Of a stretch of 46,249 bases of DNA, positions 1 to 46,249 are shown piece by piece. Below the pieces are notes generated by a model. The model was not told the DNA's origin. It made no database searches and was given only the letters and a program-made list of their open reading frames with translations. The translations under genes and the position numbers were made by a program. The DNA comes from an uncultured bacterium (GTDB lineage: Bacteria > Bacillota > Clostridia > Oscillospirales > Oscillospiraceae). How positions within the stretch are numbered: the stretch's first letter is position 1; every line of letters begins with the position of its first letter. The DNA is taken from NCBI GenBank assembly GCA_949840775.1, contig CATKXO010000022.1, positions 1 to 46,249 on the forward strand. Reading direction: 5' to 3'.

Positions 1-1956
1 GCTCTTTTTGTCTGCTTCCGCCTTGGGTTTGCGCACAGGGTTTTTGCGTACGCAGCGCAAGATGACCGCGGACATGGGGGGCAGGTCGATGGTGAAAGAC
101 TGCTGCTGGTCATGGCAGGGAATCTTCTCCGTTTTGATGGGGGCCTTGTCGCCCCGGCCCTCGCCGCCGTAGGCCGGGTCATCGGTGTTGAAAGCCACGG
201 CCCAGCTGCCGGCGAAGGGAGCGCCTACCCGGTAGCCGTCCCGGTGCTCGGGGGAGAAGTTGCACACCACGATGAGGGGCGTGCCCTTCCGGTCCCAGCG
301 GAGGAAGGAGACAGTGTTGGCGTTGTTGTCGTCGGCGCACAGCCACTGGAAGCCCTGCCAGGAGTCATCCTGCTCCCACAGGGGGGAGTTCTCCAGGTAG
401 AACGCATTCATGGCTTTGACGAAGTCCTGGGTCTGGCGGTGGGGGGCATATTGCAGCAGATGCCAGTCCAGAGAATACTCGAAGTGCCACTCGTTCCACT
501 GGCCCAGCTCGGCCCCCATGAAGGTGAGCTTCTTGCCCGGGTGGGTCATCATATAAGTGTAGAAGGCCCGGACGCCGGCGAACTTCAGGGGGTTATCACC
601 GGGCATCTTGCCAAAGAAGGAGCCCTTCATGTGGACCACCTCGTCGTGGGACAGAGGCAGGATATAATTTTCAGAGAAGGCGTACATCAGGGAGAAGGTG
701 ATGTCCCGGTGGTTGAACTGGCGGAAGTAGGGATCCAGCTTGATATAGTGGCAGATGTCGTTCATCCAGCCCATGTTCCACTTGAAGTTGAAGCCCAGAC
801 CGCCGTCGTCCACCGGTTTGGTCACCTTGGGCCAGGCGGTGGACTCCTCCGCCACCATGAGCACGTCCGGGTGGGCGGCGAAGATGGCGGTGTTCAGGTC
901 CTGGAAGAACTTGATGGCCTCCAGGTTCTCATGGCCGCCGTTCACGTTGGGCAGCCACTCGCCCTGCTTCCGGTTGTAGTCCAGGTAGAGCATGGAGGAC
1001 ACCGCGTCTACCCGCAGGCCGTCCATGTGGTACTCCTCCAGCCAGAACATGGCCGAGGAGAACAGGAAGGAGCGCACCTCGGGTCGGCCGAAGTCAAACA
1101 CGTCGGTGCCCCACTCCTTGTGCTCCCCCTTCCGGGGGTCGGCGTATTCGTAGGTGGGGGTGCCGTCGAAGTTGTACAGGCCGAAGGCGTCACGGGGGAA
1201 GTGGGCGGGAACCCAGTCCATGATGACTCCGATGCCCGCCTGGTGGAGCTGGTCGATGAGGTATTTCAGGTCGTCCGGGGTGCCGAAGCGGCTGGTGGCG
1301 GCGAAATAGCCGGTGCACTGGTAGCCCCAGGAGGCGTCCAGGGGGTGCTCGGTGACGGGGAGCAGCTCCACGTGGGTAAAGCCCATCTCCTTTACATAGG
1401 GGACCAGATAGGAGGTGATGTCCCGGTAGCTGAGGAACTCGCCCTCACCGGTGCGCCGCCAGGAGCCCAGGTGGCACTCGTAGATGTTCATGGGCCGGCG
1501 GTAGGGCGGATTCTTGGACCGGAAAGCGTACCAGTCCTGATCCCCCCACTGGTAGCCGGTATCCAGGTCGTAGAGCTTGCTGGACACGTCCGGCCGGGTG
1601 GCGGCGTGGAAGCCGTAGGGGTCGGCCTTGCCCACGAAGCCGCTGCCGTCCGCCTTATGTATGGCGTACTGATAGGCGTCGTAGCGGTTCAGGCCGGGGA
1701 CGAAAGCCTCCCAGATGCCGCCCTCTACCTTGGCCATAGGGGTGGCCTCCAGGTCCCAGTTGTTGAAGTCGCCGATGACGGTGATCTTGGGGGCGTTGGG
1801 GGCCCAGACCCGGAAGAGATAGCCCTCGGCGCCGCTTTCATCCTTGGCGGGATGGGCGCCGAAGCACTTCCAGGCGTGGGTGGAGCGGCCCTCGGAGAAG
1901 GCCTCAAGCTCTAAAAAAAGGTCGTGGGAAGAGAGTTTTTCTTGGTATTTAGACAT
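1..1956 (-). CDS. glgB: 1,4-alpha-glucan branching enzyme, C-terminus cut by window edge
   Basis: Cytoplasmic GH13 enzyme that forms alpha-1,6 branches in glycogen. At least 652 residues are visible with no stop before base 1, so only the extreme C-terminus is missing (family usually 630-750). An N-terminal CBM48-like domain (about residues 35-130, VWAPNAPKITVIGDFNNWD) is followed by the TIM barrel. Catalytic-type motifs are seen: GLRVDAVSS near residue 315 (nucleophile Asp), VAEEST near 365 (acid/base Glu) and LSHDEVVH near 436 (transition-state Asp). ATG at 1954-1956 is preceded by AGGTGAT at a good distance, which fixes the start. No other glycogen gene is in view; the rest of a glg operon, if any, would lie to the left. 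The long open frame on the opposite strand is a GC-rich shadow. Confidence 0.97.
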   Translation of the reverse strand, partial: MSKYQEKLSSHDLFLELEAFSEGRSTHAWKCFGAHPAKDESGAEGYLFRVWAPNAPKITVIGDFNNWDLEATPMAKVEGGIWEAFVPGLNRYDAYQYAIHKADGSGFVGKADPYGFHAATRPDVSSKLYDLDTGYQWGDQDWYAFRSKNPPYRRPMNIYECHLGSWRRTGEGEFLSYRDITSYLVPYVKEMGFTHVELLPVTEHPLDASWGYQCTGYFAATSRFGTPDDLKYLIDQLHQAGIGVIMDWVPAHFPRDAFGLYNFDGTPTYEYADPRKGEHKEWGTDVFDFGRPEVRSFLFSSAMFWLEEYHMDGLRVDAVSSMLYLDYNRKQGEWLPNVNGGHENLEAIKFFQDLNTAIFAAHPDVLMVAEESTAWPKVTKPVDDGGLGFNFKWNMGWMNDICHYIKLDPYFRQFNHRDITFSLMYAFSENYILPLSHDEVVHMKGSFFGKMPGDNPLKFAGVRAFYTYMMTHPGKKLTFMGAELGQWNEWHFEYSLDWHLLQYAPHRQTQDFVKAMNAFYLENSPLWEQDDSWQGFQWLCADDNNANTVSFLRWDRKGTPLIVVCNFSPEHRDGYRVGAPFAGSWAVAFNTDDPAYGGEGRGDKAPIKTEKIPCHDQQQSFTIDLPPMSAVILRCVRKNPVRKPKAEADKKS

Positions 1957-2044
1957 ATTTATCACCTCGTGGAATCTTTTGGAAAACGCCTGTCAGCTAA
2001 AAGCAACAAGGGCATGTTGTGCGCGCCGGGGTATATTTATCAAA

Positions 2045-2073
2045 ATTATACAACAAGGAGAAAAGGCAGTCAA
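2045..2073 (-). promoter_or_regulatory. Sigma-A-type promoter of glgB
   Basis: On the minus strand TTGACT (2068-2073) and TATAAT (2045-2050) are separated by 17 bp. Transcription would start near 2038 and leave a leader of about 80 nt before glgB. The match is near-consensus; strength is inferred. Confidence 0.8.
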
Positions 2074-2140
2074 GTAAAATAGTGGAAAAGGCCGTGAAAA
2101 TAGAAAAGAATTTCCTGACGCGGCGAGGGGTGGGGGGATG

Positions 2141-2290
2141 ATACGGGCGGGGCTTCCCCCCACTGGGGGGGGGAAGCTTTTAGCCGCAGGCGGGGGATCA
2201 CGGAGATGCTGGGGCGCTCCGGGGGTCACCCTCATCCGTCATTCGCTGCGCAAATGCCGCCTTCCCCCTTGAAGGGGGGAAGGCTTTTAC
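2141..2290. repeat. Palindromic repeat, family C (copy 1)
   Basis: This fills most of the 354-bp gap between glgB and the carboxypeptidase gene. It has two hairpin ends: GGGCTTCCCCCC...GGGGGGGGAAGC (about 2150-2178) and CCTTCCCCC...GGGGGGAAGG (2260-2284), with an internal segment CATCCGTCATTCGCTGCGCAAATGCC. That internal segment recurs in the copies near 30.9, 31.9 and 45.2 kb, which defines the family. No protein is encoded. No T-run follows the stem in the direction of the dac gene, so a terminator role is not evident. Confidence 0.7.
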
Positions 2291-2310
2291 AGGAGACACA
2301 TCTGCGGAAA

Positions 2311-3459
2311 TTACCCCGCCATCAGAAGCCTGCTGAGCATCCGGGAAAAAATACCGGGGATGGACAGCCGGTCCACCGGCTGGGAGGCGAGAATGGGAAT
2401 GGTATCCCGCAGCTCATCTCCCACATAGACCTCCAGCTGGCCAAGGATTTGTCCCTGCTCCACGGGGGCCTCCACGTCCTGGGCCATGGACAGCCGTGTG
2501 TTGACCTGGGTTTCCTCCCCCTTGCGCACCAGCAGGCGGCAGTCCCGCTCCGGCTGGGGCTGGACCTGGGCTGCTGTGCCCAGGAGGACATCCACCGGGG
2601 CGAGAGGGGCGTCGGGGTAGACGGGGACCATGGCGCAGCTGGCAAAGCCGTAGTCCAGAAGGGCCTTGGCATCTTCAAAGCGCTGGTTGCTGGTGGGGGA
2701 TTTCATGACCACCGAAATCAGCTCCATGCCGTCCCGTTCGGCGGTGGCCGACATGCAGTAGTGGGCGGAGCTGGTATAGCCTGTTTTCAGGCCGGTGGCC
2801 CCCTGGTAGAACCGGACCAGCCGGTTGGTGTTGGTCAGGCCAAACTCCCCGTTGCGGATGGAGTCCATCCAGATGGTGGTGTACTCCCGGATGGAGGGGT
2901 GGTTCAAAATCAGTTCACGGGACATGAGGGCGATGTCGTGAGCGGAGGTCACGTGGCCCTGGGCGGGCAGGCCGGTGCAGTTTAAAAAGGTGGTGTCCGT
3001 CATGCCCAGCTCCTGGGCCCGCTGGTTCATCCGGGCCACGAAAGCCGTCTCACTGCCCGCCAGGTGCTCGGCCAGGGCCACGGCGCAGTCGTTGCCCGAC
3101 ACCACCGTGACGCACTTGATCATCTCAGACACGGGCATCTGCTCCCCCTCCTCCAGGTAGACCTGGGAGCCCCCCATGCCGGCGGCGTAGGCTGAGACGG
3201 TGACCAGATCGTCCTTGGACAGCTGGCCCGAGTCCACCGCCTCCATCACCAGCAGCAGGGTCATGATCTTGGTGACGCTGGCCGGCTCCAGTTTCTCATG
3301 GGAATTTTCCTCCAAGAGGAAGGTTCCGGTCTCCTTTTCCATCAGCGCGCAGGAGGCGCAGGACAGATTGAGGCCGGCCTGGGCCGGGGCCGCCTGGGCG
3401 GAGGGGAGGCCGGCCGACAGCACAAGGGCGGCCAGAAGCAGGGATACATGTTTTTTCAT
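2311..3459 (-). CDS. D-alanyl-D-alanine carboxypeptidase (DacF/DacB-type penicillin-binding protein)
   Basis: Secreted serine peptidase (family S11) that trims the terminal D-Ala from peptidoglycan stem peptides. The 382-residue product has a signal peptide (MKKHVSLLLAALVLSAG, cleavage probably after AQA near residue 24). All three active-site motifs are present: SVTK at 61-64, SGN at 121-123 and KTG at 225-227. A PBP5-type C-terminal beta domain follows, then a short amphipathic tail (FSRMLSRLLMAG) suited to membrane association. The ATG at 3457-3459 has AGGAGG 8 bp upstream; an earlier ATG at 3486 lacks a ribosome site. In Bacillus, dacB lies in one operon with spmA and spmB; here spmAB are on the same strand, 13 kb away beyond the phage-like cluster, which suggests a sporulation-linked role. 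DacF versus DacB cannot be decided from sequence alone. Confidence 0.95.
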   Translation of the reverse strand: MKKHVSLLLAALVLSAGLPSAQAAPAQAGLNLSCASCALMEKETGTFLLEENSHEKLEPASVTKIMTLLLVMEAVDSGQLSKDDLVTVSAYAAGMGGSQVYLEEGEQMPVSEMIKCVTVVSGNDCAVALAEHLAGSETAFVARMNQRAQELGMTDTTFLNCTGLPAQGHVTSAHDIALMSRELILNHPSIREYTTIWMDSIRNGEFGLTNTNRLVRFYQGATGLKTGYTSSAHYCMSATAERDGMELISVVMKSPTSNQRFEDAKALLDYGFASCAMVPVYPDAPLAPVDVLLGTAAQVQPQPERDCRLLVRKGEETQVNTRLSMAQDVEAPVEQGQILGQLEVYVGDELRDTIPILASQPVDRLSIPGIFSRMLSRLLMAG

Positions 3460-3585
3460 AGATGGTTCCTCCTGAATCCAGAACATATCGTTCCAACTTT
3501 GCTTCCCGTCCCCGCAGGGGGGCGGGACTGCTATATAAATGGAAAATTGCCTGTATGGTCAGGATGTGGAGGAGAGGTTTTTTCT

Positions 3586-3684
3586 ATGCGTAGGAAAAAA
3601 CAGGTATTTTTTCAATCTGGGACAGTGTACTCCCACAGAGACGAGAAATTGGGCGAAATGAAGAGAGAAAAAATTTTTGTTTGA
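3586..3684 (+). CDS. Possible 32-residue basic peptide ahead of the phage-like cluster
   Basis: A short frame MRRKKQVFFQSGTVYSHRDE... of 32 codons, rich in Arg and Lys. A purine-rich GGAGGAG lies 11 bp upstream of the ATG, a somewhat long spacing. It is the only candidate gene between the carboxypeptidase and the phage-like cluster and overlaps the conserved 17-bp motif at 3684-3700 by one base. It could be a leader peptide or simply chance. I recognise no family. Confidence 0.3.
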   Translation: MRRKKQVFFQSGTVYSHRDEKLGEMKREKIFV

Positions 3685-3700
3685 TGTACCAAAACGTACA
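3684..3700. promoter_or_regulatory. Candidate operator ATGTACCAAAACGTACA upstream of the phage-like cluster
   Basis: This 17-bp word contains two GTAC half-sites flanking CAAAAC. It recurs with two mismatches (ATGTTCCAAAACGTACG, 34891-34907) just downstream of the promoter of the SLH glycosidase gene. It lies 29 bp ahead of the ribosome site of the first cluster gene. No convincing -35/-10 pair could be placed around it. Regulator unknown; operator function is inference. Confidence 0.35.
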
Positions 3701-3741
3701 ACTTTTGCCCCCCGGCCCCTATGGGTGTAAGGAGGGATGAA

Positions 3742-4041
3742 GTGGCAAAGGCTGTGAAGCTCCCGGACAGGGAGCAGATTATCAAACGAATGTGGAAGCT
3801 GGCCAACGCCGGGGCGGGGGACGCCGTTAAGCTGGCCTGCTTCCCGCCTGAGGAGTGGCAGGAGACGGACGGGCTGGACCTGGACGCCCTCACCGAGTTC
3901 AAGCGGGGGAGCAACGGGGTGATCGAGCTGAAATTCGTTGACCGGGGGCGGCTGCTGGAGCGGCTGCTGGACGCGGTGGACCACAGCGGCGAGGACCAGG
4001 TGGACCGCTTCCTCCAGGCCATGGAGGGACAGGGGGGATAG
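3742..4041 (+). CDS. Phage-cluster first gene, possible terminase small subunit
   Basis: A 99-residue protein beginning VAKAVKLPDREQIIKRMWKLANAGAG, mostly helical and charged. By position, directly before the large terminase, it takes the place of a small terminase (xtmA in PBSX). However, it is much shorter than XtmA and I see no clear DNA-binding helix-turn-helix. The GTG at 3742 is chosen because AAGGAGG (3729-3735) lies 6 bp upstream; the ATG at 3721 lies before that site and has none of its own. The stop (4039-4041) nearly touches the next start. A C-terminal acidic helix (LLDAVDHSGEDQVDRFLQAM) could mediate contact with the large subunit. The functional call is positional. Confidence 0.6.
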   Translation: MAKAVKLPDREQIIKRMWKLANAGAGDAVKLACFPPEEWQETDGLDLDALTEFKRGSNGVIELKFVDRGRLLERLLDAVDHSGEDQVDRFLQAMEGQGG

Positions 4042-4042
4042 C

Positions 4043-5293
4043 TTGGTTTTTTCCGAAAAACAGAGGCGTGTGCTCACCTGGTGGCGGCCCGGGTCCCCGG
4101 ACCGGGAGCGGCAGGCCATCATCTGCGACGGGGCGGTGCGCAGCGGCAAGACCCTGTGCACCGGCCTGTCCTTTTTCTGCTGGGCCATGAGCTCCTTTCA
4201 GAACCGGAGCTTTGCCCTGTGCGGGCGGACCATCCAGTCGGTGCGGCGGAACATGCTGTCAGAGTTGCTTCCCCTGCTGAGAAGCATGGGCTTCCGGTGC
4301 GAGGAAACGGTGAGCAAAAACCTGATTCAGGTGCGGCTGGGAGGGCGGCGGAACAACTTTTACCTCTTTGGCGGCAAGGATGAGAGCTCCGCCGCCCTCA
4401 TCCAGGGCATCACCCTGGCGGGGGCGCTGCTGGACGAGGCGGCGCTGATGCCCCGGTCCTTTGTGGAGCAGGCCGCGGCCCGCTGCTCTGTCACCGGCAG
4501 CAGGCTGTGGTTCTCCTGCAATCCGGAGTCCCCCGCCCACTGGTTCTATCAGGAGTGGGTGCGGAAGGCGGAGGAGAAAAACGTCCTGCGGCTCCGGTTC
4601 ACTATGGATGATAACCCGGGGCTGTCTGATGAGGTGCGGGCCCGGTATGCCAACACCTTTCAGGGGGCCTTTTACCGCCGGTTTGTGCTGGGGGAGTGGG
4701 CGGCGGCGGAGGGGCTGGTGTATGACTTCTTTGACGCGGGCTTTGTCCGGGAGGCTCCGGAGGGGCCCTTTGAGGAGTGGTACATTTCCTGCGACTATGG
4801 CACCTCCAACCCCACCTCTATGGGGCTGTGGGGGAAGAAGGATGGGGTATGGTACCGGGTAAAGGAGTACTACTACGACGCCCAGGCCATGCGCCGGCAG
4901 AAGACCGATGAGGAGTACGCCGGCGATTTGGCAAGGCTGGCCGGAGACAGGCCCGTCCGGGCTGTCATTGCCGACCCCTCGGCGGCCAGCTTCTGCGAGA
5001 CCCTGCGCCGCCGGGGGTGGCGGGTGAGGAAGGCGGACAATCAGGTGCTGTCGGGGATCCGTCTCACCGCCCGGCTGCTGAAGAGCGGGAAAATTGTCAT
5101 TTGCAGGGGCTGCGACAACGCCATCCGGGAGTTTTCCCTGTACCGCTGGGACGACAAGTGCCAGGGGCAGGACCAGGTCCGCAAGGAACACGACCACGCT
5201 ATGGACGAGATCCGTTACTTCGCCGCCACCGTGGTTGGAAAAGAGGGCCGGGTTGGCGTGTGCGCCGGGAGCGTGGAGAGAAAAGTGCTTTAA
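4043..5293 (+). CDS. Phage terminase large subunit (PBSX XtmB type)
   Basis: The DNA-packaging motor ATPase and nuclease, 416 residues. Walker A is GAVRSGKT (about residues 30-37) and Walker B is ALLDEAAL (about 127-134). The C-terminal RNase H-like nuclease domain shows the expected acidic positions: CDYG near 251, IADPS near 310 and the HDHAMDEIRY segment near 385-394. Nothing essential appears lost, so packaging could be functional. The start is a TTG at 4043 with AGGGGGG 6 bp upstream, one base after the preceding stop; the longer open frame upstream overlaps the previous gene and is not protein-like. A palindromic repeat follows the stop, the only sizeable non-coding gap in the cluster. 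Conserved ATPase and nuclease motifs separate this cluster from tailocins, which lack packaging genes. Confidence 0.93.
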   Translation: MVFSEKQRRVLTWWRPGSPDRERQAIICDGAVRSGKTLCTGLSFFCWAMSSFQNRSFALCGRTIQSVRRNMLSELLPLLRSMGFRCEETVSKNLIQVRLGGRRNNFYLFGGKDESSAALIQGITLAGALLDEAALMPRSFVEQAAARCSVTGSRLWFSCNPESPAHWFYQEWVRKAEEKNVLRLRFTMDDNPGLSDEVRARYANTFQGAFYRRFVLGEWAAAEGLVYDFFDAGFVREAPEGPFEEWYISCDYGTSNPTSMGLWGKKDGVWYRVKEYYYDAQAMRRQKTDEEYAGDLARLAGDRPVRAVIADPSAASFCETLRRRGWRVRKADNQVLSGIRLTARLLKSGKIVICRGCDNAIREFSLYRWDDKCQGQDQVRKEHDHAMDEIRYFAATVVGKEGRVGVCAGSVERKVL

Positions 5294-5297
5294 GGTG

Positions 5298-5382
5298 TGT
5301 GGGACCCGCCGCCCCCGGCGGGCTAATTCAAAACATCAGACGATGGTTAAGAGATGACCCGCCCAGGGGGGCGGGTCCCACA
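5298..5382. repeat. Palindromic repeat, family D (copy 1), inside the phage-like cluster
   Basis: Terminal inverted repeats TGTGGGACCCGCC...GGCGGGTCCCACA enclose about 35 bp; each end is itself a hairpin (CCCGCCGCCCCCGGCGGG and CCCGCCCAGGGGGGCGGG). The element sits between the terminase and portal genes without breaking either. A second copy at 42475-42537 carries the same two modules in swapped order. It would form strong RNA structure in the cluster transcript and might lower portal-and-downstream expression; that is inference. Confidence 0.85.
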
Positions 5383-5403
5383 TTTGGACAAGGGAGGAAA
5401 TCT

Positions 5404-6552
5404 ATGAAGTGGTGGAAACAAAAGCGGCGGGAGCCCCCCGCGCCCGTTGTTCAGGTGCGGCGGGGCGGAGGCCAGCCCTTCGGGGTGCTGGACCGGTACA
5501 TCCCCCTGCGCACCGGGGAGGCGGCTCTATACCGGGCCATCCGGGAGGGGGTGCCCATTGTGGACGCCGCCATTTGGAAGCTGATCCGGCTGTGCGGCGG
5601 GGTGGGGGTGAGATGCGATGACCGGACCGCCCAGGCCGGGCTGGAGGCGTTTTTCAAAACGGTGGATGTGGGCTGGGGCCAGCGGGGGGTGCAGGCATTT
5701 CTGGACCGCTATCTGGACGACCTGTTTACCTGCGGCCACGGGCTGGGGGAGGTGGTGCTCACCCCGGACGGCGGGGACATCGCCGCCCTGCTGTGCGCCG
5801 ACCCGGAGCAGGTGGAGGTGAAGGCGGGGGACAGCCCCCTGGACTTCCGCCTGTGCCGGGCCGGGATGGGGGAGGACCGGGAGCTGCCCTTTCAGGAGCT
5901 GCTCCTCTTTACCCCCTTCCAGCCCACGGGAGACGCCCCCTGCGGGGTGGCGCTGCTGCGGTCTATGCCCTTTCTGGCAGGTATTCTGCTGAAAATTTTT
6001 CAGGCCACCGGCCAGAACTGGGAGCGGGCGGGTAATCTTCGCTTTGCCGTGGTGTGCAGGCCCGGTGAGGGGGAGGAGGCCTTTGTCCAGGAGCGGTGCG
6101 GCCAGATTGCCCAGGAGTGGTCCGCCGCCATGCAGGCCGGGCGGGAGGGCTCTGTCCGGGACTTTGTGGCGGTAGGCGATGTGGACATCAAGGTTATCGG
6201 GGCGGACAGCCCGATTTTGGACAGCCAGGTTCCGGTGCGGCAGATTTTGGAGCAGCTGGTGGCCCGGACGGGCATCCCGCCCTTTATGCTGGGGCTGTCC
6301 TGGTCCTCCACCGAGCGGATGAGCGCCCAGCAGGCGGACATCCTCACCAGCGAGGTGACCGCCATCCGGAGAGCGGTGGAGCCCGCTCTGTGCCGGGTGG
6401 CTGAGCTGTGGCTGCGGCTTCACGGGTTTGGAGAGCGGGCGGAAATTGTATGGGAGGATATCAACCTCCAGGACATTGTGGAGGAGGCCAGGGCGGAGCT
6501 CTATCGGGCCCAGGCGGAAAAATTGAGGAGGGAGATCAGTGAAAATCATTAA
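5404..6552 (+). CDS. Phage portal protein
   Basis: A 382-residue protein expected to form the dodecameric DNA-entry ring at one capsid vertex. The call rests on its place between terminase and prohead protease and on the characteristic C-terminal stretch TGIPPFMLGLSWSSTERMSAQQADILTSEV, which resembles portal proteins with an SPP1/PBSX-like architecture. The segment GVPIVDAAIWKLIRLCGGVGV near residues 50-70 matches the usual portal start in which terminal helices precede the wing domain. The ATG at 5404 has GGGAGG 8 bp upstream. The frame upstream of it runs through the repeat element and terminase in another frame and is spurious. The end overlaps the protease gene by 14 bp. Its length is short for a portal (often 400-500) but plausible. 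Confidence 0.85.
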   Translation: MKWWKQKRREPPAPVVQVRRGGGQPFGVLDRYIPLRTGEAALYRAIREGVPIVDAAIWKLIRLCGGVGVRCDDRTAQAGLEAFFKTVDVGWGQRGVQAFLDRYLDDLFTCGHGLGEVVLTPDGGDIAALLCADPEQVEVKAGDSPLDFRLCRAGMGEDRELPFQELLLFTPFQPTGDAPCGVALLRSMPFLAGILLKIFQATGQNWERAGNLRFAVVCRPGEGEEAFVQERCGQIAQEWSAAMQAGREGSVRDFVAVGDVDIKVIGADSPILDSQVPVRQILEQLVARTGIPPFMLGLSWSSTERMSAQQADILTSEVTAIRRAVEPALCRVAELWLRLHGFGERAEIVWEDINLQDIVEEARAELYRAQAEKLRREISENH

Positions 6553-7435
6553 GGAAGCGGAGGGCGGCGGCGGGGCCGTCCTGGGGCCGGGAGACCTGGA
6601 GCTGATTGGCGCACTGGCCCGGAGGCCCCTGGGGCCGGAGGAGGTGTATACCTTCTCGGTGCGGCTGTGTGACAACGAGATTGACCGGGATTTTGAGCGT
6701 TTTGCACCCCAGACCCTGGAGGAGCTTGCCCCTATGTTTGTGGGCAAGAGCGGCATTTTTGACCACCAGTGGTCGGCCAGGGGGCAGGCGGCCCGCATCT
6801 ACAAGACCGAGGTGATATGGGAGCCAGGCCGGGTGACCCGGGCCGGGGCCCCCTATTGCTGGCTGAAGGGCTGCGCCTATATGATGCGCACCGGGAGCAG
6901 CCGGGACCTGATTGCCGAGATTGAGGGTGGCATCAAGAAGGAGGTAAGCGTGGGCTGTTCGGTGGCGCGCTCGGTTTGTTCGATTTGCGGCGCGGACCGG
7001 ACCGTGTGCGACTGCGGCCACGAGAAGGGACAGGAGTACGGCGGGCAGCTGTGCTACGCTACCCTGGAGGGGGCCGGCGACGCCTATGAGTTTTCCTTTG
7101 TGGCGGTGCCGGCTCAGCCTATGGCAGGAGTGGTGAAGTCTGCCCGCCGGGACGGGGGGCAGGACCTGGAGCGGCTGGAGGAGGAGGCCGCCTTGGGCAG
7201 AAAGTATCTGGAAAGCCTCCGGAGCGAGGTGGTGCGGCTGGCCCTGCTGGCCGACCGGGAGTTGTCCGGAAAGACGGTGAAGTCGCTGGTGGACAAGCTG
7301 TCCCCCGGTGAACTGGAGGAACTGCGCGGGTCCTACGCCCGCAGGGCCGGGAAGCGGTTCCCCCTGCGCACCCAACTGAGCTACCAGGCGGAGAACGCCG
7401 CCTCCCGCGAGGAAAACAGGGCCTTTTTGGCATAA
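6539..7435 (+). CDS. Prohead maturation protease with cysteine-rich insert and scaffold-like tail
   Basis: A 298-residue protein. The N-terminal 200 residues fit the HK97-type prohead serine protease pattern: FDHQW with H76, then EVSVG with S137 (family pattern His...lSiG), then the signature EFSFVAVPAQPMAGV at 184-198 (family E.S.V..PA.P.A). Between Ser and that signature lies an unusual Cys-rich segment with CSIC (147-150), CDCGH (157-161) and C172, which could bind a metal. Residues 205-298 are charged and helical (LERLEEEAALGRKYLESLRSEVVRLALLADREL), as expected of a fused scaffolding domain removed during maturation. The GTG at 6539 follows GAGGAGGGA. It sits directly before the capsid gene, the normal position. 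The protease call is firm on motifs; the metal role of the insert is inference. Confidence 0.85.
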   Translation: MKIIKEAEGGGGAVLGPGDLELIGALARRPLGPEEVYTFSVRLCDNEIDRDFERFAPQTLEELAPMFVGKSGIFDHQWSARGQAARIYKTEVIWEPGRVTRAGAPYCWLKGCAYMMRTGSSRDLIAEIEGGIKKEVSVGCSVARSVCSICGADRTVCDCGHEKGQEYGGQLCYATLEGAGDAYEFSFVAVPAQPMAGVVKSARRDGGQDLERLEEEAALGRKYLESLRSEVVRLALLADRELSGKTVKSLVDKLSPGELEELRGSYARRAGKRFPLRTQLSYQAENAASREENRAFLA

Positions 7436-7454
7436 ATTTTAGGAGGTATGTGAC

Positions 7455-8468
7455 ATGGCATATTACTACGACAATCTGAAGCTGGACAAGGGGATGTACC
7501 GTGAGGCCGGGCAGTCCTTCAGTCAGGTGCTGGAGCGGATGGACCCCAGCGAGCGGTATAAGGGCACCAGTCTGGAGGGGCTGGACGCCTTTCAGCGGCA
7601 GCTGAAGCGGTTCGATATCAAGGTGAAGGGGGAGGCCAGTGACCCGGTGGAGGCATTCTTCCGCACCTCGGACGCCGCTGTCCTCTTCCCTGAGTATATT
7701 TCCCGCACTGTGCGCCAGGGCATGGAGGAGGGGGATGTCCTCCCCCACATCACCGCCGCCGTCACCAAGATTGACGGCATGGATTACCGCTCCATCACCT
7801 CGGAGGCCGGGGGCGAGGAGAAAAAGCTCACGCCGGTGGCCGAGGGGGCGGCGATTCCCTCCACCACCATCAAGGTACAGGCCAACCTGGTGAAGCTGAA
7901 AAAGCGGGGGCGGATGCTGGTGGCCAGCTATGAGGCGGTGCGCTTTCAGAAGCTGGACCTGTTTTCCGTTACCCTGCGGCAGATCGGCGCACACATTGCC
8001 CGCACCCACCTGGAGGACGCGGTGGACGTGCTCATCAGCGGCGACGGCAATGAGAACCCCGCCGCCGTGACCACCATCGACGCCGGCAAGGCGCTGGACT
8101 ACGATACCTTGGTGGACTTCTGGGCCAAATTCGACCCCTACACCATGAATACACTGCTGGTGTCCGGCGATGTGATGCTCCAGCTGCTGAAGATGCCTGA
8201 GTTTCAGAATCCCTTCACCGGCCTGAACTTCCAGGGTACCGGCAAGCTGACCACTCCCCTGGGGGCCACCCTGCTCCGCACTTCTGTGCTGCCCGCCAAA
8301 ACCGCCGTGGGCCTGGACAAGCGGTTTGCCCTGGAGATGGTCCAGAGCGGCGGCGTGATGGTGGAGTATGACAAGCTCATCGACCGTCAGCTGGAGCGGG
8401 CCGCCATCACCACCATCAGCGGCTTTGCCAAGGTGTTCACCCAGGCCAGCCGGGTGCTGAAGGTGTGA
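7455..8468 (+). CDS. Major capsid protein (HK97-fold expected)
   Basis: A 337-residue protein immediately after the protease and preceded by AGGAGGT, the best ribosome site in the cluster, as expected for the most abundant virion protein. Features typical of PBSX XkdG/HK97-fold coat proteins are visible: an N-terminal helical arm (about 1-60), FFRTSDAAVLFPEYISRTVRQGM near 70-95 (N-terminal edge and E-loop region), and a C-terminal A-domain stretch TPLGATLLRTSVLPAKTAVGLDKRFALEMVQSGG followed by EYDKLIDRQLERAAITTISGFAKV. No decoration or Ig-like domain is present. Start and frame are unambiguous. The HK97 fold is inferred from family resemblance and position, not modelled. Confidence 0.9.
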   Translation: MAYYYDNLKLDKGMYREAGQSFSQVLERMDPSERYKGTSLEGLDAFQRQLKRFDIKVKGEASDPVEAFFRTSDAAVLFPEYISRTVRQGMEEGDVLPHITAAVTKIDGMDYRSITSEAGGEEKKLTPVAEGAAIPSTTIKVQANLVKLKKRGRMLVASYEAVRFQKLDLFSVTLRQIGAHIARTHLEDAVDVLISGDGNENPAAVTTIDAGKALDYDTLVDFWAKFDPYTMNTLLVSGDVMLQLLKMPEFQNPFTGLNFQGTGKLTTPLGATLLRTSVLPAKTAVGLDKRFALEMVQSGGVMVEYDKLIDRQLERAAITTISGFAKVFTQASRVLKV

Positions 8469-8469
8469 G

Positions 8470-8838
8470 ATGACGGAGGAGATTCTGGCCCTTTGCAGGG
8501 CGATGGGGGCCGGTGAGGACCAGGAGGAGCTGCTGCTCCCTCTGGTCCTGGCCGTCAGGGAGCAGCTGTCAGGCCGGCTGAGAGAAGGCGTTCTGCCGGA
8601 GGACTGCGGACCGGCCTTTCCTCTGGCAGCCGCTATGACCGCCATGGACCGGCTGTCCGCAGCGGCGGGAGGGGGAAACACCGGAGCGGTGACCTCCTTT
8701 ACCGCCGGGGACCTGACCATCCGGAAGGAGGCCGGGAGCGGAGGACGGAGCGGAAAGAGCCTGTCCGCCCAGGCCGGGGAGCTGCTGGCCCCCTGGCTGG
8801 AAGACCAAAGCTTTGCCTTTCAGGGGGTGCCGGGATGA
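8470..8838 (+). CDS. Head-tail connector (gp6/YqbG-like)
   Basis: A 122-residue, mostly helical protein with a central low-complexity segment AAAGGGNTGAVTSFTAGDLTIRKE, a pattern seen in YqbG/gp6-like connector proteins of PBSX-type phages that bind under the portal. The ATG is one base after the capsid stop, so translation is coupled. The stop overlaps the next start (ATGATG/TGA). It lacks the Cys-rich and SLH features seen elsewhere, and nothing looks truncated. The call combines position and weak sequence character. Confidence 0.65.
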   Translation: MTEEILALCRAMGAGEDQEELLLPLVLAVREQLSGRLREGVLPEDCGPAFPLAAAMTAMDRLSAAAGGGNTGAVTSFTAGDLTIRKEAGSGGRSGKSLSAQAGELLAPWLEDQSFAFQGVPG

Positions 8839-9158
8839 TGGACAGGATATGGGACGAGATTTTGAACCGCTTTGGCCAGGAGGTAATCCTCCGGGGCCGG
8901 GGTGAGGACTGTACCGTACAGGCCCTGGTCCAGCCCTGCCTGGACCGGAGCGGGGAGCAGGAGGTCCCCGGCCCCCTGGGGCGGGGGCGGCAGGACCGCT
9001 TTCGCTACATGGGCCCGGCCGGCCATCCCCTGGACCTGGACACCCTGGTGGAGTGGCAGGGCCGGGCGTACCGGGTGCAGTCCGCTCATCTGGTGGGGGA
9101 GGGGGTATGCCCCTACTGGTGGGCCATGCTCTGTCCCAAAGAGGAGGCGGCAGTATGA
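8835..9158 (+). CDS. Head closure / minor connector protein (XkdH-like)
   Basis: A 107-residue beta-rich protein (YMGPAGHPLDLDTLVEWQGRAYRVQSAHLVGEGVCPYWWAMLCPKEEA) in the position of XkdH/head closure proteins. The C-terminal half reads like the small beta-barrel of head-tail stoppers, in which a measured quantity column (position, value, 'WAMLCPKE') ends the chain. It overlaps the previous gene by 4 bp and the next by 4 bp (ATGA), which indicates coupled translation. Function is assigned by synteny only. Confidence 0.6.
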   Translation: MMDRIWDEILNRFGQEVILRGRGEDCTVQALVQPCLDRSGEQEVPGPLGRGRQDRFRYMGPAGHPLDLDTLVEWQGRAYRVQSAHLVGEGVCPYWWAMLCPKEEAAV

Positions 9159-9658
9159 GCGCGGGGCTGGAGAAGGTCCGCCGGGCGGTGGCGGATTACC
9201 TCAATGGCCGGGGGGTTCCCGCTGTCACCGCCTGGCCCGGCCGCGCCAGGCAGGAACGGGAGGAGCCGGTGGTGGCGGTGTCTGTCCGGGGCTGCAAAGC
9301 CGGGCCCGCCGGCTTCCAGAATTACCTGGGGGAGCGGTATGACGGGGAGACCGGCCGGTGGGAGGAGCGGTATGGCCGCAGGGCGGAGCTCACCCTTGGG
9401 CTGGACATCTATGCCCCGGAAAAAGGGGATGGGGAGGCGGTGCAGGCGGCCTTTGACGCCCTGGCCGGGGCTCTCCTTCTGGGCAGCCTCCCGGGGCTGG
9501 ACTTGCAGGAGTTTTCCTGCGGGCAGACCGTTTGGGACTCGGAGAACCGGCGGCTGAAGCGGCCGGTGGAGGCGGTTTGCACCGCCTGGCTGTGCGCGGT
9601 CACAGATGGGGGCGGCGCGTTCAGTGATTTTGAATTGCGAGGTGTGGTAAAAGAATGA
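9155..9658 (+). CDS. Tail completion / tail terminator-like protein
   Basis: A 167-residue protein (MSAGLEKVRRAVADYLNGRGVPAVTAWP...) in the slot between head closure and sheath, where PBSX-type phages encode XkdI/XkdJ-like neck and tail-terminator proteins. The N-terminal helix followed by alternating strands (EPVVAVSVRGCK, RAELTLGLDIYAP) and the late helix fit the tail terminator fold. The ATG at 9155 overlaps the upstream TGA and has AGAGGAGG 6 bp before it; the longer upstream frame is a shadow. The end overlaps the sheath start by 4 bp. Only one gene is seen here where PBSX has two. The call is positional. Confidence 0.55.
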   Translation: MSAGLEKVRRAVADYLNGRGVPAVTAWPGRARQEREEPVVAVSVRGCKAGPAGFQNYLGERYDGETGRWEERYGRRAELTLGLDIYAPEKGDGEAVQAAFDALAGALLLGSLPGLDLQEFSCGQTVWDSENRRLKRPVEAVCTAWLCAVTDGGGAFSDFELRGVVKE

Positions 9659-10713
9659 GTAACAGCGTACATCAGCGTCCGGGGGTTTACTCTTCCTACG
9701 ACGCATCTGCGGTGGTCAGCGGCCGGGAGCCCGGCCGCGTTGTGGGGATTGCGGCGGTCAACACGCAGGCCGGGGCCGGTGTGGTCCACATGATTACCAG
9801 CTATGACAGGGCGGTGGCCGTTTTTGGCTCCAGCGGGGCGGAGGATATGGCGGAGCTGATCCGCCTTGCCCTGAAAAATGGGGCGTCCGCTGTGGCGGCG
9901 GTCCCCGTGGCCGATGAGAGCGGCTATGAGGAGGCCTTCAATCTGCTGGCCGGGGTGGAGAACATCGCACTGGTCCTGTGCGGCAGTACAGATATTGGGG
10001 TGCAGAAAAAGCTGCGGGACAGCGTGGCGGAGGCGTCTGACATGCGCCGGGAACGCCTTTGCGTGCTGGCCGGCGGGAAAGACGAGAGTGTGGACGGCCT
10101 GATTGCCAGGGCCGGGGAACTGAACTATGAGCGGGCCATCCTGATTGCTCCCGGCTGCATAGACGGCGGGGGAACTGCTGTTTCGGGCCTGCCGCTGGCC
10201 GCCGCTGTGGCGGGAGTGATTGCCGGGGAGAGCGACCCCGCCCTCCCCCTGGGCGGCGCGGAGCTGCTGGGCTTGAGCGGCCTGGACCAGCGGCTGGGGG
10301 ACCGGGATGTGGACCGGCTCATCCTGGGCGGCGTTACTCCGGTGGAGAGCCTGGGCGGCGTGATCAGCGTAATCCGGGGGGTGACCACCCGGACCACTAC
10401 AGGCGGGACGGCGGATGCGACATGGCGGGATTTGTCCGCCATCCGGGTGGCGGATGACGTGATTCCCGGCCTGCGGGACGCCCTGCGGGCCAAATTCCGC
10501 CGGGCCAAGAATACCCCCCAGAGCCGGGGGGCCATCCGAGCCCAGGTGGTGCTGGAGCTGGAGAACAAGCTGGCCCGGGAGATCATCACCGGGTATGAGG
10601 ACGTGACCGTCACTGCCGACCCGGAGGACCCCACCCGCTGTCTGGTGGAGTTTTCCTTTACCGTGGCCCACGGGCTGAACCAGATCTGGCTGACGGCCCA
10701 CATCACTGTTTAA
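9655..10713 (+). CDS. Contractile tail sheath protein (XkdK-like)
   Basis: A 352-residue sheath subunit. It opens with the classic N-terminal extension (SVHQRPGVYSSYDASAVVSGREPGRVVGIAA), has the Rossmann-like middle (CVLAGGKDESVDGLIARAGELNYERAILIAP) and ends with the conserved C-terminal domain: RGVTTRTTTGG..ATWRDLSAIRVADDV, LRAKFRRAKNT, then LEDVTVTADPEDPTRCLVEFSFTVAHGLNQIWLTAHITV-type strands used for mesh formation between subunits. XkdK of PBSX is longer (about 466 residues), so the external domain is reduced. It identifies the cluster as myovirus-type. The tube gene follows after 12 bp. Confidence 0.93.
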   Translation: MSNSVHQRPGVYSSYDASAVVSGREPGRVVGIAAVNTQAGAGVVHMITSYDRAVAVFGSSGAEDMAELIRLALKNGASAVAAVPVADESGYEEAFNLLAGVENIALVLCGSTDIGVQKKLRDSVAEASDMRRERLCVLAGGKDESVDGLIARAGELNYERAILIAPGCIDGGGTAVSGLPLAAAVAGVIAGESDPALPLGGAELLGLSGLDQRLGDRDVDRLILGGVTPVESLGGVISVIRGVTTRTTTGGTADATWRDLSAIRVADDVIPGLRDALRAKFRRAKNTPQSRGAIRAQVVLELENKLAREIITGYEDVTVTADPEDPTRCLVEFSFTVAHGLNQIWLTAHITV

Positions 10714-10725
10714 GGAGGCTGACAA

Positions 10726-11115
10726 ATGAGTATTGCAGGATTTCCCACCAGCAGCGACATCTATTTGGAGGCGGACGGCGTGCGCGTGGCGGTGGTGCAG
10801 AGTTACACCGCCAAGACCACCAAGGGCAGTACAGCGGTGGAGGCCTTCGGAGAGGCGGAGCCGGTGGCCACCGTACCTGGGCAGGCCGCCCACGAGATCG
10901 AACTGACCCGGCTGTACGCCACCGACGAGGCCATCCGGGACAATATTGATTTCTACTCTATGTCGGGTTTTTCTCTGGTGATCTGTAAGCCGGACAGAAA
11001 AATCATCTATTCCGACTGCCAGTGGAGTTCCATTCAGGAGAGCGCCAACATCGGAAGTATGGTGCTGGAGAAGGTCACGCTGGTGGCCTCCCGGCGCATC
11101 GAGACGGGGGCGTGA
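10726..11115 (+). CDS. Tail tube protein (XkdM-like)
   Basis: A 129-residue protein that directly follows the sheath, the invariant position of the inner tube subunit. Its pattern of strands (DIYLEADGVRVAVVQSYTAKTTK, HEIELTRLYA, FSLVICKPDRKIIYSDCQWSSIQE, SMVLEKVTLVASRRIE) fits the XkdM/gp19-type tube beta-barrel with one helix (TDEAIRDNIDFYSM). AAGGAGG lies 9 bp before the ATG. Length is close to the normal 140-150 residues. Nothing abnormal is seen. Confidence 0.85.
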   Translation: MSIAGFPTSSDIYLEADGVRVAVVQSYTAKTTKGSTAVEAFGEAEPVATVPGQAAHEIELTRLYATDEAIRDNIDFYSMSGFSLVICKPDRKIIYSDCQWSSIQESANIGSMVLEKVTLVASRRIETGA

Positions 11116-11118
11116 GCC

Positions 11119-11760
11119 GTGGGGCTGTCTATATTGGCCAGGCGGGACCGGATTTCGCTGGAAAACGGCTTTGATTTGCGGCTGCTGCCGGCCCTGGAGG
11201 TGATCCAGGCCAGGCGGGAGGCGGAGGAGCTGGCTCGGGACGGGCGGGAGCGGGCTTTGTGCTCCAACGCCTGCCTGCTGGCCAGGGCATTGGAAAAAAC
11301 CGGGGACCAGACAGCGGTTTTTGCGGATGGGCGGGAGGTACTGGCCGGCCTGACGGCGGCGGAGATCGCCGCCCTGGCCGCGCGCTGGGCCGCCTTTAGC
11401 CGGGAAAACGATCCGGGGCTGGAGCTGTCTCAGGAGGAGCTGGAGCAGGTGAAGGCGGAGCTGAGCAGCGATCCCGGGGAGCGGCTGCGCTGGCGGGTGC
11501 TGCGGCAGTTTGGCGCGCTGCCCTCCGAGGGCCGGGCGCGGACCATGAAGGGACGGGACTATCTGTGGTGCCTGGCCAACATCCTTTTGGACCGGGAGGA
11601 GGAGCTGGGGCGGCTGTGCCCCAGCTGCCGGTCACAGGCGATGGAGGCGCGGTGCCCGGTCTGCGGCCGCCCTGGGGCGGAGTGGGAAGAGGGGACGGGC
11701 AACGCCTCCTTTGACTTGGCGCGCTTTGCGGAACTGAGCGGGAGGGAACGGCTTGACTGA
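11119..11760 (+). CDS. Tail assembly chaperone-like protein with C-terminal zinc ribbon
   Basis: A 213-residue helical protein at the position of XkdN, the tail assembly chaperone. The N-terminal region (LLPALEVIQARREAEELARDGRERALCSNACLLARALE) and middle (LSQEELEQVKAELSSD) are helical. Near residues 168-182 it has CPSC and CPVC pairs, a likely zinc ribbon that ordinary tail chaperones lack. The start is a GTG at 11119, three bases after the tube stop. It overlaps the following gene by 8 bp. No slippery heptamer was found at the junction, so the two-frame chaperone scheme of many phages does not seem to be used here. Chaperone role is positional. Confidence 0.5.
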   Translation: MGLSILARRDRISLENGFDLRLLPALEVIQARREAEELARDGRERALCSNACLLARALEKTGDQTAVFADGREVLAGLTAAEIAALAARWAAFSRENDPGLELSQEELEQVKAELSSDPGERLRWRVLRQFGALPSEGRARTMKGRDYLWCLANILLDREEELGRLCPSCRSQAMEARCPVCGRPGAEWEEGTGNASFDLARFAELSGRERLD

Positions 11761-12472
11761 CTACTTGGAGGAGCATTTGGAATATGCCGGCGCCCTTTTG
11801 GAGCAGCTGCGGCAAATGGAACGGAGTACCGCAGGCCCGTTCAGGGACGGTGACCCGGCGGCGGAAGAGGGGGAGGCGTTTGACCGCTCCGATGAGGAAA
11901 CCTACGCCAATGAGGGGGAAAAAGCGGACGTATCCGATTCGGAAAAGGAGGTTGACGCCTTGAAAAGGGAGGTCAACCAAATGAAAGAACTGGCTGCCAA
12001 TGCAAACCTTGCCCCTGAAACCGGCGGCAGGAGTGCCAGGGATGACGTAGACCTGGAACGAGAAGAGGTATACGGTCTGCGGACCGCGCAACCGCATATG
12101 AATGCCGCAGAGGAGAGGCGGGAGTCTGCCAGGTCTGAGGCACCGCCGACGAATGAGGAGAAAGCGGGAAAAAACAGCGTGCCCCTAGCGGTGCAGCTGG
12201 AGGAGCTGGACCATGCGGTGTCTGCGCTGGCCGCGATTGTTCCGGTGGAGCAGGCCGCAGACCGGATTCCGTGGATTACCGGAGGGAGACGGGGGACTCC
12301 TTCCCTTTCCTTCTCCAGTGCGGCGTTCCGCTCTGGCGAGGCCGGGGGGCCGGGGAGCGGAGTGGAAAGAGCCTCCTTTTCTGCTGGGGACGGGCTGCGC
12401 TGGGCGGAGCAGGCGGACCGGGTCTTCCGCCGGGACAGCCGCCGCTATGACGGCGGTTTCTATCTGTACTGA
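11753..12472 (+). CDS. Unrecognised 239-residue charged protein in the tape-measure position
   Basis: I do not recognise this protein. In PBSX-type operons a tape-measure protein of 700-1400 residues lies between the chaperone and the LysM protein; here only this product is present. It begins with a helical segment (LEEHLEYAGALLEQLRQMERS), continues with a long acidic, Glu/Lys-rich, probably disordered or coiled-coil region (residues 35-130), has one hydrophobic helix (VSALAAIVPVEQAADRIP) and ends in RVFRRDSRRYDGGFYLY. There are no transmembrane segments and no peptidase or lysozyme motif. TTG at 11753 has GGAGGG 6 bp upstream. If it measured tail length at about 0.15 nm per residue, the tail would be about 36 nm. 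It may instead be a replacement with another role. Confidence 0.7.
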   Translation: MTDYLEEHLEYAGALLEQLRQMERSTAGPFRDGDPAAEEGEAFDRSDEETYANEGEKADVSDSEKEVDALKREVNQMKELAANANLAPETGGRSARDDVDLEREEVYGLRTAQPHMNAAEERRESARSEAPPTNEEKAGKNSVPLAVQLEELDHAVSALAAIVPVEQAADRIPWITGGRRGTPSLSFSSAAFRSGEAGGPGSGVERASFSAGDGLRWAEQADRVFRRDSRRYDGGFYLY

Positions 12473-12486
12473 GGAGGAGTGAGGGA

Positions 12487-13062
12487 ATGGAACTGACATC
12501 CATGCGCTACAAGGGCTACACCTGGCCCCACAACCCCCGGGTGTATTCCATAGACTTTCAGCGCCCTGTGGCGGTGCACAAAACGCCCTTTGGCCGCTAT
12601 CAGCTCCAGGACCTGGGGATGGGCCACCGGGTTATGGAGGGGGAGGGAGAATTTGTGGGGCCGGGGGCCTATGTGGAATTTCAGCGGCTGGCCAGCGTCT
12701 TCTATGAGGACGGGCCCGGCCTGCTGGTTCATCCGCTGTGGCAGGTGGCAAACGCCTATTTTGTGGCCCTGCGGGTGGAGCAGGCCCCCCGTCCGAATTA
12801 TGTGCGCTACTCCTTTGCGTTTTGGGAGGACTACGGGCTGTACAATGGCCTGGCAGTCAGGACCGGAGGGGGCGTTACGGCAGGGATGGGCGGCACGTCT
12901 CAGGCCGGCAGCCAGGGAGCCTGTCACCGGGTGGTGCAGGGCGATACCCTGTGGGCGCTGGCCGGCCGGTATGGGGTGACGCTGGCAGAGCTGATTGCCC
13001 TCAATCCGCAGATCAAGAATCCCAACCTGATTCAGGTGGGTGAGGAGGTGCGGGTGCGGTGA
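12487..13062 (+). CDS. LysM-domain tail protein (XkdP-like)
   Basis: A 191-residue protein with an N-terminal domain of the XkdP/gp53-like baseplate type (YTWPHNPRVYSIDF...LGMGHRVMEGEGEFVGPGAYVEFQRLASVFYEDGPG) and a C-terminal LysM module at about 140-190 (HRVVQGDTLWALAGRYG..LAELIALNPQIKNPNLIQVGEEVRV). In PBSX and related myophages this protein links tube end to hub; its LysM binds peptidoglycan or the hub. GAGGAG lies upstream of the ATG. It overlaps the gpD-like gene by 4 bp. Intact in length and motifs. Confidence 0.88.
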   Translation: MELTSMRYKGYTWPHNPRVYSIDFQRPVAVHKTPFGRYQLQDLGMGHRVMEGEGEFVGPGAYVEFQRLASVFYEDGPGLLVHPLWQVANAYFVALRVEQAPRPNYVRYSFAFWEDYGLYNGLAVRTGGGVTAGMGGTSQAGSQGACHRVVQGDTLWALAGRYGVTLAELIALNPQIKNPNLIQVGEEVRVR

Positions 13063-14009
13063 CGGCCTATGTGACGGACGCAAAAGGGGTGCGGTGGACC
13101 CTCCCGCGGCCGGTGGCCTGGCGGCTGGAATATACCTCCGGGGTGCCCTGTGACAGCTTTTGGCTGCGGTGCGTCTGGGACGGGAACAACACGGCCAGGC
13201 CGGAGGACTGGGTGAGTTTTTCCGCAGAGTACCAGGGGGAGCGGGTGTTCACCGGCGTTGTGGACGAGTGCGAGGTGAGCGTTACCGCCCGGGGCAGGCT
13301 GCTGGAGGTGTCCGGCCGGGGAATGGCTGCGCTGTTGTTGGACAACGAGGCGCTGGGGCAGGACTATCAGATTGCCACCCAGAAGGATATTGTCCGGGAC
13401 CATGTGCGTCCCTATGGAATCTCGGTGGCATCGGGTGCGGCGCTCCGGGCGGTGCCCCAGTTCTCGGTGGCCACCGGGAGCAGCGAGTGGTCGGTGATCT
13501 ATGAGTTTGCCCGGTACTACGGGGGAGTCGCGCCCCGGTTTGACCGGGAGGGGCGGCTGGTGCTCACCGGTTGGGAGGACAAGGGGGAGCTGGTGGTGGA
13601 CGGCAATGCCCCCCTGATTTCACTGGTCCGCCGGGACAGGAGGTATGGGGTGCTGTCTCAGGTGCTGGTGCGGGACCGGTGGAGCGGCGCGGTGGAGACG
13701 CTGGACAACGGGGAATTTTCTGCCGCTGGAGGACGGGCCCGGCGCATCATCACCATGCCCGCCAAGAGCAGCTATAAGGATATGCGGTACAGCGGACAGT
13801 TTCAGCTGGACAAGTCCGCCTCGGAGTGGAAGCGGATGGAATTGACGCTGGGCCGGCCCTTCTGCGCCTGGCCGGGGGAGCTGGTGACCGTCAGCCGGGG
13901 GGAGCCGGGCTGGGATGGCCGGTACCGGGTGGCGGAGGTTGTGGTAGAGATGGACGAGGCGGGGAGCAGGAGCCGTATGGAGCTGGCTCCCCCCGACTTT
14001 ACGGTTTGA
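13059..14009 (+). CDS. Baseplate hub protein, late control gpD-like (XkdQ)
   Basis: A 316-residue hub subunit corresponding to XkdQ of PBSX and gpD of P2. Recognisable elements are the N-terminal barrel (VRWTLPRPVAWRLEYTSGVPCDSFWLRC), the segment FTGVVDECEVSVTARGRLLEVSGRGMAALLLDNEA and the later barrel ending KRMELTLGRPFCAWPGELVTVSRGEPGWDGRYRVAEVVVEMDEAGSRSRMEL. The GTG start at 13059 overlaps the LysM gene stop. It should form a trimer that carries the gpV spike encoded next. Length is close to XkdQ (325). Confidence 0.85.
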   Translation: MTAYVTDAKGVRWTLPRPVAWRLEYTSGVPCDSFWLRCVWDGNNTARPEDWVSFSAEYQGERVFTGVVDECEVSVTARGRLLEVSGRGMAALLLDNEALGQDYQIATQKDIVRDHVRPYGISVASGAALRAVPQFSVATGSSEWSVIYEFARYYGGVAPRFDREGRLVLTGWEDKGELVVDGNAPLISLVRRDRRYGVLSQVLVRDRWSGAVETLDNGEFSAAGGRARRIITMPAKSSYKDMRYSGQFQLDKSASEWKRMELTLGRPFCAWPGELVTVSRGEPGWDGRYRVAEVVVEMDEAGSRSRMELAPPDFTV

Positions 14010-14019
14010 GGTGACAAAT

Positions 14020-14481
14020 ATGTGGACATCGGAAAAAAACCGAAACCTCCCGGTGCGGGAGGCGGCGGCAGAGGTGGGGACCGTCACCCTGGGGGGTGAT
14101 CCCGCCGGGGTGAGCCTGGGCGGAGAGCGGCGCTGGCTCAATGTATACGGCCCCGGAGGCTATAGCTGGCGGCCTACCTCCGGGGACAAGGTGATGGTGC
14201 TCAAGGCGGGGGCGGAGGGGGAGTCCCCCTGCATCCTGGGCACCACCCAGGACGCGGAGGACCTGAAGCCGGGGGAGGTCAGGCTGACGGGTCTGGACTG
14301 CACCCTCCGTCTGGGCCAGGGACAGGTGGAGATGACCAGCGGGGAGAGCTCCCTGTGCCTGAACGGCCAGGGGATGGAGATGACCGGCGGGCTGTCTGTC
14401 AATGGTCAGGCACTGGAGGACATGGTGCGGAGCATTGCCCGGGAAGTGGCCCAAGAGATTGTCGGTCAGATGATGCAGTGA
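14020..14481 (+). CDS. Baseplate spike protein gpV-like
   Basis: A 153-residue protein with an OB-fold-like start (VGTVTLGGDPAGVSLGGERRWLNVYGPGGYSWRPTSGDKVMVLKAG...SPCILGTTQD) followed by a short beta-repeat region (LTGLDCTLRLGQGQVEMTSGESSLCLNGQGMEMTGGLSVNG) that resembles the beta-helical needle of central spikes, and a C-terminal helix. No HxH iron-binding tip motif is seen. ATG at 14020 is chosen because GAGGTG lies 6 bp upstream; GTG at 14011 lies inside that ribosome site. It fits between hub and gp25-like protein. Confidence 0.78.
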   Translation: MWTSEKNRNLPVREAAAEVGTVTLGGDPAGVSLGGERRWLNVYGPGGYSWRPTSGDKVMVLKAGAEGESPCILGTTQDAEDLKPGEVRLTGLDCTLRLGQGQVEMTSGESSLCLNGQGMEMTGGLSVNGQALEDMVRSIAREVAQEIVGQMMQ

Positions 14482-14494
14482 GGGAGGAGAGGCC

Positions 14495-14887
14495 ATGGAG
14501 CGGATGCTTGCGGATGGGGACTATGTCCCGGACGGGACGGGAGGGCTGACCGCCCTGACAGGGAGCGGGGAGGTGCTGGCCCGGGTGCTGTACCGGCTCA
14601 CTGTCCGGCGGGGGGCGCTGCCCTTTTTGCCTGAGCTGGGCAGCCGGCTGTATCAGCTGGGCCGGGAAAAGCCCTCGGCCCGGAGGGCGCTGGCCGTCCA
14701 GTATGTGACGGAGGCCCTGCGGGAGGAGCCTGATCTGGCGGTGCAGTCGGTGGAGCTGGCCCAGAGGGAGGAGGATGTGCTGCTGACGGTGTATCTGGAC
14801 TGGAAGGGCGAAAAATTGACCGTCCGTCTGCCCCTTGAGAAGGCGGCCGGACAGCCTGGAGGAGAGAATGCCTATGAGAAGCGTTGA
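14495..14887 (+). CDS. Baseplate wedge protein gp25/gpW-like (XkdS)
   Basis: A 130-residue baseplate protein with the gp25-like pattern ALTGSGEVLARVLYRLTVRRGALPFLPELGSRLYQLG, in which the motif PFLPELGS.L resembles the conserved segment that nucleates sheath assembly in gp25-family proteins. The strand-rich C-terminus (AVQSVELAQREEDVLLTVYLDWKGEKLTVRLPLE) completes the fold. AGGAGAGG precedes the ATG. It overlaps the gpJ-like gene by 14 bp. Retention of this sheath-initiating protein argues that contractile assembly is still under selection. Confidence 0.82.
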   Translation: MERMLADGDYVPDGTGGLTALTGSGEVLARVLYRLTVRRGALPFLPELGSRLYQLGREKPSARRALAVQYVTEALREEPDLAVQSVELAQREEDVLLTVYLDWKGEKLTVRLPLEKAAGQPGGENAYEKR

Positions 14888-15929
14888 GGAAATTTATCAG
14901 GAGATGCTGGACTGCTTTGGGGAGCGGACGGGGCTGGAGCCCCGGGAGGGATGCGACCTGTCTGCCCGGCTGTATGCCCTGGCGGCGCAGGTCTGCGCGC
15001 TGTACATACAGGCGGACTGGGTGGTGCGGCAGGCCTTTCCCCAGACGGCGGAGGGGGAGTATCTGGACCGCCACGCCCAGCTGCGGGGGCTGGAGCGGAA
15101 GCCGGCGGTGGCCGCGGAGGGACGGGTCCGGTTTACCGCCGGAGAGGCCTCTGACGCCCCGCGGGAGATTCCCCAGGGGACAGTGTGCATGACGGCGGGA
15201 CTGGTCCGGTTCGAGACAGTTGAAACCGCAGTGCTGGAGGCGGGGGCGCTCAGTGTGGATGCGCCTGTCCGGGCGCTGGAGCCGGGCAGGCTGGGAAATG
15301 TGTCGGCCCGGGCCATCGTGTCTATGGCGGTGGCCCCCTTTGGGATATCCGTCTGCTCCAATCCGGAGCCCTGCGCCGGCGGGGCGGACCGGGAGGCGGA
15401 CGGAGAACTGCGCGCCCGGGTACTGGAGACCTTCAAGCGGCTGCCCAACGGCGCCAACAGCGCCTTTTACCAGCAGGGGGCGCTGTCCTTCGACCAGGTG
15501 GCCGCTGCTGCGGTGATTCCCCGGCCCAGAGGGGTGGGTTCGGTGGACGTGGTGCCCGCCACCTTGGCCGGCCTGCCCAGTGAAGAACTGCTGGAGGAGC
15601 TGAAGGTGTATTTTGACCGGCGGCGGGAGATTGCCGTGGACCTTCAGGTCCGGGCGCCGGAGACGGTGACGGTAGATGTCGCCGTGGAGGTAGAGACCGG
15701 GGAGGGCCGGGACAAGACAGAGGTGCTGGACCGGGTGAAGGAGGCCGTCCGGAGCTGGTTTACCGGTAAGCTGCTGGGCCAGAGGGTCCTCCGGGCCAGG
15801 CTGGGGGAGATCGTCTACCACTGTGAAGGGGTGGTAAACTATTCCGTCCTCACGCCGGCGGCCGACGTGGAGGTGCAGGAGGACCAGCTCCCCCTGCTGG
15901 GAACGCTGAGCGTGGAGGAAACGGCATGA
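14874..15929 (+). CDS. Baseplate J-like wedge protein (XkdT)
   Basis: A 351-residue protein, nearly identical in length to XkdT of PBSX (348). The N-terminus (MRSVEEIYQEMLDCFGERTGLEPREGCDLSARLYALAAQVCALYIQADWVVRQAFPQTAEGEYLDRHAQLRGL) contains the baseplate J signature of gpJ-family wedges, followed by RFTAGEASDAPREIPQGTVC and the conserved DREADGELRARVLETFKRLPNGANSAFYQQGAL. ATG at 14874 has GGAGGAG 9 bp upstream; the ATG at 14868 is only 3 bp away from it. It overlaps the next start by 4 bp. Confidence 0.92.
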   Translation: MRSVEEIYQEMLDCFGERTGLEPREGCDLSARLYALAAQVCALYIQADWVVRQAFPQTAEGEYLDRHAQLRGLERKPAVAAEGRVRFTAGEASDAPREIPQGTVCMTAGLVRFETVETAVLEAGALSVDAPVRALEPGRLGNVSARAIVSMAVAPFGISVCSNPEPCAGGADREADGELRARVLETFKRLPNGANSAFYQQGALSFDQVAAAAVIPRPRGVGSVDVVPATLAGLPSEELLEELKVYFDRRREIAVDLQVRAPETVTVDVAVEVETGEGRDKTEVLDRVKEAVRSWFTGKLLGQRVLRARLGEIVYHCEGVVNYSVLTPAADVEVQEDQLPLLGTLSVEETA

Positions 15930-16495
15930 AGCACGCCCAATGTCTGCGGGACCTGCTGCGTCCCCTGGGGGTTTACGATTTAGAAGCCCCCTTTAACGGC
16001 GGCGAGCTGGACGCTCAGGGGGAGGCGCTGGACAAGGTCATGGCCTGGGTCGAGGAAGTCCAGCGGGAGGCATCCCTCGCGTCGGCGGAGAGTTGGGGGG
16101 TGGAGCGGATGGCGGAGCTCTTTGCCCGCCGCCCGGTGGCCGCTCAGCCCCGGAAGCTGGCCGCTGCCCTGGCCGCCCTGCTGCGCATCGGCGGGGACAG
16201 CTTTACCCTGGCGGCCATCAACGACACCATCTCCGGCTGCGGTGTTCCCGCCGTGGTGAAGGAGCGGGGAAAGGGACAGGTATCCGTCTCCTTTCCCGGT
16301 GTGGCCGGTGAGCCGGACAGCTTTGCTGAGCTGAAAAAGCTCATAGAGGATATTCTGCCCACCCATTTGGGCATCGAATATGACCTCTGGTATCTGACCT
16401 GGATGGAGCTGGAGGCCAACTTCCCCAGCTGGCAGTCTATTGAGAGCCTGGATCTGTCCTGGGTGGGGCTGGAGACCTTTGTGGAGTTTTTATAA
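15926..16495 (+). CDS. Tail protein gpI-like (XkdU, DUF2313)
   Basis: A 189-residue protein typical of the DUF2313/XkdU family that joins the wedge to tail fibres: LRDLLRPLGVYDLE at the start, KVMAWVEEVQREASLASAESWGVERMAELF, then RKLAAALAALLRIGGDSFTLAAINDTISGCGVPAVV and a terminal ELKKLIEDILPTHLGIEYDLWYLTWMELE. In PBSX the fibre genes xkdV onward follow; here none do. The stop codon lies 9 bp from the convergent spmB stop, so the cluster ends abruptly without fibres, lysis genes or a visible terminator. Confidence 0.87.
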   Translation: MKHAQCLRDLLRPLGVYDLEAPFNGGELDAQGEALDKVMAWVEEVQREASLASAESWGVERMAELFARRPVAAQPRKLAAALAALLRIGGDSFTLAAINDTISGCGVPAVVKERGKGQVSVSFPGVAGEPDSFAELKKLIEDILPTHLGIEYDLWYLTWMELEANFPSWQSIESLDLSWVGLETFVEFL

Positions 16496-16504
16496 GGTGT
16501 GCGG

Positions 16505-17023
16505 TCAAAAGCAGATCCGCACCGCCCAGGCTGCGGCCAGAAAGCCGGTGAGGTCGGCGCAGAGGGCGGCAGGGACGGCATAGCGGGTTCTGGTGATGCC
16601 CACGGCGCCGAAGTAGACGGCAATGGTGTAGAAGGTGGTTTCGGTGGAGCCCAGCATGACAGCCGCCATCCGGCCCAGGTCAGAGTTGGGGCCGTAGGTG
16701 GAGATGAGCTCCGCCCCCACCCCCAGAGCGGCGGAGCCGCTGATGGGCCGCACCAGCATCAGGGGGAGCAGCTCGGAAGGCAGGCCCAGCCGGTCCAGAA
16801 GGGGGGCCAGCGCCCCGGCCAGCAGCTCCAGCGCCCCGGAGGCCCGGAGCATATACACTGCCGTCATCAGCCCGACGAGGGCGGGGATGATGCGCAGGAG
16901 GGTGTCCAGCCCGGACCCCGCCCCCTGGACCAGGGCGGAGTAGACATCTACCCGCCGCCCGGCGGCGTAGACGGCAATGGCCCCGATGGTCAGCGGGACC
17001 AGCATAGTGAAAAAGAGGTCCAT
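16505..17023 (-). CDS. spmB: Spore maturation protein B
   Basis: A 172-residue membrane protein of the nucleoside-recognition/SpmB family, needed with SpmA for spore core dehydration in Bacillus. Diagnostic segments are RPISGSAALGVGAELISTYGPNS and VMLGSTETTFYTIAVYFGAVGITRTRYA, which match SpmB closely. About four hydrophobic segments are visible. ATG at 17021-17023 has GGAGGG 7 bp upstream and lies 2 bp from the spmA stop, so both are one operon. The long upstream open frame overlaps spmA and is a shadow. Its 3' end abuts the phage-like cluster. Confidence 0.95.
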   Translation of the reverse strand: MDLFFTMLVPLTIGAIAVYAAGRRVDVYSALVQGAGSGLDTLLRIIPALVGLMTAVYMLRASGALELLAGALAPLLDRLGLPSELLPLMLVRPISGSAALGVGAELISTYGPNSDLGRMAAVMLGSTETTFYTIAVYFGAVGITRTRYAVPAALCADLTGFLAAAWAVRICF

Positions 17024-17025
17024 GG

Positions 17026-17604
17026 TCAGTCCCTCCAAGTCTTTGCAAAGATTTTGCAGGCGATGATCCCCACCCCCACCGAAAGGGCGGAGGCCAGCCA
17101 GACGGCGGGCAGGATGTCGAAGGGGGTTTGGCAGCCCTCGGCAGCCCGGACGGAGGCCACGGTGGTAGGGATGAGCTGGATGGAGGCGGTATTGCACACC
17201 ACCAGCATACACAGGTTGTCAGAGGCCACGCCGGGGCTGGACCGGGCCAGCCTGCGGGCGGCCTCCAGGCCCAGGGGGGTGGCGGCGCTGCCCAGCCCCA
17301 GCAGATTGGCGGACACATTGGCGGAGATGCTGTCCATAGTGTCCCGGTCCCTGGCGGCCTGGGGAAAGAGCCGGCGGAGGACGGGGGCCAGCAGCTTGGA
17401 CAGCTTGTCGGCCAGCCCGGACTGGCGCATGACCTCCATCACCCCTGTCCACAGGCAGAGCATCCCTGCGATGGACAGGGCCAGCTGCACTGCCGCTGAG
17501 GTGCCCTCCACTGCGGCGGCGGCCACCTCTGGCCCCCGCCCGGTGGCCAGCCCGCACAGGATGGAGGCAAGGATCATTCCAGTCCAGATTACTGTCATCG
17601 TCAA
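17026..17604 (-). CDS. spmA: Spore maturation protein A
   Basis: About 192 residues, with four or five membrane segments. The SpmA hallmark SANVSANLLGLGSAATPLGLEA and the stretch CMLVVCNTASIQLIPTTVASVRAAEG are present. SpmA and SpmB act in the spore membrane during core dehydration; the biochemical step is not known. The TTG start at 17602-17604 has GAGGGGG 8 bp upstream; the ATG two codons later (17598) is an alternative, and the ATG at 17628 lies before the ribosome site. Expression in the mother cell from a SigE promoter is known in Bacillus; I could not place one here. Confidence 0.94.
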   Translation of the reverse strand: MTMTVIWTGMILASILCGLATGRGPEVAAAAVEGTSAAVQLALSIAGMLCLWTGVMEVMRQSGLADKLSKLLAPVLRRLFPQAARDRDTMDSISANVSANLLGLGSAATPLGLEAARRLARSSPGVASDNLCMLVVCNTASIQLIPTTVASVRAAEGCQTPFDILPAVWLASALSVGVGIIACKIFAKTWRD

Positions 17605-17753
17605 GGCACATTCCCCCTCTTGTCCCATCTATACGGGAACAACTGGAAAATCATGTCTGCGGCAAAACCAGAAATTTACAAAAAAATCCAGCGCATATCC
17701 TCTTTTCCACAAAAATTCTACATTTTTCACCCTAATTTGCCCGATAGAAACAG

Positions 17754-17782
17754 TTGACATTGCTTTTTTTTACCGCTACAAT
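17754..17782 (+). promoter_or_regulatory. Consensus sigma-A promoter of the AbrB-type regulator
   Basis: TTGACA (17754-17759) and TACAAT (17777-17782) with a 17-bp spacer, the best promoter in the window. The leader of about 70 nt contains a GGACCCCGGGTCC palindrome (17818-17830), possibly an operator for autoregulation. Confidence 0.88.
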
Positions 17783-17857
17783 ATAAGTGAGATAAAGATG
17801 TGCCGGGGCCAGGCCTTGGACCCCGGGTCCGTGAAAGATAACAAAGGAGGCAATTAC

Positions 17858-18109
17858 ATGAAATCCACTGGCATTGTCCGAAAGGTGGACGAGCTGGGCC
17901 GAATCGTACTGCCCATCGAACTGCGCCGCACTCTGGATATCGAGGAGAAGGATTCCTTGGAAATCTACATGGACGGCCCGTCCATCGTGCTGAAAAAGTT
18001 TCAGCCAGCCTGCATCTTTTGCGACAACGAGAAGGACATCATCGAGTTCCGCGGAAAGAACGTATGCCCCAAATGCTTCCAGGAAATGTGCGCCGCCTTT
18101 CAGAAGTGA
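17858..18109 (+). CDS. AbrB/SpoVT-type transition-state regulator with C-terminal zinc ribbon
   Basis: An 83-residue DNA-binding regulator. Residues 1-50 form the swapped-hairpin AbrB domain (MKSTGIVRKVDELGRIVLPIELRRTLDIEEKDSLEIYMDG). Residues 54-76 hold two CxxC pairs (CIFC and CPKC), the layout of clostridial AbrB homologues with a small zinc ribbon, unlike Bacillus AbrB. AAAGGAGG lies 7 bp before the ATG, and a consensus promoter and a strong terminator bracket the gene, so it is monocistronic. Such proteins repress stationary-phase and early sporulation genes in Bacillus; direct targets here are unknown. The nearby spmAB genes share no obvious regulation. Confidence 0.93.
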   Translation: MKSTGIVRKVDELGRIVLPIELRRTLDIEEKDSLEIYMDGPSIVLKKFQPACIFCDNEKDIIEFRGKNVCPKCFQEMCAAFQK

Positions 18110-18120
18110 ATAAAAGATGG

Positions 18121-18157
18121 AACGGGCCGCCCGGCATAAAGCCGGGCGGCCCGTTTT
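18121..18157 (+). terminator. Rho-independent terminator of the AbrB-type gene
   Basis: The 12-bp stem CGGGCCGCCCGGC...GCCGGGCGGCCCG with a TATAAA-like loop is followed by TTTTG. It also lies downstream of the minus-strand secreted-protein gene and may serve both. Confidence 0.9.
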
Positions 18158-18172
18158 GTATTGCGTTGAAGG

Positions 18173-18808
18173 TCAGCCGGTGATGCTCATGCTGGTAACG
18201 GCGTATCCAAACATGTTGTCGCAGGACAGCAGGCCGGCCTGGAACTTTGCCAGGACCTGCCCGTCCACCTGGTAGACCAGGGAGCCGGTGAGGGTATAGC
18301 CAGACCCGGAGGGGCTGAGGCTGTCCACCCGGACCTGAGCCAGGTTGTCCTCGCCGCAGACCACCACATAGCAGCGGGAGACGTTGTCATAGTTCAGCCG
18401 GTCCCTGATGGCGGCAGGAGGGCCGTCCAGCTGGTCAAAGCTGAGGGTCAGGGCGGCGGCATAGTCCCGCACCGTCTCGTCGGGGAGGAGCAGCTCGCCG
18501 TCCTCGGTGAGGCTGCGGCTGTCCAGCTGGCCGTAGAGGGAGAGCATGTTGTACAGCCCCTCCCAGGTCAGGGCGCTGTTTTCAAAGTCGAAATGGGTTG
18601 CGTCGTGGTTCAGCATGGCCAACACCAGGGCGTGGAGAGCGGGGGACATGGACTCCATAACGTCGGTCTCAGCGGGGACATCGCCGGGGAGGTAGCCCTG
18701 GGCCGTCCCAGGGGCCGAGGCCTCCGCCGGGTTGGCCGGGCCCACGCTGCTTACAGGTAAAATAAGCATCGAGGCAATCAGTGCGGCCGCCAGTAATTTT
18801 TTCAACAT
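18173..18808 (-). CDS. Secreted protein of unknown function
   Basis: A 211-residue protein with a clear signal peptide (MLKKLLAAALIASMLILPVSSVGPA, cleavage near 25-31). The mature part is mixed alpha/beta (ALHALVLAMLNHDATHFDFENSALTWEGLYNMLSLYGQLD; RCYVVVCGEDNLAQVRVDSLSPSGSGYTLTGSLVYQVDGQ). I recognise no family. No lipobox, SLH or sortase signal is present, so it should be free in the medium or the wall space. Strong GGAGG lies 7 bp before the ATG. It is monocistronic. Its upstream region carries three GTTAC-type elements like those before the macAB-like operon, with a weak -35 (AAGAAG) and good -10 (TAAGAT), which suggests activation by a response regulator. Confidence 0.85.
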   Translation of the reverse strand: MLKKLLAAALIASMLILPVSSVGPANPAEASAPGTAQGYLPGDVPAETDVMESMSPALHALVLAMLNHDATHFDFENSALTWEGLYNMLSLYGQLDSRSLTEDGELLLPDETVRDYAAALTLSFDQLDGPPAAIRDRLNYDNVSRCYVVVCGEDNLAQVRVDSLSPSGSGYTLTGSLVYQVDGQVLAKFQAGLLSCDNMFGYAVTSMSITG

Positions 18809-18838
18809 AGGGAGACCTCCTTTCCTGTTTATATCCCT

Positions 18839-18904
18839 ATCTTAGCACAGATGTTCTGTTACCTTCTTATCGAAGGCGTTACAAGTTGATGAGAAAATGG
18901 TTAC
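18839..18904 (-). promoter_or_regulatory. Activator-type promoter with three TGTAAC elements
   Basis: Minus-strand -10 TAAGAT (18839-18844); the -35 position (18862-18867, AAGAAG) is poor. TGTAAC/GTAAC elements read on the minus strand lie at about 18858-18862, 18878-18883 and 18900-18905, spaced 20 and 22 bp, two helical turns each. The same words occur at 11-bp spacing upstream of the macA-like gene. An OmpR/PhoB-family regulator is the likely binder (inference). Confidence 0.5.
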
Positions 18905-18975
18905 AGATTGGCTACAGCCTGCCTGTCCACAGTCAGTCTATGCGGCGGGAAAGAGGGACATGCCTGTTTTGGGAT

Positions 18976-19114
18976 TGTCCTTTTCGCAGATTTTAATGTA
19001 GGGGCCGCCGCCTTCGGCGGCCCACAAAAATACAACGCCTCACTTGGGTTCGGGCCGCCCAGGGGGGCGGCCCCTACAGATGATCTCCGGATAAATGCGC
19101 GTTAGGGCATTCCC
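18976..19114. repeat. 139-bp repeat unit containing family A palindrome (copy 1)
   Basis: Part of the 455-bp gap before pcrA. The core 18997-19078 has ends TGTAGGGGCCGCCGCC and GGCGGCCCCTACA. Flanks TGTCCTTTTCGCAGATTTT on the left and TGATCTCCGGATAAA...GTTAGGGCA on the right also occur at 45292-45430, so the duplicated unit is larger than the palindrome. The first 80 bp of the gap hold the promoter of the secreted-protein gene, and the rest holds the pcrA promoter and a family B repeat. Confidence 0.85.
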
Positions 19115-19129
19115 CCTGTTTTTCGCTGG

Positions 19130-19158
19130 TTGACCGGGAGGGCGGTTTGGGGTAAAAT
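19130..19158 (+). promoter_or_regulatory. Sigma-A-type promoter of pcrA
   Basis: TTGACC (19130-19135) and TAAAAT (19153-19158) with a 17-bp spacer. The -10 box is immediately followed by the family B palindrome, so that element is transcribed as part of the pcrA leader. Confidence 0.7.
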
Positions 19159-19233
19159 GTGTAGGGGCGGATATCATCCGCCCAAAACGACAGATGAGTA
19201 CGTGCAGCGGGCGGATAATATCCGCCCCTACAC
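19159..19233. repeat. Palindromic repeat, family B (copy 1), in pcrA leader
   Basis: Inverted ends GTGTAGGGGCGGATA...ATATCCGCCCCTACAC. The left arm contains its own small palindrome GGGCGGATATCATCCGCCC. The element spans from the pcrA -10 box to 30 bp before its start codon. Confidence 0.85.
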
Positions 19234-19263
19234 AATCAACCAACGAGATAAAGGAAGTTACAT

Positions 19264-21789
19264 ATGCTCAACCACCAACAAGAACTGCGCTTCTGCAAGG
19301 CCCGCCGGGGGGCCATCGCCCGTGACTTTGGGCGGCTCAACCCGGAGCAGCAAAAGGCGGTGCTGGCCACCGAGGGACCGCTGCTTCTGCTGGCCGGGGC
19401 GGGGAGCGGTAAGACCACCGTTCTCATCCACCGCATCGCCAACCTGATAAAGTATGGCCGGGGCTCGGACAGCGAGGAGGTGCCGGAGTTTGTCACCGGG
19501 GACGACCTGGACTTTCTGGAGCGGTACGCCGAAACCGGCCAGGGGGACAAGGCCCGGCAGGAGCGGCTGTGCCGCCTGGACCCCGCGGCCCCCTGGACCA
19601 TCCTGGCCATCACCTTTACCAACAAGGCCGCCGGGGAGCTGAAGGACCGCTTAGCCGCCATGCTGGGCCCCTCCGCCAACGATGTCTGGGCCAGTACCTT
19701 CCACTCCGCCTGCGTGCGCATCCTCCGCCGGGACATTGACAAGCTGGGCTTTGCCTCCTCCTTCACCATCTACGACACCGACGACTCCCTCCGGGTCATC
19801 AAGGATGTCCTCAAGGCGCTGAACATGGACGACAAGCAGTTTGCCCCCCGGTCTGTGCTGGGCTACATCTCCCGGGCCAAGGACGCCATGAAGCTGGCCC
19901 CGGACTACCTGGCCGAGTGCGAGAAAGCCGGGGACTTCCGCCTGACCAAAATCGCCAATGTATATATGGAGTACCAGCGGCGGCTGTGGGAGGCCAACGC
20001 CCTGGACTTTGACGACATCATCCTCCACACCGTCCGGCTGCTGAAGAGCTTTGACGACGTACGGGAATATTACCAGCGGAAATTCCGCTATGTCCTCATC
20101 GACGAGTACCAGGACACCAACAACCTCCAGTATCTGCTGGCCTCCACTCTGGCGGGGGGCTATGAGAACTTCTGCGTGGTGGGCGACGACGACCAGTCCA
20201 TCTACCGCTTCCGGGGGGCCACCATCGAAAATATCCTCTCCTTTGAAAAGCAGTACAGCGGGTGCCGCACCATCCGCCTGGAGGAGAACTACCGCTCCAC
20301 CGGCCACATCCTGGACGCGGCCAACGCCGTCATCCGCAACAATCAGGGGCGGAAGGGCAAGGAGCTGTGGACCAAGGCCGGGGCAGGGGACGCGCTCCAT
20401 CTATACACCGCCATGAACGAGAGCGACGAGGCCCAGTATGTGGCGGGCAAAATTTTGGAGAACTTCGGCCAGGGCAGGAGGTGGAAGGACCACGCCGTCC
20501 TCTACCGGATGAACGCCCAGTCCAACCAGATAGAACAGGCCTTCAAGCGCAGCGGCGTGCCCTACCGCATCATCGGGGGCACCCGGTTCTTCGACCGGGC
20601 GGAGGTGAAGGATGTGCTGGCCTATCTGACTGTGCTGGACAACCCGGAGGATGATTTGCGCCTCACCCGCATTGTCAACAATCCGCCCCGGGGTATCGGC
20701 GCCCGGACGGTGGAGATTGCCCAGGAGCTGGCCCGGCGGGATGAGAGCTCCTTCTACGCCGTCATCGACAACGCCACCCTGTACCCGGAGCTGCAAAAGG
20801 CGTCGAAAAAGCTGGGGGAGTTCACGAAGCTGATTCAGGACCTCTATCAGCTGTTGGCGGAGAACACCCTTACCCTGGGGGAGTTTTATGAGGAGCTGCT
20901 CGCCCGCACCGGCTACGCGGTGATGCTGGAGAGTAAAAACACCGTGGAGGACCGGGGGCGGCTGGAGAATGTGCGGGAGCTGCTCACCTCCATCAACAGC
21001 TATCTGGAAAATCGGGCCGATCGGTCGGAGTCCCTGATTGACGCCCTCCACAACTTCCTGGACGAAATCGCCCTGTACACCGACATCGACAGCCACGACC
21101 CCTCTCAGGACTGTGTGGTGATGATGACCATGCACGCCGCCAAGGGGCTGGAGTTCCCGGTGGTCTTTGTGGTGGGGGCGGAAGAGGGGATTTTCCCCGG
21201 AATCCGGGCCATCGGTGAGACGGAGGAGATGGAGGAGGAGCGGCGGCTGTGCTATGTGGCCATGACCAGGGCCAAGGAGCAGCTGTACCTCACCTGCGCC
21301 AATCAGCGGATGCTCTTCGGGCGCACCAGCGCCAACCGGCCCTCCCGGTTTGTAGGGGAGATTCCCCCGGAGCACCTGGAGCAGTCGGGAAAAACCTTCC
21401 TGTCCGACCCCACGGAGGACTGGGGCGGGATGCCCAGCCGGGCCTCGGGCTACGGGGGCTACGGCCAGCGGCCCGCCTACGGAGCGGGACGGCAGAGCTA
21501 TGGAGGGGGGAGGACCCCTGTAGGGCGGGACGACCCCGGCCCGCCGCTTTCAACCTACGGGAGCGGGGCGCCGGGCCGTCGCCCCCTACAGACGGCGCCC
21601 CGTTCTGTGTCCGCCCCCTCCCTCCAGCTGTCCAAGGGGGACACGGTGGACCACAAGGCATTCGGAAAGGGAATGGTGCTGTCCGTCCAGGCCATGGGGG
21701 GCGACGCCCTGGTGGAGATCGCCTTTGAAAACGCGGGCACCAAGCGGCTGATGCTGAAATCCGCTGCGGCTTACATGACAAAGTGCTGA
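19264..21789 (+). CDS. pcrA: ATP-dependent DNA helicase PcrA/UvrD, with in-frame repeat insertion
   Basis: An 841-residue SF1 3'-5' helicase for repair and replication-fork clearing; typical PcrA is 720-750. Motif Q/I: LNPEQQKAV and AGAGSGKTT (about residues 44-52); motif Ia AITFTNKAAGELKDRL; motif II DEYQDTNNLQ (about 280); motif III GDDDQSIYRFRGA; motif IV-VI EENYRST, MTMHAAKGLEFPVVFV and YVAMTRAKEQLYL. About 45 extra acidic residues (EEVPEFVTGDDLDFLERYAE) separate motifs I and Ia. Near residues 752-776 the coding sequence contains a 72-bp palindromic element of the TGTAGGG...CCCCTACA type, read in frame. The C-terminal Tudor-like domain (KGDTVDHKAFGKGMVLSVQ) that contacts RNA polymerase follows intact. 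AAAGGAAG precedes the ATG. Confidence 0.97.
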   Translation: MLNHQQELRFCKARRGAIARDFGRLNPEQQKAVLATEGPLLLLAGAGSGKTTVLIHRIANLIKYGRGSDSEEVPEFVTGDDLDFLERYAETGQGDKARQERLCRLDPAAPWTILAITFTNKAAGELKDRLAAMLGPSANDVWASTFHSACVRILRRDIDKLGFASSFTIYDTDDSLRVIKDVLKALNMDDKQFAPRSVLGYISRAKDAMKLAPDYLAECEKAGDFRLTKIANVYMEYQRRLWEANALDFDDIILHTVRLLKSFDDVREYYQRKFRYVLIDEYQDTNNLQYLLASTLAGGYENFCVVGDDDQSIYRFRGATIENILSFEKQYSGCRTIRLEENYRSTGHILDAANAVIRNNQGRKGKELWTKAGAGDALHLYTAMNESDEAQYVAGKILENFGQGRRWKDHAVLYRMNAQSNQIEQAFKRSGVPYRIIGGTRFFDRAEVKDVLAYLTVLDNPEDDLRLTRIVNNPPRGIGARTVEIAQELARRDESSFYAVIDNATLYPELQKASKKLGEFTKLIQDLYQLLAENTLTLGEFYEELLARTGYAVMLESKNTVEDRGRLENVRELLTSINSYLENRADRSESLIDALHNFLDEIALYTDIDSHDPSQDCVVMMTMHAAKGLEFPVVFVVGAEEGIFPGIRAIGETEEMEEERRLCYVAMTRAKEQLYLTCANQRMLFGRTSANRPSRFVGEIPPEHLEQSGKTFLSDPTEDWGGMPSRASGYGGYGQRPAYGAGRQSYGGGRTPVGRDDPGPPLSTYGSGAPGRRPLQTAPRSVSAPSLQLSKGDTVDHKAFGKGMVLSVQAMGGDALVEIAFENAGTKRLMLKSAAAYMTKC
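21519..21590. repeat. Palindromic repeat inside pcrA coding sequence
   Basis: Ends TGTAGGGCGGGACGAC and CGTCGCCCCCTACA are inverted repeats of each other with few mismatches and match the interspersed family A/B ends. At 72 bp (24 codons) it preserves the frame and contains no stop. It encodes about 24 Gly/Pro/Arg-rich residues in the flexible linker before the C-terminal domain of PcrA. Confidence 0.85.
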
Positions 21790-21798
21790 AAAAATTTC

Positions 21799-21827
21799 AG
21801 GGGGCGGGAACTTTTTCCCGCCTCCTG
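21799..21827 (+). terminator. Possible terminator after pcrA
   Basis: A stem GGGGGCGGGAA/TTCCCGCCTCC with loop CTTT lies 10 bp after the pcrA stop, but no T-run follows, so termination efficiency is doubtful. Confidence 0.4.
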
Positions 21828-21862
21828 CGTCTATATAGAAGAGGTAGATCCAAGTGCCGGCC

Positions 21863-21930
21863 CTTAAAGAAATCTTAACTAAAACTGTAACCGTCTTGTA
21901 ATTGATACTCCCGGGCAACGGGCATATAAT
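21863..21930 (+). promoter_or_regulatory. macA-like operon promoter with four direct repeats
   Basis: TTGATA (21902-21907) and TATAAT (21925-21930) are separated by 17 bp. Immediately upstream, CTTAAA, CTTAAC, CTGTAAC and CTTGTAA begin at 21863, 21874, 21885 and 21895, that is, 11, 11 and 10 bp apart. One-turn direct repeats next to the -35 are the usual binding layout of OmpR/PhoB-type response regulators. No such regulator gene is in the window. Confidence 0.65.
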
Positions 21931-22000
21931 GGGGGAGCGTGTACAAGCCGGAGCTGTCCGCTGTCAGGCGGGCAGGCCGTTAGAATAGGAGGAAGCCGCT

Positions 22001-23722
22001 ATGCCAGATGTGAAAGATATTCAAGCCGCCGTCCCCGCGCAGGAGGCTGCGGAGCCCGTGACGGCTGGACAGGAAGCCCCGCCCCCCAGGCCCCCGGCCA
22101 AAAAGCCGGCGGGAGAGGGGAAAAAGAAGATGGTTAAACGGCTCATTGCCCTGGGCGTGGCCGCAATCATCTTTGGCGGGGGCGGCTTTGCCCTGTACCG
22201 CTTTCTGACTGCCGACGACACCGAGATGGGGGAGATTTATTCCCAGGAGGCCACCATCGGCACCATCCAGAGCAAGGTGTCCGGCCGGGGCAGCGCCCGG
22301 GCCAAGGAGTCCGCCGCCATTACCCTGACCCAGAGCGGCATCGTCCAAGAGGTCTACGTCACCGGCGGACAGACCGTTATGGCCGGCGACCCGCTGTATT
22401 CCATCTACAGCGAGGCGGCGGAGACCGCCCTCTCCCAGGCCCAGGAGGAGATGGATAAGCTGCTGGAGGAGGCCAACAACCTCACCGTCCGGGCTCCCTT
22501 TGCCGGCAAGCTTATCGACGTGCAGGAGTTCCAGATCGACCAGGAGGTGAGCGCGGGCACTAAGGTGGCCACCCTGGTCAACGACAAGAAGCTGAAGCTC
22601 TCCCTCTATTTCAGCTATGCCTACGAGGGGGAGATTCATGCCGGCCAGGCGGTGGACGTGTCCATCCCCGCCGTGATGAAGACCTGTACCGGCCGGGTGG
22701 AGCAGGTCAACAAGGTGAGCTTCATCTCCCCCGAGGGAGCGGTTCATTTTGAGGTGGTCATCGTCTTCGACAACCCCGGCACCCTCACCGAGAAGATGGA
22801 CGCCTCCGCCATGCTCACCGCCTCCGACGGCTCGGAGATATACCCCTACAAGAACGGCCAGACCCAGTACTATGAGACCCGGGACATCCTGGCCAAGGCC
22901 TCCGGCCCGGTGGTGGGCCAGGGGAACCTGCTCAACTACGCCAACGTCTATGAGGGCGAGGAGCTGCTGTACTTAGGCTCGTCCACCATCGACACCAAGA
23001 TCCAGGAGCAGCAGAAGAAGCTGGAGGAGGCCCAGGAGGCCATGGCCGACTTCAACGCCGTGGCCCCCATTGACGGCACCGTCACCTCCTGCAATCTGGT
23101 GGAGGGCCAGGAGGTGAAGAGCGGCGACACGGTCATCATGATCTCCAACAACGTGACCATGCTGGTCACCATCAACGTGGACGACCGGAATATCTCCTTC
23201 ATCAAGCCGGGCAGCTATGTGGAGCTGAAGGACTACAGCGACAACATCTTCCAGGGCCTGGTCACCTCCATCGACATGTCCGGCGGCCAGGGCGGCAATG
23301 GGATGATGGGCGGCTCCAGCGGCACCACCAACTACCCCGTCACCCTGACGGTGGACAACTACGGCGGCGCCCTGATGGAGGGTATGGGCCTGCAATACTC
23401 CTTTGTCACCAGCGAGTCGGAGGAGTGCGTGATGGTGCCCAACGCCTGCCTGCAGCGCTTCTCCGACAAGGACGGCAACAGCTGCTATGTGGTCTTTGTC
23501 CAGCGGGACGAGGCCCCCGACGACATCCCGGAGCTGAACTACCCCACCTTTGAGCCGGGGCAGAAGCGCACCTTCCCCACCCAGGAAGAGGGCTATTACC
23601 CCGTTGTTGTGGAGACCGGCCTGGCCGACACCCAGAACGTGGAGATCGTCTCCGGCGTGGAGGCCGGGGATGTGGTCTTCCTCAACTACACGGTCACCCA
23701 AGGCGGAGACAGCTGGGGCTGA
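22001..23722 (+). CDS. Membrane fusion protein of a MacAB-like exporter (HlyD/RND-MFP family)
   Basis: A 573-residue protein anchored by one N-terminal membrane segment (about residues 45-68, after a Pro/Ala-rich cytoplasmic tail). The outside part has two biotinyl-lipoyl-like halves: ITLTQSGIVQEVYVTGGQTVMAGDPLYSI with RAPFAGKLIDVQEFQIDQEVSAGTKV, and later YLGSSTIDTKIQEQQKKLEEAQEAMADFNAVAPIDGTVTSCNLVEGQEVKSGDTVI with a short coiled-coil hairpin. A barrel and membrane-proximal domain follow, with a Gly/Met-rich loop (GGQGGNGMMGGSSGT). The family normally has one lipoyl pair, so this one seems duplicated. The ATPase gene begins 12 bp downstream. In Gram-positives such proteins help FtsX-type permeases export peptides or drugs; the substrate here is unknown. 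TAGGAGG lies upstream of the ATG. Confidence 0.85.
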   Translation: MPDVKDIQAAVPAQEAAEPVTAGQEAPPPRPPAKKPAGEGKKKMVKRLIALGVAAIIFGGGGFALYRFLTADDTEMGEIYSQEATIGTIQSKVSGRGSARAKESAAITLTQSGIVQEVYVTGGQTVMAGDPLYSIYSEAAETALSQAQEEMDKLLEEANNLTVRAPFAGKLIDVQEFQIDQEVSAGTKVATLVNDKKLKLSLYFSYAYEGEIHAGQAVDVSIPAVMKTCTGRVEQVNKVSFISPEGAVHFEVVIVFDNPGTLTEKMDASAMLTASDGSEIYPYKNGQTQYYETRDILAKASGPVVGQGNLLNYANVYEGEELLYLGSSTIDTKIQEQQKKLEEAQEAMADFNAVAPIDGTVTSCNLVEGQEVKSGDTVIMISNNVTMLVTINVDDRNISFIKPGSYVELKDYSDNIFQGLVTSIDMSGGQGGNGMMGGSSGTTNYPVTLTVDNYGGALMEGMGLQYSFVTSESEECVMVPNACLQRFSDKDGNSCYVVFVQRDEAPDDIPELNYPTFEPGQKRTFPTQEEGYYPVVVETGLADTQNVEIVSGVEAGDVVFLNYTVTQGGDSWG

Positions 23723-23734
23723 TGAGGTGACGCT

Positions 23735-24430
23735 ATGCTGATCGACATTCGTAACCTCTATAAGATCTACAACGAGGGAAAGGAGAGTGAGGTCCGGGCA
23801 CTGGACGGCGTCTCCCTCCAGATCGACAAGGGGGAGTTTGTGGCCATTGTGGGCCAGTCCGGTTCGGGCAAGTCCACTATGATGAACGTGCTGGGCTGTC
23901 TGGACATCCCCACCTACGGGGAGTATTACCTGGACGGCAACGACATCAACTCCCTCAACGACAAGCAGCTGGCCCGCATCCGCAACCGGGAGATCGGCTT
24001 CATCTTTCAGGGCTACAACCTGATCCAGGAGCTGGACGCCCTGGAGAATGTGACCCTGCCCCTGATTTACCGGGGGGTGTCGGTCTTCGACCGGGAGGAC
24101 ATGGCTATGGAGGCGCTGGCCAAGGTGGGGATGGACGACCGGGCCCACCACCGGCCCTCGGAGATGTCCGGCGGCCAGCAGCAGCGGGTGGCCATCGCCA
24201 GGGCCATCGCCACCAGCCCCCCCATCATCATGGCCGACGAGCCCACCGGCGCCCTGGACTCCAGAACGGGCAGGCACGTGATTGAGATTCTCCGGGACCT
24301 GTACCGGGGCGGGACCACCATCCTGCTCATTACCCACGACGACGGCATTGCCGCCACCGCCAAGCGGGTGGTGCGGCTGTCCGACGGCAGGATCATTTCG
24401 GACAAACCCCAGGAGGTGGATTGGGCATGA
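23735..24430 (+). CDS. ABC transporter ATP-binding protein (MacB/LolD type)
   Basis: A 231-residue ATPase for the permease encoded next. Walker A is GQSGSGKST (about 41-49), the Q-loop is FIFQGYNLI, the signature is [16 protein letters not shown], Walker B is [13 protein letters not shown], and the switch His lies in LLITHDD. The sequence is standard for the mechanotransmission (type VII) ABC family. It ends with an ATGA overlap that starts the permease. Neighbours make a three-part exporter with the upstream fusion protein. Confidence 0.96.
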
Positions 24431-25713
24431 ATCTGTGGCAGGCCTTTAAAATGGCGTTCAAGTCCATTGCGATGAAGAAGACCCGGTCTTTCCTCACTAT
24501 GCTGGGCATTATCATCGGCGTGGCCTCTGTGGTTATCATGGTGTCTGTCATGCAGGGGCAGAACGAGAAGAACATGGAGTACTGGAAGAAGATGGGCGAC
24601 AACAAGATCGACCTGTACGCCTATAGCTGGATGGATATGGAGAACGAGACCGGCGAGAAGATATTCGACTACTGCCTGTCCCTCAGCGACCTGGTGGTGG
24701 GGGTCACGCCCAAGGCGGAGATCAACAGTACCATCACCATCCAGTACGGGGCCAAGACCCTCAAGAGCAACGACTGGGAGAATATGGACTACTCCTCCGG
24801 TAAGGACCCCTACCTGACCATGCTCCACGTCTACTTGGGCTCCGACCAGTTCGGCATCTGCAACAACTACACCCTGGCCAGCGGCCGGGAGATGTCTTAC
24901 CTGGAGGTGGAGAAGGCCCTGCCGGTGTGCGTCCTGGGCTCCGGGGCCAAGGAACAGCTCTTTGGCTTTACCGACCCGGTGGGCGAGACCATCACCCTCA
25001 ACGGCGACCCCTTCCAGGTGGTGGGCTGGTACAGGTCCTTCAATATGGGGGAGGAGAATTACACCGGCAGCCAGATGGACAACGCCGTCGTCATCCCCTA
25101 TACCTTCAACCGCACCATGAACAACAATAACACCATCGACCAGTATGTGGTGAAGGCCAAAGACAGCCTGTCCACCGTGGAGGCCATGACCAAGCTGGAC
25201 TCCTTCCTCAGCGGCTTGTTCCCCAAGGACGAGAACGGCCAGTCCTCCAACGGCTATTACCAGTTCGGCAGCAACGACAGCTTTGTGGAGGAGCAGGAGA
25301 AGGCCAATTTGATGCAGTCTCTGGTGATGGGGGCCATCGCCGGCATCTCCCTGCTGGTAGGCGGCATCGGCATAATGAATATCATGCTGGTCACCGTCAC
25401 CGAGCGCACCCGGGAGATCGGCATCCGCAAGGCCATCGGCGCCGAGCGGTCCAGCATCATCACCCAGTTCCTCATCGAGGCGGCGGTGATCTGCTCCATC
25501 GGCGGGCTGATCGGCATCGCCATCGGCTATGTGGGCACCATGATCGCCGGCAAGCTGATGGAGGATGTCTTTGAGGGCATCATCCTTATGCCCGAGCCCT
25601 TTATCGCCGTGGGAGCATTCCTGTTCTCGGTGGTGCTGGGCATCATCTTCGGCATGTACCCCGCCATCAAGGCATCCGGCCTCCAGCCGGTGGTGGCCCT
25701 GCGGGCGGATTAA
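24427..25713 (+). CDS. FtsX/MacB-type ABC permease
   Basis: A 428-residue permease with the MacB layout: one membrane helix near the N-terminus ([21 protein letters not shown], about 22-42), a large extracellular domain of about 240 residues, then three helices at the C-terminus with the conserved signature [16 protein letters not shown] and [29 protein letters not shown]. The ATG at 24427 overlaps the ATPase stop, with AGGAGGTGG upstream. No peptidase domain is found. The SLH gene follows after 17 bp with its own ribosome site and no terminator between, so it is probably cotranscribed. Confidence 0.95.
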
Positions 25714-25730
25714 AAAGGAGCGTGAACAAA

Positions 25731-28142
25731 ATGAGAGCATTCAAACGGCTGACGGCGGCCCTCCTCACTGCGGCGCTGGCCCTGTCGCTGACGCTGGTCC
25801 CGGCCTCTGCCGCCCTTGGGTCCTTCACCGATGTCAGCGACCCCAACACCGCCGTCAACGCCGACATCCTGCGGCTGATGGGGGTGGTCAGCGGTACGGG
25901 GGGCAGCGTGTTCAACCCCCACGGCCAGCTGACCAGGGCCCAGTTCTGCACGATGATGGTCAACTTCCTCCAGAAGGGGGAGGAGGCCCCCCGGTACGCC
26001 ACCCGGACCATCTTCTCCGACGTGAAGAGCGGCCACTGGGCCCGCAGCTACATCAATCTGGCGGCCAGCATCTCCGTCACCGACGGCGACGGGGAGAACA
26101 GCACCTCCATCCCCCTGATCTCCGGGGTGGGAGACGGCCGCTTCCTTCCCGACGACAACATCACCATGGCGGAGGCCGCCACCATCCTCCTCCGGGGGCT
26201 GGGGTACACCAGCAAGGAGGCGGGGGCTGTGTGGCCCCAGGGCTATATGAACCTGGCCGAGTCCGTGGGCCTGTCCGACGGGCTGGACCTGGCGGCGGGC
26301 ACCGCCCTGAACCGGGCCCAGGCCGCCCAGCTCTTTGTCAACGCCCTGTCCTGCAAGACCAAGGACGGCAAGGCCTACTATGAGACCATCGGTACTGTGG
26401 CCAACTCCGAGGACAAGACCATCATCCTGTCCGTCAACGTGGAGACCGACGACGGCAGCACCCTGGGTGCCATCCGCACCACCGGCATGGAGAAGAGCTC
26501 CGAGGCCTACCTCCCCGCCCACGGCGACGGCAACGTCTCCGCCCTCCAGGGCAAGCGGGGCTACCTGGTGCTCAACGACAAGAAGGAGGTGGTGGCCTTC
26601 GTCCCCGACAAGAGCACCGCCACCACCATCGTCCTCAACGGCGACGCCCAGGCCGGCTATGTGAAGTCCAACAGCGGCAAGCAGTACACCGTCTCCGCCA
26701 ATACCAAGGTGTTTACCTCCGTCTCCGCCTCGGGGAAGGACTGGCTGGAGGCCTACAGTTCCCTCACCTCCGGCACCCAGATCACCATGTACTCCGAGAA
26801 GGGGAAGATCGTGGCCGTTTACTCCACCGGCGGGGCCAGCACCATCGACTCCGACGCCGTGGTGGTTATGGGCAACGCCACCGCCGCCACCTTCCACCAC
26901 CTCACCGGCGGCGTGACCAACTTCAACATCGTCAAGGACCGGCAGACCATCCGGATGAACCAGATCAAGCCCTACGACGTGGCCACCTACGACCCCCTGA
27001 GCAATACCCTGGTGGTGTCTGACCTGCGGATGACCGCCGTCTACGCCGACCCCAAGCCCAACCCCAAGACCCCCCAGACCATCAGCGTGGCGGGCAATGA
27101 GCGGAAGGTGCTGGAGAGCGCCTGGGACACCATCGGTGATCTGAAGCCCGGCGACAGCGTCTCCCTGCTGCTCACCGCCGACGGCGTGGTGGCCGGCATC
27201 GTCCCCGCCAGCGCCCAGGTCCGGTCCACCGCCATCGGCACCGCCACAGAGGGCGGGGTGGAGATTTTCCTGCCCAACGGCGGCGAGCCGCTGAAGCTGT
27301 CCGGCAAGGTGTCCAACGTCCCCGCCAGCGGCGAGCCGGTGGTCATCTCCTCGGTGCGGGATGGCTTCTCGGTGAGCAAGCTGCCCACCAGCCGGGCCCC
27401 CGGCGACTTCGACGTGGGCAGCCTGAAGCTGGGCAGCCTGACGGTGTCCCCCAGCGTGCGCATCTATGAGCAGATCAAGGGCAGTGTGATGCAGCCCGTG
27501 GACCGGGGCAGCCTGACCATGGAGTCCATCCCCGCGGACAAGATCACCTACCACACCAACAGCTCCGGTATCGTGGACTACATGGTTCTGGGCGATGTCA
27601 CCGGCACCGCCTACATCTACGGCATGATGGTGGGCGGCTATGTGGTTGTTGAAGAGGCAAAGCCAGGGACAGACGCATGGACAGATGAAAAGGGTGAACA
27701 GCATGAAGCAGTGCCCCCAACGCCCGAAAAGACCCGCTATGGCTGGTATCTGCGCAGCGGGACCCAGGATATTGAGTTTAGTCCCACCACCACCTACCGC
27801 GGCCAGAGCGGCGATATGGTGGGCGTGGTCCTGGGCTCCAACCGGGATAAGAAATACACCATCCGGGAGCTCATCAAGCTCCAGGAGGTCAAGCAGGTGA
27901 AGGGCTCCGACTTCTTCGAGAGCCAGGGCGAGAACTATGTGAGAGTGGGCGCCCACACCTACCGTATCTCTGACAACGTGGAGTGCTATTACAACCGCAC
28001 CGGCAACAAGGTAGCCAAGGACAACTGGCTGACCGGCGGCAGCGGCGCCGAGCGGTTCGCCTCCATCAAGGCGTACTCCGATAGCTTTACCATCTATGTG
28101 GACCCTGTGGGCGATCAGGTGCGCATCATCGTGGCCAACTGA
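25731..28142 (+). CDS. Secreted SLH-domain protein co-encoded with the MacAB-like exporter
   Basis: An 803-residue surface protein. The signal peptide ends at ASA (residue 27). Three SLH modules (about 32-205) follow: [24 protein letters not shown]...[35 protein letters not shown]...[16 protein letters not shown] and [28 protein letters not shown]. They should bind pyruvylated wall polysaccharide. The remaining 600 residues are beta-rich and repetitive ([63 protein letters not shown]); I recognise no enzyme. ATG at 25731 lies 10 bp after AAGGAG; the GTG at 25722 is too close to it. Bases 27645-27735 have AT-richer codons than the rest of the gene, perhaps a later insertion. Confidence 0.9.
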
Positions 28143-28159
28143 TTCCCAACCAAAGCAGC

Positions 28160-28190
28160 AGCCCCCCGGCTCTCGCCGGGGGGCTGTTTT
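28160..28190 (+). terminator. Terminator of the exporter-SLH operon
   Basis: An 11-bp stem AGCCCCCCGGC/GCCGGGGGGCT with loop TCTC, followed by GTTTT. It ends 1 bp from the stop of the convergent DNA glycosylase gene. Confidence 0.9.
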
Positions 28191-28789
28191 CACAGGTAAA
28201 ACCGCCAGGGAAAATCCACAGCCTCCTCCGCATAGTCAATGCCGATGCGTTTGCCCGTCCGGACCTGAGCCGGGTCCGGGGGCGCGCCTGGGAGGACGTA
28301 CAGCCTGCCCGCCGGGCAGGTCAGGTCCAGGCCGTTTTGGGTCCGGGTGAGGGCCAGCCCCCTGCACAGCTTGCCGGGGCCGTTAAGGAAGTTCTTTTTT
28401 TGATAGGCGGTCATATCTTTTTCCTTGCAACCAAAGCGGTTTTTTGCTATAATATCTCCGTTTTCGATGGGAACCGCCCCCCGGATCAGCACAGCGGCGG
28501 GCTCCCCCTCCCCCTCGGTGACAAAATTGAGGCAGTGGTACATCCCGTAGATGAGATAGATGTAGGCTGTACCCGGCGGGGCGAAGAGGGTCTCGGTCCG
28601 GGCGGTGCGCCGTCCGCCGTAGGCGTGGCAGGCCTTGTCCGTCCGGCCGATGTAGGCCTCCGTCTCCGTAATACGGCAGGCCAGCCGGGTTCCGTCCTCC
28701 AGCACCCGGACGATGTCCCGGCCCAGCAGGTCCCGGGCCACGGCCAGGGTGTCCCGGGCGTAAAATTTGCGGGTGAGGATGCTGTCCAT
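28190..28789 (-). CDS. 3-methyladenine DNA glycosylase (AAG/MPG family)
   Basis: A 199-residue base-excision enzyme that removes alkylated purines. The family core RITETEAYIGRTDKACHAYGGRRTARTETLF carries the catalytic Glu in TETEAY, followed by the nucleotide-flipping region YIYLIYGMYHCLNFVTE and AAVLIRGAVPIEN and the C-terminal NGPGKLCRGLAL. The length is normal (about 190-230). The ATG at 28787-28789 has AGGAGGG 8 bp upstream; the ATG 33 bp earlier lies in the repeat and lacks a ribosome site. Monocistronic; its 3' end shares a terminator with the exporter operon. Confidence 0.96.
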   Translation of the reverse strand: MDSILTRKFYARDTLAVARDLLGRDIVRVLEDGTRLACRITETEAYIGRTDKACHAYGGRRTARTETLFAPPGTAYIYLIYGMYHCLNFVTEGEGEPAAVLIRGAVPIENGDIIAKNRFGCKEKDMTAYQKKNFLNGPGKLCRGLALTRTQNGLDLTCPAGRLYVLPGAPPDPAQVRTGKRIGIDYAEEAVDFPWRFYL

Positions 28790-28804
28790 GAGGGCCCTCC
28801 TGTC

Positions 28805-28870
28805 TGTAGGGGCGGATATCATCCGCCCGTGTCTTCTGTTGAACTATGCGGGCGCATGATATGCGCCCCT
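28805..28870. repeat. Palindromic repeat, family B (copy 2)
   Basis: Left arm TGTAGGGGCGGATATC...CCGCCC and a diverged right arm GCGGGCGCATGATATGCGCCCC that is itself palindromic. The arms match other family members better than each other, so the copy looks mosaic. It separates the divergent glycosylase and EamA genes. Confidence 0.75.
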
Positions 28871-28926
28871 GCGCGCTGCTATCATACCATACCTTACAAT
28901 CATTTTTCAATCCGGAGATGATACCC

Positions 28927-29805
28927 ATGTCCCCCAAAACCATGAAACTGCTGGCCAAACCCATGCTCTTTGCCGCCGCCCTCATCTGGGGCACCTCCTT
29001 CTTCATCATGAAAAACGCCCTGGACGTGATGCCGGTGTTTTTCCTGCTGGCCGTCCGGTTCACCGCCGGGGCGCTGCTGCTGGCCCTGGTGGCCTGGAAG
29101 CGGTGGAAGAGCTTCACCCCCGACTACCTGTGGCGGGGGGCGGTGATCGGCGGCTTCCTGTTCCTGGCCTACTCGGTGCAGACCTTCGGCCTGGCCCAGA
29201 CCACCCCCTCCAAGAACGCCTTTCTCACGGCGGTGTACTGCGTCATCGTTCCCTTCCTCACCTGGGCGGTGGTGAAGGTGCGCCCGGACCGGTATAACAT
29301 CGCCGCCGCCCTGCTGTGCGTCACCGGAGTGGGGCTGGTGTCCCTCACCGAGGAGCTGACCATCAACACCGGCGACCTGCTCACCCTGGTGTGCGCCGTC
29401 TTCTACGCCAGCCACATCGTGGCGGTGGCCAAGGTGTCTCCGGGGAAGGACATTACCCTGCTCACCGTATTTCAGTTTGCCTTCGCCGGGCTCTACGCCT
29501 GGATCTGCGGCGGGCTGACCGAGACCTTCCCCGCCGCCGCCCTCACCGACCCGGCCCTCCTCCTGCCCATGCTCTACCTGTGCGTCATGGCCACCACCGT
29601 GGCCCTGCTCTTCCAGAACGTGGGCATGATCTGGTCCGACCCCGCCTCCGCCGCCGTAATCCTGTCCCTGGAGTCGGTGTTCGGCGTGCTGTCCTCGGTG
29701 ATCTTCTACGGCGACCCCGTCACCGGCCGGCTGCTGGCCGGTTTTGCCCTCATCTTTGTGGCGGTGGTGTGCTCCGAGACGAAGTTTTCCTTTTTGCATA
29801 AATAA
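28927..29805 (+). CDS. EamA/DMT-family transporter, first of a tandem pair
   Basis: A 292-residue integral membrane protein with ten hydrophobic segments in two EamA repeats (LFAAALIWGTSFFIMKNALDVMPVFFLLAVRF and a second half beginning LLTLVCAVFYASHIVAVAKV). DMT exporters move small metabolites or amino acids; the substrate is unknown. ATG at 28927 lies 10 bp after GGAG; the ATG at 28918 lies too close to that site. The next gene encodes a paralogue with nearly the same start (KTMKLLAKPMLFAAALIWG versus KTMKVLAKPMLFAAAFFWG), so the pair arose by tandem duplication and is now split by a repeat. Confidence 0.93.
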   Translation: MSPKTMKLLAKPMLFAAALIWGTSFFIMKNALDVMPVFFLLAVRFTAGALLLALVAWKRWKSFTPDYLWRGAVIGGFLFLAYSVQTFGLAQTTPSKNAFLTAVYCVIVPFLTWAVVKVRPDRYNIAAALLCVTGVGLVSLTEELTINTGDLLTLVCAVFYASHIVAVAKVSPGKDITLLTVFQFAFAGLYAWICGGLTETFPAAALTDPALLLPMLYLCVMATTVALLFQNVGMIWSDPASAAVILSLESVFGVLSSVIFYGDPVTGRLLAGFALIFVAVVCSETKFSFLHK

Positions 29806-29816
29806 ATGTAGGGGCC

Positions 29817-29907
29817 GCCGCCTTCGGCGGCCCGCGGATATAAAACCGCATTCCCGAGCGGACAAACATATAAAAAAGACGGGCCGCCCAGGGGGGCGGC
29901 CCCTACA
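29817..29907. repeat. Palindromic repeat, family A (copy 2), between the EamA genes
   Basis: Ends TGTAGGGGCCGCCGCC and GGCGGCCCCTACA are identical to the copies at 18997 and 45313; the 45-bp middle differs. The right end is joined directly to the AGGAG ribosome site of the second EamA gene. Confidence 0.9.
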
Positions 29908-29919
29908 GGAGCTGATACT

Positions 29920-30804
29920 GTGACCGACAAGACCATGAAGGTGCTGGCCAAGCCCATGCTGTTCGCCGCCGCCTTTTTCTGGGGCGCCTCCTTCATGCTG
30001 ATGAAGGGGGCGCTGGACAACATCCCCACCGGCCACCTCATTGCCATCCGCTTTACCATCGGGACGCCCCTGGTGGCCCTGATGAGCTGGAGGCACTGGA
30101 AGGATTTTTCCCCCGGCTACCTGTGGCGGGGCGGGGCGGCGGGAGTGCTGCTGTTCGGGGTCTACTGGGCCCAGACGGTGGGGCTGGAGACCACCACCGC
30201 CTCCAACAACGCCTTTCTGTCGGCGGTATACTGCGTCATTGTCCCCTTTCTGTCCTGGCTTCTGTTCCAGGAGCGGCCCGACGGATTCAATGTGGCTGCC
30301 GCCCTGATCTGCCTGACGGGGGTGGGCTTTGTATCCCTCACCCAGGCGCTGACCATCTCCGCCGGCGACGGCTTTACCCTGCTGGGGGCGGTGTTCTGCG
30401 CCGCCAACATCATTGCCGTGGCCCGGCTGGGCCGGGGGAAGGACGTAATGCTGTTCACGGTGGTCCAGCTGGCCACCGTGGCCCTGTGCGCCTGGGCGCT
30501 GGCCCTGATTACCGAGACCTTCGACTTCTCTACCCTGGCCCGGACTGAGGTGCTGCTCCCCATGGCCTACCTGTGCGTGATGGCCACCTCCGTCTGCCTG
30601 GTGCTGATGAACGTGGGGCTGGTGTGGTCGGAGCCCGCCCCCGCCGCGGTGATCCTGTCCCTGGAGGCGGTGTTCGGCGTGGCCCTGGCCGTCATCTTCT
30701 ACGGCGACCCCCTCACCCCCCGCCTGCTGGTGGGGTTCACCCTGATCTTTATAGGGGTGCTGTGCTCGGAGACCAAATTTTCTTTTTTGCGGAAGCGTCC
30801 ATAA
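29920..30804 (+). CDS. EamA/DMT-family transporter, second of a tandem pair
   Basis: A 294-residue paralogue of the preceding transporter with ten membrane segments and the two EamA domains. The conserved stretches TTTASNNAFLSAVYCVIVPFLSWLLFQERPD and SLEAVFGVALAVIFYGDPLTPRLLVGFTLIFIGV match the first copy region by region. The GTG start has AGGAG 8 bp upstream, the first base pair of which adjoins the repeat end, so the element may affect its translation. Substrate unknown. Confidence 0.93.
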   Translation: MTDKTMKVLAKPMLFAAAFFWGASFMLMKGALDNIPTGHLIAIRFTIGTPLVALMSWRHWKDFSPGYLWRGGAAGVLLFGVYWAQTVGLETTTASNNAFLSAVYCVIVPFLSWLLFQERPDGFNVAAALICLTGVGFVSLTQALTISAGDGFTLLGAVFCAANIIAVARLGRGKDVMLFTVVQLATVALCAWALALITETFDFSTLARTEVLLPMAYLCVMATSVCLVLMNVGLVWSEPAPAAVILSLEAVFGVALAVIFYGDPLTPRLLVGFTLIFIGVLCSETKFSFLRKRP

Positions 30805-30944
30805 GGCCCCCTTCGCAAAGGGGGCTGTCAGCGAAGCTGACTGGGGGTTTTCTCCTGACAAAGACAGAAGTGTTTCGATAGGGGAAAACCCTCCATCATT
30901 CGCTTCGCAAATGCCACCTCCCTTTGCGAAGGGAGGCTTTTTTG
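30805..30944. repeat. Palindromic repeat, family C (copy 2)
   Basis: Outer arms CCCCCTTCGCAAAGGGGG and CCTCCCTTTGCGAAGGGAGG, inner arms GGGGGTTTTCTCC and GGGGAAAACCCTCC. The right arm ends in CTTTTTT and could act as a terminator for the EamA pair. Confidence 0.85.
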
Positions 30945-30990
30945 CGCTCAAAACAGAAAATTTTAACAAAAAGAAAAATAAAATTAAAGC

Positions 30991-31019
30991 TTGACTTTAA
31001 CAATATTAAAGTATATACT
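30991..31019 (+). promoter_or_regulatory. Sigma-A-type promoter of the DUF2089-like operon
   Basis: TTGACT (30991-30996) and TATACT (31014-31019) with a 17-bp spacer, in an AT-rich stretch. An imperfect inverted pair TTAAAG...CTTTAA straddles the -35 and could be an autoregulatory operator. Confidence 0.8.
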
Positions 31020-31045
31020 GGGAAGCACAGAAGGGAGGACCGCCT

Positions 31046-31354
31046 ATGTCGATAGAGCTGCTGCCCGAGTGGATGGCCGGGCTGGAGGAGGAGGACGTGG
31101 CCTTCATCAAAAAGTTCATCCTGGCCTCCGGGTCGCTGAAGGAGGTGGCCGGGCAGTACGGCGTGACCTACCCCACGGTCCGCCTGCGGCTGGACCGGCT
31201 GATTCAGAAGATACGCATGGTGGAGGACACCGCCGCCGACCCCTACATCGCCACCATCAAGCGGCTGGCAATGAACGAGAAGCTGGACCTGGACACTGCC
31301 AAGGTCCTGATTGCGGAGTATAAGAAGACCCGCACAAAAAAGGAGGAATTGTAA
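31046..31354 (+). CDS. DUF2089-like helix-turn-helix protein
   Basis: A 102-residue protein whose first half reads ELLPEWMAGLEEEDVAFIKKFILASGSLKEVAGQYGVTYPTVRLRLDRLIQKI, a helix-turn-helix of the DUF2089 type that resembles sigma-70 region 4 (SLKEVAGQYGVTYPTVRLRL being the recognition unit). The C-terminal half is a short helical hairpin. Such small regulators are often paired with membrane proteins of the next gene's kind. AGGGAGG upstream of the ATG; the stop overlaps the following start (TAATG). It probably regulates its own operon (inference). Confidence 0.85.
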   Translation: MSIELLPEWMAGLEEEDVAFIKKFILASGSLKEVAGQYGVTYPTVRLRLDRLIQKIRMVEDTAADPYIATIKRLAMNEKLDLDTAKVLIAEYKKTRTKKEEL

Positions 31355-31854
31355 TGGATGGCACTGGGTTGCTGTTAACCTCGTTGAGCATCTTTGTTTT
31401 GTTTTTCTACCTGTTTATTCTGATTTTGCCCATCGTCCTGCTGGTGGCGCTCCAGGTGTGGCTGTGCAAAAAGAATTTGAAGCTGGGGCTCATCCTGCCG
31501 GGAATCTCCCTGGCGCTTTCCCTGCTGCTGGTGTTGAGTATGGCCACATTCAGCACCCTTACCATTGGAGGAGGCAATACTATGGTAAGCGGCGGAGTGA
31601 CCTATATAGAGCCTGACGGGCAAGAGGTCCCTGCCCAGGAGGAGGAATATATTGAGGTTCCGGCCCAGGAGGGCGTTCCCAGGGGAGAGCGGGAAAAAAC
31701 GCAGTTCCACCCCAGAGCCCTGATGGCCGTTGGCGTGGTCTTCCTGGTGACCAACATCCCCACGGCGGTCTTCGGTGGCATCTGGCTGCACTACAAGGGC
31801 CGCCGGGATACCCTGGAGGACCTGAAAAAGATGCGGATCGAGGACCTGGAGTAG
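31354..31854 (+). CDS. Small membrane protein partnered with the DUF2089-like regulator
   Basis: A 166-residue protein with three clear hydrophobic helices: about 5-33 (SLSIFVLFFYLFILILPIVLLVALQVWL), 40-62 (LGLILPGISLALSLLLVLSM) and 120-144 (ALMAVGVVFLVTNIPTAVFGGIWL). A polar, acidic loop of about 45 residues lies between the second and third (EPDGQEVPAQEEEYIEVPAQEG), and the C-terminus is cytoplasmic and charged (YKGRRDTLEDLKKMRIEDLE). I recognise no catalytic motif. Coupling to the regulator by a TAATG overlap suggests a membrane sensor or antagonist of that regulator (inference). Confidence 0.85.
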   Translation: MDGTGLLLTSLSIFVLFFYLFILILPIVLLVALQVWLCKKNLKLGLILPGISLALSLLLVLSMATFSTLTIGGGNTMVSGGVTYIEPDGQEVPAQEEEYIEVPAQEGVPRGEREKTQFHPRALMAVGVVFLVTNIPTAVFGGIWLHYKGRRDTLEDLKKMRIEDLE

Positions 31855-31860
31855 AAAGGC

Positions 31861-31994
31861 AAAGGGCCCCCTTCGCGAAGGGGGCTCCCGGCGAAGCCGG
31901 GTGGGGGTTTTCTATAAAAGCGAAGTCATCACAGAGAAAACCCTCCACCACCGCCTTCGGCGGCGGTCCCCCTCCCTTTGCGAAGGGAGGCTTA
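31861..31994. repeat. Palindromic repeat, family C (copy 3)
   Basis: Arms CCCCCTTCGCGAAGGGGG and CCTCCCTTTGCGAAGGGAGG with internal hairpins CCCGGCGAAGCCGGG and CCGCCTTCGGCGG. Same outline as copy 2, about 1 kb away. Confidence 0.85.
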
Positions 31995-32000
31995 AGCAGC

Positions 32001-32040
32001 GGCCCCGCCTCCCGATTATGGGAGACGGGGCCTTTCTTTT
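32001..32040 (+). terminator. Terminator between the DUF2089-like operon and the SLH glycosidase gene
   Basis: Stem GGCCCCGCCTCCC/GGGAGACGGGGCC followed by TTTCTTTT. The T-run suits the plus-strand operon; the convergent minus gene ends at the same place. Confidence 0.85.
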
Positions 32041-34870
32041 AACGGTTCACGGTGATATAGTCGGCGGACACATAGCCGATGGCGGCCTGGCCGGCGGAGT
32101 TGCGGAACAGAATCTGATACCAGCCCGGCTGCTGGCTGAGGATGACCATCTGGGCGCCGTTACGCAGACCGCCCACAGTGGCGTACTCGGTGCCCGAACC
32201 GGAGCGGACGTTCAGGCCGTACTCCGCGTTGGTGACGGTGCCGGTGTGAGGGGCCTGCTGGCAGGTGACCGCGCAGGAGGCGGAGATGCCGTTCCAGCTG
32301 GCGGTGATGGTGACGGCGGCGCTGCCGTTGCCGGCGTGCAGGTTGGTGACCATGCCGGAGGCGGAGACCACTGCGGTGTCCGGGCTGCTGCTGGTCCAGG
32401 TGACGGAGGCCCCCTCCACGGCGGGCAGAATCACCGCATTCAGGGTGACGCTGCCGCCGGAGGCCAGGGTGACCTGGCTCTGGTCCAGGGCGATGGCGTA
32501 GTTGCCGGGCTGGACGGGCTGGTCCGGTTCGTCGGGTTCAGAGGGGGTGACGGCCGGGGTCTGGATGGGGGTGTGCTCCAACACCCTGTAGAGGAGGGAG
32601 GCCATCTGGGCCCGGGTCAGGGTGCCCCTGGGGTTCAGGTTTCCGTCGCTGCCCGAGGCCAGCCCCTGGGTCACCAGAGTGGCCGCCGCTGTCTTGGCGT
32701 AGCCGGCCACCTTATCCTGGTCCGCGAACTGGTCCAGGACGGACAGATCACCGTCGGGACAGCTCTTGCCGATGATGGGCAGATAGCGGTACAGCAGGGA
32801 GAAGGCCTGCTCCCGGGTGATGGGGTCCCTGGGGGAGAACTGGCCGTCGCCGGTGCCCGAGGCCAGCCCCTTGGCCTGGGCCCAGGCCAGGGCGGTGTAG
32901 TAGTAGTCGGTTTCAGCCACGTCGGTAAAGGTGCAGGGGACGATGACGGAGGGCTTGCCGCTGGCGTTGTACAGCATGAGCATGAAGTCCCCCCGGACCA
33001 TGGAGTTGTCCGGGCCGAACTGGGTGGGGCTGATGCCGCTGCAAACGCTGTGCTCATAGCAGTATTCCACTGCGTCGTAGGCCCAGTGTCCGGGCTGGAC
33101 ATCGTCGTGGACATAGACCGAGGCCACCTGGACCGTCTGGGTCAGCCCCCCGGCGTAGAAGGTGATGGAGCCGCCGCCGCTCAGGTCCTCACCGGCAGTG
33201 AACAGGCCGGTTTCGTCCACAGTGCCCACGTTCCCCTGGACGGAGACCTCCACAGGGGCAAAGTCCCGCAGGGCGGTGCGGCCCCAGTAGGAGCCGGAGG
33301 CGGTAAACTGCACCTGCTGGCCCGGCTTGACGGACAGCGTAGTGAGGGGGGTGGAGGAGCCGGCTCTGGTGACAGAGAACTCAGTGAGCTGGTCCACCAC
33401 ATGGATTTGGGCGTAGCCCTCCAGCCGGCCGGCGGTGAGGAGGAGCTCGTCGGTGCCCGCCTTCCACCCGGCGGTGTAGACGCCGCCCTCAACGGTGCCC
33501 AGCCGGTCCAGGGAGGTGTAGGTCAGGTCACGCAGATTGGCGGAGACAGGGTTGAGCACCTCGTCCATGGCGGCGGCCTGGGGCAGGGTGACAGACGAGC
33601 CGGTGAGGACCACCTGGCCGTTTTCCAGGGGAGCCAGCTGCTGGGCGCGGTAGCTGCCCTGTTCCCGGGCCACCAGCAGCAGGAAGGTGGCGCAGCTCCG
33701 GGCCCGGCCGTCGGAGGGCTTGTTCTGGAGGGCGGGGCCGCTGCTGCCGGGCGCCCACAGGGACAGGGCGGTGGAGCCGCCGCCGTCCAGGTTGACCACT
33801 GTGGTGCAGCCTTGGCTGAGCAGCTCCTCAGCCAGGTTGTACTGGGTCAGGCCCACGGAATACCCCGACTGCCGGCCGTCTACGGCGTAGAGGACCACGG
33901 TGCCGTCGGGCTTGATTCCCATGGCGGAGCGGGGCTGGCGGCCGTCCTTGGCATAGACCCAGGCGGAGGAGTCGGTGATGGCGCCGCCCCATACCATGAT
34001 GTCCCCCACGCCCCCGGCCCACTGGGCGGAGGACAGCGCGGGGTCGGAGCAGGCGGTGGACAGGGTCACCAGGTCGCCCAGCTGAAAGGTGTCGAAGGTC
34101 TCTCCCCAGCCGGACTCGTCTGCGGCGGTGAGGATGTACTCGCCCGGCCCGATGGCCAGTGACTGGTCGGACCGGAGGGTCTCGGTGACCTCCAGGGTGA
34201 GGGTGGAGTTGACGGTGAGGTCCTGAATCCGGCCGCTGTAGAGGTCGGGAACGGCCCTCATGCGCACATACCAGCCGCTGCCGTCGCTGCGGGTGGAGAC
34301 GGTGGAGAAGTGCTCATTCAGCAGGTAGATGCCGCCGGTTTTGCTGCGGGCCTTATTAAAGCTGTTGGGCACCACAGTGAGGCCGGTGGTCTGGTCATAC
34401 AGGGACATGGCCACCTGGGGGGAGGGGACGACGGAGATCATGTCGTTGGTGATGACCATGGCGTTTTCTCCGTCGGTGCCGGACTTATATACGCCGTCCT
34501 CAATGACGATGCCGATGGGCACGCCGTTGGCGGTGGAGAAAAAGTCGGTGTTGATGGCGCCCAGCACGTGATAGCCCGCTTCCTGGGCGTTGGAGACCGC
34601 CTTGTTGATGCTGGCGGCGCCGTAGATGGTGCCCGCGCTCTGCATCAGGATCGGGCGGGCATCGCTGTAGGGGGACAGCTCGAAGGAGTAGCTCTCCACC
34701 CTGCTGCCGCCGTTGACGGTGACAGTATTGCGGTAGGTCAGGCCGTCCACAAGCCGGGTGGAGGTCTGAAGCTTCTGCTCGCCTGCGGTGGCGTATACCG
34801 TGGGGAGAAGCAGCAGAACGGCCAGGAAAAGGGCCGCCGCGCGGCGGGGGAGGGATGTGGTATGTCTCAT
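32039..34870 (-). CDS. Secreted phosphodiester glycosidase (NAGPA domain) with SLH, Ig-like and SH3 domains
   Basis: A 943-residue surface enzyme. After the signal peptide (to about 29) comes a NAGPA-type phosphodiester glycosidase domain (about 75-400), with GVPIGIVIEDGVYKSG, RSAMGIKPDGTVVLYAVDGR and the signature VVNLDGGGSTALSLW. Then come about 200 residues of beta-rich Ig-like sequence, three SLH modules (about 605-790; the middle one is FTDVAETDYYYTALAWAQAKGLASG...ITREQAFSLL), a BIG2-type Ig domain (800-885) and a C-terminal SH3b domain (YGLNVRSGSGTEYATVGGLRNGAQMVILSQQPGWYQI). The enzyme class removes GlcNAc-1-phosphodiester caps in animals; in bacteria such proteins act on wall or capsule glycan. 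ATG at 34868-34870 has AAAGGAG 8 bp upstream. It is alone in its transcript. Confidence 0.93.
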   Translation of the reverse strand: MRHTTSLPRRAAALFLAVLLLLPTVYATAGEQKLQTSTRLVDGLTYRNTVTVNGGSRVESYSFELSPYSDARPILMQSAGTIYGAASINKAVSNAQEAGYHVLGAINTDFFSTANGVPIGIVIEDGVYKSGTDGENAMVITNDMISVVPSPQVAMSLYDQTTGLTVVPNSFNKARSKTGGIYLLNEHFSTVSTRSDGSGWYVRMRAVPDLYSGRIQDLTVNSTLTLEVTETLRSDQSLAIGPGEYILTAADESGWGETFDTFQLGDLVTLSTACSDPALSSAQWAGGVGDIMVWGGAITDSSAWVYAKDGRQPRSAMGIKPDGTVVLYAVDGRQSGYSVGLTQYNLAEELLSQGCTTVVNLDGGGSTALSLWAPGSSGPALQNKPSDGRARSCATFLLLVAREQGSYRAQQLAPLENGQVVLTGSSVTLPQAAAMDEVLNPVSANLRDLTYTSLDRLGTVEGGVYTAGWKAGTDELLLTAGRLEGYAQIHVVDQLTEFSVTRAGSSTPLTTLSVKPGQQVQFTASGSYWGRTALRDFAPVEVSVQGNVGTVDETGLFTAGEDLSGGGSITFYAGGLTQTVQVASVYVHDDVQPGHWAYDAVEYCYEHSVCSGISPTQFGPDNSMVRGDFMLMLYNASGKPSVIVPCTFTDVAETDYYYTALAWAQAKGLASGTGDGQFSPRDPITREQAFSLLYRYLPIIGKSCPDGDLSVLDQFADQDKVAGYAKTAAATLVTQGLASGSDGNLNPRGTLTRAQMASLLYRVLEHTPIQTPAVTPSEPDEPDQPVQPGNYAIALDQSQVTLASGGSVTLNAVILPAVEGASVTWTSSSPDTAVVSASGMVTNLHAGNGSAAVTITASWNGISASCAVTCQQAPHTGTVTNAEYGLNVRSGSGTEYATVGGLRNGAQMVILSQQPGWYQILFRNSAGQAAIGYVSADYITVNR

Positions 34871-34890
34871 GGGTTCGCTCCTTTGTTGGT

Positions 34891-34942
34891 ATGTTCCAAA
34901 ACGTACGCACTCCATTATAGCAGAGGGAACAGTCAGTTTCAA
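34891..34942 (-). promoter_or_regulatory. Promoter and candidate operator of the SLH glycosidase gene
   Basis: On the minus strand TTGAAA (34937-34942), a 17-bp spacer and TATAAT (34914-34919). Just downstream of the start point lies CGTACGTTTTGGAACAT (34891-34907), which matches the word before the phage-like cluster at 15 of 17 positions. Confidence 0.8.
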
Positions 34943-34991
34943 TGGGAAAAAGGGGCAAGAAGATGTTCACAAAACATTAAGGATTCTACAG

Positions 34992-35020
34992 TTGAAAAAA
35001 GCTTCCATCTGATGTAGAAT
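34992..35020 (+). promoter_or_regulatory. Promoter of the wall-polysaccharide operon
   Basis: TTGAAA (34992-34997), a 17-bp spacer and TAGAAT (35015-35020) ahead of the MurJ-like gene. It is divergent from the SLH glycosidase promoter; the two -35 boxes are about 50 bp apart. Confidence 0.75.
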
Positions 35021-35064
35021 ATACCGATTGCGTATTTGAACCCGGTTTGAAGGAGGTGGCCCCA

Positions 35065-36627
35065 CTGGAGGAACAGCACAGCAGCGCGGCAAAGACCATC
35101 AGCTTTATGATGGTGGTCACTCTCATTGGCAAGGTGCTGGGCCTGTACCGGGACCGGCTGCTGGCCGTCCGCTACAGCACCGGCCCCGCCGCCAACGCCT
35201 TCTTTACCGCCAGCCGCATCCCCCGGGTGTTTTTCGACGCGGTGTTCGCCTCCGCCATTGCCGCCTGCTTTATCCCGGTGTTCAGTGAGTATCTGGAGCA
35301 GAAGGGAAAGAAGGAGGCATTCCGCTTTGCCGGCAGCTTTATCACCATCATCGCCCTGCTCACCGGGGTCCTTACAGCGGCGGGGATGCTTTTCCCCCAG
35401 CCCCTGGTGGCCCTGTTTGCCGACTACTCCGATGCCGCTACCACGGAACTGGCCATTTCCCTTACAAGGGTGTTGTTCCCCACGGTGCTTTTCTCCGGGG
35501 TGGCCTTCTCCCTGGTGGGGGTGCTCCAGGCCCAGGACCACTTCACTGCCCCCGCCCTCATGTCGGCGGTGTCCAACGGGGTCATTATCCTCTATTTCTT
35601 CACCCTGGATGCCAGGCTGGGCATTTTCGGCCTGGCCGGGGCCTACCTGCTGGGCTGGCTGCTCCAGGGAGTGATCCAGATTCCCCCGCTGTACAAGCTG
35701 GGGTTTCGCTGCCGCCCCAGTCTGGATTTCCGGTCGGAGGGGATGCGGAAGGTCCTGGCCCTCATGGGGCCGGTGATGGTGTCCACCTGGGTGCAGCCCA
35801 TCAACCAGGCCATCAACGGCCGGTTCGGTTCCCGGCTGTACGGCGGGGCGGGGATGTCCGCCCTGGAGTACGCCTCCAACCTGTATCTGGTCATTGCGGG
35901 TACCTTTATCCTGTCCGTCACCAACGTGATTTTTCCCCGGCTGTCACGGCTCACCGCCGGGGGGAGAGAGGGGGAGTTCCAGAACACCATCCGCCAAACC
36001 CTGCGGATATGCCTGTTTCTGGTGCTGCCCATGTCGGCGGGGCTGGCGGCGGTGGCCCGGCCCCTGATCTCCCTTATCTACGGCGGCGGCCAGTTCGACG
36101 ATTTTTCCACCGGCATCACCGCTGCCGCCCTGAGCTGGATGTCCCTGGGCATGGTGGGCTACGCTGCCCAGAATATCCTCAGCCGGGCCTATTTCGCCCG
36201 GCAGCAGGGACGGGTGCCCCTGCTTGCAGGCGGGGCGTCCATCCTTGTGACCGTTGTGCTGTGCCGGGCGCTGGCCGGCCGCTTTCTGGTGGCGGGGCTG
36301 GCCCTGGCCTCGGCGGTGTCCGCCACGGTGTATGCCCTGCTGCTCCTGCTGCCCCTCCAGCGGGGCGGAGAGCGGATTTTGGACGGCGGGGCCCTGCTGG
36401 ACCTGCTGAAAATGGCTCTGGCCGCCGGGACTATGGGGCTGTGTGTCCGGGGAGTGCTGGGGGTGCTGGCCGGGCTGCTGCCCGCCGGCAAGCTGGGGGA
36501 GCTGGTCTGCCTGGCTGTCTGCGCCCTGCTGGGCGTGGCGCTCTACTTCCTGCTGGCCCTCGTCCTCCGGGTGGAGGAGGCCGGATTGTGTGTTGATTTG
36601 GCAAAAAAGACGCTGAAACGAGGTTGA
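35065..36627 (+). CDS. MurJ/MviN-type lipid-linked flippase
   Basis: About 520 residues with some fourteen hydrophobic segments of the MOP superfamily. Conserved MurJ features include the early TLIGKVLGLYRDRLLAV (charged Arg-Asp-Arg in the cavity), SRIPRVFFDAVFASAIAACFIPVFSEYLEQKGK, and NGRFGSRLYGGAGMSALEYASNLYLVIAGTFILSVTNVIFPRLS. It would flip undecaprenyl-linked precursors, either lipid II or, given the neighbours, a wall-polysaccharide unit. Start is uncertain: AAGGAGG at 35050-35056 points to the CTG at 35065 (8 bp); the TTG at 35047 lies before that site and the first ATG only 60 bp later. Translation into the next gene is nearly continuous (3-bp gap). Confidence 0.9.
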   Translation: MEEQHSSAAKTISFMMVVTLIGKVLGLYRDRLLAVRYSTGPAANAFFTASRIPRVFFDAVFASAIAACFIPVFSEYLEQKGKKEAFRFAGSFITIIALLTGVLTAAGMLFPQPLVALFADYSDAATTELAISLTRVLFPTVLFSGVAFSLVGVLQAQDHFTAPALMSAVSNGVIILYFFTLDARLGIFGLAGAYLLGWLLQGVIQIPPLYKLGFRCRPSLDFRSEGMRKVLALMGPVMVSTWVQPINQAINGRFGSRLYGGAGMSALEYASNLYLVIAGTFILSVTNVIFPRLSRLTAGGREGEFQNTIRQTLRICLFLVLPMSAGLAAVARPLISLIYGGGQFDDFSTGITAAALSWMSLGMVGYAAQNILSRAYFARQQGRVPLLAGGASILVTVVLCRALAGRFLVAGLALASAVSATVYALLLLLPLQRGGERILDGGALLDLLKMALAAGTMGLCVRGVLGVLAGLLPAGKLGELVCLAVCALLGVALYFLLALVLRVEEAGLCVDLAKKTLKRG

Positions 36628-36630
36628 GCT

Positions 36631-38079
36631 ATGGAACGAGCAAAGGATATCTTAAACGGCAGTGTGCTGTGGCGGGCGCTGACGGCCCTGTGCGTCTGGT
36701 GTGGGGGGCAGTGGGAGAGCAGCGCCGTGGTCCGGTGGTTCCTCCACCCCCGGGGGTGGAACCGGGGCGCCTCGGAAGGCAGTATCTTTTATAAGCTGTG
36801 GGCGCTGGTCCGGAAGGAGCTGTGCCGGGGCTATGAGCTGCTGCATCTGGACGTGCTCTTTGCCGGCAGCGTCTTCACCAAAACCTGGTTCTGGTGCATG
36901 ATGCCGGTGGTATTCGCCCCCCTGTTTCCCACCATGGCGGTGCTGGGGATGGCGGCGGTTGGCTGCTGCTCTTTGCTGCTGAGCCTGATACGGGACCAGG
37001 GCCGGCCGCTGGGCTGGGCCCCCATCAACCGGTATGTGATCCTCTACGCCGCCGTCTATCTGGCGGGGGCCCTGTTCTCCGTCAACCTGGGCTCCAGCCT
37101 GAAGCCGGGCCTGCTCAGCGTGGCCTTTATCCTCTTTGCGGTGGTGCTGTACAACGCCGTCACCAACCGAAACCAGCTGGATACCCTGCTGGCCTTTGTG
37201 GTTATCGCGGCTGCGGCGGTCTCCTGCTACGGCATTTTGCAGTATATCTTCCGCTGGGGTTACCAGTCCGCCGCCTGGGTGGACAGCGATATGTTCTCCT
37301 CCATCCAGTTCCGGGTGCCCTCCACATTGGACAACCCCAATATGCTGGGGCAGTACCTGATTCTGATGATCCCCATTGGGGGGGCCAAGCTGCTGTCCGC
37401 CAAGGACTGGTTCAGCCGGGTGTTTTACTTCGGCTGCTGCGGCGTGATGTGCGTGTGTATGCTGCTCACCTTCTCCCGGGGGGCCTGGCTGGGCCTGCTC
37501 TTTGCCGGGGCGGTGTTTGTCATCCTGCTCAACCCCCGGCTCATGCTGCTGATTCCCGTGGCCCTGGTGGGGCTGTGGTTCGTTTTGCCGGAGACGGTGA
37601 CCGCCCGGTTTGCCAGCATCGGCAACCTGTCGGACGCCTCCACCTCCTACCGGGTGTATATCTGGATGGGCACCCTGGCCATGCTGAAAAACTACTGGCT
37701 GTGCGGCATCGGACCGGGGGCGGACGCCTTTAACATGGTCTATCCCGCCTACAGCTACAACGGCATCTCCGCCCCCCATGCCCACAACCTGTTTCTCCAG
37801 ATTGTGTGCGACGCGGGCATCGCCGCCCTGGCCGTCTTTGTCATTCTGCTGTTTGTCTACTTCCGGATGATGTGCACCGCCATCAGCCGTGAGCACGACC
37901 CCTCCAGCCGCATCCACCAGATCGCCTTTACCGCCGGGGTATGCGGCTTCATGGTGCAGGCCATGACGGACTACTCCTTTTACAACTATCGGGTGATGTT
38001 CCTGTTCTGGGCCTATCTGGCCCTGGGCGCCCTGTGTACCAGGCGGCGCCGGCTCCCGGAGGGGAGGCTGCTGGCTTGA
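36631..38079 (+). CDS. O-antigen ligase/polymerase-like membrane protein (Wzy type)
   Basis: A 482-residue protein with about eleven membrane helices and the Wzy_C/O-antigen ligase signature region (LTFSRGAWLGLLFAGAVFVILLNPRLML; then the long outer loop SFSTYRVYIWMGTLAMLKNYWLCGIGPGADAFNMVYPAYSYNGISAPHAHNLFLQIVCDAGI with the conserved G.G...F and PH.HN motif). It would polymerise or ligate glycan repeat units on the outer face. The first 100 residues are an amphipathic cytoplasmic region not typical of the family. Overlaps the following glycosyltransferase by 4 bp. The exact reaction (ligase or polymerase) is not decidable here. Confidence 0.87.
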   Translation: MERAKDILNGSVLWRALTALCVWCGGQWESSAVVRWFLHPRGWNRGASEGSIFYKLWALVRKELCRGYELLHLDVLFAGSVFTKTWFWCMMPVVFAPLFPTMAVLGMAAVGCCSLLLSLIRDQGRPLGWAPINRYVILYAAVYLAGALFSVNLGSSLKPGLLSVAFILFAVVLYNAVTNRNQLDTLLAFVVIAAAAVSCYGILQYIFRWGYQSAAWVDSDMFSSIQFRVPSTLDNPNMLGQYLILMIPIGGAKLLSAKDWFSRVFYFGCCGVMCVCMLLTFSRGAWLGLLFAGAVFVILLNPRLMLLIPVALVGLWFVLPETVTARFASIGNLSDASTSYRVYIWMGTLAMLKNYWLCGIGPGADAFNMVYPAYSYNGISAPHAHNLFLQIVCDAGIAALAVFVILLFVYFRMMCTAISREHDPSSRIHQIAFTAGVCGFMVQAMTDYSFYNYRVMFLFWAYLALGALCTRRRRLPEGRLLA

Positions 38080-39227
38080 TACGGGTACTGAACGTCATCA
38101 GCGACACCAACATCGGCGGCGCGGGCCGGGTGATTTTAAACTACCTGCGCTACTCTGACCGGGACCGGTTTGAGACCTGGGCGGCCCTGCCCAGGGGGAG
38201 CCTGCTCAAGCCCCCCCTGGAGGAGGCGGGGGCCCATGTGCTGGAGGTGGACGGCATGGCCGACCGCTCCTACCACCGGGAGGACGTGAAGCTCCTCAGA
38301 AAGCTGATGCAGGAGCTGAAACCGGACATCGTCCACACCCACGGCTGCTTCTCCGGGCGGATTGCCGCAAAGAAGTGCCGCATTCCGGCGGTGTACAGCC
38401 GCCACTCCGCCTTTCCCGTCCCGGCCAGACTGAAGTATCCCCCAGGGCGGTGGGTGAACAAGTTTGTCAATGAGCACTACGCCGACCGGATCATCGCCGT
38501 CAGCCCCGCCACCCGGGACAACCTGACGGAGGGGGGAATCTCCCCCAGAAAGATTACCGTGGTGATGAACGGCGTCTCCCCTGTCCCGCGGACCTCTCCT
38601 GCGGAGCGGGAGGCCCTGCGGCAGGCGCTGTCCGTCCCGGCGGGCCATACCGTCTTTGGGATTTTGGCCCGGCTGGAGGACTACAAGGGCCACCTGTATT
38701 TGGTGGAGGCGGCCCGCCTGCTGAAGGAGCGGGGGCGGCAGGACTTCACCGTCCTCATTGCCGGGACGGGACCCTTCCAGGAGACCCTGGCCCAGGCGGT
38801 GGAGCGGTCTGGGACGGGAGACCGGGTAAAGCTGCTGGGCTTCCGCTCCGACGTGCCCCAGCTGCTGAACATCCTGGACGTACAGCTCAACTGCTCTTAC
38901 GGCACAGAGGCCACCTCTATGGCCCTGTTGGAGGGGATGAGCCTGGGGCTGCCCACCATTGCCAGCAGCTACGGCGGCAATCCCTGGGTGGTGGAGGACG
39001 GCAGGAGCGGCCTGCTCTTCCCCAGCAGAGACGCCGCCGCCCTGGCCGGCGCCATGGAGCGGCTGATGGACAGCCCCCAGGAGCGGGCTGAGATGGGGGC
39101 CCGGGGGCGGGCCGTCTATCAGGAGCGCTTTACCGGCGAGGTCTTCGCCCGGAATACAGAGGATGTCTACCTGGATATCCTGAAAGGAGCCAAATCATGG
39201 AACAAAACGAAAGAAAATTCCGTTTGA
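38076..39227 (+). CDS. GT4-family glycosyltransferase
   Basis: A 383-residue GT-B fold enzyme. The N-terminal acceptor domain begins VLNVISDTNIGGAGRVILNYLRY. The C-terminal nucleotide-sugar domain carries GILARLEDYKGHLYLVEAARLLKE, KLLGFRSDVPQLLNILDVQLNCSYGTEATSMALLEGMSLGLPTIASSYGGNPWVVEDGRSGLLFPSRDAAAL, in which the EGMSLG pattern is the GT4 E-x7-E-like site. Sugar unknown. The TTG start at 38076 overlaps the preceding stop, with GGGGAGG 9 bp upstream; the long upstream frame is a shadow of the polymerase gene. Part of the wall-polysaccharide operon. Confidence 0.92.
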   Translation: MIRVLNVISDTNIGGAGRVILNYLRYSDRDRFETWAALPRGSLLKPPLEEAGAHVLEVDGMADRSYHREDVKLLRKLMQELKPDIVHTHGCFSGRIAAKKCRIPAVYSRHSAFPVPARLKYPPGRWVNKFVNEHYADRIIAVSPATRDNLTEGGISPRKITVVMNGVSPVPRTSPAEREALRQALSVPAGHTVFGILARLEDYKGHLYLVEAARLLKERGRQDFTVLIAGTGPFQETLAQAVERSGTGDRVKLLGFRSDVPQLLNILDVQLNCSYGTEATSMALLEGMSLGLPTIASSYGGNPWVVEDGRSGLLFPSRDAAALAGAMERLMDSPQERAEMGARGRAVYQERFTGEVFARNTEDVYLDILKGAKSWNKTKENSV

Positions 39228-39700
39228 AGCTGAACCTCTTCGACGGCATCCTTCTGGTGCTGGCCCTGGCCGCTGCCGCTTTCCTGCTGTGGAGAGAGCT
39301 GAGGCCGGCCGCCCTCACCCAGCCGGACGCCGCCGTCACCACCACAGTCCGGTATACCATCCGCTTTCAGCAGTGGGCGCCGGGCACCAGCGGCATCATT
39401 CAGGAGGGCGACCGGCTTGCCGACAACGTGAAAAACTACGAGGTGGGCCAGGTGGTGTCCGCTCAGGCGGTGCCCGCCGTGATTCAGGTGGCCGACGACA
39501 AGAGCCGCCGCTGGGTCTGGGCCGGGCTGGAGGGCTTTGAGGACGTGCTGGTCACGGTAGAGGCCCCCTGCGTGGTCAGCGACGCCGCCATTACCGTGGG
39601 CGGCGGCTACGAGGTACGGACCGGGACCATCGGCTATTTCCGGGGCGAGGGCTATATGGGCAGCGGCCCCATTGTGGCGGTAGAGGAGGTGCAGGGATGA
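39197..39700 (+). CDS. DUF4330-family protein (first of two)
   Basis: A 167-residue protein with one N-terminal membrane helix (LNLFDGILLVLALAAAAFLLWRE) and an exported beta domain. The start ERKFRLKLNLFDGILLVLAL is typical of DUF4330 (phosphorylation/envelope proteins of unknown role in cyanobacteria and clostridia). The gene overlaps the glycosyltransferase by 31 bp and the next by 4 bp. The following gene encodes a paralogue. Function unknown; context suggests a membrane subunit of glycan export or a scaffold. Confidence 0.8.
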   Translation: MEQNERKFRLKLNLFDGILLVLALAAAAFLLWRELRPAALTQPDAAVTTTVRYTIRFQQWAPGTSGIIQEGDRLADNVKNYEVGQVVSAQAVPAVIQVADDKSRRWVWAGLEGFEDVLVTVEAPCVVSDAAITVGGGYEVRTGTIGYFRGEGYMGSGPIVAVEEVQG

Positions 39701-40203
39701 AAATCATCGATCGAAACGGCAGGCTCTTTGGAAAAATCAGCATCATTGACGTGCTGGTCATCGCCGTGGTGCTGGTCATGGCCGCCGCCCTGTACTTCAA
39801 GAGCAATCAGGACCACACCGGCACCGCTGTGGCCGAGCAGACCATCACCTTCCAGATCCGGGCCCAAGGGGTAGACAGCTATGTGGCTGACGCTGTTCTG
39901 GTGGGAGACGGCCTTTACGACAAGACCTACTCCAGCGGCGGCCGGGCCCTGGGCAGGATTACCGACGTTCAGGTGGAGCGCACGCCCGGCCTGAAGCTGG
40001 CCGAAAAGCTCACCGACGGCACCGCCGGCCTGCTGGAGGCGGACGACACGGTGGACCTGCTGATTACCGTGGAGGGCTCCGGCCTGATTACCGGCGGAAG
40101 CTATTCCCTGAACCGGGTGTATGACCTGGGAATCAATTCCTTCCGGAACTATCTTACCAAGCACGCCGATTTCAAGGGCATGGTGTGTGAAATTTTTGAC
40201 TGA
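39697..40203 (+). CDS. DUF4330-family protein (second of two)
   Basis: A 168-residue protein beginning KIIDRNGRLFGKISIIDVLVIAVVLVMAAALYFKSNQ: the DUF4330 N-terminal motif (DRNGRLFGKISIID.LV) and single membrane helix, then a beta-rich outer domain (EQTITFQIRAQGVDSYVADAVLVGDGLYDKTY). It resembles the preceding product in layout but is the more canonical member. Overlap of 4 bp indicates coupled translation. The two probably form a heteromeric membrane complex (inference). Confidence 0.87.
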   Translation: MKIIDRNGRLFGKISIIDVLVIAVVLVMAAALYFKSNQDHTGTAVAEQTITFQIRAQGVDSYVADAVLVGDGLYDKTYSSGGRALGRITDVQVERTPGLKLAEKLTDGTAGLLEADDTVDLLITVEGSGLITGGSYSLNRVYDLGINSFRNYLTKHADFKGMVCEIFD

Positions 40204-40206
40204 CGC

Positions 40207-40233
40207 ATAGGGGCGCACGCTGTGCGCCCCTAT
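40207..40233. repeat. Short palindrome of the family B type
   Basis: Perfect hairpin ATAGGGGCGCACG/CGTGCGCCCCTAT-type stem (ATAGGGGCGCAC...GTGCGCCCCTAT), the single-arm form of the family B repeats, in the 53-bp gap before the GT4-CsaB fusion gene. No T-run follows. Confidence 0.75.
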
Positions 40234-40256
40234 CACGGATTAAGGAGGAGCGGGCC

Positions 40257-42467
40257 ATGAAAATCCTGATGGCGACCATGGGGCTGGATATCGGCGGGGC
40301 GGAGACCCACATTGTGGAGCTGGCCAAGGAGCTGAAGCAGGAGGGCCACGACGTGGCCATTGTCTCCAACGGCGGGGTCTATGTGGCGGAAATCGCTGCC
40401 GCCGGCATCCGCCACTATGAGGCGCCCCTCCACCAGCGCAGCCTGAAGGAGATGACGGCAGCCCGGCGGGTGCTGCGCCGGGTGATCGGCCAGGAGGCCC
40501 CCGACGTGGTCCACGCCCACGCCCGCATCCCCGCCTTTCTGTGCGGGGGTATCTGCAAGCGGAAGAACATCCCCTTTGTCACAACCGCCCACTGGGTGTT
40601 TGACACCAGCGGCGTCCTGCGCTACCTGACCAACTGGGGGGAGCGGACGGTGGCGGTGTCGGAGGACATCAAGGACTACCTGATCCGGGAGTACAACACC
40701 CCCGCCGAGCACATTACCGTCACCATCAACGGCATCGACACGGAGAAGTTTTCTCCCGCCCTCACGGGGGAGGGGGTGGCCGCCGAATTTGGCCTGGACC
40801 GGTCCAAACCCGTCCTGTCCTACGTCAGCCGCATGGACGAGGACCGGGCCCTGGTGGCCGGGCAGCTGATCGATATTGCCCCGGAGCTGGACCGGGCCGT
40901 TCCCGGAATCCAGCTGCTCATCGCCGGGGGGGGCAACGTCTTTGATAAGCTGAACGCCCGGGCGGCGGAGGTCAACCGCCGTCTGGGCCGCCGGTGCGTC
41001 ACCATGACCGGCCCCCGCACCGATATCAACGAGATTGTGGCGGCGGGGGATATCTTTGTGGGGGTGTCCCGGGCGGCCCTGGAGGCCATGGCGGCGGAAA
41101 AGCCCGTGATCGTGGCGGGCAACGAGGGCTATCACGGCCTGTTCACCCCGGACAAGCTGGCTGAGGCCCAGGCGGGCAATTTCTGCTGCCGGGGCCTGCC
41201 CATGCCGGCCCCGCAGACCCTGCTGGCAGATGTGACCTCCGCCTTCCGCCTGCCCCAGGGGGAGCGGGAACGGCTGGGGGCCTACGGGCGGCAGGTGATC
41301 TTCGACTACTATTCGGTGCGCCGCATGGCGGCGGACTGCCTGTCGGTCTATGACCAGGTGCGGCGGCGGAAGTACCAGGTGGTGATGAGCGGCTACTACG
41401 GCTTTGGCAACGCCGGCGACGACGCCATTCTGGACTCCATCCAGCAGGCCATCCGGGCGGCCAGCGATGAGGTAGCGGTTACCGTACTGTCCAACGATCC
41501 GGAGCAGACCAGCAGGCAGTACGGCCTGAACGCCATTCCCCGTTTTCGGATGCTGCGGGTGTTCTCCGCCCTGCGGAAGGGGGATGTGCTGCTGTCAGGA
41601 GGGGGGAGCCTCCTCCAGGATACCACCTCCACCCGGTCGCTGCTGTACTACCTGTCGGTCATCCGCTGCGCCCAGCTGCTGCGCAGGCCGGTGATGCTCT
41701 ATGCCAACGGCATCGGCCCAGTGCGCCGGCCGGCCAACCGCCGCCGGGTGCGCCGGGTGGTGGAGCGGGCGGCGCTGGTCACCCTCCGGGACCACGCTTC
41801 GGCCATGGAGCTGAAACAGATGGGAATTACCCGCCCTGTCCAGGTCACGGCCGACCCCGTGTTCCACCTGGAACCCGCCGGGGCGGAGAAATCGGCCCGG
41901 CTGTGCGCCGGGGCGGGACTGCCCCCCGACCGGCCCTTTGTGGCGGTGTCCGTCCGGGACTGGGACAATGTGGGGGATTTCTACCGCCAGCTGGCCCAAT
42001 TATGCGACCATCTCCGCCGGGCCCATGGCCTGGAGGTGCTGTTCCTGCTGATGCAGCCAGAGCGGGACCGGGAGGCCACCGGCCTGGTGCGCGGGCTGAT
42101 GGAGGAGCCCTCCCACGTACTGGACGTTCCCACCACGCCCCGGGAGCTGATGGGGGTGCTGGGCCGGGCAAAGCTGTGCCTGGCCATGCGGCTGCACACC
42201 CTGATTTTTGCCGCCCGGATGGCGGTGCCCGCCATGGGGCTGGTGTACGACCCCAAGGTGGCCAGCTACCTGGAGGAGCTGGACCTGCCCGCCGCCGGGG
42301 ACGTGGAGTCCTTCGACGGCCGGGAGGCCATCCGCCGGGCGGACGAGCTCATGGCCAACTACGACACCGTCCTTGCCCGCCTGGGGGAGAAGTCCGCCCA
42401 GCTGGCCCGGGCCGCCGGGGAGAACGAGCGGCTGCTGCTGGAGCTGCTGGAGGGGATCGGAAAATAA
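40257..42467 (+). CDS. Fusion of GT4 glycosyltransferase and CsaB-type polysaccharide pyruvyl transferase
   Basis: A 736-residue protein with two enzymes. Residues 1 to about 365 are a GT4 glycosyltransferase (MATMGLDIGGAETHIVELAKELK; VVHAHARIPAFLCGG; ITVTINGIDTEKF; the EAMAAEKPVIVAG site). From about 371 a CsaB domain starts (VVMSGYYGFGNAGDDAILDSIQQAI) and continues to SGGGSLLQDTTSTRSLLYYL, YANGIGPVRRP, and the terminal CLAMRLHTLIFAARMAVPAMGLVYDPKVASYLEELDLP, all CsaB hallmarks. CsaB adds ketal-pyruvate to secondary wall polysaccharide; SLH domains bind that. Separate csaB genes are about 350 residues. AAGGAGG precedes the ATG. Both halves look catalytically intact. Confidence 0.95.
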   Translation: MKILMATMGLDIGGAETHIVELAKELKQEGHDVAIVSNGGVYVAEIAAAGIRHYEAPLHQRSLKEMTAARRVLRRVIGQEAPDVVHAHARIPAFLCGGICKRKNIPFVTTAHWVFDTSGVLRYLTNWGERTVAVSEDIKDYLIREYNTPAEHITVTINGIDTEKFSPALTGEGVAAEFGLDRSKPVLSYVSRMDEDRALVAGQLIDIAPELDRAVPGIQLLIAGGGNVFDKLNARAAEVNRRLGRRCVTMTGPRTDINEIVAAGDIFVGVSRAALEAMAAEKPVIVAGNEGYHGLFTPDKLAEAQAGNFCCRGLPMPAPQTLLADVTSAFRLPQGERERLGAYGRQVIFDYYSVRRMAADCLSVYDQVRRRKYQVVMSGYYGFGNAGDDAILDSIQQAIRAASDEVAVTVLSNDPEQTSRQYGLNAIPRFRMLRVFSALRKGDVLLSGGGSLLQDTTSTRSLLYYLSVIRCAQLLRRPVMLYANGIGPVRRPANRRRVRRVVERAALVTLRDHASAMELKQMGITRPVQVTADPVFHLEPAGAEKSARLCAGAGLPPDRPFVAVSVRDWDNVGDFYRQLAQLCDHLRRAHGLEVLFLLMQPERDREATGLVRGLMEEPSHVLDVPTTPRELMGVLGRAKLCLAMRLHTLIFAARMAVPAMGLVYDPKVASYLEELDLPAAGDVESFDGREAIRRADELMANYDTVLARLGEKSAQLARAAGENERLLLELLEGIGK

Positions 42468-42474
42468 TCTTTAT

Positions 42475-42537
42475 GACCCGCCCAAGGGGGCGGGTCCCAC
42501 ATAGCGCCCTTGTGGGGCCCGCCGCCCTCGGCGGGCC
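42475..42537. repeat. Palindromic repeat, family D (copy 2), modules swapped
   Basis: GACCCGCCCAAGGGGGCGGG...TCCCACA then TGTGGGGCCCGCCGCCC...GGCGGGCC. Compared with the copy at 5298 the two hairpin modules are in reverse order, so the CCCACA/TGTGGG ends face each other. It lies between the csaB fusion and the zinc-uptake operon. Confidence 0.8.
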
Positions 42538-42558
42538 ATTCCCGATGAGGTAAAATTC

Positions 42559-43524
42559 ATGAAAAAATCAATGCTAATCTGCATATTGGCCGCCCTCCTG
42601 GCTCTGCCCGCCTGCGCCCCGGCGGCGGAGGCGGCCCGGCTCACCGTAGTGTGCACCACCTACCCCATCTACCTGTTCGCCTCCGCAATCACGGAGGGGG
42701 TGGACGGGGTGGCGGTGGAGCGGCTGGACACGGGCAGCACCAGCTGCCTCCACGACTACACCCTGTCCATGGAGGACATGAAGAAGCTGGAACGGGCCGA
42801 CGTGATCGCCCTCAACGGCGCGGGGCTGGAGGAGTTTCTGGAGGACGCTTTGGAGACCTCCGACGCCCAGGTCATCGACTGCTCAGAGGGAATCGACCTG
42901 CTGGAGAACCTCTCCCACCACCACGAGGAGGGGGAGGAGGACCAGGCTGGCCACGACCACGGCCACTGGGATCCCCACTACTGGATGGACCCGGAAAACG
43001 CCCGCCTCATGGCGGCGAATCTGCGCGATCAGCTGGTGCTGCTTGACCCGGACCACACAGCGGAGTACGAGGCCAACGCCGTCAGGACGGACGGGACCCT
43101 CCTCCGGGTCGAGGAGGACGCCCGGGAGCTGCTGGACCAGTACCTGCCCGACGGCATCCCCGGACTGATCACCTTCCACGACGGCTTCCAGTATTTCGCT
43201 AAGGCCTTTGAACTGCCCCTGTCGGCCTCTATCGAGGAGGAGGCGGGGAGCGAGGCCAGCGCCCATGAGATCGTGGAGATCACGAAATTGGTAAAAGAGT
43301 ACGATATCCCGGTCATTTTTACCGAGAGTAACGGCTCTGACGCCACCGCCCAGGCCATCAGCCGGGAGACGGGCTGCCGGGTAGCCCAGCTGACTATGAT
43401 GATGGACGGCCCGGACGCCTCTGACCCGGAGTTCGGCGGGGCGGCGCACTACGGCCAGCTGCGCTGGAACATCAGAAGCATCATCAACGGTTTTTGCGGG
43501 GAAGGGACGGTGCCCAACGGATGA
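42559..43524 (+). CDS. znuA: Metal ABC transporter substrate-binding lipoprotein (ZnuA type)
   Basis: A 321-residue cluster A-1 binding protein. The signal ends in a lipobox LPAC (Cys at 19), so it is a lipoprotein on the outer face of the membrane. VVCTTYPIYLFASAI is the family N-terminal strand. A flexible His/acid-rich loop (HHHEEGEEDQAGHDHGH, about residues 115-140) precedes DPHYWMDPENARLMAANL, whose His is a metal ligand; TFHDGFQYFAKAFEL, with its His, and FTESNGSDATAQAISRETG, where Glu replaces the usual late ligand position, follow. The His-rich loop favours zinc over manganese. The stop overlaps the ATPase start by 4 bp. I did not find a convincing Zur box upstream. Confidence 0.92.
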   Translation: MKKSMLICILAALLALPACAPAAEAARLTVVCTTYPIYLFASAITEGVDGVAVERLDTGSTSCLHDYTLSMEDMKKLERADVIALNGAGLEEFLEDALETSDAQVIDCSEGIDLLENLSHHHEEGEEDQAGHDHGHWDPHYWMDPENARLMAANLRDQLVLLDPDHTAEYEANAVRTDGTLLRVEEDARELLDQYLPDGIPGLITFHDGFQYFAKAFELPLSASIEEEAGSEASAHEIVEITKLVKEYDIPVIFTESNGSDATAQAISRETGCRVAQLTMMMDGPDASDPEFGGAAHYGQLRWNIRSIINGFCGEGTVPNG

Positions 43525-44324
43525 GGAAGATCAAACACGGTAAGCTGTCTGCCGGGTGCGCGGACAGCTGCTGCCTCAAGCTGGAGGGGCTGAGCGTACG
43601 CCTGGAGGGGGACAGTATTCTGGAGGACGTGTCCTTCCACCTCCACTGCGGGGAGATTGTGGCCCTCATCGGCCCCAACGGGGCGGGGAAGTCCACCCTG
43701 TTCCGCAGCATCCTGGGCCAGACGGGCTACAGGGGAAAGATCACCTTCTCCCCTGCGGGCGGGCCGGCCATCCGCCTGGCGGACGGCGCGGTCACCGGCG
43801 GAACCCGGCCCCTGGTGGGCTACGTCCCCCAGGCCCCCAGCTTCGACCGGGGGGACCCGGTATCCGTCCTGGACTTTTTCACCGCCGCCACGGCGAGGTG
43901 GCCGGTGTGGCTGCCCATCCCCCAAAAGTACCGGGAGCGGGCGGCCGCCTGCCTGGGGCGGGTTCACGGGGAGGACCTGCTGGACCGGCCCATGGGAGGG
44001 CTGTCCGGGGGCCAGCTCCAGCGGGTGCTGCTGGCCCTGGCCCTGGAGCCGGTGCCCCACATCCTGATTTTGGACGAACCCCTGTCCGGAGTGGACATCG
44101 AGGGGGAGCACCAGCTGCTGGACATGCTGGACGAGCTGCGCACCCAGTACGACCTGTCCATCTTCCTGTCCACCCACGACTTTGCCACCCTGGGCCAGTT
44201 TGCCGACAAGGTGATCCTCCTCAACCGCCGGGTGCTGAAATCAGGCCCCCCGGAGGAGGTCCTGTCCTCTCCGGAGTTCTATGAGACCTTCCATCTCAGA
44301 ATGGGAAAGGGGGGCGGACAATGA
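43521..44324 (+). CDS. znuC: Metal ABC transporter ATP-binding protein (ZnuC type)
   Basis: A 267-residue ATPase: Walker A GPNGAGKST, Q-loop YVPQAPSFDRGDPVSVLDFF (family-typical), signature LSGGQLQRVLLALAL, Walker B HILILDEPLSGVDI and switch His in STHDF. The N-terminus carries a Cys cluster (CADSCC), common in clostridial ZnuC homologues. The ATG at 43521 overlaps the znuA stop; its end overlaps the permease start by 4 bp. Confidence 0.94.
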   Translation: MRKIKHGKLSAGCADSCCLKLEGLSVRLEGDSILEDVSFHLHCGEIVALIGPNGAGKSTLFRSILGQTGYRGKITFSPAGGPAIRLADGAVTGGTRPLVGYVPQAPSFDRGDPVSVLDFFTAATARWPVWLPIPQKYRERAAACLGRVHGEDLLDRPMGGLSGGQLQRVLLALALEPVPHILILDEPLSGVDIEGEHQLLDMLDELRTQYDLSIFLSTHDFATLGQFADKVILLNRRVLKSGPPEEVLSSPEFYETFHLRMGKGGGQ

Positions 44325-45163
44325 GCCTCTGGTATACGCTGGTGGACCTGCTGCCCTTTGAGTGGGCCCAGCCGGGACAGATGTACTTTATGAAGCACGC
44401 CCTGCTGGCGGTGCTGGTGATTACCCCCCTGTTCGGCATCCTGTCCACCATGGTGGTTCACAGCCGCATGTCCTTCTTCTCCGACGCCCTGGGCCACTCC
44501 GCCTTCACCGGCATGGCCATCGGAGCCCTGTGCGGCTTTCACGAGCCCACCTGGGCGGCGGTAATCTTCGCCGTCCTCTTCGCCCTGCTGTTCAACGTGG
44601 TCAAGCGCCGCTCCGCCCTGGCCAGTGACACGGTGATTGGGGTGTTCTCCTCCACCGCCGTGGCCCTGGGAATTTTCCTGTCCACCCTGAACGGCCGGTC
44701 CTTCACCCGGTTCAACGCCCTGCTGGTGGGGGACATCCTGTCAGTGGAGCCAGCCAAGGTGGGGCTGCTGGCCCTGATTCTGCTGCTGGTGGTGGGACTG
44801 TGGGCGGCCAGCTTTAACCAGCTTATGCTCTCCGCCGTCCACCCCGCCCTGGCCGACAGCCGGGGGGTGCGGGTGTTCTGGCAGGAGACGGTGTTTTCCA
44901 TGGCCATCGCCGTGGTGGTCACCCTGTCCATGACCTGGGTGGGCCTGCTGGTCATCAATTCCCTGCTGGTTCTCCCCGCCGCTGCCGCCCGGAACGTGGC
45001 CCGGAACATGGGGCAGTATCACCTGTTCTCTCTGCTGGGGGCGGTGCTGGCGGGAATCGCCGGGCTGATGACCTCCTACTACCTGGGGGGCTCCGCCGGC
45101 GCGGCCATCACCCTGTACCTGGCCGTGTGGTTCGCTTTGACCTTTCTGGTGCGGAAAAAATGA
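44321..45163 (+). CDS. znuB: Metal ABC transporter permease (ZnuB type)
   Basis: A 280-residue membrane protein with about eight helices. The family region HSRMSFFSDALGHSAFTGMAIGALCG is present, as are VVTLSMTWVGLLVINSLLVLPAAAARNVARNMGQYHLFSLLGAVLAGIAGLMTSYYL near the C-terminus. With the lipoprotein and ATPase it completes a zinc (or manganese) importer. A family C repeat begins 1 bp after the stop and may end the transcript. Confidence 0.94.
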   Translation: MSLWYTLVDLLPFEWAQPGQMYFMKHALLAVLVITPLFGILSTMVVHSRMSFFSDALGHSAFTGMAIGALCGFHEPTWAAVIFAVLFALLFNVVKRRSALASDTVIGVFSSTAVALGIFLSTLNGRSFTRFNALLVGDILSVEPAKVGLLALILLLVVGLWAASFNQLMLSAVHPALADSRGVRVFWQETVFSMAIAVVVTLSMTWVGLLVINSLLVLPAAAARNVARNMGQYHLFSLLGAVLAGIAGLMTSYYLGGSAGAAITLYLAVWFALTFLVRKK

Positions 45164-45164
45164 A

Positions 45165-45261
45165 AAAGCCTCCCTTCGCAAAGGGAGGTGGCATTTGCAA
45201 AGCAAATGACGGAGGGTTTTCTCCTATGGAAACGCATCTGTCTCTATAGAGAAAACCCGGA
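45165..45261. repeat. Palindromic repeat, family C (copy 4)
   Basis: Begins GCCTCCCTTCGCAAAGGGAGG, then ATTTGCAAAGCAAATGACGGAGGGTTTTCTCC and AGAGAAAACCC. It is one full arm and a partial second arm. It starts the 368-bp gap between znuB and the edge SLH gene; the rest of that gap holds family A copy 3 and a terminator. Confidence 0.8.
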
Positions 45262-45291
45262 GACATATATGTAATGGGAGGGCAACGGGAG

Positions 45292-45430
45292 TGTCCTTTT
45301 CGCAGATTTTCATGTAGGGGCCGCCGCCTTCGGCGGCCCGCCAAAATGCAACACCTCCCCTGATTTCGGGCCGCCCAGGGGGGCGGCCCCTACAACTGAT
45401 CTCCGGATAAAATGCGTGTTAGGGCACTCC
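45292..45430. repeat. 139-bp repeat unit containing family A palindrome (copy 3)
   Basis: Core 45313-45394 with TGTAGGGGCCGCCGCC and GGCGGCCCCTACA ends. Both flanks (TGTCCTTTTCGCAGATTTT and CTGATCTCCGGATAAAA...GTTAGGGCA) match the unit at 18976-19114, with a few substitutions and one base inserted. Confidence 0.85.
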
Positions 45431-45462
45431 CGAGGACAACGCCAAGATTGACATATATAAAA

Positions 45463-45502
45463 GCACCGCCCCAACTTACTCCAAGAGTAATTGGGGCGGT
45501 GC
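45463..45502 (-). terminator. Terminator of the edge SLH gene
   Basis: 12-bp stem GCACCGCCCCAA/TTGGGGCGGTGC with a 16-base loop; read on the minus strand it is followed by TTTTATATAT. It lies 30 bp after the stop of the edge SLH gene. Confidence 0.8.
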
Positions 45503-45531
45503 CTTGTATTGATTGATATTTGGTTGTTCTA

Positions 45532-46249
45532 TTACGCACCGTATGCCCGATAAAGAAATGTTACAATCTGCCCACGGGTACAGGTGGCCTCCGGGCTGAA
45601 CGTGGTTGCGCTTGTGCCCGAGGTAACGCCATTTTTTAATGCCCAGTAGACCGGCTGAACAAACGTATTGCTATCTTCAAGCGGCACATCATCAAATAGT
45701 TGCTTTTCAAATGCGCCTTGGTCGAACTCAGCCCCGGAAACTTTCCACATGAAAAAGACTGTCCATCCACGGGTGCAGGGCCAGCCGTCCTCGTAGGTAT
45801 CAGCCCCTATCAGCCTTTGCTCCACAGCCCAAAGCAGAGGCTTATAAAAATAGGCTGTTTCTTTAATATTGGAGAACGGGTTTTGAATCGTAGGCTCCGG
45901 GGAACCGTCGGCACGCCACAGAAATGTTAAGATTTGGGACATGGTGCAGGTTTCATCAGGGGAAAAGGTGGTGGCGGTCGTGCCGCTGGTGATACCCTCG
46001 GCTACAGCCCACGCTACCGCCTCCTCGTAATACGCCCCTGCCGCAACATCGGTAAAGCTGGTTTTGCTGGGCGTTTCAGGTGTTTCGGGTGTTTCGGGGG
46101 TGCTGGGGGTGGTAGCAGAAGCAAACGGGTTTGTTTTTGTGTCCTCTGTCACAACATAGAAGGCAATTTTATTTGTATGTGTCCAATATTCGTAACCTTT
46201 ACCGAGAATTTCTTCGCTTAATCCGCTTTCTGGACTACATCCAAATATG
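45532..46249 (-). CDS. SLH-domain surface protein, C-terminal part; N-terminus beyond the window
   Basis: The frame is open to the window edge, so about 238 residues of the C-terminus are seen. After GLSEEILGKGYEYWTHTNKIAFYVV comes a linker of PETPETPETP repeats, then three SLH modules: FTDVAAGAYYEEAVAWAVAEGITSG...CTMSQILTFLWR, FSNIKETAYFYKPLLWAVEQRLIG...CTRGWTVFFMWK and FDDVPLEDSNTFVQPVYWALKNGVTSG...CTRGQIVTFLYRAYG. The pattern CTRGQIVTFLWRA is typical of clostridial C-terminal SLH triplets. GC content is clearly below that of all other genes here, which suggests separate origin. It ends in a terminator. Confidence 0.88.
   Translation of the reverse strand, partial: IFGCSPESGLSEEILGKGYEYWTHTNKIAFYVVTEDTKTNPFASATTPSTPETPETPETPSKTSFTDVAAGAYYEEAVAWAVAEGITSGTTATTFSPDETCTMSQILTFLWRADGSPEPTIQNPFSNIKETAYFYKPLLWAVEQRLIGADTYEDGWPCTRGWTVFFMWKVSGAEFDQGAFEKQLFDDVPLEDSNTFVQPVYWALKNGVTSGTSATTFSPEATCTRGQIVTFLYRAYGA

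What the first reader, a model, noticed from the sequence alone, without database searches (positions are those of the whole stretch)
3742..16495. Stripped PBSX-like contractile particle cluster with packaging genes but no fibre, lysis or integration genes
Eighteen intact genes follow the PBSX/skin structural order. Terminase (Walker A GAVRSGKT, Walker B LLDEAA), portal, protease and capsid are kept, unlike in tailocins, yet everything for infection, lysis and excision is missing. Composition matches the host. PBSX itself packages random host DNA; a reduced relative without lysis genes could be a gene-transfer-agent-like element, a domesticated contact weapon or a slowly decaying prophage. Intact frames across 12.7 kb argue against simple decay.
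Basis: partly seen in the sequence, partly recalled or inferred. Interest (0 to 1): 0.75.

Follow-up and report, generated by a model that had tools for sequence, protein, structure and literature searches.

The report
Domesticated phage particle with S-layer-linked fibres
A gut bacterium and its relatives have kept, for a very long time, the genes for a small phage-like particle that can probably package pieces of their own DNA, and its likely targeting fibres are encoded elsewhere in the genome, each right beside a gene for a cell-coat (S-layer) protein, which suggests a route for gene exchange aimed by the cell coat.

Summary
The 18-gene PBSX-order cluster (3721-16495) is real and open throughout; it is not a decaying prophage. 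Its capsid gene occurs in 35 of 36 congeners, one copy each, and in 55 of 150 family genomes. It stands beside dacA in 19 of 20 fetched congener loci, evolves at dN/dS below 1 and follows the host phylogeny (Mantel 0.95). Its small terminase lacks the N-terminal DNA-binding half, a gene-transfer-agent hallmark (PMC11841831 passages). The tail is contractile, with a 239-aa gene in the tape-measure slot. 'No fibre genes' holds only for the locus: a motif in the terS leader has eight matches in this genome, the cluster and seven dispersed ~160-aa genes, homologous to the gene after xkdU in sister clusters. All seven are convergent with an S-layer-family gene, as are 72 of 88 such genes examined. 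Best reading: a contractile gene-transfer-agent-like particle with a dispersed, S-layer-linked fibre repertoire. Packaging, transfer, lysis and S-layer recognition are untested; a fibre/S-layer covariation test was not significant.

The parts
3685..3706 (+). Leader motif TGTACCAAAACGTACAACTTTT, shared with the seven dispersed fibre-like genes
   Evidence: Conserved upstream of terS in congeners; eight sites at up to two mismatches in the whole genome, terS plus the 7 fibre genes (pattern fitted to these)
3721..4041 (+). Small terminase (TerS) without the N-terminal DNA-binding half
   Evidence: Weak Pfam Terminase_2 match (E 0.0067, below cut-off) covers profile 63-129 of 141 only; four longer TerS of sister lineages match from positions 1-6
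4043..5293 (+). Large terminase (TerL), TTG start
   Evidence: Terminase_6N E 1.3e-15, Terminase_3; start codon read
5404..6552 (+). Portal protein
   Evidence: phrog_30703 portal E 3e-155; start read
6539..7435 (+). Head protein at the protease/scaffold position
   Evidence: phrog_16951, function unknown; role by position
7455..8468 (+). Major capsid protein
   Evidence: Phage_capsid_4 E 6e-20
8470..8838 (+). Head-tail connector 1
   Evidence: by position; conserved in congeners
8835..9158 (+). Head-tail connector 2
   Evidence: by position; conserved in congeners
9155..9658 (+). Head-tail connector 3
   Evidence: phrog_25177, function unknown; role by position
9655..10713 (+). Contractile tail sheath
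   Evidence: Phage_sheath_1C E 6.5e-14
10726..11115 (+). Tail tube (XkdM-like)
   Evidence: phrog_27038 (unknown function), phrog_985 (virion structural); role by position
11119..11760 (+). Tail assembly chaperone position (XkdN-like), one frame here; split at an A-run in 16 of 20 congener loci
   Evidence: role by position
11753..12472 (+). 239-aa gene in the tape-measure slot; conserved ends, variable middle
   Evidence: no family match
12487..13062 (+). LysM tail protein (XkdP-like)
   Evidence: LysM E 5e-14, DNA_circ_N
13059..14009 (+). Baseplate hub (XkdQ-like)
   Evidence: Gp44-like_2nd
14011..14481 (+). Baseplate protein at the XkdR/spike position
   Evidence: phrog_25991, function unknown; role by position
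14495..14887 (+). gp25-like baseplate wedge (XkdS-like)
   Evidence: phrog_43 baseplate wedge; GPW_gp25 below cut-off
14874..15929 (+). Baseplate J (XkdT-like)
   Evidence: Baseplate_J E 9.5e-50; closest solved chain TRI-2 (CD1371) of 8v3w
15926..16495 (+). XkdU-like tail protein, last gene; in sister clusters the next gene is a fibre homologue
   Evidence: phrog_521 tail protein

Best explanation
The cluster encodes a domesticated, vertically inherited, contractile-tailed DNA-packaging particle of the gene-transfer-agent type. Shown by sequence: conserved structural and packaging genes, one copy per genome, descent with the host, a terminase small subunit without its DNA-binding half, and a leader motif shared by the cluster and seven dispersed fibre-like genes, each convergent with an S-layer-family gene. 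Inferred: under a common regulator, cells make particles whose terminase loads host DNA without choosing a phage site; one of several alternative fibres is fitted to the baseplate at XkdU; the particle is released by lysis and docks on cells through surface proteins, probably S-layer proteins; a very short contractile tail then delivers the DNA.
For: Capsid gene: 35 of 36 congeners, one copy each; 55 of 150 family genomes from 44 of 106 genera; 43 of 295 order genomes. Same order and dacA flank. dN/dS below 1 in all 158 usable gene-pair cells. Core tree against PcrA tree: Mantel 0.953 for 30 genomes, 0.856 within the genus (18 genomes), 14 of 27 splits shared against 0.2 on average after label shuffling. 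Conserved A-run split of the tail chaperone. TerS loss. Motif. Fibre profile hits in 28 sister-cluster loci, 21 directly after xkdU and 7 one gene-length after bpJ where xkdU was not detected, best E 1.3e-9, no other hit below E 0.05 among 20,895 ORFs (L110 and L112 repeat L065 and L081). Fibre and capsid co-occur in the family: 36 both, 19 capsid only, 5 fibre only, 90 neither, Fisher p 1.4e-15 (kinship not corrected; the listed handles of the two draws agree). PMC12946183 (abstract, sections 9, 10 and 26 read) reports GTA-like packaging in Oscillospiraceae (Onthomonas, 3 of 25 events); the one operon it assigned is Faecalibacterium's.
Against: No particle, packaged DNA or transfer has been shown for this lineage. 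No lysis gene was found in this genome (one holin family only). 19 of 55 capsid-positive family genomes have no detectable fibre, and 5 fibre-positive genomes have no detectable capsid gene. The genus motif was not found upstream of 22 fibre genes of other genera, nor within 450 bp of 21 of 68 congener fibre genes, at 3 mismatches or fewer. The capsid frame is broken in one Ruminococcus-type MAG locus, L062. PBSX also packages random host DNA yet is reported to act like a bacteriocin rather than to transfer it (PMC7667829 passages).
Confidence: 0.68

Rival explanations
1. A domesticated contact weapon: PBSX-like particles that package DNA incidentally but kill neighbours with other S-layers; the multiple fibres widen the target range.
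For: Contractile sheath retained; closest solved Baseplate_J relative is TRI-2 (CD1371) of 8v3w, a diffocin part (match; the name diffocin is recalled); PBSX acts like a bacteriocin (PMC7667829 passages); S-layer protein is a phage receptor in C. difficile (PMC10100898 abstract).
Against: Head and packaging genes are kept, with large terminase and capsid among the genes of lowest dN/dS, which a pure weapon would not need. TerS has changed in the way GTAs do. Fibre genes travel with the producer's own S-layer genes, which would aim at self. No immunity gene was recognised, but none was searched for.
Confidence: 0.2
2. A slowly decaying PBSX-like prophage with no present function.
For: No integrase, replication, fibre or lysis gene in the locus.
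Against: All 17 queried genes detected in 18 of 20 fetched congener loci (one cut by a contig end, one with TerS not detected). Apart from the split xkdN, flags only terS starts in two loci, explained, and partial xkdR in two. dN/dS below 1, co-divergence, conserved frameshift site, shared motif.
Confidence: 0.03
3. The dispersed ~160-aa genes are S-layer accessory proteins that merely reuse a fibre-type N-terminus; the core particle gets its fibre elsewhere or has none.
For: They sit beside S-layer genes, have no Pfam match (two tested), two of them were not found in the viral contigs scanned, and only weak PHROG matches.
Against: Same motif as terS and no other site at two mismatches or fewer in this genome; homologous to the gene after xkdU in sister clusters; co-occur with the capsid gene.
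Confidence: 0.09

Closest known systems
FpGTA of Faecalibacterium (PMC12946183)
   Same: Gut Gram-positive host from a related family; head operon separate from an operon with baseplate, fibre and lysis genes; TerS without obvious DNA-binding domain; [quoted passage not shown]
   Different: FpGTA is reported as most likely podovirus-like, without visible tail; here sheath, tube and baseplate are in the main cluster. No S-layer-linked fibres are mentioned in the sections read. Sequence relation not tested (its sequences were not held here).
PBSX of Bacillus subtilis
   Same: Gene order sheath, tube, XkdN, tape-measure slot, XkdP-XkdU; head genes retained; packages random 13-kb host DNA by report (PMC7667829 passages).
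   Different: Here no lysis or fibre genes follow XkdU, the tape-measure slot holds 239 aa, and fibre-like genes are dispersed. The PBSX gene order is recalled, not compared by a call.
RcGTA and other alphaproteobacterial GTAs
   Same: Vertical inheritance, head-tail cluster without replication genes (recalled), TerS without DNA-binding domain (PMC11841831 passages), auxiliary genes at other loci (recalled).
   Different: Different host lineage; RcGTA tail is not contractile (recalled); its receptor is a capsular polysaccharide (title of a reference seen in PMC11841831), here an S-layer link is suggested.
Diffocins (R-type bacteriocins of C. difficile)
   Same: Baseplate J closest to TRI-2 of 8v3w among solved chains; S-layer as likely target (recalled for diffocins).
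   Different: Diffocins lack heads and terminase (recalled); this cluster keeps them.

Membership tests
Gene transfer agent | Phage-derived head, packaging and tail genes without replication or integration genes | tested here: met
   flanks read by eye
Gene transfer agent | Vertical descent with the host and purifying selection | tested here: met
Gene transfer agent | Small terminase without DNA-binding domain | tested here: met
   By open frame and profile coverage only, no structure; the criterion is from PMC11841831 passages
Gene transfer agent | Packages random host DNA with no preference for its own genes | not testable with these tools
   needs sequencing of particle DNA
Gene transfer agent | Transfers DNA to recipient cells | not testable with these tools
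   needs a DNase-resistant transfer assay
Gene transfer agent | Release by linked or unlinked lysis genes | tested here: inconclusive
   No phrog_199 holin in this genome; holin in a motif-bearing operon of one congener
PBSX-type element | PBSX structural gene order | tested here: met
   Family matches in order; the order of PBSX is recalled
PBSX-type element | Fibre and lysis genes following XkdU | tested here: not met
   by eye
Tailocin / R-type bacteriocin | No capsid or terminase | tested here: not met
   capsid and terminase present and constrained
FpGTA | Homology of capsid and portal to the F. prausnitzii proteins | not tested
   sequences not held; the podovirus-like morphology inferred there differs

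The most novel reading that the evidence does not exclude
A self-addressed gene transfer agent. Each genome encodes a repertoire of S-layer proteins and, tail-to-tail with each, the fibre that fits it; both lie outside the particle cluster, but the fibres share its leader motif. Particles are thus addressed to cells wearing the same coat, so that DNA exchange follows S-layer type and changes when cassettes are gained or switched.
Probability: 0.33. Interest if true: 0.95.

Novelty: new variant of a known kind. Interest (0 to 1): 0.82.

Why it matters
Random packaging of host DNA has been seen in Oscillospiraceae of the human gut, but in the paper that reports it the only operon assigned was that of Faecalibacterium (PMC12946183). 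This cluster is a concrete candidate for such particles, present in cultured isolates. If the fibre/S-layer cassettes work as proposed, they would give a genetic handle on how a gene transfer agent of Gram-positive gut bacteria chooses its recipients, and would tie gene flow to S-layer type. The motif defines a small candidate regulon that can be tested directly.

Tried and rejected
Decaying prophage: rejected. Part of a full phage elsewhere in the genome: not supported; Terminase_3 and Baseplate_J each match once, which does not exclude phages with other terminases or tails. Closely related active phage: none in the records searched. One search gave six records; the longest uncultured one (MT835508.1) is bacterial chromosome with ribosomal genes and only the head half of the cluster; the other four uncultured ones were not examined. 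Of 16 IMG/VR contigs, L114 may be a distant phage and was not studied further.

Tests that went against or did not help: covariation of fibre C-terminus with partner S-layer protein, within genomes, was not significant for the last 250 residues (522 of 2000 permutations reach the observed value) and marginal for two other stretches (72 and 67 of 2000); earlier versions with cruder frame choice gave an overall correlation of zero and few similar pairs. Motif not found before fibres of other genera (0 of 22 at 3 mismatches or fewer). BppU-like operon in 11 of 41 congeners, not in the own genome, with the motif in 4 of those; lysis genes seen in one. Of 20 motif sites fetched, 3 are terS, 1 is a fibre, 3 BppU-like, 3 DUF6291-like (one by Pfam, two by eye), 3 a replication-initiator-like gene of one genome (by eye), and 7 have no clear target, so outside this genome the motif may serve more genes or give chance hits (123 sites against 17 for the reversed control). 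The 20 regions were chosen for the multi-copy motif type; 19 hold a fibre. Fibre queries to viral contigs found no relative. A fibre of a sister cluster (A2) folded with mean pLDDT 82 into an N-terminal part with helices and a beta-rich C-terminal part; fold searches could not be run, nor the TerS fold. PDB sequence searches with A2 and the sheath found nothing.

Rows dropped: of 159 cells one (terS L121/L123, wrong start chosen by the script) is not counted; xkdN cells rest on the split frame. The L062 capsid was left out after a stop was reported. In some searches fibres with identical ends were counted once, and thresholds differ, hence 69, 22, 78, 68 and 88.
Full report
Observation. The window (C22 of a 2.6-Mb genome in 64 contigs) holds 18 + strand genes at 3721-16495 with matches to phage terminase, portal, capsid, sheath, LysM/XkdP, hub, baseplate wedge, Baseplate_J and XkdU-type tail families; the rest are named by position. 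The gene between XkdN and XkdP, where PBSX has its tape measure (recalled), is only 239 aa, and 140-229 aa in seven other loci examined, with conserved ends and a variable middle. If it is the tape measure, the tail would be about 20-36 nm long (1.5 Angstrom per residue, recalled rule). No integrase, lysis or fibre gene was seen in or behind the cluster here or in 11 congener loci (by eye).

Conservation. The capsid protein is found once in the own genome and once in each of 35 of 36 congeners; among 23 other genomes of the order in that call, 2 have it. In the family 55 of 150 genomes (39 of 97 of good quality) from 44 of 106 genera have it, one copy each except one fragmented genome with two partial pieces. 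In the order it is 43 of 295 genomes; one of these has three extra weak hits of 23-24% identity. Named carriers include Flintibacter muris, Pseudoflavonifractor and Colidextribacter isolates, Lawsonibacter and Oscillibacter MAGs and many Ruminococcus MAGs (67 loci). In 20 fetched congener loci the order is the same; 18 have all 17 queried genes (tape-measure slot not counted), one is cut by the contig end, one lacks a detectable TerS; dacA is upstream in 19. Downstream neighbours differ (by eye). In 20 loci of other genera dacA was not found; most keep the order, and L152 and L154 have no detectable sheath. Ruminococcus-type loci have no detectable sheath, XkdN or tape-measure gene (ORFs listed for three loci), a reduced form.

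Selection and descent. NG86 dN/dS between ten pairs of loci is 0.03-0.72 in 158 usable cells, 0.04-0.23 for the capsid. A tree of eight core proteins agrees with a tree of the host helicase PcrA. The tail chaperone gene is split by a run of 6-9 A at the frame change in 16 of 20 congener loci and 7 of 13 other loci, as expected for programmed frameshifting (inference); in the window it is one frame.

Packaging. TerS of the window has only a weak Terminase_2 match, from profile position 63, and its open frame begins 12 codons before the ATG, so no N-terminal DNA-binding half is encoded. Four longer TerS of sister lineages match from positions 1-6. Of six other short TerS, three match from position 50 or later and three have no match. 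[quoted passage not shown]

Motif and fibres. The terS leader holds a conserved motif. A pattern drawn from terS leaders alone found 123 sites in 41 congener genomes (17 for the reversed control). In the own genome the second site precedes a ~160-aa gene with a phage-fibre-like N-terminus. A profile of such N-termini finds 1-13 copies in 38 of 41 congeners, seven in the own genome. A pattern fitted to the own sites has exactly eight matches at up to two mismatches in the genome: terS and the seven genes (being fitted, its information lies in the absence of other sites; reversed control 0). In congeners 47 of 68 fibre genes have the motif at 3 mismatches or fewer within 450 bp (14 of 500 random windows). 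The same profile hits 28 sister-cluster loci, in 21 the gene next to xkdU and in 7 the gene one gene-length behind bpJ, and nothing else below E 0.05 among 20,895 ORFs. I read the dispersed genes as fibre homologues that left the cluster and multiplied.

S-layer link. Of 69 distinct congener fibre genes, 62 have a convergent ORF above 300 aa close behind, 46 with a detected SLH domain; many of the rest are cut by the locus edge. Of 22 fibre genes from nine other genera it is 17; the other five have little room before the edge. With a wider protein query, 72 of 88 (84 with at least 1.5 kb of room) have a convergent S-layer-family ORF. The seven partners in the own genome are paralogues of one SLH family (SLH by Pfam in a congener protein). 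Fibre N-termini are conserved and C-termini hypervariable (median normalised similarity 0.58 and 0.07; S-layer C-termini 0.04). A test for matched variation between partners was not significant. In C. difficile the S-layer protein SlpA is a general phage receptor (PMC10100898, abstract), which makes the S-layer a plausible receptor here. A CsaB-type protein, which anchors S-layers (function recalled), is encoded in the same window.

Literature. Searches in the open-access library listed no paper that describes this cluster or fibre/S-layer cassettes, judged from titles and abstract starts; subscription papers and preprints were not searched. PMC12946183 (abstract, sections 9, 10, 26 and passages read) is the closest: GTA-like packaging is common in Ruminococcaceae and Oscillospiraceae, and the operon described is FpGTA of Faecalibacterium, most likely podovirus-like, with a second operon for baseplate, fibre and lysis. 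The present cluster is a candidate for the unassigned Oscillospiraceae cases; this was not tested.

Verdict. A gene-transfer-agent-like element, new variant: contractile, with dispersed fibre-like genes that share its motif and are tied to S-layer genes. Shown by sequence: conservation, descent, TerS loss, shared motif, fibre homology, cassette structure. Inferred: particle formation, random packaging, S-layer docking, transfer.

Noticed in passing
window 11119-11760; L116-L134: The tail chaperone gene is split at a conserved run of A (6-9) in 16 of 20 congener loci but is one frame in the window, L115 and L118: apparent repeated loss of a programmed frameshift.
   Followed up: partly
L062, L081, L070, L154 and other Ruminococcus-type loci: Sister clusters have no detectable sheath, XkdN or tape-measure genes but keep hub, Baseplate_J, XkdU and an adjacent fibre: a possible route from contractile to podovirus-like particles.
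   Followed up: partly
window 40257-42467 and 25722-28142: A CsaB-type pyruvyl transferase and an SLH-domain protein lie in the same window.
   Followed up: no
L188 (G035 C131): Motif-bearing operon with a BppU-like protein, a large repeat-bearing fibre-like protein, a holin (phrog_199) and an amidase-like protein (BppU, fibre and amidase named by eye), similar in content to FpGTA operon II.
   Followed up: partly
L186, L189, L195; L190-L192: The motif also stands before DUF6291-like genes in three congeners and before three copies of a replication-initiator-like gene in one.
   Followed up: no
MT835508.1 (L370): A record named Bacteriophage sp. is bacterial chromosome with a ribosomal protein operon and carries only the head half of the cluster.
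   Followed up: yes
L274-L275 (G012, 557-595 kb): Six fibre genes stand about 4-10 kb apart in one orientation at 563-589 kb, some 25-50 kb from the capsid gene at 536 kb; five have a convergent S-layer ORF.
   Followed up: no
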